From: a virus | Length of the DNA: 23,048 bases | Reading direction: 5' to 3' (one strand) | IMG/VR virus record: IMGVR_UViG_3300023180_000421 | Coordinates: 1 to 23,048 of that record | In this document: piece by piece, positions 1-23,048 of the stretch | Layout: each line of letters opens with the position of its first letter | Position numbering within the stretch: position 1 is the stretch's first letter | Translations under genes and position numbers: made by a program | The notes under the pieces: generated by a model | Database searches by the model: none | What the model saw: only the letters and a program-made list of their open reading frames with translations | Told to the model about the DNA's origin: nothing

Positions 1-801
1 TACTTTCCTCTTGGATTTGCTTTTTTTATCCTCTTCGCCAAAAAATCTATTAGCCAAGGAGACAAAATGCATACCCAACCTTGTCTGGAAAAATACAAAT
101 CCAGCCCTTCTATTAATTGTTGGAATGTTTGATACTGGAAGTGGAACTCCTTTACTTGCTAACTTTGTACAGACACCAAAAGGTTTACTATCATTTCCTA
201 TAAAATTATAAGTCAATGCAGTTTCTTCAACTTCTATGAGACTTTCTTCTACTCTTAGAACATCTTTGACTATTTTTTTGACACTATCGCTAATTTTTCC
301 ATCATATCTTTTTGATACTCTAACCAATTCATTAGTAAATGCTTCTCTTGAAACTAAATCTATGGCATAATAATTTTTCAAAGAACTTGTACTGACATCT
401 CTTATTCTTGAGACATACATTCCATTATACATTTTTAAATTATTGAGAGATTTTCCTCTCCCATCTATATCAACTCTGTTATTATAATTATTATCCTCAA
501 TATCAAAATCAACTCTATTACCACCACCTATACCAGGATATAAATTGCCCTGAGAATTCCCCAAAATTCCACCAGGAGATGCTTTTAACTTGCCATTTGT
601 ATAGATGTATCCACTATCAACAATTTCAACAGTTGCTGAAACATAATTAGATAAAACACTCTCATAAAAATAGAATTGAGTCAAAGATCCAGTGAGATCC
701 ACTGCATTGCCTTCTCTGTCAGAAATGACAAATTTCTTTATATTTACTGGAGCAATTGCTGCATTGGTATTAAGGGGAACCTTTTCTTGAAAATTACTCA
801 T
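1..801 (-). CDS. Baseplate hub protein, gp27-like (partial)
   Basis: The reading frame starts with ATG at 801 and stays open to the left edge, giving 267 codons with the C-terminus missing. The N-terminus has a pattern common in gp27-type tail hub proteins: an FYES motif followed about 15 residues later by a VEIVDSG strand. Later come NYYAIDLVSREAFTNE and a predicted helix ending in KIVKDVL. In T4, gp27 forms the trimeric hub through which the tail tube attaches. It follows the tail assembly chaperone and long tail genes, where a hub gene is expected. It lies 5 bases after the previous gene. The fold assignment is inference from pattern and position. It could also be another baseplate structural protein. 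Confidence 0.5.
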   Translation of the reverse strand, partial: MSNFQEKVPLNTNAAIAPVNIKKFVISDREGNAVDLTGSLTQFYFYESVLSNYVSATVEIVDSGYIYTNGKLKASPGGILGNSQGNLYPGIGGGNRVDFDIEDNNYNNRVDIDGRGKSLNNLKMYNGMYVSRIRDVSTSSLKNYYAIDLVSREAFTNELVRVSKRYDGKISDSVKKIVKDVLRVEESLIEVEETALTYNFIGNDSKPFGVCTKLASKGVPLPVSNIPTINRRAGFVFFQTRLGMHFVSLANRFFGEEDKKSKSKRKV

Positions 802-806
802 TATAC

Positions 807-2483
807 CTATGCGTTATAAAGGGTGCTTTGAATAGTGTGGTCATAATATCTATTTAACGCTCCAGTGTCAGGTATCATAGCAAACTTTGTTCCACCTCCA
901 CCAGACACTTGTTGTCCCCCTCCAGATGCAACAGGAACTATCAAAGTCTGTGCTACTTGTTCTTCATATGAAGCCTTTTTACTTACAGCAGTTGCTTGAT
1001 CAAGTGCATCAGGTCCTGCTGGTTGAGCAGGTTTTACTTGTGCTGGCATTCTGTAATACTTTCCTTCTCCACCATATTCAGCAGCATATGCTGCAGGAGA
1101 TGCTTCCCAACTAAACGCTGCTTTACTACTGGAGTTTGATATGATGTTTCCATTATCTAAAACAATACCAACATGTTTTTGTCCAGGAGCAATATACAAA
1201 TCTCCAGGTTGCTGATTGCCAGGTTCAATGTATTGATATCCATCCTTTATCATAGCATTCTCTGCATCTGGAACCCAGTTAGAACTACCCCATGGTGTTT
1301 TCAATCCTGCTTTTGCAAATACTTTATTGACTGCCCATACACAACCATTTCTTCCACCATCAGGAGCTGCTGCACTACTGAATCCTTTCATAGATTGTGC
1401 TGCAGCTGCTAATGTTTTAGATGCTTGTCCAGGTATTGCAGGTGTTTGAGGATTAAAGAATCCATCTTTTATTTGCTGCTCTATTATTGCTCGTGATCTT
1501 GCTCGTTGGGGCTCCAATGCTGCTATGGACTTATCAAAATCAAGTTTGAGTTCTTGAAGAGTTTGCTTATACATCTTAAGTGCTTCTGGGTCCCATTTGT
1601 CTGGAGTAAGATGACCAAAAGTGCCTTCTATTATTGCCTTTCTCTGGGCAGGTTTTAGTCCTGGTTGTTTCCAAACTGCATTTGGTCCTGTTATTTCATC
1701 ATATTTTGCAGTTGGAGCTGCAAATACTGCAATCAAACCCAAAGCAGCCAGAGCAACCAATCCAGGTGGAGACAACAATATACTGGCAAGCAATCCAGCA
1801 AGTTTGAAGAATAATGGCAAACCAATGGTTAGTAATCCACCCAAACTCAAGAGAGATGATGCTGCAATTGTCCCCACAATTGCCATTGTTCCTATAAACA
1901 TGGCAACAAAGTTGTCTTCTAAGAATTTGAAGATTTGTGCTGTCTTCTTTGGATCACTAAACCAATTTAACAACTGCATGATGGCAGTTGAGAAAACAAA
2001 TCCCTTTAAGAAATTCAAAGCACCATCAAAAATAGATGACTTAGGACCTGCAATCTTTGCTGAATTTTTTACTACATCTTTCTGTTCCTTTATCTCTGAC
2101 TGCTCTTCCTTGCTCTTCTTCTGAGCATCCTGTAAAGATTTTGCTTGAGCAACAGACTTTCTCTTCTCATTTGCCAATTCATTTTGCTTAATTTGAGTCA
2201 GAGTGTTAACATTCTGAGTTACAGAATCCAAAGTCTTTACCAATGCGCCATAAGATCCTTCTTCACCACCTTGTTTTGGAACAATACTGGCATTGATGGA
2301 TCTATAGTATGAGGTTTTTATAGTTGGAACTATTGCTGCCCTGGGTTTGACCACTATAGAGTTTGGTTTAGAAGTTTTAGTTTCTTCTGTTCCACCTCTT
2401 TTGGCTAGAGCACCTTTTTTATCTTTCTTGTCTTTCTTTTTAGATGCTATATTTTTTAGAGCACCTGTAAGTAACATCATCAT
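807..2483 (-). CDS. Tail protein with C-terminal CHAP/NlpC-like peptidase domain
   Basis: A 558-aa virion protein candidate. The N-terminal 150 residues are Lys/Ala-rich and probably coiled-coil. Residues 158-178 (FLKGFVFSTAIMQLLNWFSDP) match a segment of the next gene upstream. Residues about 195-255 hold hydrophobic segments. The C-terminal third looks like a papain-fold amidase/endopeptidase: Cys381 in NGCVWAVNKVF and His437 in KHVGIVLDNG, with GDLYIAPG between them, as in CHAP and NlpC/P60 domains. It probably cuts peptidoglycan crosslinks during DNA entry or acts as a tape-measure-like tail component. Three consecutive ATG codons make the exact start uncertain. It begins 6 bases after the preceding gene stops, so the two are probably co-transcribed. 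Confidence 0.6.
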   Translation of the reverse strand: MMMLLTGALKNIASKKKDKKDKKGALAKRGGTEETKTSKPNSIVVKPRAAIVPTIKTSYYRSINASIVPKQGGEEGSYGALVKTLDSVTQNVNTLTQIKQNELANEKRKSVAQAKSLQDAQKKSKEEQSEIKEQKDVVKNSAKIAGPKSSIFDGALNFLKGFVFSTAIMQLLNWFSDPKKTAQIFKFLEDNFVAMFIGTMAIVGTIAASSLLSLGGLLTIGLPLFFKLAGLLASILLSPPGLVALAALGLIAVFAAPTAKYDEITGPNAVWKQPGLKPAQRKAIIEGTFGHLTPDKWDPEALKMYKQTLQELKLDFDKSIAALEPQRARSRAIIEQQIKDGFFNPQTPAIPGQASKTLAAAAQSMKGFSSAAAPDGGRNGCVWAVNKVFAKAGLKTPWGSSNWVPDAENAMIKDGYQYIEPGNQQPGDLYIAPGQKHVGIVLDNGNIISNSSSKAAFSWEASPAAYAAEYGGEGKYYRMPAQVKPAQPAGPDALDQATAVSKKASYEEQVAQTLIVPVASGGGQQVSGGGGTKFAMIPDTGALNRYYDHTIQSTLYNA

Positions 2484-2489
2484 TTCTTA

Positions 2490-4289
2490 CTATGCCCCCA
2501 CAATATTGTATTGACCTTTGATTGCATACAAATATGGATTTGTTGGGTCAAAAGCACTGAAGTTTGCTACCTTCTTTTGGTTTGGAGTTGCTGTAGAAAC
2601 ATTTGTCCCATTAGTATTACCTCCCATAGGAAGTGCAGCAATACTTGGAGCAGGTGCAGCAGGTTTTGGTGGAGGTGGTGCAGAAGCTACAGTCTTTGTG
2701 GGGGAAACACTTGCTGGAGTTATTGAAGATGTAAATTGAGGTTTTGTTCCTTTCAAAGAGTTGATAGCATCCAATGCTTTTTGGTCAAATTGCAGTTTAT
2801 TTCTTGGATCAGCAAGCCATGGTTGAGCACCTCTTTCGCTTGCCAACTGGACTGCCAATCTGTCTTGATTAGCTGCACTGAATTTATCAGTCATCTTCAG
2901 ACCAGCTCTTTGTGCTAATCCTGGTAAAGTATCTCCAGTGAACTGATATGCTCCTGCAGCATGAATAAATCCTTCAGCATTTGTGAGATTCTTATCCTGT
3001 CTCCTTATGACTTCGCCAAGAGTCATGTCAGTAATTCTTTGACCAAGAATGGTTTTTGAGTCACCACTCTTTGGAGCAGCACCAGTTCTGTCTGCAACAG
3101 TTCCTTGATTCATAGCATCATATCCACCAGAACCTGCAGATTCATACTTCTTAATGTACCCCAAAGCAGTTGCTTGCATTGAAGTGAGCCCCACTGTTGG
3201 AGTTGCAGTTACTTTAGTAGGACCAGTCTCTGATAAAATAGACGGTTCTGATTTTGGTTCAGGATATTTAATTAAAGGTATCTGCATTTTATCTGTGATT
3301 GACTGTGTAGGAATCACAGGTACTTTAGGAATAGTCAGTGGACTACTACCCATCTTTTTAAGTAATGGATTTATAGCATTTTCAAGATTGACCAACTGAG
3401 CATTGGCACCTTCAATTACCTTATTGATTGGATCAAATATTCCCTTCAAAACACTTGCTATTCCAGCATTGACTTTCTCAATGACACCATTAACCCAATT
3501 GATCAGAGGTCTAAAGTATTCAATAGGATCCTCAAGGAATCTCAACAACTCCATTATGAGTGTAGAGAACAGGAACTTCTTCAAGAATCCACCAACAGTA
3601 TCAAAGATATTTGTTATAGGTTTCATGGCACTCTTCAAAGCACCTGGAACACCTGTCATTATTTTCTTTCTTTCTTTAGCAATCTCCTTTTCTTTCTGCT
3701 CTGCCCTTTGAGCAGCAACTCTTTCCTTTCTACTTTGCTTCTCCTCCTCTTTATCTTGTCTGATAGAAGTTTGTAAAAGTTTTCTTATTGCATTGTCAAG
3801 ATCAGATACCTTCTCAGCAACTTCAACATTAACAGGTGCTTCTGCTTCTTTTAAATCTTCCTGTGGTTTTGTAATTGCCCTTGGTGCTGCCTTTACAATA
3901 GCAGATGTTTTTGTTTTCTTTTTTCCAACAAAAGATTCTTTCTTTATCTTCTGCCCCTTGACCTTAAATCTACCAGTCTTACCTTTGACTCTCTTAAATT
4001 CATCAGTCAGTAATTGAACTTCTTCTGTAGGAATCTTACTATCTGGCATTCTACCAGCAGCCATTCTCTCCCTCAGAAGAGTTTTGTATGTATCATAGTC
4101 AATATCAAATACATCTTCCAGACCCAACAATCTAAGAATCTCTGGATCAATATCCTCATTCTCTACGCTATCACTTTCTTTCTTTTCTGCCTTTGGGACA
4201 ACAACAATCGCAGAGGATTTCTGAGACTTACCTTCGCCTCTAATGGAATTCAGTAAATCGTCCAAACCCTCTGGAATGTTATCCGCCAT
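2490..4289 (-). CDS. Tail protein with lambda-endolysin-like (GH104) domain; tape-measure candidate
   Basis: A 599-aa protein directly downstream of gp26/gp51, whose counterparts in other tailed phages are tail assembly chaperones that act on the tape measure encoded next. T4's tape measure gp29 is 590 aa. Residues 170-215 are highly charged and probably coiled-coil, and residues 235-256 (FLKKFLFSTLIMELL...) are shared with the next tail gene. Residues about 370-500 resemble the lambda R lytic transglycosylase: Glu383 in KKYESAGSGGYDA, then HAAGAYQFTGDT, then FSAANQDRLA and LASERGAQPW. This suggests a glycan-cleaving activity for local wall digestion at infection. The ATG at 4289 overlaps the gp51 end by 11 bases. 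The C-terminal tail is Pro/Ala/Ser-rich. The tape-measure role is inference. Confidence 0.6.
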   Translation of the reverse strand: MADNIPEGLDDLLNSIRGEGKSQKSSAIVVVPKAEKKESDSVENEDIDPEILRLLGLEDVFDIDYDTYKTLLRERMAAGRMPDSKIPTEEVQLLTDEFKRVKGKTGRFKVKGQKIKKESFVGKKKTKTSAIVKAAPRAITKPQEDLKEAEAPVNVEVAEKVSDLDNAIRKLLQTSIRQDKEEEKQSRKERVAAQRAEQKEKEIAKERKKIMTGVPGALKSAMKPITNIFDTVGGFLKKFLFSTLIMELLRFLEDPIEYFRPLINWVNGVIEKVNAGIASVLKGIFDPINKVIEGANAQLVNLENAINPLLKKMGSSPLTIPKVPVIPTQSITDKMQIPLIKYPEPKSEPSILSETGPTKVTATPTVGLTSMQATALGYIKKYESAGSGGYDAMNQGTVADRTGAAPKSGDSKTILGQRITDMTLGEVIRRQDKNLTNAEGFIHAAGAYQFTGDTLPGLAQRAGLKMTDKFSAANQDRLAVQLASERGAQPWLADPRNKLQFDQKALDAINSLKGTKPQFTSSITPASVSPTKTVASAPPPPKPAAPAPSIAALPMGGNTNGTNVSTATPNQKKVANFSAFDPTNPYLYAIKGQYNIVGA

Positions 4290-4461
4290 TTTGTGCTTGC
4301 TTGTACTTGAGTTCTTCTTCCTCTAAGTGTTGCTTCAAGAGTGTGACATAAACATCACGCTCCCAAGGCATCATATTTTCTATCTCAGTTAATGAATATT
4401 TATGGTACTGCATCAAGGCGAAGTTGAGTTTATAATAGTTCTCAAGGTCCATATGGGACAT
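4279..4461 (-). CDS. 51: gp51-like baseplate hub assembly protein / tail chaperone
   Basis: A 60-aa protein with the pattern LNFALMQYHKYSLTEIENMMPWERDVYVTLL, known from the gp51 position in T4-like cyanophages. T4 gp51 helps assemble the baseplate hub but is not in the finished tail. The protein is short, helical and acidic at its end. It starts two bases after the gp26 stop, in the -1 frame relative to gp26, and that frame is open upstream through the gp26 slippery site. It may therefore be made mostly as the C-terminal part of a gp26-gp51 fusion, as with lambda G-GT. The ATG at 4461 is the likely independent start. The name rests on position and recalled similarity. Confidence 0.6.
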   Translation of the reverse strand: MSHMDLENYYKLNFALMQYHKYSLTEIENMMPWERDVYVTLLKQHLEEEELKYKQAQNGG

Positions 4462-4463
4462 GC

Positions 4464-5183
4464 CTATGCGAAAAAACTGGATAAACCCTCCAAAACTACA
4501 GTGCTCTTCTTCTTAGTCTTTGGATTAGTTACCTTAACTTCATAAGATAATTTAGGCATTGTCTCAAAGAACTTTTCAATCTGCTTGAACTGCAGTGAGT
4601 TCATCTGCTCAAGGAATTCAATAACTTCTTGTTTAGTGACATCAGCAGTAGACCAAACTTCATCTTCACTATAGATTGTGTCTACACAAGATGCAATCAA
4701 TTCAAATGATTGATCCATACTGACATTATCACTAAAATCAAAGTTACTTGTAATGAATTGTTCAAGAGATGGATATCTCATTTCCATCATCAGATCATCA
4801 GAGAGTTTGATTCTCTTTGAGTGATCTTTGTGCTCAATGACATTGATCTCATCAATGGGAATAGTGATGGGAATTTCTGTCTCACCATCATCAGGTGCAA
4901 TAATATTGACCTCTACTTCCTCACCAACTGACTTACCTCTGATGTTCAGAAAGAGATATTCAATATCAAAAGTTGGAAGTGCTTCTACTTTGATTCCCTT
5001 GGTCTCAATACAGTTTTTCAGAACTGTCTTGATTGCTGTGGTGATTTGTTTTGTATCTTCACTTTCTAATGCAAGGACCAATAATTTTTCTTCTTTGACA
5101 AGGAATGGTCTATATTGAATGGTCTTTTTAGTTGATGGCAATTCCAACTCATATGTTGGCGTAGCAATTCTTGGTAAAGGCAT
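4464..5183 (-). CDS. 26: gp26 baseplate hub subunit (T4_baseplate family)
   Basis: A 239-aa protein, close to T4 gp26 (208 aa). The N-terminus, LPSTKKTIQYRPFLVKEEKLLVLALES, is the hallmark of this family. Its members act in hub assembly of T4-like phages and are thought to be tail assembly chaperones. The middle region (EVEVNIIAPDDG, IPITIPIDEINV) is beta-rich and the C-terminal part is helical. It lies 30 bases after the gp54-like gene and two bases before gp51. The last codons contain a TTTTTTC slippery site, so a share of translation may continue into gp51. Family membership is strong. The exact role in cyanophage tails is taken from T4. Confidence 0.8.
   Translation of the reverse strand: MPLPRIATPTYELELPSTKKTIQYRPFLVKEEKLLVLALESEDTKQITTAIKTVLKNCIETKGIKVEALPTFDIEYLFLNIRGKSVGEEVEVNIIAPDDGETEIPITIPIDEINVIEHKDHSKRIKLSDDLMMEMRYPSLEQFITSNFDFSDNVSMDQSFELIASCVDTIYSEDEVWSTADVTKQEVIEFLEQMNSLQFKQIEKFFETMPKLSYEVKVTNPKTKKKSTVVLEGLSSFFA
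4470..4476 (-). other. Candidate -1 programmed ribosomal frameshift site
   Basis: The heptamer TTTTTTC is read in the gp26 frame as T TTT TTC, the canonical X XXY YYZ form, two codons before the gp26 stop (GCA TAG). A -1 slip gives CGC ATA GGC ATG, which runs in frame into gp51. The product would be about 301 aa. A small GTCC/GGAC hairpin with a five-base loop begins about ten bases downstream. Use of the site is inference. Confidence 0.6.
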
Positions 5184-5213
5184 AACAACCTATAAAGATT
5201 TCAGTGTGATTAT

Positions 5214-5999
5214 TTAGGGTGTTCTAAAGACTGTCCCTCTTGTTTCAGATGGAGGACCTGATGCTCTTATATTGAGCCCTCTTCTAATGTAAGTTTCTGT
5301 ACTGGAACCACCAGACTCACCACCACCTCCTGTAGGTTGAGGTGATGATGGTGCAGTATTATCAGAGGTAACAGGAAAGTTAATGCCTCCTCTACGAACT
5401 CTTTGCTTGACGTATCTGATATAAGAGAATGAAACATTACATCTCAGAACATCACTTTGATCATAAGATACAGGCATGGATGTGATTGATGTTGGGAATG
5501 CCTTGATGAAAGTATAGGCTAAGTTTTCTCCCCTTGCATCCTTTTCAAATTTTGTGATGTGAACATCACTTCTATATGTGTCTGGGTAATTGAATCTGAA
5601 GTTTGCTACTGAACTCTTATATACATCTTGCTGACCCTGCCCAGAAATAAAATCAATCCACCCATCAAAGAAATCAACAATCTTATAATCCCTGTCAACA
5701 TAAAATGTCATATTCAATGTGTCATCATAAGAACGACGATATGCCATTTTCTCTGTCACACCATGGTAATCATTATTTGCTTCATGAGTGAACAAACTTG
5801 TTCCAGGAAGAGATGTTTCTGAGCAAAGAAGTTCTAAATCCTCACCATCAAATCCATAATAGATACCTCTTAGCGCAAGAAATGCACTCACATCTGGGGG
5901 TGGCTGAACCTTTACCTGATATACAGATGTTTGGGCAAGATTTAAAATCCTACTCTTCAAGTCTGATGTTTTGACTCTATTAGGACGTGGAGCAGGCAT
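5214..5999 (-). CDS. Tail tube initiator-like protein (gp54-like)
   Basis: A 261-aa protein resembling the tail-tube/tube-initiator fold used in T4 by gp54 and gp19. Visible landmarks are ETSLPGTSLFTHEAN near residue 65, YRRSYDDTLNMTFYVDRDY near residue 90, FFDGWIDFISG, and FPTSITSMPVSYDQSDVLRCNVSFSYIRY near residue 175, which is typical of tube beta-strands. The C-terminal 60 residues are Gly/Ser/Pro-rich and probably disordered. gp54 would start tube polymerisation on the baseplate. In this window it is the first gene of the leftward tail cluster and is divergent from gp4. The ATG at 5999 is preceded by AT-rich sequence with no clear ribosome binding site. A gp19-type protein is the main alternative. 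Confidence 0.55.
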   Translation of the reverse strand: MPAPRPNRVKTSDLKSRILNLAQTSVYQVKVQPPPDVSAFLALRGIYYGFDGEDLELLCSETSLPGTSLFTHEANNDYHGVTEKMAYRRSYDDTLNMTFYVDRDYKIVDFFDGWIDFISGQGQQDVYKSSVANFRFNYPDTYRSDVHITKFEKDARGENLAYTFIKAFPTSITSMPVSYDQSDVLRCNVSFSYIRYVKQRVRRGGINFPVTSDNTAPSSPQPTGGGGESGGSSTETYIRRGLNIRASGPPSETRGTVFRTP

Positions 6000-6000
6000 C

Positions 6001-6008
6001 TATAAATA
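6001..6008 (+). promoter_or_regulatory. T4-type late promoter (TATAAATA)
   Basis: An exact match to the T4 late promoter consensus TATAAATA lies 23 bases before the gp4 start, in the 31-base gap between divergent genes. T4 late promoters are read by host RNA polymerase carrying gp55 and gp33, and a gp33 homologue is encoded in this window. It would drive the rightward gp4-gp48-gp53 operon. Confidence 0.7.
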
Positions 6009-6030
6009 ATCGTGACTACTATTACTATGT

Positions 6031-6540
6031 ATGGCTGAAAGTATCAAAAGTATCTTCAAGCCTCAACACCCTGAGAAGTATCAAGGAAATCCTAATAATA
6101 TTATTTGCAGAAGCAGTTGGGAAAGAAGATTCTGCCACTGGTGTGACATCAATGAGAATATCATAAGATGGGCATCAGAAGAATTTAGTATCCCATATTT
6201 GTCTCCTGTTGATAATAAAGTTCATAGGTATTATCCTGATTTTCTTATTGAAGTGAAGGAGATGAATGGACAGATCAAGAAATATGTTGTTGAGGTAAAA
6301 CCAAAGAAGCAAACTCTACCTCCAGTGAGGAAAGAAAGAGTCACTAAAAATTATCTCTATGAGTGTCAACAGTATGCTGTCAATCAGGCAAAGTGGAAAT
6401 ATGCAAGAGAGTTTTGTTTAGACAATGGAGTTGAATTCAAGGTCATCACAGAAGACGAATTAGGTATCAAGCAGTATGGATCTAAAGCAAGCTCAGTATC
6501 TGGAAGATCCAAAAAATCGTATAAACGCAAAGGTAGATAG
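6031..6540 (+). CDS. 4: Head completion protein gp4 (TnsA/PD-(D/E)XK-like)
   Basis: A 169-aa protein closely matching T4 gp4 in pattern: NPNNIICRSSWERRF, RWASEEFSIPYLSPVDNKVHRYYPDF and VVEVKPKKQTLPP. T4 gp4 (150 aa) finishes the packaged head so that it can join the tail. The signature Asp70 (YPDF), Glu88 and Lys90 (EVK), with Glu31 upstream, is the arrangement of PD-(D/E)XK nucleases such as TnsA, so a DNA-end processing role at head closure is possible. A late promoter precedes it. The last 22 residues are Ser/Lys-rich and overlap the next gene by 65 bases. Identification is secure; nuclease activity is inference. Confidence 0.85.
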   Translation: MAESIKSIFKPQHPEKYQGNPNNIICRSSWERRFCHWCDINENIIRWASEEFSIPYLSPVDNKVHRYYPDFLIEVKEMNGQIKKYVVEVKPKKQTLPPVRKERVTKNYLYECQQYAVNQAKWKYAREFCLDNGVEFKVITEDELGIKQYGSKASSVSGRSKKSYKRKGR

Positions 6541-6874
6541 CATCAGTGAACTTGGTGATCCTGATGATATGATGATTGAGATCATGGATACCTTGACTGA
6601 AACAGAACTCATTCCAGACATTGGTAGATACTATACTTTTGTTTATACTCCTAAGACACCAAGAATTGAATATGATCAGAACCCATTGATTGCTTGTGTT
6701 GGTTTATTCAAGTGGGGATTCAGAGGTATCAACTATCACTGGGCACTGAGAGATGCTAATCCTTTCAGAAATTATACCTGGGAAGAAGTTCCTGGAAGAT
6801 TGCACTTGGTTTATCCCACTGAACTGCAGGACATGAGAGCAATACCTTATCAATATTTCAGAATAAATAACTAA
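6476..6874 (+). CDS. Conserved protein of unknown function between gp4 and gp48
   Basis: A 132-aa protein whose function was not recognised. The second half has a distinctive aromatic-rich core: IGRYYTFVYTPKTPRIEYDQ, PLIACVGLFKWGFRGINYHW, RNYTWEEVPGRLH. This suggests a small beta-barrel structural or assembly factor. The pattern recurs next to gp4 in cyanophages as recalled. Its position inside a late head/tail operon supports a virion assembly role. The ATG at 6476 makes a 65-base overlap with gp4. A later start near 6569 would avoid the overlap but lose about 31 residues. No clear ribosome binding site decides between them. Confidence 0.7.
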   Translation: MDLKQAQYLEDPKNRINAKVDSISELGDPDDMMIEIMDTLTETELIPDIGRYYTFVYTPKTPRIEYDQNPLIACVGLFKWGFRGINYHWALRDANPFRNYTWEEVPGRLHLVYPTELQDMRAIPYQYFRINN

Positions 6875-6899
6875 ACTGGACCAAGAGCCTTAATATCTG

Positions 6900-8570
6900 A
6901 TGGCAGCAAATACTAAAACTGTAAAAGTCACCACAGACAGTGGTAAATTCCAGATAAAGGCTGCAGACGGAACGCCAATTTGGGTCAGGGTAGAAACAGA
7001 TTCATTCCCAAAAATTGACGGACAACAAATAATTAATCCTAATAATGGATCCTCTGTGCAAAGACTCTATTACTATGAAGGACCAGGAATCTTAAATCCA
7101 TTTGGAACTTTAGGAGCAACCAGAACTGGACAAGGTGCTTGGACATATGAGGATTATCCTCCCAATTTACCTTGGCAACCACCAACAAACACTCCAGTAT
7201 TTGGCGCATCCACTCAAAAAGCGCTTTCAAATAAATCAAGTGATGCTGTTAAGGCTATAAACAATGCCTCTGTGAATTCTACAGATGGTGCAACTGCTGC
7301 ATATTCTTCTTTTAATACACCAATCAAAATGACTATTGATGGTGCCAGATCTGGTCTTGGAATACTGCAGGTTGCTAAAGTAAATCCAAATGAAGAGGAA
7401 CCACTTCAACCAGGTCTTGGTGGAAATCCTGAAAGCAAACCAGTAGGAGAACAAGGTGGAGAGGTGCTTCCTTCAGTTGCTGCAGTACCACCTGTTGAGC
7501 AACCATCCACTCCTATAACTCCCCAACCACAACCAGAACCATCTGGTCCAAAAATAACCCCAACTATTTTAAGGTATCCTCTTGCTAATTTAGATGCTGC
7601 AAGTGAATTAGGAATTACTTATGACTATATCAAAATTAAAGTTGTTGACCATATTTCATCACTGGATTTGGGAAGATTGTCAGGAAGTGTTGGAAGTGCT
7701 CAAGGAAGACCAACTGACTATGGCAATCAATTTGTAGAAACTTTTAATCAACTACCACCAACTCAAAGTTTGTCTAAAGCGTACTTTGGTTCTCAAGAAA
7801 CATATGCTTATATCATATTACCAATGCAACCAAACCTTTCATCAACAAATAGTTCTGACTGGGGAACAGACAGTGCTAACATGTTGCAATTAGTTGCAGG
7901 ATCTATCTTCAACAGTTTTTATGGTGGAGTTGGATCTAAGGGATTAAGTTTTGACCAGATTGGAAAATTGGGAAATGATATTGTTCAAGGAGCACAGAGT
8001 TTGATCAGAGCTGGTGTTGGTGGAAAACAAGAAATTGCTGCTATGTTGGCAGGTCAAACTGTTGGAACTAATCTACTCACAAGGGCTACTGGAACTGTTG
8101 TCAATCCAAACTTAGAAATGTTGTTCAATGGTCCAAGACTAAGAACCTTTAACTTTACTTTTGATATGACTCCAAGATTCAAAGAGGAAGCTAAAGAGAT
8201 TAGAAAGATAATAAGAATTTTAAAAAAATATATGATGCCTGCACAACATGAATCCAGTGCATTTTTGAAATCTCCAAAGATTTTCCTGTTGGAGTACATA
8301 TATAATGGAAATGCTTCTGATGAAGAAGCAGCAGACTTTAATGAAAAGACTTTATCATCACCAAAGTCTCATCCTTATCTGAATAAAATTAAACCTTGTG
8401 CATTGACTGATCTAAATGTCAACTACACTCCTGATGGATCTTATATGACATATAGAGATGGTGGTTCTATGACAAGATACACACTCACCATGTCATTTAG
8501 TGAAATTGAACCAGTATATCAAAATGATTATCAAGGTGATGATTTCAATCCACCAGATCCAGGTTACTAA
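6900..8570 (+). CDS. 48: gp48 baseplate tail-tube cap protein
   Basis: A 556-aa protein, longer than T4 gp48 (364 aa). The C-terminal half matches the gp48 layout: NPNLEMLFNGPRLRTFNFTFDMTPRF, then helices, then LNKIKPCALTDLNVNYTPDG and the ending SMTRYTLTMSFSEIEPVY. gp48 sits on the hub and caps the baseplate, where it templates the tail tube. The N-terminal 200 residues are extra. Residues about 160-220 form a Pro/Glu/Gln-rich linker, and residues 230-245 begin a new folded part (YPLANLDAASELGITYDYIKIKVVD). It follows the unknown gene by 25 bases and precedes gp53 by 2 bases. Confidence 0.8.
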   Translation: MAANTKTVKVTTDSGKFQIKAADGTPIWVRVETDSFPKIDGQQIINPNNGSSVQRLYYYEGPGILNPFGTLGATRTGQGAWTYEDYPPNLPWQPPTNTPVFGASTQKALSNKSSDAVKAINNASVNSTDGATAAYSSFNTPIKMTIDGARSGLGILQVAKVNPNEEEPLQPGLGGNPESKPVGEQGGEVLPSVAAVPPVEQPSTPITPQPQPEPSGPKITPTILRYPLANLDAASELGITYDYIKIKVVDHISSLDLGRLSGSVGSAQGRPTDYGNQFVETFNQLPPTQSLSKAYFGSQETYAYIILPMQPNLSSTNSSDWGTDSANMLQLVAGSIFNSFYGGVGSKGLSFDQIGKLGNDIVQGAQSLIRAGVGGKQEIAAMLAGQTVGTNLLTRATGTVVNPNLEMLFNGPRLRTFNFTFDMTPRFKEEAKEIRKIIRILKKYMMPAQHESSAFLKSPKIFLLEYIYNGNASDEEAADFNEKTLSSPKSHPYLNKIKPCALTDLNVNYTPDGSYMTYRDGGSMTRYTLTMSFSEIEPVYQNDYQGDDFNPPDPGY

Positions 8571-8572
8571 AA

Positions 8573-9244
8573 ATGGCAAGTCCTTATTTCAGTTACATTC
8601 CAAACTTTGAGTATGTCAATAGACTCAAAGAGAACAAAAACATATCTGCTTATCTTGTAGTCAAGAACCTTTTCAAGAGAGGTCAGTTACGTGAAGATAT
8701 TTTTCAAAACTTAACTTTCTTCACTAAGTATAAAGTCATTGGAGATGATAGACCAGATAATGTTGCTTTCAAAGTTTATGGAAATCAATACCTTGATTGG
8801 TTAGTTCTCCTTTCCAACAATGTTATCAACTTTGAAAATGAATGGCCAATGGAACAGCAATCATTCATCAACTATCTCTATGGTAAGTACAGAACTGATG
8901 CAAATATAAATGCTGTTCATCACTATGAATCACCTGAAATAAAAGATAGTAAAGGCAAAATTCTCATTCACAAAGGAGTGAATGTTCCTTCTGATTTTTC
9001 ACTAACCTATTATGACTCTGGTCTTGGTACAGAAGTAACCAGAAGTAATATTGCAACTGCAGTTACAAACTATGAATATGAAAATAAAATAGATGAAGAT
9101 AAAAGAAACATCTACTTACTCAAACCAAAGTATGTAAGTCTTGCAATTTCAGATATGGAAGATGGTTTGCCATACAAATCTGGAGGTAGTCAATATTATA
9201 GCAGCACTCTATCAGTAGCAGAAAACATCAGATTGTACTCATAA
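8573..9244 (+). CDS. 53: gp53 baseplate wedge protein
   Basis: A 223-aa protein (T4 gp53 is 196 aa). The diagnostic stretch is FTKYKVIGDDRPDNVAFKVYGNQYLDWLVLLSNNVI at residues 48-83, matching the T4 pattern of a LysM-like fold with YGN..L.W.LL..N. In T4, gp53 clips adjacent wedges together around the hub. The C-terminal half carries an ENKIDEDKRNIYLLKPKY strand typical of the family. It is the last gene of the rightward operon, starts 2 bases after gp48, and ends just before a bidirectional terminator. Identification is confident. Confidence 0.85.
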   Translation: MASPYFSYIPNFEYVNRLKENKNISAYLVVKNLFKRGQLREDIFQNLTFFTKYKVIGDDRPDNVAFKVYGNQYLDWLVLLSNNVINFENEWPMEQQSFINYLYGKYRTDANINAVHHYESPEIKDSKGKILIHKGVNVPSDFSLTYYDSGLGTEVTRSNIATAVTNYEYENKIDEDKRNIYLLKPKYVSLAISDMEDGLPYKSGGSQYYSSTLSVAENIRLYS

Positions 9245-9262
9245 AAAAGTAATAGGCACAAA

Positions 9263-9292
9263 AAAATCCTGGGAAATTTTTCCCAGGATTTT
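9263..9292. terminator. Bidirectional terminator between gp53 and the gp32 operon
   Basis: A 12-bp perfect inverted repeat (AATCCTGGGAAA / TTTCCCAGGATT) with a minimal loop lies between convergent genes. A T-run follows on each strand, longer on the minus strand (six T). It would stop both the gp53 and gp32 transcripts. Confidence 0.85.
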
Positions 9293-9296
9293 GGAA

Positions 9297-9413
9297 TCAC
9301 TTTCCAAATTTGCGATCCATCTTCAGTTTGATGTAATACATTCCAATCACCCATAGGGAGAAGAGGAAACCCTCTCCATACCCCATGGTATTCCATGCGT
9401 GTACTGCTTCCAT
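9297..9413 (-). CDS. 38-aa single-pass membrane peptide
   Basis: A short frame of 38 residues beginning MEAVHAWNTMGYGEGF, with a hydrophobic core FLFSLWVIGMYYI and a basic C-terminus KLKMDRKFGK. This is the make-up of a small inner-membrane protein with a cytoplasmic positive tail. Its ATG overlaps the gp32 stop as TGATG, a classic coupling arrangement, and it ends directly before the operon terminator, so it is very likely translated. No family was recognised. A lysis-related or membrane-anchoring role cannot be judged from sequence. Confidence 0.6.
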   Translation of the reverse strand: MEAVHAWNTMGYGEGFLFSLWVIGMYYIKLKMDRKFGK

Positions 9414-10471
9414 CACATGTCAGCAAGTTTGCTGAAGTAACTCAGAGCATCATCCTCATCCTCATCATTAGAAGATGCTTGGGGAGTTGATTGAGATGCC
9501 TTGTAGCTCTGCTCAAGTTTCTCCATCACTTGCTCTTCACTCACACGCTTGGTTTCAACTGCAGCATAGTTGTCATACTCAGTCTCTTCATCCACAGTAG
9601 AAATACGAGTGGACTTCTTACCAAGCACATAGTCAAGACGCTTTTTCAAGTCATCATAGGACTTGAATTGGTCAGCAGCAGTCAGAGCAGCAAGAGAATA
9701 CTGCTTCTTCCAGAGTGCTTCCAGTGCATCATCATCTTCCAGCAGAGCACTGGGACGATCAAACTCAGACTTATCATAGTTCCAGTAACCATCCTTCTTC
9801 TGAAGTTTCAGTTTGAAGTTAGCACCACCCCAGAAGTCAAAGGGGTTGATGGGAGTTTCATCTTCAAACTCAGGTTGCATGACATCCATGATCTTGTCGA
9901 AGATCTTCTTACCAAACTTGTAAAGGAACACCCCACCCTCATTCTGAGGATTGGCAGGATCTTTCACAACATAGATGTTTGCATAGAAGGAGAGTTTGCG
10001 CTTTTGCTTACGCACAGTGTCTTTATCTGCATCATTACCACTGTTCCACAGTTCACGATTCAGTTCACTAACAGGATCCTTTTGGTTGAGAGTAGTGAGA
10101 GAATTCTCAATGTACCAACCACCAGGACCTTGGAATGCATGGGAGAACAGTTTGACCCAAGGCAGATCTTCTCCTTCAGGAGCAGGCAGGAAGCGGATTA
10201 CAGCATATCCATTACCAGACTTATCCATTTCTGGTTTCCACAGGCGGTCATCAGCACCACCACTACCAGTATTATTCATCTTTTCAACTTCCTTCACCAG
10301 TTTGCTGGTGAGAGAACCCAGAGAAGATTGCTTTTTGAGATCTTTGAAAGACATTTGGTATACTCCGTATTTGTTGTATTTGGTCTGTTCCCTTGGCTTT
10401 GTCTGGGGATCGGGTAGCCCCTTGAACCATGAACTATAGGACTTTTTCAGTGGATTGTCAAGGAAACTCAT
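9413..10471 (-). CDS. 32: Single-stranded DNA-binding protein gp32
   Basis: A 352-aa protein matching T4 gp32 (301 aa). It contains NGYAVIRFLPAPEGE, SFYANIYVVKDPANPQNEGGVFLYKFGKKIFDKI and FWGGANFKLKLQKKDGYWNYDKSEF, the OB-fold core. The C-terminus is acidic (NDEDEDDALSYFSKLADM), as in T4, where it recruits partner proteins. It coats single-stranded DNA during replication and recombination. The T4 zinc site is not kept: the His (LFSHAF) remains, but the three Cys positions read as Ser or other residues (WYIENSLTTL, DPVSEL). The ATG at 10471 fits a TGATG junction with the upstream gene better than the TTG codon one position earlier. Confidence 0.92.
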   Translation of the reverse strand: MSFLDNPLKKSYSSWFKGLPDPQTKPREQTKYNKYGVYQMSFKDLKKQSSLGSLTSKLVKEVEKMNNTGSGGADDRLWKPEMDKSGNGYAVIRFLPAPEGEDLPWVKLFSHAFQGPGGWYIENSLTTLNQKDPVSELNRELWNSGNDADKDTVRKQKRKLSFYANIYVVKDPANPQNEGGVFLYKFGKKIFDKIMDVMQPEFEDETPINPFDFWGGANFKLKLQKKDGYWNYDKSEFDRPSALLEDDDALEALWKKQYSLAALTAADQFKSYDDLKKRLDYVLGKKSTRISTVDEETEYDNYAAVETKRVSEEQVMEKLEQSYKASQSTPQASSNDEDEDDALSYFSKLADM

Positions 10472-10806
10472 CAAGAATCATGGATGTTTTTCTTCATTGA
10501 CTCCAGCACTTTAGTCATGTTGGAGAAGATGTAGTTCAGATCTACATCCTCAGGAAATCCCAAAGACCTTGCAGAGTCAAGGATCTTTTCCTTCATTGCT
10601 TTTGCATCTGGATCATCAGACAAACTCATTCTGGTGTAAAGAATTTTCTGCTTCTCCAATAGTTGAGCCATGACTTCCACATGCTCAACCTTTTGTTCCT
10701 TTGTCATGGTAGGAAACTTCCAGACACTATCATATACTTCCTCTTGAAGTCTGGTTATTTCCTCCATCTCTTGTCTGACTAATTCAGACCCAAAAAAATC
10801 ACTCAT
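10471..10806 (-). CDS. DUF1825-like protein in the gp59-gp32 interval
   Basis: A 111-aa helical protein starting MSDFFGSELVRQEMEEI. The pattern (SFF-SE-VQ-E start, EHVEVMAQLLEKQKILYTRMSLSDD in the middle) resembles DUF1825, a family of small cyanobacterial proteins, as recalled. It sits between gp59 and gp32 and some cyanophage annotations may call it gp33, but the gene at 11411 fits T4 gp33 better. The ATG at 10806 overlaps the gp59 stop as ATGA and is preferred over an upstream codon four positions earlier. Function unknown; a role alongside replication or late transcription is inferred from position. Confidence 0.6.
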   Translation of the reverse strand: MSDFFGSELVRQEMEEITRLQEEVYDSVWKFPTMTKEQKVEHVEVMAQLLEKQKILYTRMSLSDDPDAKAMKEKILDSARSLGFPEDVDLNYIFSNMTKVLESMKKNIHDS

Positions 10807-11414
10807 GTTTCTCCGCAAATTATACCCTTCAGGGTTTTTCTGTATTGGAATATATCTATATGTAGGAAAGCATCATACTTTTTCATCCTCATTGATATAA
10901 ATTTCCAGACAGGATCATCCAGTTTCTTATCAAACTTATTCTTGAATCCAAGAATTCTATTGAGGATCAATAGTGTTTCTAAAGAGATATTCTTTTGAAG
11001 ATGTTCTTTGATGATTGGTGGATGCTTTGTTCCCACAATCTCAAACATTGCATCAAAGTTCTTTCCATCAAAGACAGACTCAACTTCTCCCTTGAAAAAG
11101 TAAGATAAAGACTGCACCTTTCTTTTCCAAGAGGTGTAATTGTCTTCACCATTTTTCATGATCTCCCCAATCCAAAGAGTTTGAGGATCATCACAGTTCA
11201 CAAAATTAGAGACGAAGAAATCAATAGTCTCTTCATCATTCTTTTGTCTGCTCAACTTTTCAAAGAAGAATCTGTCCTTCCTTTTATAGAAGGATTGAAG
11301 AGATGCTCTGGACTTACCACAGTATTTGTGGTAGTCATAACTGTCTCTTGTAAAGTGATTCTTCAATCCAAGGTAAGACTTATAAACTTCAAAGGGAGTC
11401 ACTTTGGGGATCAT
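10803..11414 (-). CDS. 59: Helicase loader gp59
   Basis: A 203-aa protein, near T4 gp59 (217 aa). It opens with the family-typical MIPKVTPFEVYKSYLGLKNHFTRDSYDYHKYCGKSR and contains FYKRKDRFFFEKLSRQ. In T4, gp59 binds forked DNA and gp32 and loads the gp41 replicative helicase. The protein is basic and helical throughout. It overlaps gp33 upstream by an ATGA junction and the DUF1825-like gene downstream by another, giving a tight gp33-gp59-gp32 run close to T4 gene order. Confident identification. Confidence 0.88.
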   Translation of the reverse strand: MIPKVTPFEVYKSYLGLKNHFTRDSYDYHKYCGKSRASLQSFYKRKDRFFFEKLSRQKNDEETIDFFVSNFVNCDDPQTLWIGEIMKNGEDNYTSWKRKVQSLSYFFKGEVESVFDGKNFDAMFEIVGTKHPPIIKEHLQKNISLETLLILNRILGFKNKFDKKLDDPVWKFISMRMKKYDAFLHIDIFQYRKTLKGIICGET

Positions 11415-11674
11415 AAAGGAAGTTTAGCATGAGATGTTCTTTTGAGAAAATTCAAATCCATTGCTTCACATTTGATTTTCTCTTTCAATGGTTTAGAGAT
11501 CAGTTTGGGAACTGTCTCAATATCAATGTTGTTTTTCTCACAGAAGAATACAATGGCATCAATATACTTCATGTCATTGTTATCCTTCACAAGAGTTTCA
11601 ATCTCTTCTGAAAATTTTCTTGAGCAATAAAACTTACTCTCTAATAATTTGTTGATGTCATTTTCCTCTTTCAT
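11411..11674 (-). CDS. 33: Late transcription coactivator gp33
   Basis: An 87-aa protein. Its second half (MKYIDAIVFFCEKNNIDIETVPKLI, then LKEKIKCEAMDLNFL) aligns by eye with T4 gp33 (112 aa), including the YLEA...FLEEN and EKI..EA..ENLL patterns. gp33 bridges host RNA polymerase, the gp55 sigma factor and the gp45 clamp to activate late promoters such as the one at 6001. The ATG at 11674 is chosen because it follows AGGA and leaves a 17-base overlap with the nuclease gene. An upstream in-frame extension would lie wholly inside that gene. Position next to gp59 repeats T4 order. Confidence 0.7.
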   Translation of the reverse strand: MKEENDINKLLESKFYCSRKFSEEIETLVKDNNDMKYIDAIVFFCEKNNIDIETVPKLISKPLKEKIKCEAMDLNFLKRTSHAKLPL

Positions 11675-12332
11675 ATTCCTGAAGTTTGAACTCAACAAAT
11701 TCTCTAATATATTCGGAAAGTAATTTGATGTACTTTCTTTTGTCATACTCTTCATAGACAACACATTCTCCATCTTCACAAGACATTATGATTACAAATT
11801 TCTTGACAGCAATTCCTGTCAATTCATAGAGCATACATGCATATGCTGCACACTGTACAAAGTAGTGCTCAATCCACTTCTTTGGTTTTGGTTTCTTTGA
11901 AGTTTTGAAGTCAATGATGGCTAGTTCACCATCATACTCAGCAATACAATCTACAGTTCCAGCAACACCAAGTTTTAGACTATAGAGTGATGATTCCAGA
12001 GCATGAATATTATTTATGAGATCAAGTTGTGGCTTGGATTGCTTGAACAAAAATTCAGAGAGTGGTTGGACTTCTGGAAGTGACTCATTCTTCAGATAGT
12101 ATTCAACAAGAGTATGCATGTCAGTACCACGACTGGTAGCAGCCTTGGTGATCTTATTTGCTTCATCATTTCCAACTCTTGCACGCCACTGACGAAAGAT
12201 CTCTCTATTGTAGTGACTGATGACAGAGGTGATAGATACTAACTTCTCACCATTGGGAGTATCATAGTACCTAACACCATCAATAGTCTGCCTATCAAGT
12301 TTTGGAATTTCAATATCTACATGTTGAAACAT
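11658..12332 (-). CDS. RecB/Cas4-like PD-(D/E)XK exonuclease
   Basis: A 224-aa nuclease. Its motifs are His73 in SRGTDMH, Asp128 in GVAGTVDCIAEYDG, Asp141 and Lys143 in AIIDFKTSKK, and the QxxxY motif Gln160-Tyr164 (VQCAAYA). This is the full active-site set of RecB-like single-strand exonucleases such as Cas4 and MGME1. It likely trims DNA ends in recombination-dependent replication or host DNA breakdown. Its ATG overlaps the phoH stop (TAATG). No cysteines are arranged for a Cas4 iron-sulfur cluster, so it is closer to the MGME1/phage exonuclease branch. Substrate unknown. Confidence 0.8.
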   Translation of the reverse strand: MFQHVDIEIPKLDRQTIDGVRYYDTPNGEKLVSITSVISHYNREIFRQWRARVGNDEANKITKAATSRGTDMHTLVEYYLKNESLPEVQPLSEFLFKQSKPQLDLINNIHALESSLYSLKLGVAGTVDCIAEYDGELAIIDFKTSKKPKPKKWIEHYFVQCAAYACMLYELTGIAVKKFVIIMSCEDGECVVYEEYDKRKYIKLLSEYIREFVEFKLQEYERGK

Positions 12333-13093
12333 TACATACCCAGTTGCAATTTAGCCATGATGTACTCTTTAACAAGTCCACTTCTGCAGATATCCTCTGC
12401 ACCAAATTCTATTGTATCAAAAGATGGCATATTTTGCAAGATTCTCATGAAGTCCATGATACCAGTTCTTTCTGATGTCTTCACTAAGTCAGACTGAGTG
12501 GCATCACCACAGAACATAATCTTAGAATCCAAACCAATTCTGGTGATAATGGAATCCAGTTCATGGAAGTTCAAGTTCTGGAATTCATCAACAATGATGA
12601 TTGCATTATCAAAGGTAGTACCACGAATGAATGAGGTGCTCCAGAAACTAATTGTCCCTTGTGTTTTGAGATTTGCATACAGCATTTCAAATGCAGCATC
12701 ATCAGGCATCTCAAACATGTACTTCACCATATTCTTATATGGGATTTGGTACAGAGATGACTTATCCTCATGGTCCCCAGGAAGGAATCCAATCTCTCTG
12801 GTAGCTACAAGAGACCTGACAAGGTAGATCTTCTCATAGGGTTTCTTGGGATCCAATACATCCAGAAGAGCATTGTAGAGGGTAATAAAGGTCTTACCAG
12901 TTCCAGCACATCCATATGCTACCAGGTTTTTATCCTTCTTATACTCCTCAAAGAATTTTTCCTGGTTATCTGTGAGTGGTTCAATCTTCTTGATGTAATC
13001 AAGGTTGATTGGTTTCTTTCTCTTCATGGTTTTGTTGCTCATACCAAAGGGAACTGGATTGGTACCGATACCTGCTTTTGCTTTTCTTGGCAT
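12332..13093 (-). CDS. phoH: PhoH-like ATPase
   Basis: A 253-aa P-loop protein. Walker A is GCAGTGKT at residues 61-68 and Walker B is IIIVDEFQNL around 168-170. Family landmarks LVRSLVATREIGFLPGD (residues 91-107) and FCGDATQSDL follow. PhoH-like proteins are predicted RNA-linked ATPases found in most cyanophages, historically tied to phosphate starvation, though the phage role is unresolved. The gene lies between an 82-aa protein (6-base gap) and the exonuclease (1-base overlap). No Pho box was seen upstream. Confidence 0.9.
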   Translation of the reverse strand: MPRKAKAGIGTNPVPFGMSNKTMKRKKPINLDYIKKIEPLTDNQEKFFEEYKKDKNLVAYGCAGTGKTFITLYNALLDVLDPKKPYEKIYLVRSLVATREIGFLPGDHEDKSSLYQIPYKNMVKYMFEMPDDAAFEMLYANLKTQGTISFWSTSFIRGTTFDNAIIIVDEFQNLNFHELDSIITRIGLDSKIMFCGDATQSDLVKTSERTGIMDFMRILQNMPSFDTIEFGAEDICRSGLVKEYIMAKLQLGM

Positions 13094-13099
13094 ACTTAA

Positions 13100-13348
13100 T
13101 TAGAAAGGTTTTACTTTTGCACCAGGTGCTTTGGATGCTTTACGCAGCACATCATTCCATCCTGGATGGGACTTTTGCAGTTTGTCTGCCCACTCCCCAA
13201 CTTCACCTACCCCAGGAGCAGTAGATGGATCCGAATAGTCTCTTGTCCATTCAGGATTGTCTGCTTTCCACTGGTCCCAGTCATGAACACTCATCACAAC
13301 TTCTTTTTGTTCACCAGTTTCGATATTGACTACAGGATAAGTTGCCAT
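13100..13348 (-). CDS. Conserved 82-aa cyanophage protein (FmdB-like region, no zinc ligands)
   Basis: An 82-aa protein beginning MATYPVVNIETGE and containing WDQWKADNPEWTRDYSD, with the basic C-terminus APGAKVKPF. The overall pattern resembles small FmdB-like phage proteins, but the paired cysteines of the zinc ribbon are absent. It lies between thyX (24 bases upstream) and phoH (6 bases downstream), in the nucleotide and DNA metabolism run. A sequence close to the late promoter (TCTAAATA) lies at 13370-13377, over the thyX stop. Function unknown. Confidence 0.7.
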   Translation of the reverse strand: MATYPVVNIETGEQKEVVMSVHDWDQWKADNPEWTRDYSDPSTAPGVGEVGEWADKLQKSHPGWNDVLRKASKAPGAKVKPF

Positions 13349-13372
13349 ATTAAAAAATAATGTGTGTAATAT

Positions 13373-14011
13373 TTAGACCCACTCAAGGGCTTCTGCAATC
13401 ACAGGGAACTGCTCAGCAAAGATTGCTTTGCACATCTCTGCAATTTCCATGTGTTCTTTCTGAGTTCCATTGGCAGATCTCAGATCAATGTAGTGCATCC
13501 AACTGCGCAGAGAACCTGACATGTAAAGTCTGGTAGGAGTTGCCAGAGGGAGAACAAAGCGAGCACACTCTTTTGCCACACCATTATCAAGCAAGTGCTG
13601 ATACAGACTCATACCTTGAGCAAAGTAGGTTTCAATCTGCTTGTTAGACAATGCTACAAACTCAGGATCCAGGTCGTCAATAGAATTCTGGCGATTCTTG
13701 GTGTCTTGACGACGAAGTTCTGGGACTGGGATCGTCTCTGAGAGTAGGGAAGAATCAGCATAGCGTTGTGAAAATTCCTGGAATGTAAATGACCTATGAC
13801 GCAAAATCTGAGCTGCCAGACCTCTGGTAGTTTCAATCTCCAGAGTCATAAATGCCTGCTCAAAGATGCTCCAGTGCTTGTGTTTGATGCAATACTTCAG
13901 GAGACCAGCAAACTTATCATTGTCCTGGTTGTTGGGGTTAGAAACCCTTGCACAGTAAGCAATGTGTTGCTCTGCGTCTGGTGTGAAAGAAACTAATTTT
14001 ACTTGTTGCAT
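13373..14011 (-). CDS. thyX: FAD-dependent thymidylate synthase ThyX
   Basis: A 212-aa enzyme converting dUMP to dTMP with methylenetetrahydrofolate and FAD/NADPH. The ThyX signature RHRSFTFQEFSQRY is at residues 71-84, and the C-terminal substrate region has SLRSWMHYIDLRSA. Length is normal for phage ThyX. It supplies dTMP for genome synthesis. The ATG at 14011 is preceded by a strong GGAGGAG ribosome binding site, stronger than most in this window. It overlaps the end of the upstream small gene by 13 bases. Confidence 0.93.
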   Translation of the reverse strand: MQQVKLVSFTPDAEQHIAYCARVSNPNNQDNDKFAGLLKYCIKHKHWSIFEQAFMTLEIETTRGLAAQILRHRSFTFQEFSQRYADSSLLSETIPVPELRRQDTKNRQNSIDDLDPEFVALSNKQIETYFAQGMSLYQHLLDNGVAKECARFVLPLATPTRLYMSGSLRSWMHYIDLRSANGTQKEHMEIAEMCKAIFAEQFPVIAEALEWV

Positions 14012-14187
14012 GGTTCTCCTCCTTTGAATTGTTTACGACACTTCTTTACTTCTTTCAATTCTGTCTTGATCATCTTATATGCAGTTTCACTATCAATCTT
14101 ATCACCCATTTCCATGGCAATGATAACATCTACACGTGTACCAAAGTGCTGCAGTGCTCTCTCAAAACAATCCAACTCTTCATACAT
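13999..14187 (-). CDS. Hypothetical 62-aa protein upstream of thyX
   Basis: A 62-aa helical protein starting MYEELDCFERALQHFG and ending KQFKGGEPCNK. The ATG at 14187 overlaps the previous stop by 8 bases and is preferred over longer in-frame extensions that lie inside that gene. It carries three cysteines spread along the chain, with no metal-binding spacing. It overlaps thyX by 13 bases, so translation is probably coupled. No family recognised. Confidence 0.6.
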   Translation of the reverse strand: MYEELDCFERALQHFGTRVDVIIAMEMGDKIDSETAYKMIKTELKEVKKCRKQFKGGEPCNK

Positions 14188-14350
14188 GATCCTCTTCTCC
14201 ATAATAGACTTCATCATAGTCATCAATGTAAGGAACAACTTCCTCATACTGATAGTTGACCATTGGATTCTCATCAAGAAGTTCTTCTTTCAATCCTTCA
14301 AGAACCAACTCAAGTTTGCAGATTAGTTTCTGAACTTTTTCTTTATTCAT
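14180..14350 (-). CDS. Hypothetical 56-aa acidic protein
   Basis: A short gene of 56 residues. The N-terminus (MNKEKVQKLICKLELVLEGL) is an amphipathic helix and the C-terminal half is very acidic and tyrosine-rich (VVPYIDDYDEVYYGEEDHV). Its ATG at 14350 overlaps the upstream stop as ATGA, and its end overlaps the next start by 8 bases. The unbroken chain of overlaps is the main evidence that it is real. Acidic Tyr-rich peptides of this type sometimes mimic nucleic acid, but nothing here proves that. Confidence 0.55.
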   Translation of the reverse strand: MNKEKVQKLICKLELVLEGLKEELLDENPMVNYQYEEVVPYIDDYDEVYYGEEDHV

Positions 14351-14577
14351 TTGTTACCATTGATAAAATATGCATTGAAGTAAGCAATTATGCCATGAGA
14401 GATTTGGTTACCTTGAGAAACCCAATCATGCGCACACTCATAGATGTCTTGGGTTGAGTATGGTGCTTCATCAATCTGAGCACCACCATATTTTAGCATA
14501 AGAATGCTCAGACATTCCTGCCTCAGTTTCATTCTTTCTGGAGTGTACCTCCAATCAGAATTCTCCGTCATCATCAT
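14347..14577 (-). CDS. Hypothetical 76-aa protein
   Basis: A 76-aa protein (MMMTENSDWRYTPERMKLRQ...). It has a helical, cysteine-containing body: YECAHDWVSQGNQISHGIIAYFNAYFI. Three possible ATG starts lie at 14577, 14574 and 14571; an AAGGATG-type binding site precedes them. It overlaps the upstream gene by 23 bases and the downstream gene by an ATGA junction. No family was recognised. Its surroundings are other small accessory genes transcribed leftward. Confidence 0.6.
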   Translation of the reverse strand: MMMTENSDWRYTPERMKLRQECLSILMLKYGGAQIDEAPYSTQDIYECAHDWVSQGNQISHGIIAYFNAYFINGNK

Positions 14578-14713
14578 TCACATCCTTATAGGTCAAAGAT
14601 TGATGTGGTGCATTTTCCACATATTGTTCTGGATCAGAGTAGACTTCTGCTTCCAAGGACTCTACTAATAATTTTAGGTTTTTTACAATTAATTTTAGGC
14701 GTTCCTTTTCCAT
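14555..14713 (-). CDS. Hypothetical 52-aa coiled-coil protein
   Basis: A 52-aa protein starting MEKERLKLIVKNLKLLVESL, a heptad-like Leu/Val helix, then an acidic tail ending DVNDDDGEF. The ATG at 14713 is chosen because a terminator and a promoter lie just upstream; an in-frame extension would run through the terminator. The transcript leader would be only about 16 bases long and no ribosome binding site is visible. It is the first gene of the leftward run leading into thyX. Function unknown. Confidence 0.55.
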   Translation of the reverse strand: MEKERLKLIVKNLKLLVESLEAEVYSDPEQYVENAPHQSLTYKDVNDDDGEF

Positions 14714-14735
14714 TTGATAGAGTGTCTTTGTTTTT

Positions 14736-14764
14736 ATTTTACATAAAAAAAGAGGGGCAGTCAA
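14736..14764 (-). promoter_or_regulatory. Sigma70-type promoter fused to a terminator
   Basis: On the minus strand TTGACT (14759-14764) and TAAAAT (14736-14741) are separated by exactly 17 bases. The -35 hexamer is the loop of the terminator at 14745-14770. Transcription would start near 14729 and read the 52-aa gene and the genes leading to thyX. Confidence 0.6.
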
Positions 14765-14770
14765 CCCCTC
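14745..14770 (-). terminator. Intrinsic terminator after the 60-aa gene
   Basis: Minus-strand stem GAGGGG/CCCCTC with a seven-base loop TTGACTG, followed by seven T. It lies 9 bases after the gene at 14779-14961. Confidence 0.8.
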
Positions 14771-14778
14771 AACAAAGA

Positions 14779-14961
14779 CTATTCTAAAATCCTCCTACAT
14801 ATCCTTTTGCATGTGCCTTGATCTTCATCACATTCAATTAGACAATTATAGTAATCATTAATAATATCAGACTCATCAATGCTCCTATCTAAAGTTTGGT
14901 CTAATTTAGTTATACTTTGTTTCCACCCAGCTAACTGGTTATAAGAAATTAGATTGTGCAT
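14779..14961 (-). CDS. Conserved cyanophage small protein with C-terminal cysteines
   Basis: A 60-aa protein, MHNLISYNQLAGWKQSITKLDQ... with the C-terminal cysteine pattern CLIECDEDQGTCKRICRRILE. The pattern is recalled from other T4-like cyanophages. Four cysteines over 16 residues could form disulfides or bind metal. The ATG at 14961 is preferred over one 12 bases upstream because GGTGG lies at a suitable distance. It stands alone between two terminators. The 125 bases upstream (14962-15086) hold no gene, only a weak TAGAAT -10-like element and a GAGGTGAG purine run. Confidence 0.65.
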   Translation of the reverse strand: MHNLISYNQLAGWKQSITKLDQTLDRSIDESDIINDYYNCLIECDEDQGTCKRICRRILE

Positions 14962-15086
14962 GATAACCACCATTGATAATTAAGCACATGATATAGATCG
15001 AATTTAGTACACTTTTCTCACCTCTATAATTCTACACTATCTATTAGATTTTGGTTCAGAAAGATACAAAAATTTATGCCTACGTG

Positions 15087-15115
15087 TTTATACCTAAAAA
15101 AAAGAGGGAGATCAA
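15087..15115 (-). promoter_or_regulatory. Sigma70-type promoter fused to a terminator
   Basis: Minus-strand TTGATC (15110-15115) and TATAAA (15087-15092) are separated by 17 bases. The first four bases of the -35 are the TTGA tetraloop of the terminator at 15096-15123. It would drive the isolated 60-aa gene at 14779-14961 through a leader of about 120 bases. Confidence 0.5.
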
Positions 15116-15123
15116 TCCCCCTC
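15096..15123 (-). terminator. Intrinsic terminator overlapping the end of the 51-aa gene
   Basis: Minus-strand stem GAGGGGGA/TCTCCCTC (8 bp with one G-U) and tetraloop TTGA, followed by eight T. The TGA stop of the 51-aa gene is in the loop. Confidence 0.75.
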
Positions 15124-15267
15124 AAACTTGAATATTTTATCAAACCACTCATCCAAATGAATGAGATAGCATGACCAGTAATTGCAACCTCTGTATGTTA
15201 ATTGATAACATGCAGGAGGTCTATTGTCTTTATCCATGTCATCATAATGATAGACATAGTTATCCAT
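15112..15267 (-). CDS. Hypothetical 51-aa protein, aromatic and cysteine-containing
   Basis: A 51-aa protein, MDNYVYHYDDMDKDNRPPAC..., with YQLTYRGCNYWSCYLIHLDEW in the middle. It is rich in Tyr and Trp with three cysteines. The ATG at 15267 has a good AGAGGTG binding site. The LTYRG stretch recalls the opening of the DUF4278-like protein two genes upstream, which may be chance. Its stop codon lies inside the following terminator, so it is the last gene of this short operon. Function unknown. Confidence 0.6.
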   Translation of the reverse strand: MDNYVYHYDDMDKDNRPPACYQLTYRGCNYWSCYLIHLDEWFDKIFKFEGD

Positions 15268-15270
15268 TTT

Positions 15271-15393
15271 TCACCTCTTTGCTACACAGTGACCTGCCAT
15301 GCAAAGTTGTGCGTTCTTTAGTTTTTTCTCCTTAACTTCTTTTGCCTTAATGACAGAAAGCCAGTTAAGTTTATTGACCTGAGGTTGTGTCAT
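15271..15393 (-). CDS. Hypothetical 40-aa basic peptide
   Basis: A 40-aa, lysine-rich peptide: MTQPQVNKLNWLSVIKAKEVKEKK, ending AGHCVAKR. The ATG at 15393 overlaps the upstream stop as ATGA and is preceded by GAGGTGG, a good binding site. The end lies 3 bases before the next gene. The strong binding site and the overlap support it as a gene. Basic helical peptides of this size can bind nucleic acid or RNA polymerase, but no function can be assigned. Confidence 0.55.
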   Translation of the reverse strand: MTQPQVNKLNWLSVIKAKEVKEKKLKNAQLCMAGHCVAKR

Positions 15394-15521
15394 GATACCA
15401 CCTCAACCTTCTCAGTGTGCTTGATACCACGGTAGGTTTCTACCACAGTATGATGCTCAACCTTTTGTTGGTTAGGGCGATTGGATGTGTCATACTTGAC
15501 ACCACGATAAGTAACCTGCAT
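15390..15521 (-). CDS. DUF4278-like small protein
   Basis: A 43-aa protein, MQVTYRGVKYDTSNRPNQQ..., with a second YRGIKH near residue 31. This matches the recalled DUF4278 pattern (M-L-YRG--Y at the start, YRG near the end), a family of tiny cyanobacterial proteins also present in cyanophages. Function is unknown. The ATG at 15521 has a clear AGGAG binding site. It is joined to the next gene by an ATGA overlap. Host origin is plausible but unproven. Confidence 0.65.
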   Translation of the reverse strand: MQVTYRGVKYDTSNRPNQQKVEHHTVVETYRGIKHTEKVEVVS

Positions 15522-15587
15522 TGGTTTACTCCTGAAATACTAGGGTGAAATTAATCTCCCGTTCCTTCAGTCGTTTGCGGACTATGG

Positions 15588-15779
15588 TCAATAATCAAAA
15601 CATGATGGGTCAGTGCCCTCAATTGTTCTATTGATGAAGTCTTTCTTTTGATCAAAATTGAGCAACTCAGAGCGTGCAATACGCCCAATCATCCAGTTAG
15701 ATTGATCACAATTTAAATAATGTGCAGGATCAACTGGTTGTCTTGTAATCAAGTTGAAAAAGATAAGTGCTTCAACCAT
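15588..15779 (-). CDS. Hypothetical 63-aa protein, first gene after a strong promoter
   Basis: A 63-aa protein, MVEALIFFNLITRQPVDPAHYLN..., ending GTDPSCFDY. No family recognised. It is the first gene downstream of a near-consensus sigma70 promoter (15859-15888) and a long 5' hairpin (15811-15846), so it should be expressed early with host polymerase. The ATG at 15779 follows a weak CGGAGC element. A 66-base gap without a gene separates it from the DUF4278-like gene. Confidence 0.55.
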   Translation of the reverse strand: MVEALIFFNLITRQPVDPAHYLNCDQSNWMIGRIARSELLNFDQKKDFINRTIEGTDPSCFDY

Positions 15780-15810
15780 AGTCTGAACGCTCCGTTCCGC
15801 GACTTACTTG

Positions 15811-15846
15811 CGTCTCATTTGCTATTTGCGAATAGCAAATGGGATG
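15811..15846 (-). repeat. Long inverted repeat (16-bp stem) in a 5' leader
   Basis: An 11-bp perfect stem (CATTTGCTATT/AATAGCAAATG) with loop TGCG extends by five more pairs (two G-T) to 16 bp. No T-run follows on either strand, so it is not a normal terminator. It begins within a few bases of the expected transcription start of the promoter at 15859-15888 and would form a hairpin at the 5' end of that RNA. Confidence 0.8.
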
Positions 15847-15853
15847 AACGATA

Positions 15854-15868
15854 GGTCTATTATAGACC
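15854..15868. promoter_or_regulatory. 15-base palindrome over the -10 element (operator candidate)
   Basis: GGTCTATTATAGACC is a perfect palindrome around a central base and covers the TATAAT of the strong leftward promoter. Such placement is typical of repressor operators. No repressor is identified in the window. Confidence 0.5.
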
Positions 15869-15888
15869 CCATATATTATATATGTCAA
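15859..15888 (-). promoter_or_regulatory. Near-consensus sigma70 promoter
   Basis: Minus-strand TTGACA (15883-15888) and TATAAT (15859-15864), both perfect, with an 18-base spacer. The -35 overlaps the stop of the upstream gene. It is the strongest host-type promoter seen here, consistent with early expression of the small-gene block to its left. Confidence 0.8.
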
Positions 15889-16067
15889 CCTTGGAAATCT
15901 TTTGCTTCCTCAATCATCTTGGAGATAATTGTCTCTGTTCCATCAATGGATTTCACAGTGAACAGATTTGATTTCTGATACTTTTTGAGTTTCTTGTATT
16001 TCTTCAACAACCTTTCCAGATCTTCTGGTGGCAGATCAAACTCAACGTCATAAAAACCTTTACTCAT
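15885..16067 (-). CDS. Hypothetical 60-aa protein
   Basis: A 60-aa protein, MSKGFYDVEFDLPPEDLERLLKKYKKLKKYQKS..., with a central Lys/Leu helix and a short beta-like C-terminal half (FTVKSIDGTETIISKMI). The ATG at 16067 overlaps the upstream stop as ATGA. Its end overlaps the -35 element of the following promoter. It is the last gene of the leftward run from about 18553. No family recognised. Confidence 0.6.
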   Translation of the reverse strand: MSKGFYDVEFDLPPEDLERLLKKYKKLKKYQKSNLFTVKSIDGTETIISKMIEEAKDFQG

Positions 16068-16321
16068 TTCTTTTTCTTAGTCAAAGGATCATCCCAGACT
16101 TTTGGATTTGATCTACCTTCAGTCTGTTTAAAGTTGATAAGATTCTCTCTATACCTATCCCAGTAGTGATCAAAGATATCAACCTTTTTACTACAAAGAA
16201 CTATGTCCCATTGCTTAACTTCATCCTTGATATACTCTACCAAGTATGCAGTACAAGGTAGAGATCTATCATTTGCTAACTCAGGGTCACAGTTTTCACG
16301 AATAACTCTGATTTTACTCAA
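16064..16321 (-). CDS. Hypothetical 85-aa protein with TTG start
   Basis: An 85-aa protein, SKIRVIRENCDPELANDRSLPCTAYLVEY..., ending in a basic run DPLTKKKK. The first codon appears to be TTG at 16321, overlapping the upstream TGA stop (TTGA), with AGGT just before it; no ATG is available before residue 25. Mixed strand/helix make-up with WDIVLCSKKVDIFDHYWDRY in the middle suggests a small folded domain. It is joined to the next gene by an ATGA overlap. Function unknown. Confidence 0.6.
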   Translation of the reverse strand: MSKIRVIRENCDPELANDRSLPCTAYLVEYIKDEVKQWDIVLCSKKVDIFDHYWDRYRENLINFKQTEGRSNPKVWDDPLTKKKK

Positions 16322-16812
16322 GACCTATTTCCCCACTGGATATCAGGATATGCTTGTCTAACAACATCATGAGTGATCTTGTACTTAGACTGCAGCACTT
16401 TATCCTTCACCAGACAAAGAATATCTGCCTCTTGGGGGTGGAGACCTTCCAAGATTTGAATGAACATGCTCTCTCTACGTGTCTTAGAAAGGCTATCATT
16501 TCCACCCTTCACAAAATGGTAGAGATTTCTCCACTCCTTGCGAAGTGAAGTATGATCAGTTCCCACTGGAACCTCATTTTTATTGAAAGGAACTTGTCCC
16601 TCAGGAAGCAAGGAAATGATGCTCTCATCAAAATTCCAAATCAGAACAGCAGTCAATGCCTCAGTTCTGTGCTCCTTCAAAAGTTCTACTTTCTTTGCAT
16701 TTGTTCTTTGCTTGCCAACCAATTCCAGAATTTCAAAAATAAATGGATTTGGAGGAAGTTTAGTTACTGTCGTAGTTGCTGTCGTCGTCTTCTTCTTCGT
16801 AGTCGAAGCCAT
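16318..16812 (-). CDS. Conserved T4-like phage protein (DUF6433-like)
   Basis: A 164-aa protein. After a Thr/Lys-rich N-terminus (MASTTKKKTTTATTTV) comes a helical body with FIFEILELVGKQRTNAKKVELLKEH, FVKGGNDSLSKTRRESMFIQILEGLHPQEADIL and VVRQAYPDI. The pattern is that of a conserved family in T4-like phages, recalled as DUF6433, with no known function. The ATG at 16812 follows GAGG. The first 53 bases overlap the end of the preceding gene in another frame. It is followed by a TTGA junction. Confidence 0.7.
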   Translation of the reverse strand: MASTTKKKTTTATTTVTKLPPNPFIFEILELVGKQRTNAKKVELLKEHRTEALTAVLIWNFDESIISLLPEGQVPFNKNEVPVGTDHTSLRKEWRNLYHFVKGGNDSLSKTRRESMFIQILEGLHPQEADILCLVKDKVLQSKYKITHDVVRQAYPDIQWGNRS

Positions 16813-16996
16813 TTTCAAACCTCACTGCTAAAATTTCGTCAGGGATTACATTCCCACTTTCATCAAACATCTCAGGATGATATTTATTCATTTTGATGTC
16901 TTGTAGATATGTTTGAGCATTCCACCCAATTACTACCCCCACTAAGAGAAATAAAATAGAGATGAGTGAACTAAAGGTAAGAGTTGCTGCTAACAT
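16760..16996 (-). CDS. Small membrane protein with acidic tail
   Basis: A 78-aa protein with one N-terminal membrane segment (TFSSLISILFLLVGVVIGW) and a soluble part containing YHPEMFDESGNVIPDEILAVRFE, a pattern recalled from other T4-like cyanophages. It ends in a very acidic run (DYEEEDDDSNYDSN). The ATG at 16996 is preferred because it follows GGAGAAAG and the previous stop directly. The acidic tail is encoded in the overlap with the next gene. Function unknown; it probably sits in the host membrane with the tail in the cytoplasm. Confidence 0.7.
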   Translation of the reverse strand: MLAATLTFSSLISILFLLVGVVIGWNAQTYLQDIKMNKYHPEMFDESGNVIPDEILAVRFENGFDYEEEDDDSNYDSN

Positions 16997-16997
16997 T

Positions 16998-17186
16998 TTA
17001 CTTTCTCCAAGGTTTTTTTCTGACATCTAGATGAAGTTCTAGGTAGAAATGAAACTCTCTTCGAAAGAGAGAGACAAGTTTACCAAACTTCATTTGAAAA
17101 GTTTTAGGTTCCTCCTCTCTCCTTTTGTTTTTTCTCAATAATAACTCAACACCCCTATTAATTGCAAGGGCATTGTCACTTTCCAT
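16998..17186 (-). CDS. Hypothetical 62-aa basic protein
   Basis: A 62-aa protein, MESDNALAINRGVELLLRKNKRREEEP..., very rich in Lys and Arg and ending HLDVRKKPWRK. The ATG at 17186 lies one base after the upstream stop and is preferred over longer in-frame extensions inside that gene. Its stop is one base before the next start. No family recognised. Composition would suit nucleic-acid or membrane binding, but that is a guess. Confidence 0.55.
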   Translation of the reverse strand: MESDNALAINRGVELLLRKNKRREEEPKTFQMKFGKLVSLFRREFHFYLELHLDVRKKPWRK

Positions 17187-17187
17187 G

Positions 17188-17541
17188 TTATTTAGAGGAC
17201 TTCTTTTTTCTTCCTGGTTTTTTTTCTTGCTCATATTTCCAAGCATCCTCAAGAATACCGTACAAATAGTCCTTTATTTTTCTTGCCTCTGGTTTGCCAA
17301 GATGACCATAAGCTTCTCTCAACTGTTTATGTTCAGAGTCTGCACCACCCTCCAGGTATTCCTCAAGGTCATAGATGATGTTATTGATATTTTGAGCAGT
17401 TGGACTACTGATGAATCCTTCTACATCAAGCTTGGTTGCCTTTGAGTCTTTTAGGTAAGCATACATGTTCAACATAAACTTTCCTTCAAAGGCATAGTCT
17501 ATGGTGCTTTCAACAACATCACAAAGTTCTTTGTAGTACAT
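17188..17541 (-). CDS. Conserved hypothetical 117-aa protein
   Basis: A 117-aa, mainly helical and acidic protein, MYYKELCDVVESTIDYAFEGKF..., with DLEEYLEGGADSEHKQLREAYGHLGKPEARKI in the middle and a basic tail PGRKKKSSK. The ATG at 17541 overlaps the glutaredoxin stop as TAATG, so it is probably translated together with it. The regular helix pattern suggests a small helical bundle. Function not recognised. Confidence 0.65.
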   Translation of the reverse strand: MYYKELCDVVESTIDYAFEGKFMLNMYAYLKDSKATKLDVEGFISSPTAQNINNIIYDLEEYLEGGADSEHKQLREAYGHLGKPEARKIKDYLYGILEDAWKYEQEKKPGRKKKSSK

Positions 17542-17777
17542 TACACTAATTGATTCTCCTGCAAATATTTAACAGTTTCAACACATCCACCAATAGTTTC
17601 CTCTCCACAGATCACTTGAGGGAAAGTACTGTTCTCCCCAAACTCACTGTAGAATTGTTCTTTGGTAAAGTCCTTATTCAGTTTATAGATTACATGTTGA
17701 AGTTCTGCCATCTTGAGAACCTTTTCAACCTTTGTGCAATAAGGGCATCCATCCTTTGAGTAAACTGTGAATGTCAT
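17541..17777 (-). CDS. nrdC: Glutaredoxin
   Basis: A 78-aa glutaredoxin. The redox motif CPYC is at residues 11-14 (YSKDGCPYCTKVEKVL) and the glutathione-binding region includes STFPQVICGEETIGGC with the expected cis-Pro. In T4-like phages this class reduces ribonucleotide reductase, supplying dNTPs for replication; the symbol follows T4 nrdC. The length is standard. It begins just after a 52-aa gene, 7 bases downstream. No nrdA/nrdB genes lie in the window. Confidence 0.88.
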   Translation of the reverse strand: MTFTVYSKDGCPYCTKVEKVLKMAELQHVIYKLNKDFTKEQFYSEFGENSTFPQVICGEETIGGCVETVKYLQENQLV

Positions 17778-17784
17778 GGTAGTG

Positions 17785-17943
17785 TTACTGTTTGTTTTTT
17801 AGTTTGTAAAAATCCTTACATGATAAAACTTGGTGAGTGTATTCTGGATACTCTCTTTTCATGATGATAGGAACAGCCATCACACCTGGCCATTTCCCTT
17901 CAAAGAATACTACTTTGTTTTCCTCATCAATGATTTTTTGCAT
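17785..17943 (-). CDS. Hypothetical 52-aa protein
   Basis: A 52-aa protein, MQKIIDEENKVVFFEGKWPG..., continuing VMAVPIIMKREYPEYTHQVLSC and ending KLKNKQ. It looks like a small beta-rich domain. The ATG at 17943 lies 2 bases after the upstream stop, with GGAGG about 12 bases before it. The gene sits between two clear small genes and fills the gap exactly, which supports it. No family recognised. Confidence 0.6.
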   Translation of the reverse strand: MQKIIDEENKVVFFEGKWPGVMAVPIIMKREYPEYTHQVLSCKDFYKLKNKQ

Positions 17944-17945
17944 GA

Positions 17946-18155
17946 TTAGAGTTTGCCTCCAACTGTTCCCTCATGAACAACTTCAGGTTTTTCCCAACCC
18001 TCTTGGTTTCCCTTCAGATAAAAACGAGTTGCTGAAATACAAGCACTTTCAGTTAGAGCAGAGACCAGTCCATTACCATCTTTATCTTTACTATGCCAAA
18101 GAAATCTTGCTTTCTCCACATAGAAGTTATCATCAATTAGTTGCTTTGTACTCAT
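17946..18155 (-). CDS. Hypothetical 69-aa protein
   Basis: A 69-aa protein, MSTKQLIDDNFYVEKARFLWHSKDKDGNGLVS..., ending VHEGTVGGKL. The KDKDGNGLVS stretch resembles half of an EF-hand loop (D-x-D-x-N-G), although a complete calcium site with a following acidic position is not evident. It overlaps the previous gene by 23 bases. No family recognised. Its place in the leftward small-gene run suggests early host-takeover function, but this is inference from location only. Confidence 0.6.
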   Translation of the reverse strand: MSTKQLIDDNFYVEKARFLWHSKDKDGNGLVSALTESACISATRFYLKGNQEGWEKPEVVHEGTVGGKL

Positions 18156-18408
18156 GCTTTTGCTTCAATTCAGGGTTAGGTTGTGAAGGAACAACTGGGT
18201 TCCTATTCACTGCTTCAATAACAATGAATGCATCATTTTGATAACTTACTGTTCCAAAAGGTTTTGCCCACTTTGGATTAGCACCTTCAGTTTGATGAAT
18301 ACCACTATTGGCAACTCCACCAATCTTGACTCTGATATCATCATCAGCAGTCCATCCAAGTTCTTGGAGAGCAATGGAAAGTTTGCCCAACCAATCAGCA
18401 CTCTTCAT
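18133..18408 (-). CDS. Hypothetical 91-aa protein
   Basis: A 91-aa protein, MKSADWLGKLSIALQELGWTADDDIRVKIGG..., with GTVSYQNDAFIVIEAVNRNP in the second half, suggesting a small alpha/beta domain. The ATG at 18408 is chosen because it follows a strong GAGGAG site; an extension to 18441 would lie inside the neighbouring gene. It overlaps the upstream stop by 14 bases and the next gene by 23 bases. Function unknown. Confidence 0.6.
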   Translation of the reverse strand: MKSADWLGKLSIALQELGWTADDDIRVKIGGVANSGIHQTEGANPKWAKPFGTVSYQNDAFIVIEAVNRNPVVPSQPNPELKQKHEYKATN

Positions 18409-18553
18409 CACATTCTCCTCTGGTTCTAAGTTTCCAATCATTGGGTTGGTTCAACTGAGTTGTATTATAAGGTACTTTTGGTGGTCTGTAAAGATTTGGC
18501 CAAGTGTCTTGTATGATCTCAGCAAGTTTATGTGGTGTGTCAGAACCAATCAC
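18395..18553 (-). CDS. Hypothetical 52-aa protein with GTG start
   Basis: A 52-aa frame with a GTG start at 18553 that overlaps the upstream stop (GTGA). The peptide reads (M)IGSDTPHKLAEIIQDTWPNL, then YRPPKVPYNTTQLNQ, and ends RTRGECDEEC with two closely spaced cysteines. Coherent composition, exact fit in a chain of overlapping genes and the downstream 14-base overlap support it. No family recognised. Confidence 0.5.
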   Translation of the reverse strand: MIGSDTPHKLAEIIQDTWPNLYRPPKVPYNTTQLNQPNDWKLRTRGECDEEC

Positions 18554-18684
18554 GGATTATGATTTTTATTTTGTTTGATTTTTTGATAACCCCAGACTCC
18601 CAGGGCACCGATACCCAGACCGGCAAGACAACAAAGAAACATATGAATAAGGTGTTCGTAAAATGAGTGGTCAGCGTGATTCAT
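18550..18684 (-). CDS. 44-aa single-pass membrane protein, petE operon
   Basis: A 44-aa protein, MNHADHSFYEHLIHMFLCCLAG, then LGIGALGVWGYQKIKQNKNHNP. One membrane segment (residues 14-32) is Gly-rich, with two adjacent cysteines, a His-rich N-terminus and a basic C-terminus. The ATG overlaps the previous stop (ATGA). It is the third of three tiny membrane genes chained behind plastocyanin. The size is that of small photosystem or cytochrome b6f subunits, but no such subunit was recognised. Confidence 0.6.
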   Translation of the reverse strand: MNHADHSFYEHLIHMFLCCLAGLGIGALGVWGYQKIKQNKNHNP

Positions 18685-18773
18685 AGTTTAGGTTTTTTGA
18701 TTGGCCAAGTTGCTTCCATTGTTGCTGTCAACAAAAAAGCAAATCCAAAGATTAGTAAGTGCTCCATATTCAT
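18681..18773 (-). CDS. 30-aa membrane peptide, petE operon
   Basis: A 30-aa peptide, MNMEHLLIFGFAFLLTATMEATW, ending PIKKPKL. Residues 5-18 are a hydrophobic helix and the tail is basic. The ATG at 18773 overlaps the preceding stop as ATGA; a second ATG two codons later could also serve. Its own stop overlaps the next start. At this size, existence rests on the overlap chain and the membrane-like make-up. Function unknown. Confidence 0.5.
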   Translation of the reverse strand: MNMEHLLIFGFAFLLTATMEATWPIKKPKL

Positions 18774-18892
18774 CCAAAGTAAATTACACTAAGAGTGAAC
18801 ACAACAAAGATGATAACTGTAAACATCATCAATCCTACACCTGCCCAGGCAACCCAGGCAGGCATAGGTTCATAGTTGTGGTTATGAGACAT
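18770..18892 (-). CDS. 40-aa single-pass membrane protein following petE
   Basis: A 40-aa protein, MSHNHNYEPMPAWVAWAGVG followed by LMMFTVIIFVVFTLSVIYFG. The N-terminus has two histidines and the rest is one long membrane helix ending at the C-terminus. The ATG at 18892 overlaps the end of petE by 11 bases. Being translated directly after plastocyanin suggests a link to thylakoid electron transport, though it may be only a convenient position. No match to PetG/L/N, PsbM, PsbI or Hli patterns was seen. Confidence 0.6.
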   Translation of the reverse strand: MSHNHNYEPMPAWVAWAGVGLMMFTVIIFVVFTLSVIYFG

Positions 18893-19205
18893 GCACAGTT
18901 CCGATCATTCCAGCACCCTTGTGGGGAGCACACCAGTAAGTATAGTCCCCTGGCTCTGGAAATGCAATATCAAAACTCTCACCAGGTGCAAATGCAAGAC
19001 CTTCATGAGAGAGTTCTGGATGATCCTCCACAACCACATTGTGTGGAGGAAGCATGTTGTTGACAAAGTGAACTGACTCACCAGCAGCAATAGAAACCTC
19101 AGCAGGTTCAAATACTAAATTGCCATTGGAACCCATTTGAACATCAACAGCCCATGCAGGAAGAGCAAAGAATAGTGTAGCAAAAAGTGCAAGAACAAAC
19201 TTCAT
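18882..19205 (-). CDS. petE: Plastocyanin
   Basis: A 107-aa precursor. The signal peptide MKFVLALFATLFFALPAWA would be cleaved after Ala19, giving an 88-aa mature protein for the thylakoid lumen. The type 1 copper ligands are His55 (PPHNVVV), Cys92, His95 and Met100 (YWCAPHKGAGM). Plastocyanin carries electrons from cytochrome b6f to photosystem I, so the phage copy may keep electron flow going during infection. The loop CAPHKGAGM has Ala-Pro-His-Lys, where cyanobacterial host sequences as recalled usually have Glu-Pro-His-Arg. No clear ribosome binding site precedes the ATG. It starts 23 bases after the 66-aa gene. Confidence 0.93.
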   Translation of the reverse strand: MKFVLALFATLFFALPAWAVDVQMGSNGNLVFEPAEVSIAAGESVHFVNNMLPPHNVVVEDHPELSHEGLAFAPGESFDIAFPEPGDYTYWCAPHKGAGMIGTVHVS

Positions 19206-19228
19206 AAAAGTTTATGCAACTACTCTAT

Positions 19229-19429
19229 CTATATCTTCCTCATATCCCTATATCTGGGGTTTGTTTTGACTTCCTGATTTACCATCTCACCCAATTCGTC
19301 AGCACACTTACACCAAGCCTTCCTTGCAGTTTTTGATAGAGGATCATTCTTTTGTTTCAGTTCAAACCAGATGTGCCACAGTGCAGCACATTCATCTGAT
19401 TTCTTCTGTAGATGTGGTTCCCTGTACAC
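19229..19429 (-). CDS. Hypothetical 66-aa protein with GTG start
   Basis: A 66-aa protein, (M)YREPHLQKKSDECAALWHIWFEL..., continuing KARKAWCKCADELGEMVNQE and ending NPRYRDMRKI. It is helical, with three cysteines, two in a CKC pair. The first codon is GTG at 19429, inside the preceding gene (38-base overlap); no ATG is available upstream of residue 50. It precedes petE by 23 bases. Function unknown. Confidence 0.55.
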   Translation of the reverse strand: MYREPHLQKKSDECAALWHIWFELKQKNDPLSKTARKAWCKCADELGEMVNQEVKTNPRYRDMRKI

Positions 19430-19649
19430 TCATACCCATGGGGGTTGTGTGCCCTTGACTACCACTATTTACGTCATTCCAATGCCTTACTGCATTGGCA
19501 ACAATAGCCACATTGGTAACCAGGTAAGAAATAAAAATAAGGGTGCGTATGCCAGCAATAAGATCTGATTCTCTATCATTTTTTCCAGACTTTTCTCCAA
19601 GTGCTTTTGCCCATAGTCTCCAAATGTTCTTTTTCTTTTTCTTACCCAT
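19392..19649 (-). CDS. Conserved cyanophage membrane protein, 85 aa
   Basis: An 85-aa protein. A basic N-terminus (MGKKKKKNIWRLWAKALGEKSGKNDRESDLI) leads into a single membrane helix (TLIFISYLVTNVAIVANAV) and then a Thr/Ser-rich tail. The pattern is recalled from many T4-like cyanophages, where its function is unknown. The ATG at 19649 follows GGAG just after the psbD terminator. A promoter overlapping that terminator (19686-19714) probably drives it together with the 66-aa gene and petE. Confidence 0.7.
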   Translation of the reverse strand: MGKKKKKNIWRLWAKALGEKSGKNDRESDLIAGIRTLIFISYLVTNVAIVANAVRHWNDVNSGSQGHTTPMGMSVQGTTSTEEIR

Positions 19650-19660
19650 TTTTCTCCACT

Positions 19661-19685
19661 AAAAAAGAGACCCAAAGGGTCTCTT
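19661..19685 (-). terminator. Terminator after psbD
   Basis: A 9-bp perfect stem (AAGAGACCC/GGGTCTCTT) with a three-base loop, followed on the minus strand by a T-run. It starts 32 bases after the psbD stop. Confidence 0.8.
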
Positions 19686-19714
19686 ATTATACAGTGTATT
19701 TAGTTTTTGATCAA
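19686..19714 (-). promoter_or_regulatory. Sigma70-type promoter at the psbD 3' end
   Basis: Minus-strand TTGATC (19709-19714) and TATAAT (19686-19691) with a 17-base spacer. The predicted start near 19679 falls inside the terminator hairpin, so new transcripts would lack its 5' arm and escape it. It would drive the 85-aa gene, the 66-aa gene and petE. Confidence 0.6.
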
Positions 19715-19717
19715 TTA

Positions 19718-20782
19718 TTAGAGAGCATTACCTCTTGGCAATACTTCTTCTGGGAACACAAAGTTCTCATGTGGTTGATCAACAGGTGCCATCCAAGCAC
19801 GTAGACCTTCATTTAGAAGAATGTTCTTGGTGTAAAAGGTTTCAAATTCTGGATCTTCTGCTGCTCGAATTTCTTGCGATACGAAATCATACGCTCGTAG
19901 ATTGAGAGCAAGACCGATAATACCAATACTAGAAGTCCAAAGCCCCATGACAGGAACGAATAGCATAAAGAAATGAAGCCAACGCTTGTTGCTAAAAGCA
20001 ATTCCAAAAATTTGAGACCAAAATCGATTGGCAGTAACCATAGAATAGGTCTCTTCTTCTTGAGTTGGTTCAAAGGCTTTAAAAGTGTTTGCTTGATCAC
20101 CGTCTTCAAACAGAGTATTCTCTACTGTAGCACCATGAATGGCACAAAGTAAAGCCCCTCCAAGAATTCCTGCAACTCCCATCATATGAAATGGATTAAG
20201 CGTCCAGTTGTGGAAGCCCTGTAAGAACAGAAGAAATCTAAAGATTGCCGCAACGCCAAACGATGGCGCAAAGAACCAACTGGACTGTCCAAGAGGGTAC
20301 ATGAGGAATACACTAACAAATACGGCAATAGGACCTGAAAAAGCAATCGCATTGTACGGTCTAATTCCTACGAGTCTGGCAATCTCAAATTGCCTGAGCA
20401 TGAATCCTATAAGGCTGAAAGCTCCGTGGAGCGCCACAAAAGTCCAGAGTCCCCCAAGTTGGCACCAGCGGATGAAATCTCCCTGAGCTTCAGGACCCCA
20501 AAGGAGTAGAAGGCTATGTCCGAGAGCATCAGCAGGAGTAGATACAGCAGCAGTAAGAAAGTTACACCCCTCCAGATATGAACTCGCAATGCCATGGGTG
20601 TACCAACTGGTAACGAAGGTGGTTCCTGTAAGCCACCCGCCAAGAGCGAGATAAGCAGTCGGGAATAAAAGTAAGCCAGACCAACCGACAAAAACAAACC
20701 TATCACGCTTAAGCCAGTCATCGAGAACATCGAACCACCCCCTTTGTTGAATTGGTTGTGAAAGTGTTGAAGATACCATCAT
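19718..20782 (-). CDS. psbD: Photosystem II D2 protein
   Basis: A 354-aa, full-length D2. Nearly all family landmarks are present: [53 protein letters not shown], the redox tyrosine in [11 protein letters not shown], the chlorophyll and quinone/iron histidines in [22 protein letters not shown] and LHFFMLF, and the C-terminus [17 protein letters not shown]. With D1 it forms the photosystem II reaction centre; phage copies replace host protein during infection. The ATG at 20782 directly abuts GGAGG, so the second ATG at 20779 is equally possible. It has its own promoter and terminator. Confidence 0.97.
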
Positions 20783-20806
20783 CCTCCAAAATTACTTCTC
20801 CTATTT

Positions 20807-20835
20807 AGTTTACACTTCTTTACATAGAAAGTCAA
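20807..20835 (-). promoter_or_regulatory. Candidate psbD promoter
   Basis: Minus-strand TTGACT (20830-20835) and TAAACT (20807-20812) with a 17-base spacer. The adjoining ACTAAATA (20803-20810) also matches six of eight bases of the T4 late promoter, so early and late use are both possible. Confidence 0.45.
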
Positions 20836-20852
20836 TGGGTAAATGTGCTCAT

Positions 20853-20880
20853 AAAAAAACCTCTGAGAAAACTCAGAGGT
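20853..20880 (-). terminator. Terminator after the restriction-modification operon
   Basis: Minus-strand stem ACCTCTGAG/CTCAGAGGT (9 bp) with loop TTTT and a seven-T run. It separates the methyltransferase transcript from psbD. Confidence 0.85.
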
Positions 20881-20947
20881 CTTGAAGTATAGAAGAAGTG
20901 AATATTATTAGTGTAAACAATACAATGAGAATTATAATTGCCCACAT
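20873..20947 (-). CDS. 24-aa hydrophobic peptide behind the methyltransferase
   Basis: A tiny frame, MWAIIILIVLFTLIIFTSSI and then LQDL, almost wholly a membrane helix. Its TGA lies in the stem of the following terminator and its ATG follows a GAGAG purine run and an AGTGAT/ATCACT inverted repeat that overlaps the methyltransferase stop. Such peptides can be small photosystem subunits, membrane toxins or chance. The close fit between two regulatory elements favours a gene, but evidence is thin. Confidence 0.4.
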   Translation of the reverse strand: MWAIIILIVLFTLIIFTSSILQDL

Positions 20948-20957
20948 AAGTGATCTC

Positions 20958-21713
20958 TCAATCACTCAAGTATTTATCAAGAGGTGCAAATGTATCAATT
21001 CTCTCTTGTGCAACTTTACAATATGTTTCACTCATATCTATACCAATATAATTTCTCTCCAGTTTGTGAGCAACAAAAGTAGTTGTACCTGCACCATTGA
21101 ATGGATCCAACACAACATCACCTCTGTAAGAAAATAGTTTCAAGCAACGCTCTACTAATTCTTCAGGAAACATTGCTGGATGTCCATAGTCTTTCATCTT
21201 GGTTTCTGGTGCTATAGACCAGTGACCATTGACATACTTGATGAACTCATCTTTAGTAATGTCAATGTTTTCTTTATTTCCAGGGTGTTTGAGAGTATCT
21301 TTACTAAAAACTTCAATAAATTCAAAAGGATAAGACAAGTATGGACATGATGGTGACTTCCAACTACCCCATGCTGTCAGTTTTTTAAGATTATTCTTCA
21401 ACCAAATAATCTCTCCTCTCCAGATCATACCTTCACTGATCATTCTTTGAGTGATCTTGTGATGAGTAGGAAAGTATTGTTTGTAGTTGGGTTGGATGTT
21501 GATGATGAGTCTGCCACCAGACTTTAGCACACGCTTACACTCAACAAAGACTGAAAGAATTTTCTCAAGGTATTCATCAGCATCACCTCCATCATCATGA
21601 GTATCATACTCCATGCCATAGTTATATGGAGGTGATGTCAAAACAATATCAACAGACTCATCGTCCATTTCTTTCAGTGCAACGAGAGAATCTGAACAGA
21701 TGATTTCATTCAT
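20958..21713 (-). CDS. DNA N4-cytosine methyltransferase of a type II R-M system
   Basis: A 251-aa methyltransferase of the beta-class order. The catalytic motif TSPPY (residues 26-30, VLTSPPYNYGMEYD) comes first and the AdoMet-binding motif DPFNGAGTT (203-211) last, followed by RNYIGIDMSETYC. TSPPY is typical of enzymes making N4-methylcytosine. The middle part (WLKNNLKKLTAWGSWKSPSCPYL) resembles CTAG-type methyltransferases as recalled. It would protect phage DNA from the endonuclease encoded directly upstream; the two genes overlap by ATGA. Target CTAG is inferred from the partner's family. Confidence 0.85.
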   Translation of the reverse strand: MNEIICSDSLVALKEMDDESVDIVLTSPPYNYGMEYDTHDDGGDADEYLEKILSVFVECKRVLKSGGRLIINIQPNYKQYFPTHHKITQRMISEGMIWRGEIIWLKNNLKKLTAWGSWKSPSCPYLSYPFEFIEVFSKDTLKHPGNKENIDITKDEFIKYVNGHWSIAPETKMKDYGHPAMFPEELVERCLKLFSYRGDVVLDPFNGAGTTTFVAHKLERNYIGIDMSETYCKVAQERIDTFAPLDKYLSD

Positions 21714-22228
21714 ATAATTTTGAGTCCTTTCTTTCCATTGGAATAGTAGATGATGCGATAAGGAATAGTTTCCTTACCAGCATTGATAGTCTTCTTGTAA
21801 GTGTTTGGTTTGATTGACACTGGTTCATCACCAATGAAACCATCAATACCTTTTGCTTCTTCTTTTACGTTAGCAAGACGATAAGACTGACCATCAGCAC
21901 ATAATTTTAGCACGTCAAGTTGAATTTGCAAACCAGAATGAGTCTTGTTAATGATAAGATCTTTAGTCCATGCACGAACATCTTCTTTAGTGAGTTCATT
22001 GAGATTCTCTTTCATAGCAAGGACACATTCCCAGATCTTATTTGCTGCTGCGTCAATCTTATCTTCACCATCATAAAACCTTTCCCAGTCAGCAACCTCA
22101 TGACTATCACATTCGTCTCTAAACTTTTGAATCAGTTCACTCATCTGACCCACGTGTTGAGGTCTGGTTGCTTGCGAAAAACTGTTGGCAAGGTTGATAA
22201 CAGATCCAATGTACTTTAGAAGTACCAT
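21710..22228 (-). CDS. MjaI-family type II restriction endonuclease
   Basis: A 172-aa protein. The N-terminal YIGSVINLANSFSQATRPQHVGQMSELI is the hallmark of the MjaI family (RE_MjaI), whose founding enzyme cleaves CTAG. Further family patterns are AWTKDLIINKTHSGLQIQ and AKGIDGFIGDEPVSIKPNTYKK, where Asp and the E..SIK stretch could form the metal-binding catalytic site. Length is normal, with no breaks, so it may be active. It is transcribed before its methyltransferase, with a 4-base overlap, from a promoter just after psbA. Likely roles are cutting host or rival phage DNA. Activity and specificity are inferred. Confidence 0.8.
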   Translation of the reverse strand: MVLLKYIGSVINLANSFSQATRPQHVGQMSELIQKFRDECDSHEVADWERFYDGEDKIDAAANKIWECVLAMKENLNELTKEDVRAWTKDLIINKTHSGLQIQLDVLKLCADGQSYRLANVKEEAKGIDGFIGDEPVSIKPNTYKKTINAGKETIPYRIIYYSNGKKGLKII

Positions 22229-22249
22229 TCTTAATTGTTAACTGAAGTT

Positions 22250-22258
22250 ATTATAGCA
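22250..22258 (-). promoter_or_regulatory. Extended -10 promoter of the R-M operon
   Basis: Minus-strand TGCTATAAT, a perfect extended -10, lies directly after the psbA terminator T-run and 22 bases before the endonuclease start. The -35 position (22273-22278, CCCAGT) falls in the terminator loop and is not consensus. Confidence 0.6.
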
Positions 22259-22259
22259 C

Positions 22260-22282
22260 AAAAAAGGACCCCACTGGGGTCC
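22260..22282 (-). terminator. Terminator after psbA
   Basis: Minus-strand GGACCCC/GGGGTCC stem (7 bp) with loop AGT, followed by six T. It lies 30 bases after the psbA stop. Confidence 0.85.
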
Positions 22283-22311
22283 TTGTGACAGTTATTCAGT
22301 TGTTAGATATA

Positions 22312-23048
<737 letters not shown>

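Follow-up and report, generated by a model that had tools for sequence, protein, structure and literature searches.

The adjoining genes 26 and 51 of an ocean cyanophage raise the question of whether they specify two unrelated products, or whether gp51 is the end of a longer protein reached by frameshifting near the end of gp26. In many deposited cyanophage genomes, these genes are labelled 'baseplate hub subunit' and 'baseplate hub assembly catalyst'. The DNA considered here (the window, meaning the whole stretch of 23,048 nucleotides that was analysed) is a cyanophage contig with psbA- and psbD-like genes, IMG/VR record IMGVR_UViG_3300023180_000421. The window is the whole of this entry, a genome fragment, and holds a single match to gp26. 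The relevant features are as follows.

5214-5999, minus strand: tail-tube-like protein, upstream of gp26 (phrog_45, E 1.8e-39; PF23849, E 1.9e-14)
4464-5183, minus strand: gp26, or TAC-N, the putative short form of the tail assembly chaperone, 239 aa (PF12322, phrog_150, predicted fold)
4486-4491, minus strand: Shine-Dalgarno-like GGAGGG, 9 nt 5' of the heptamer (anti-Shine-Dalgarno duplex energy, codon bias)
4470-4476, minus strand: slippery heptamer T TTT TTC (phase, conservation in relatives)
4279-4470, minus strand: -1 frame extension, 63 aa, containing gp51; candidate TAC-C domain of the fusion (phrog_634, C terminus of phrog_150)
4279-4461, minus strand: gp51 as annotated, 60 aa (open reading frame call)
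4447-4459, minus strand: downstream stem-loop of 4 bp, GUCC/GGAC, weak in the window (family structure, compensatory changes)
2490-4289, minus strand: tape-measure candidate of 599 aa with an endolysin-like region (weak phrog_4200 and phrog_90 matches)

Reading frames of the gp26-gp51 locus

Profile searches matched gp26 to the Pfam family T4_baseplate (PF12322, E 1e-73) and to PHROG 150 (phrog_150, E 3.6e-79); an NCBIfam search gave no useful match. The annotated gp51 matched PHROG 634, 'baseplate hub assembly catalyst' (E 1.1e-29), and also the C-terminal part of the gp26 family itself (positions 240-281 of the 282 in PHROG 150). The phrog_150 profile thus covers gp26 together with the extension, which points to homologues encoded in a single frame. 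Immediately beyond, the ATG of the 599-aa open reading frame overlaps the gp51 stop; the tape-measure match of this frame is weak (phrog_4200, E 8.4e-5) and stands beside an endolysin-like one (phrog_90, E 1.5e-11). In the Pelagibacter phage HTVC008M and the Caulobacter phage Cr30, an annotated tape measure gene follows after one small open reading frame.

The 3' end of gp26 reads GAG GGT TTA TCC AGT TTT TTC GCA TAG. The heptamer T TTT TTC (4476-4470, minus strand) lies in the X XXY YYZ phase suited to a simultaneous -1 slip, and one sense codon (GCA) separates it from the gp26 stop. In the -1 frame the same nucleotides read TTT TTT CGC ATA GGC ATG TCC and continue without a stop through gp51 to position 4279, which would give a fusion of 238 + 3 (R-I-G) + 60 = 301 aa. 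The sequence-only reading had reported an in-phase heptamer near the gp26 stop, a -1 frame open through the gp51 ATG and a fusion of about 301 aa; its coordinates and phase proved correct on re-reading, and the length was reproduced.

Conservation of the heptamer and of the -1 extension

Relatives were taken from IMG/VR, as the best 80 loci near the window and 171 more from four further scans (the best 80 per query), and from 17 named phages other than T4, to which the window was added. The 267 loci kept gave 230 that are unique at the junction; L149 and L266, in which the gp26 stop is absent from the locus, and T4 (L086) had been left out before this set was formed. Close relatives dominate the sample, because the IMG/VR scans give the best 80 loci for each query. 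At 226 of the 230 unique junctions gp26 terminates with Phe-Phe, and each of these has T TTT TTY, as T TTT TTC in 220 and T TTT TTT in 6 (this count was selected on Phe-Phe only; the codon-column counts used loci preselected by the heptamer). These 226 loci form 101 groups at 80% protein identity and 33 at 70%, and the hosts of the sampled phages include Synechococcus, Prochlorococcus, Pelagibacter, Caulobacter, Pseudomonas, Desulfovibrio, Cronobacter and Variovorax.

The codons at the site differ from those used elsewhere in the same genes. Phe is written TTT in 72% and TTC in 28% of its other occurrences in the sampled gp26 genes, whereas at the junction the first Phe is TTT in every one of the 226 loci and the second is TTC in 220 and TTT in 6. 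The codon before Phe-Phe ends in T throughout (226/226), even though it encodes Ser, Asp, Ala, Asn or Gly; for Ser, T-ending codons account for 62% elsewhere in gp26. A rough codon-usage estimate, which ignores ancestry, sets the chance of all 33 lineages (below 70% amino acid identity) being slippery at 10^-11. A heptamer arising by chance was considered and is ruled out by the codon-usage controls; judged from these counts, codon choice at the junction goes beyond the needs of the protein sequence.

The heptamer finder gave no match in four of the 230 junctions. Two belong to distant Vibrio phages with other sites (L096 and L097), and a third (L259) has a premature stop in gp26 with the heptamer intact further on. 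In the fourth (L245), a 2-nt deletion in the T run joins gp26 and gp51 in one frame. A search of this record for a second PF12322 copy found none, which would leave the phage without the short form if the sequence is correct; since such a deletion in a T run may be an error, we do not take this locus as proof of the fusion. Two 20-kb stretches around it retain long open reading frames.

Beyond the heptamer, the -1 extension is open in all 221 of the 226 loci with enough sequence, over 59-70 codons from the slip, and conservation of the protein starts at the slip, for example as FFR-(I/V/L)-x-x-x-H-x-x-L-E-x-Y-Y-x-x-N-F. Heptamer and -1 phase, the two properties whose conservation the sequence-only reading had proposed to check, are both conserved in the relatives.

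Start codons for gp51 are less constant. An in-frame gp51 ATG is present in the window and in most relatives (in 141 of the 226, codon index 5 of the extension holds the first ATG), a gp51 gene is annotated in the public records of most of the named cyanophages fetched, and Shine-Dalgarno sequences near gene ends may serve coupling, according to an excerpt of PMC5009743; all of this would suit a separate 60-aa gene with its own ATG (4461), coupled to gp26 termination, with the heptamer and the upstream element either serving re-initiation or arising as by-products of the Phe-Phe and Glu-Gly codons. Yet in 34 of the 226 loci the conserved extension lacks ATG, GTG and TTG ahead of codon 16, as does the -1 frame from its preceding stop to the heptamer, and the Desulfovibrio phage 7757 has no start codon anywhere in the extension. 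The annotated starts vary widely between records, and in ACG-2014d gp51 is unannotated though the extension is intact. Moreover, the codons are biased toward slippage past what Phe-Phe requires. In the window, 24 nt separate the end of the upstream element from the gp51 ATG. In none of the 226 loci does a -1-frame start lie between the element and the heptamer, so that the element has no role in gp51 initiation at the usual spacing. With a usable start absent in 34 loci, we reject an independent gp51 gene as highly improbable.

Elements flanking the heptamer

The sequence-only reading had overlooked both the Shine-Dalgarno-like element upstream of the heptamer and the stem-loop downstream of it. 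The GGAGGG of the window, 9 nt upstream, has a duplex energy of -9.8 kcal/mol with the anti-Shine-Dalgarno sequence, and when 300 nt were scanned the mean duplex energy was lowest 6-9 nt before the heptamer (-7.5 versus -0.15, sd 1.63). For -1 frameshifting, an excerpt of PMC5009743 gives a distance of 9-14 nt between the Shine-Dalgarno sequence and the heptamer. The element falls on a Glu-Gly pair, the codons four and three before the codon that ends in the first T of the heptamer. Here Glu is GAG in 178 of 219 cases, against 30% elsewhere, and Gly is GGG in 52 of 226, against 5% elsewhere; where Glu is GAA, it is paired with GGG in 29 of 41 cases, and at 49 other Glu-Gly sites the commonest pair is GAA GGT (24). 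On this codon usage, the Shine-Dalgarno-like element is under selection at the level of its codons.

Downstream, folding energy was scanned in 26-nt segments in 80 loci resembling the window and in 143 others of the 226, as available length allowed. The mean was lowest at +7 after the heptamer in both sets (-6.8 versus a mean of -1.6 in the window-like loci, -5.4 versus -1.5 in the others). Permuting synonymous codons among sequences (81 and 144 of the 226 loci, again by available length) weakened the predicted structure, with z of -11 (n=81) and -18 (n=144) and, for lineage representatives, -7 and -13; the permutation ignores ancestry, an effect also carried by the control segments, 23 per set, whose mean z ranged from -1.0 to -1.9 and whose lowest was -5.5. 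In the 81 window-like sequences, all five pairs of the stem show two-sided changes, with 43 two-sided cells against 12.3 in shuffles (none of 500 shuffles reached 43), and 71 other representatives gave 47 against 23.3 (71 of the 72 in this set, L254 being out of range). RNAalifold on this mixed set found no consensus pair, in our opinion because the registers differ. When all column pairs were ranked by simple covariance, the stem did not stand out, since one-sided G-U changes dominate, and we therefore relied on the energy scans, the permutation and the pair counts.

Neither element stands out in every lineage. The stem-loop exceeds a 5% background in 57 of 100 lineage representatives, and in 25 of the 100 neither it nor the Shine-Dalgarno-like element does. 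In the window the stem-loop has only 4 bp, and neither a 76-nt nor a 35-nt fold is convincingly better than shuffles. These figures leave room for a different reading, in which both elements were selected for another role, such as masking the gp51 ATG or controlling gp51 translation, and low-level frameshifting depends on the heptamer alone, as in lambda. Measured in the same way, the lambda G-T site scores -2.1 for the Shine-Dalgarno sequence and -3.6 for the hairpin, neither of which is strong. The stem-loop does span the gp51 ATG in many loci. However, loci with no usable gp51 start, among them L265 and L134, still form strong predicted structures at the stem site, and an element at 9 nt together with a stem beginning about 6-10 nt past the heptamer fits the known bacterial -1 arrangement. 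Another role is on this evidence unlikely, and it is quite likely that the two elements are dnaX-like stimulators that act on frameshifting across the family, with partial support in the window itself.

The same arrangement bears on whether the slip is made by the ribosome or by RNA polymerase. Transcriptional slippage is known in bacteria and phages, and the run of 6-8 T is invariant; if the polymerase slipped on it, a part of the mRNA would carry an altered number of U and so join the frames. In most loci, however, the run is no more than T6 followed by a conserved C (220/226), which is short for transcriptional slippage. In addition, the Shine-Dalgarno-like element and the stem-loop stand at ribosomal frameshift distances (9-14 nt in the excerpt of PMC5009743). 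We reject transcriptional slippage, which a short T6C run with stimulators at ribosome distances makes hardly credible.

We therefore favour, at a probability of roughly 0.93, the reading of gp26 and gp51 as one gene recoded by ribosomal frameshifting. The signal, its phase and its conservation are read from the sequences; the frameshifting and its efficiency we infer from them. Most ribosomes would halt at the gp26 stop and release the short chaperone of 239 aa (TAC-N, comparable to lambda gpG). A smaller share would be stalled at T TTT TTC through base pairing between GGAGGG and 16S rRNA and, in many relatives, through the downstream stem-loop as well. Both tRNA-Phe would then slip back by one base, from UUU-UUC to UUU-UUU, and the slipped ribosomes would continue in the -1 frame to yield a long form of 301 aa (TAC-NC, comparable to lambda gpGT). 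If the two act as in lambda, the short form would coat the tape measure, and the C-terminal domain of the long form would recruit tail-tube subunits. Mature virions are expected to lack such tail chaperones.

Short and long forms in T4, lambda and dnaX

An AlphaFold model of gp26 (pLDDT 85) gave no Foldseek match in the PDB under E 0.001, and a sequence search of solved structures returned nothing meaningful. VIA-align ranked RBSTP2171 (3fgx, Z 7.9), the HK97 tail assembly chaperone (2ob9, Z 7.9) and YqbN (3klu, Z 7.2) highest among 992 chains, all over gp26 residues 1-96 with an rmsd of 4.1-4.3 across 84-86 residues; Z values below 8 are no proof of kinship and can reflect a common arrangement. 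The predicted fold resembles that of the HK97 chaperone in its best matches, one of the top two being a solved tail assembly chaperone. Homology and fold similarity are observed, and chaperone function would follow by comparison with such proteins.

In T4 itself, genes 26 and 51 lie on opposite strands, and each protein is a full PF12322 copy that matches phrog_150, gp51 carrying the PHROG 634 part as well. When aligned to the predicted fusions, T4 gp51 continues in a single frame past the junction, while T4 gp26 terminates a few residues beyond its Phe-Phe; T4 therefore has one gene for each form. The proteins are homologous, T4 gp26 matching the short form and T4 gp51 the fused long form, the difference being that T4 has two separate genes where the cyanophage locus is predicted to make both products by frameshifting. 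Of T4 gp51, only the C-terminal part is matched by the gp51 annotated in cyanophages. Cronobacter phage LPCS28, annotated as Straboviridae, has one PF12322 copy and the heptamer, in contrast to the two copies of T4.

The suggestion of the sequence-only reading that gp26 and gp26-gp51 be seen as short and long chaperones like G and GT is the best reading of the locus, because the heptamer and its phase are conserved, 34 of 226 loci lack a start, and homology to T4 gp51, the fold and the position before a tape-measure candidate all agree with it. The recasting applies to the window and not to T4, with its opposite strands and two full PF12322 copies. Nor is gp51 by itself the GT equivalent that had been suggested: alone it would be a T-like domain, and it is the fusion that would correspond to GT. 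Because the evidence speaks for one recoded chaperone locus, the annotation should be a joined CDS.

More broadly, we lean towards the view that T4-like cyanophages and several related lineages make the long chaperone through a full dnaX-type cassette (Shine-Dalgarno-like element, invariant T TTT TTY, lineage-specific stem-loop), each part selected at the nucleotide level within overlapping coding sequence, that these three tunable elements set the ratio of short to long form, and that T4 swapped the cassette for two genes. The stimulatory elements make this ratio testable through synonymous changes, and the contrast with T4 would clearly exemplify two genes taking the place of a frameshift, or a frameshift taking the place of two genes.

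Vladimirov, Gautam and Davidson (2022) reportedly assigned the T4-like chaperone genes, proposing that several T4-like groups use frameshifting and that T4 has separate genes. The 2022 work is cited in excerpts of two later papers: PMC12846349 credits it with poly-T frameshift signals in the TAC-N genes of T4-like phages, and PMC10885494 with T4-like phages whose short and long genes are separate. The earlier remark that the mechanism was not established in T4-like phages is accordingly out of date, given the 2022 assignments as cited in these excerpts (PMC12846349, PMC10885494). Our literature search, which lay outside the text of Vladimirov et al. 2022, found no paper on this signal or its stimulators in cyanophages. 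A frameshifted chaperone is known in kind; the stimulatory elements, absent from the literature found, are the new part.

The locus resembles lambda G/G-T in its short chaperone open reading frame, an X XXY YYZ heptamer near the 3' end, a -1 extension and a place directly upstream of the tape measure gene, of which the cyanophage locus has a candidate (for the function of G/G-T, see the excerpt of PMC5009743). It differs in the heptamer (G GGA AAG in lambda, T TTT TTC here), in belonging to the PF12322 sequence family, and in possessing the Shine-Dalgarno-like element and, often, the stem-loop that lambda lacks by the same measures. In Vandenendeviridae/Andersonviridae (phage Adele), a -1 frameshift likewise takes place at a poly-T motif at the end of TAC-N, with the -1 frame open in all genomes and the tape measure following, although the motif is GTTTTT rather than T TTT TTC (excerpt of PMC12846349); the excerpted section of that paper does not mention a Shine-Dalgarno-like element or a stem-loop. 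The layout is of the type of E. coli dnaX, in which an internal Shine-Dalgarno-like element 9-14 nt upstream, a heptamer and a downstream stem-loop occur together (excerpt of PMC5009743), the stem-loop being weak in the window. The slippery codons encode Lys there and Phe here, and in the cyanophage locus, unlike dnaX, the predicted product of the shift is the long form.

Genes sharing the window with gp26 and gp51

Downstream of gp51, two ORFs possibly encode tail proteins with putative cell-wall-degrading domains:

2490-4289, (-), tape-measure candidate; endolysin-like region (phrog_90, 359-492)
807-2483, (-), next ORF after the tape-measure candidate; weak CHAP/NlpC_P60 matches

The window also carries two photosystem II reaction-centre genes (38% identity over 180 aa), which we read as psbD-like and psbA-like, the latter incomplete and extending past the contig end, with a DNA-methyltransferase-like ORF separating them:

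19718-20782, (-), psbD-like gene; phrog_182 match
20958-21713, DNA-methyltransferase-like ORF
22312-23046, (-), psbA-like gene; phrog_182 match

Annotation and possible fusion of gp51 in related loci

In Synechococcus phage ACG-2014d (L091, 2212-2402), the -1 extension running from the heptamer through gp51 is intact, yet no gp51 gene is annotated. The annotated gp51 of P-SSM7 (L092) is only a 3' fragment of the extension. In locus L245 (IMG/VR 3300049043_000112, 1001-1891), a single 297-aa in-frame ORF covers both gp26 and gp51, the frames being joined by a 2-nt deletion at the heptamer relative to the nearest relative, L242. A search of the 236-kb record found no second PF12322 copy, and L245 represents either a true fusion lacking the short form or a sequence error.

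Divergent junctions in Vibrio phages

In Vibrio phages D509 and VAP7 (L096 and L097), the -1 extension near the gp26 stop appears homologous, and the junctions A CTT TTC and C GTT TTT replace T TTT TTC. These junctions resemble the GTTTTT motif reported for the Vandenendeviridae.

Follow-up and report, generated by a model that had tools for sequence, protein, structure and literature searches.

A probable nested terminator–promoter module in T4-like cyanophages and its probably accidental look-alike upstream of the phrog_665 gene

In the cyanomyoviruses S-PM2 and Syn9, early promoters of the host sigma-70 type consist of TTGACn and TATAAT at a distance of 17 nt (PMC2984593), and the promoter classes of cyanophages have been reviewed in the same article. 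A comparative genome paper (PMC3037559) predicted the promoters of cyanophages and their terminators separately. For E. coli, Kang et al. (2020; PMC6978380) reported that RNA polymerase often stays on the DNA after termination in vitro and is then able to initiate again from a promoter close by. A published description of terminator and promoter units that are embedded in each other or overlap was not found in the literature covered.

The window analyzed here, a 23,048-base IMG/VR virus fragment, belongs to a T4-like cyanophage with psbA, psbD, gp32, phoH and ThyX-type genes, and its nearest relatives in the phage collection are S-H68, RN05-S and S-RIM32. The general picture that emerged, to which we assign a probability of roughly 78%, is that T4-like cyanophages use a module in which a promoter is nested within an intrinsic terminator, and that the pairing of −35-like and −10-like boxes at the site originally flagged in this window (15123–15087, minus strand) is most likely accidental.

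The terminator upstream of the phrog_665 gene and the leader that follows it

The flagged site comprises the following features:
15104–15123, minus strand: hairpin of the predicted intrinsic terminator that closes the 51-aa gene (GAGGGGGA-TTGA-TCTCCCTC, 8 bp, −11.6 kcal/mol)
15096–15103, minus strand: U-tract (T8) of this terminator, with AGG next and then TATAAA
15110–15115, minus strand: TTGATC, −35-like, overlapping the loop; its pairing with TATAAA is not conserved
15087–15092, minus strand: TATAAA, −10-like, separated from TTGATC by a 17-nt spacer; final T missing

When the sequence was re-read, the stem with its TTGA loop (15123–15104), the arrangement TTGATC-17-TATAAA and the TGA stop codon of the 51-aa open reading frame (15267–15112, minus strand) inside the same loop were all found where the initial annotation had placed them. 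With a GC-rich stem, a loop of four and eight T residues directly after it, 15123–15104 is a predicted terminator of the 51-aa gene. The stretch 15115–15087 also has the layout of a sigma-70 promoter (spacer of 16–18 nt), with a −10 box that lacks the final T.

We consider it rather unlikely that this site is a working nested promoter, in which TTGATC in the loop and TATAAA would drive the phrog_665 gene in the same way as proposed below for 14770–14736. The spacer is exactly 17 nt, the value of real units, and one relative (L200) has the identical spacing at the orthologous place. However, among 99 distinct copies of the leader, the distance between TTG and TATAAA is flat across 13–24 nt and only two copies have 17, while a nearly identical sister contig (L011/L220) reads TTAATC at the position of TTGATC. 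It follows that the −35/−10 pairing is not maintained, and the flat spacing rules the site out as a conserved promoter. A terminator precedes the leader element in 48 of the 99 copies; in the remaining 51, which have none, a gene end mostly takes its place. Apart from the missing final T of the −10 box, the start codon lies 125 nt past that box rather than about 24 nt, as against 22 nt for phrog_878 and 21 nt for the gene after psbA elsewhere in the window, a further sign that the site differs from the other units. On these comparisons, the TTGATC match 17 nt before TATAAAC is most likely accidental, and the flagged site appears to be the weakest case of the nested layout and not a good member of it.

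What follows the terminator is conserved in its own right:
15066–15096, minus strand: conserved 31-nt element TAGGTATAAACACGTAGGCATAAATTTTTGT with two TAGGYATAAAY repeats 14 nt apart, including TATAAA (15092–15087); in at least 117 contigs, upstream of phrog_665 genes
15029–15034, minus strand: TAGAAT box, shared by every leader class of the leader alignment
15004–15012, minus strand: GTG-TAC-TAA mini-ORF; a start-stop or two-codon version in many relatives
14779–14961, minus strand: small gene (MHNLISYNQL...; phrog_665; Syn9 gp134; T4-GC 363) with a twin CX3C motif

The sequence after the flagged terminator is conserved at the DNA level in S-SKS1, S-PRM1 and Syn9. For the 31-nt sequence TRRGTATAAACTCGTAGGCATAAATTTTTGT, an exact 26-base match is present in at least 117 IMG/VR contigs; the element sits upstream of the small gene whose product begins MHN[LI]ISYNQLAG and also occurs without any terminator before it. 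TATAAAC is best described as the start of a separate, conserved leader of the phrog_665 gene. We see about even odds that TATAAAC-TCG-TAGGCATAAATTTTTGT is a protein-binding, late-promoter-like or other signal specific to the phrog_665 leader and unrelated to the terminator. Its 26 bases are invariant while the gene and its surroundings diverge, its 5′ edge is sharp, TAGGYATAAAY is repeated in tandem, and both CATAAATT and TATAAACA come close to NATAAATA, the late promoter of cyanophages (PMC2984593). On the other hand, an exact T4-type late promoter NATAAATA is not present at 15092, where TATAAACA deviates from the consensus (PMC2984593) by one mismatch, and one leader class lacks the element altogether. 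Unlike a general late promoter, the element never had more than one copy in any of the 17 complete genomes searched, nor did it have an exact match in the bacterial and archaeal genome collection; as a general phage promoter it was discarded on these grounds. A leader signal of this kind would be compatible with the nested-module explanation. The TAGAAT box (15034–15029), which precedes the start codon by about 70 nt, is kept even in leader classes without the 31-nt element and is a better candidate for a universal promoter of the phrog_665 gene than the flagged −35/−10 pair.

Some additional features of this gene and its leader deserve mention. The 31-nt element is near-invariant across diverse cyanophages. 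In two contigs (L170:2789–2816 and L212:4286–4313), it precedes not phrog_665 but a different gene, whose product starts with MKKLLLTLLLLGSILPSVEAG, and in one 8.8-kb contig (L179:1038 and 7212), element and gene occur twice with nearly identical upstream sequence, likely as a tandem duplication of the cassette. The leader often carries a ribosome-binding site followed by an ATG-TAA, ATG-CAC-TAA or GTG-TAC-TAA mini-ORF. The idea of a conserved RNA hairpin was dropped: RNAalifold gave no consensus structure for three leader classes, and Rfam covariance models applied to 14700–15160 produced nothing at gathering score and a single weak, chance-like hit. The phrog_665 gene is present in 352 phage records and is unannotated in several genomes (e.g., S-PRM1 and ACG-2014b). 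The twin CX3C motif of its product (CLIEC-x6-CKRIC) suggests a small helical hairpin of the disulfide or metal-binding kind.

The unit between phrog_665 and phrog_878 and its variants

The initial annotation had named two companion sites, and both exist as described:
14752–14770, minus strand: predicted terminator of the phrog_665 gene, whose loop region holds the −35 box TTGACT (14764–14759); conserved in orthologues
14736–14741, minus strand: −10 box TAAAAT, spacer exactly 17 nt, with the next start codon 22 nt further on
14555–14713, minus strand: downstream small gene MEKERLKLIVKN... (phrog_878), after the putative nested promoter
22250–22283, minus strand: psbA terminator (hairpin 22283–22265), then extended −10 TGC-TATAAT (22255–22250); no −35 box in the hairpin

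With TTG in the hairpin, a 17-nt spacer, a −10 box after the U-tract and stems that change in orthologues, 14770–14736 has all the traits of a textbook nested terminator–promoter module, as far as sequence comparison can tell. Forty-four of the 45 distinct orthologous sequences between phrog_665 and phrog_878 keep TTG in the loop with a spacer of 17 or 18 nt: 39 have TTG-17 followed by a −10 box (at least 4/6 matches), five have a spacer of 18, and one reads TTC. Around the constant loop, spacer and −10 box, there are 31 different stem/−35-context sequences (e.g., GAGGGG/CCCCTC, GGAGGG/CCCTCC and AGAGGGTTC/GAACCCTCT). Several pair types likewise occur at most stem positions among 132 units with a spacer of 17 nt, which were picked for having a stem, so that the percentage of paired positions is not independent evidence. 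The recurring feature is the geometry and not any particular stem. In one contig (L056:2005), tandem terminators lie between phrog_665 and phrog_878, and the nested promoter is found in the second one only.

These stems also bear on the suggestion that only the promoter is real, the role of the hairpin being to protect or process the upstream RNA at its 3′ end without terminating, or that polymerase reads through. We regard this as quite improbable, given that GC-rich stems of 6–12 pairs followed by T6–T8 are canonical intrinsic terminators and that the stems remain complementary as their sequence changes.

The psbA site is a different matter. Instead of a −35 box in the loop at 17 nt, it has CCCAGT, together with the extended −10 box TGCTATAAT; 22283–22250 is best classified, from its sequence, as a variant with an extended −10 box that lacks the −35 box. 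S-RIM32 (L307+4250) has the same layout as the psbA terminator with its extended −10 box.

Further arrangements were encountered. At psbD (window 19714–19665, minus strand), the order is reversed, with TTGATC-17-TATAAT just ahead of the terminator hairpin, so that a transcript begun there would meet the terminator at once. A nested unit in S-SKS1 (HQ633071, about 33279–33237, minus strand; L309) has the next annotated ATG 7 nt past TATAAT and would yield a leaderless transcript if this start is right. In the pelagiphage HTVC008M (L493:6238 and L732:25512), late-type TATAAATA/AATAAATA directly follows two of three strong terminators (0–100 kb), so that adjacency of terminator and late promoter reaches a SAR11 phage.

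Spacing between terminators and promoter boxes in cyanophages

Simple terminator-like sites are in excess in window positions 10000–23048 (20 versus 8.5 ± 3.1 in shuffles), and promoter-like sites by themselves show no excess in the window (38 versus 32.5 ± 5.9). As the window is a 23-kb fragment, the excess of the combined layout was assessed on relatives. Terminators were defined by a stem of five or more consecutive pairs (no more than one G-T, four or more G-C), a loop of 3–7 and six or more T in the next eight positions; a −10 box required at least 5/6 matches, including A2 and T6, and had to start 3–18 nt past the hairpin. Ten complete cyanomyovirus genomes yielded 158 strong terminators, and the addition of IMG/VR loci gave an extended set of 564 terminators, drawn from both genomes and contigs of cyanophages.

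In the ten genomes, a −10 box occurs at +3 to +18 (peak at 9–10) after 68 of the 158 terminators, compared with 25 at +23 to +38, and exact TATAAT is found 31 times in the near interval and three times in the distant one. Late-type NATAAATA/YTAAATA follows 31 of the 158 terminators versus two matches further downstream. When TTG was sought at spacers of 10–25 nt in the 68 terminators with a −10 box, 17 cases fell on spacer 17 and 0–2 on any other. The scan of terminators and −10 boxes against chance expectation that the initial annotation had proposed bore out the excess: in the extended set, TTG in the hairpin is located at spacer 17 in 93 cases (83 distinct sequences) and in 0–6 cases at any one of the remaining spacers between 12 and 23. 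After homology reduction to about 140 terminators without similar flanks, 18.4 units remain at spacer 17. Single-linkage clustering had chained 416 of the 564 terminators and greedy reduction was used instead; the peak at 17 appears under both. When downstream parts were swapped among hairpins with a −10 box, the mean was 4.4 and the maximum 12 in 20,000 permutations. The geometry of a terminator (3′ arm of about 7 nt, U-tract of about 7 nt) by itself tends to put the loop some 17 nt ahead of a −10 box and thus lifts the permuted mean above zero; the observed number needs coordinated positions beyond this geometry.

These figures decide against the view that the layout arises as a by-product of gaps that are compact and AT-rich, in which any terminator near a gene start would show a TATAAT-like hexamer. 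Short, AT-rich intergenic gaps do raise the background, and shuffled downstream sequence yields many matches of at least 5/6, owing to the T-run. However, such a by-product does not predict a peak at a single spacer, its loss upon permutation of hairpins and downstream parts, the ratio of 31 to 3 for exact TATAAT, or stems that change at one locus while the −35 and −10 boxes stay fixed, and we give it hardly any credence. Mere chance adjacency is ruled out by the spacer peak and the permutations.

TTG is present in the loop of 22 of 57 terminators with a −10 box after them versus 13 of 81 others (Fisher p = 0.005). Positions 4 and 5 of the −35 box played no part in the selection of units; A occupies the former in 72 and C the latter in 69 of 86 distinct units, related sequences included. 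The next start codon follows 4–97 nt (median 24) past the −10 box, starts and stops being assigned by simple ORF rules, and the upstream stop usually lies no more than 30 nt before the hairpin, so that the module is the whole intergenic gap. A TTGA loop arising merely from TGA stops applies to the flagged site; in the survey, the stop is inside the hairpin in one of 64 cases. Less favorable to the module is that the nested −35 box is confined to a part of the terminators with a −10 box (92 of 228, about 31% after homology reduction); 84 of the 228 lack both TTG at 17 and TGn, and no TTG-17 unit was found in Syn9, S-SM1 and P-SSM4.

The pattern TTGAC-N7-9-T6-N2-4-TATAAT was also searched in 2.9 million IMG/VR viral contigs. 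Among the matches listed, a hairpin with TTGAC in the loop was present at 50 of 118 sites, 40 of them with spacer 17, as against 5 of 107 when five bases were added to the pattern; 44 of the 50 contigs with hairpin sites, again among the matches listed, are cyanophage-like. In a cyanobacterial control (80 loci, 104 terminators), eight terminators had a −10 box, none of them exact, and none had TTG at 17; its picocyanobacterial subset of 26 contained none. T4 and related enterophages (0.37 Mb, 19 terminators) gave three −10 boxes, none exact and none at 17. The anatomy of the module, its spacing and conservation, the replacement of stems with fixed −35 and −10 boxes and the absence from controls are direct observations. 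Regarding the initial proposal of a reusable unit for packing small genes, the geometry indeed recurs far above chance and fills tight gaps, but the site that gave rise to the proposal is a poor member.

Proposed mode of action and comparison with known systems

In the module as we envisage it, the hairpin and U-tract would end the upstream transcript, with RNA released in the U-tract. The apical loop, or the loop plus its closing pair, would serve as the −35 box (TTGAC), and the 17-nt spacer would be made up of the 3′ arm, the U-tract and 2–3 additional nt (about 7 + 7 + 3). The −10 box would come immediately past the U-tract and the next gene would begin about 24 nt downstream. RNA polymerase with a host-type sigma-70 would recognize the −35 box in the loop and the −10 box behind the U-tract. 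We infer both that the two activities are exerted in the cell and that the promoter is read by this host-type enzyme.

It is also conceivable, though we think it unlikely, that the enzyme that releases the upstream RNA is left on the spacer of the next promoter and restarts there. Given the retention described in PMC6978380, a nested unit would, hypothetically, place the terminated polymerase on a promoter at once. If so, a row of small genes would be read as separate transcription units by a polymerase handed from each unit to the next, and hardly any intergenic DNA would be needed.

Use of the same 40 bases by terminator and promoter would explain how independently started small genes fit into gaps of a few tens of bases. 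For the thousands of contigs from uncultured cyanophages, the module would provide a searchable signature of transcription-unit boundaries. It would also be a natural test bed for the restart of RNA polymerase in a manner coupled to termination, which PMC6978380 showed in vitro only. A further implication would be that selection can act on the sequence of a terminator loop for a function beyond termination.

The module combines known elements in what may be a new way. With the canonical intrinsic (rho-independent) terminator it shares the GC-rich hairpin, the short loop and the T-tract; it differs in that the loop and the 3′ half also carry a sigma-70 −35 box and spacer, and in that the loop is constrained to TTGAC and is not a stable tetraloop such as TTCG. 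The recycling described in PMC6978380 was demonstrated in vitro on an E. coli template without a nested sequence, and neither in phages nor in vivo. The T4-type late promoter NATAAATA (as NATAAATA/YTAAATA) is likewise found right after terminators, but has no −35 box, which amounts to adjacency and not to nesting. Closest are the early promoters of S-PM2 and Syn9, which have the same boxes and the same spacer, whereas those of the module lie inside the preceding gene's terminator.

Follow-up and report, generated by a model that had tools for sequence, protein, structure and literature searches.

The gene cassette between psbA and psbD in the analysed DNA is, at a probability of roughly 0.83, a functional CTAG-specific type II restriction-modification (RM) system of a T4-like cyanophage. 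The analysed DNA, hereafter the window, is a 23,048-base IMG/VR virus fragment, and its source is an ocean cyanobacterial virus, a T4-like cyanophage. The reading draws on computed evidence, namely the identity of the genes, the tracking of CTAG, purifying selection, purging of sites and conserved motifs, from which we infer cleavage and methylation themselves as well as the use of the system. All genes concerned are on the minus strand. In reading direction, psbA (22312–23046, its 5' end beyond the contig) forms the left flank and psbD (19718–20782) the right flank, and between them are an endonuclease gene of 172 aa (21710–22228; RE_MjaI, PF09568) and a DNA methyltransferase gene of 251 aa (20958–21713; PF01555). 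An intact MjaI-type endonuclease and methyltransferase had been placed here by a first-pass annotation, which was right in both coordinates and families, and also in letting the two genes overlap by four bases, an ATGA at 21710–21713 in which the endonuclease stop meets the methyltransferase start. The same overlap occurs in the phages S-RIM32, S-H9-2 and S-CAM3, and would likely couple the translation of the two proteins.

The 172-aa protein matched the Pfam profile RE_MjaI over 162 residues (profile positions 3–164 of 164) with an E-value of 3e-44 and a score of 151 bits, the curated cut-off being 22.7, as the family assignment in the first-pass annotation had led one to expect, and it matched PHROG 14722, which is without assigned function, at 8e-99. 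Among 27–29 phage, bacterial and archaeal homologues, G127, I128, D129, I139 and K140 are invariant and S138 is conserved in at least 90%; E124 and the glycine that completes the stretch GID129G are likewise invariant. Judging by this conservation, the putative catalytic motif G127-I128-D129...S138-I139-K140 (PD-D...SxK-like; 21809–21850, minus strand) would form the active site. The AlphaFold model of the endonuclease is confident (mean pLDDT 92.5); a Foldseek search of the PDB with it returned nothing significant, with a restriction endonuclease at the top (3ndh, E 1.2), and a profile sequence search of the PDB gave no relevant matches. The window endonuclease has its Pfam family, with the full domain, in common with MjaI of Methanocaldococcus jannaschii, the sole PF09568 positive among 14 control genomes. 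MjaI cuts CTAG. It is a cellular archaeal enzyme, whereas the window enzyme is carried by a T4-like phage and, unlike MjaI, the endonuclease of one phage lineage comes without a methyltransferase.

For the 251-aa protein, the methyltransferase family proposed at first was recovered as N6_N4_Mtase (Pfam E 6e-46; 158 bits, cut-off 26.7). TSPPY (residues 26–30) precedes DPFNGAGTT (residues 203–211) with the target domain between them, and SPPY and most of DPFNGAGTT are invariant among 18 methyltransferase homologues. This motif order points to the beta class, typical of N4-cytosine enzymes, the best PDB match was a DNA cytosine-N4 methyltransferase (8s9m, 6e-26), and the window enzyme is probably an N4-cytosine methyltransferase.

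Just 5' of the endonuclease ATG lies an extended -10-like element, TGCTATAAT (22250–22258, minus strand), which all four loci with the cassette at psbA–psbD, those of the window and of three relatives, have in identical form. A terminator hairpin, found by the terminator scan and conserved in relatives, is located between psbA and the endonuclease gene (22264–22284, minus strand). On the 3' side of the methyltransferase gene, there is a terminator-like hairpin, CCTCTGAG-TTTT-CTCAGAGG followed by T7 (20853–20879, minus strand; stems and loop at 20879–20860, T7 after them). The cassette had been credited with an extended -10 promoter and a terminator of its own; both can be read in the sequence, but TGCTATAAT was not among the hits of the two-hexamer promoter scan and the hairpin is missing from the list of the terminator scan. 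An Rfam scan of the window gave no matches at the gathering threshold. Between the methyltransferase gene and its hairpin, a very short hydrophobic reading frame, MWAIIILIVLFTLIIFTSSILQDL (window 20878–20950, minus strand), occupies the place of the thioredoxin-like gene of S-RIM32 and S-H9-2, and may be a chance occurrence.

The cassette is already known, since the records of S-RIM32, S-H9-2 and S-CAM3 annotate a restriction enzyme and a methylase. As anticipated for a full type II pair in phages, it is rare: the endonuclease is encoded by 10 of 50,697 phage records, several of which are duplicates or variants of one phage, and the phages behind them are S-RIM32, S-H9-2, S-CAM3 and S-SM2. The named relatives carry the pair at 88–92% protein identity to the window, with the same gene order and four-base overlap, and a pair conserved to this degree is not a chance feature of the window. 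The survey for carriers at the same site identified S-RIM32 and S-H9-2, in which the pair also lies between psbA and psbD, though with a thioredoxin-like gene between methyltransferase and psbD that the window does not have; in S-CAM3, regA and hsp20 flank the pair, and the gene for DNA polymerase is close by. The 31 endonuclease loci in IMG/VR, some of them copies of isolates, are mostly pairs at psbA–psbD, at regA–hsp20 or beside the uvsW helicase gene, and one group is endonuclease-only. The psbA–psbD junction, earlier singled out as an insertion point, is used here as one out of three or more sites. The best named-phage records cover 13% of window positions 1–19600, while the psbA–cassette–psbD block matches S-RIM32 at 87%; given this distance of the rest of the window from named phages, the block must have moved as a module or recombined. 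In open-licence papers, we found neither a report of CTAG loss in cyanophages nor a functional study of the cassette.

Sites were counted by script, with a first-order Markov model supplying the expected tetramer counts. The non-carriers, ten complete cyanomyovirus genomes that gave no hit in a PF09568 search, contain 368–609 CTAG sites each, at observed/expected ratios of 0.63–1.11, and 80 control contigs, found via DNA polymerase and without an endonuclease match on the fetched stretch, gave a pooled count of 1893 of 2642 (0.72). The counts for carriers of the pair were 32 of 587 expected in S-RIM32 (0.05), 61 of 599 in S-H9-2 (0.10), 76 of 621 in S-CAM3 (0.12) and 6 of 67 in the window (0.09). 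CTAG is the one tetramer, out of 136 strand-collapsed ones, that separates the four complete carriers, which fall in four genera, from the ten non-carriers, with a 4.8-fold gap compared to 1.01 for the next best; the chance of such a perfect ranking of 4 among 14 is 1/1001 by our own arithmetic, relatedness ignored. The CTAG specificity stated in the first-pass annotation was in this way reached independently from genome composition, which supports a CTAG-specific RE_MjaI endonuclease. Avoidance of CTAG for other reasons is widespread among bacteria (PMC4687349), and general avoidance was rejected as the cause because the controls are near expectation or not strongly depleted. Among RM-carrying eukaryotic viruses, avoidance of the own site has been described in 8 of 17 cases (PMC4687349).

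The pair contigs pooled to 496 of 3110 CTAG (0.16), mostly ranging from 0.05 to 0.73, with none in one 6.6-kb fragment. The mild depletion in G003 (0.63), G028 (0.73) and G025 (0.50) calls for recent acquisition or a weak enzyme, and G003 and G028, as pair contigs that keep about half or more of their CTAG, are possibly recent acquisitions. The sites may have been purged after acquisition, or their purging may have made acquisition tolerable, and either order requires an active endonuclease. N4-methylcytosine, previously put forward as the safeguard of the phage DNA, may contribute but is not the sole protection, as carriers have lost most of their CTAG and one lineage has lost the methyltransferase. 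Among the control contigs, a cyanophage-like one of 7 kb (L143) has 0 of 17 expected CTAG; an endonuclease might be encoded beyond its ends.

The argument from endonuclease-only phages draws on one complete genome, S-SM2, and on fragments. S-SM2 contains no CTAG in 190,789 bases, where 520 are expected (291 by a second-order expectation), and its nearest relative contains 381. When S-SM2 was searched for methyltransferases, no N6_N4 and no D12 enzyme was found, and in the absence of CTAG sites the genome needs no methyltransferase protection. The closest S-SM2 relative found with a 20-kb probe, Bellamy, has 213 CTAG in 125,706 aligned bases; since the S-SM2 genome is at zero, none of these can survive there, and the single one scored as kept has to stem from an alignment gap. 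By comparison, survival from Bellamy to S-SM2 is 30–47% for eight control palindromes. The commonest replacements of CTAG are single-base changes such as CTTG, TTAG, CTGG, CCAG and CAAG. A 379-aa gene beside the S-SM2 endonuclease was considered as a hidden methyltransferase and rejected, having no Pfam match and being absent from the other lone loci.

Seven further IMG/VR records hold the endonuclease without a PF01555 match; these are fragments, and the methyltransferase may lie beyond them. The endonuclease-only contig G007 has none of 169 expected CTAG. The lone-endonuclease contig G005 (45.6 kb) has nine, all within 19,853–22,618, and was rejected as a counter-example because they are confined to one divergent tract, for which recombination or a chimeric assembly would account. 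Across 20,181–22,680, identity between G005 and G007 is 71–80% in 500-base windows, and eight of the nine sites are inside this tract, the first being located just ahead of it in a 91% window. Outside the tract, identity is 87–97% upstream and 84–98% downstream, with a single 84% window at 24,681 that has no CTAG. The lone-endonuclease fragments G013 and G014 contain two CTAG each, both of those in G013 within a 467-aa ORF in a stretch without an S-SM2 match. G013 (locus L091) also carries, at 687–1199 on the minus strand, a 170-aa ORF that by eye resembles phage Dam-type N6-adenine methyltransferases; it belongs to a block absent from S-SM2 and adjoins the CTAG-holding ORF.

Both genes are under purifying selection, lone endonucleases included. 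Pairwise dN/dS is about 0.05–0.15 for paired endonucleases, 0.07–0.11 for lone endonucleases in the S-SM2 group and 0.10 for G005/G007, and for the methyltransferases it is 0.02–0.16 in the clade of the window and 0.06–0.21 in the uvsW clade. Purifying selection implies that the endonuclease is used. The orthodox description of a type II system, with two linked genes that are both maintained, applies to the window and most of its relatives, with low dN/dS in both genes. Cleavage and protective methylation at one shared site would complete the description, and the genome statistics are in agreement with this. What is new here is genomic evidence suggesting that the pair works and that its cutter is really used.

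In the mechanism that we propose, the endonuclease, encoded by the first gene, would cut unmodified CTAG during infection, and the methyltransferase, encoded by the second and probably acting on cytosine N4, would shield the phage genome imperfectly, so that CTAG sites would also be purged over evolution. The system would most likely serve to destroy the host chromosome, which is unmodified; instead of this, or besides it, it may exclude co-infecting phages. The reviewed cyanomyoviruses are without denA, ndd and denB, the T4 genes known for degrading host DNA; their absence leaves host-DNA degradation unexplained, and an undescribed degradation route has been suggested (PMC2984593). Chloroviruses likewise encode type II restriction enzymes and methyltransferases with short sites (CviAII and others); these RM systems are thought to attack host DNA, and the packaged endonucleases to be aimed at it (PMC7019647). 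The chlorovirus genes are reported to be always adjacent, whereas some cyanophages keep a lone endonuclease in a genome purged of its sites.

That the pair is instead a weapon against co-infecting phages, shredding the 370–610 unprotected CTAG of non-carriers, seems possible rather than probable. Cyanophages without the pair are indeed rich in CTAG, and the GATC RM system of Marseilleviridae is likewise a virus-encoded pair, albeit in a eukaryotic giant virus and with a specificity other than CTAG; the study describing it reports that host DNA is not degraded and suggests that rival viruses are kept out (PMC7253447). The presumed target of the packaged chlorovirus enzymes and the gap left by denA, ndd and denB weigh against this view, and both roles can coexist. 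A lone endonuclease kept under selection in site-free genomes also makes it testable how cyanomyoviruses lacking these three genes degrade host DNA.

A tree of the endonucleases puts the lone forms inside the clade of uvsW-linked cassettes: G005 and G007 branch among pairs (enclosing group 100/95), and the S-SM2 group adjoins them. The simplest reading is that the methyltransferase was lost, probably twice, although the branching there is partly unresolved; the endonuclease would have been kept, and self-protection would then consist in having zero CTAG. Type II RM pairs can behave as selfish modules, and the cassette could be such an addiction module, kept mainly since loss of the methyltransferase kills the carrier. 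The apparent history is the reverse of this prediction, with some lineages seeming to have dropped the methyltransferase while the endonuclease is kept under selection, and we regard an addiction module as unlikely. Solitary prokaryotic restriction endonucleases are likewise type II enzymes without a methyltransferase, and are expected to be highly toxic to the carrier (PMC3488263); in contrast to these, the phage genome displays tolerance through complete site loss, with the gene under purifying selection. A lone endonuclease under selection in site-free genomes could thereby serve to assay activity and specificity within the genome itself.

CTAG restriction by the host could also have driven the depletion and supplied the genes, in which case the phage endonuclease need not be active. 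Phages are known to react to host restriction by avoiding the sites (PMC6286503), and the prokaryotic homologues of the endonuclease that were found are both bacterial and archaeal. However, WH8102 yields both S-H9-2 (carrier, 0.10) and Sf-CH8 (non-carrier, 1.11), the depletion tracks gene presence over four genera and three insertion sites, and purifying selection implies use of the endonuclease, which makes this origin highly unlikely. It would be far-fetched to regard the endonuclease as inert or repurposed, for example as a homing-type selfish gene at psbA–psbD, and the depletion as coincidental: S-PM2 does have the homing endonuclease F-CphI at this junction and the cassette occupies several sites, but the protein is RE_MjaI and methyltransferase-linked in most loci, a Pfam scan of the cassette, which is found at three or more different sites, gave no homing-endonuclease domain, CTAG is uniquely tracked, and S-SM2 is at zero sites.

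Unannotated phage nucleases could be found by looking for a gene that goes with a word missing from the genome. For GTAC, among the 14 genomes, S-SM1 has 0 of 462 in 174 kb and S-WAM2 43 of 488 (0.09), and no other tetramer sets these two clearly apart. Common to both is a 199-aa 'hypothetical protein' of T4-like cluster 495 (S-SM1 41593–42192, L313:2094–2693; S-WAM2 46220–46825), which was found in none of the other 12 genomes, and the S-SM1 gene is directly ahead of uvsW, the neighbourhood of the S-SM2 lone endonuclease. In 40-kb pieces of further cluster 495 carriers, GTAC was at 0 of 123 in Syn1, 0.29 in P-RSM4 and 0.34 in P-HM1; the carriers S-SSM5 and ACG-2014f were at 0.58 and 0.53, respectively, the latter value being hardly below that of a hit-less ACG-2014f isolate (0.59). 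Four S-SM1-like contigs in IMG/VR are without GTAC, and the ratio is 0.27–0.65 in contigs with an S-SSM5-type methyltransferase nearby and 0.16 to 0.65 where none was seen. Cluster 495 is a lead, a candidate GTAC endonuclease that partly fits the rule seen for CTAG, less cleanly. There is also an extra D12 methyltransferase near the cluster 495 gene of S-WAM2 (44839–45705). Whether T4-like cyanophages destroy host DNA with site-purged lone endonucleases (MjaI-type for CTAG, cluster 495 for GTAC and perhaps an unknown CCGG enzyme), in place of the denA/denB and modified-cytosine scheme of T4 and with self-protection through lacking the cut word, is in our judgement an even bet.

CCGG is at 0 of 144–188 expected in S-RIM32, S-H9-2, Syn19, S-PM2, S-H9-1, S-WAM2, S-SM1 and S-RSM4 and occurs once in S-CAM3; it is present in S-SM2, Bellamy, Sf-CH8, ACG-2014j and SynMITS9220M01. 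Syn19, with none, and Bellamy, with 147, have the same host strain of isolation. No ORF family of at least 60 aa tracks CCGG cleanly, and the search for a gene behind its absence yielded no candidate. The RsaI-type pairs of Syn19 and ACG-2014j were rejected as a parallel case, as no tetramer separates their carriers and GTAC shows no special depletion there (0.58 and 0.50, respectively). These pairs, annotated as R.RsaI endonuclease and methylase (Syn19, L208:3486–4786; ACG-2014j, L209:2508–3786), represent another family of RM pairs carried by phages.
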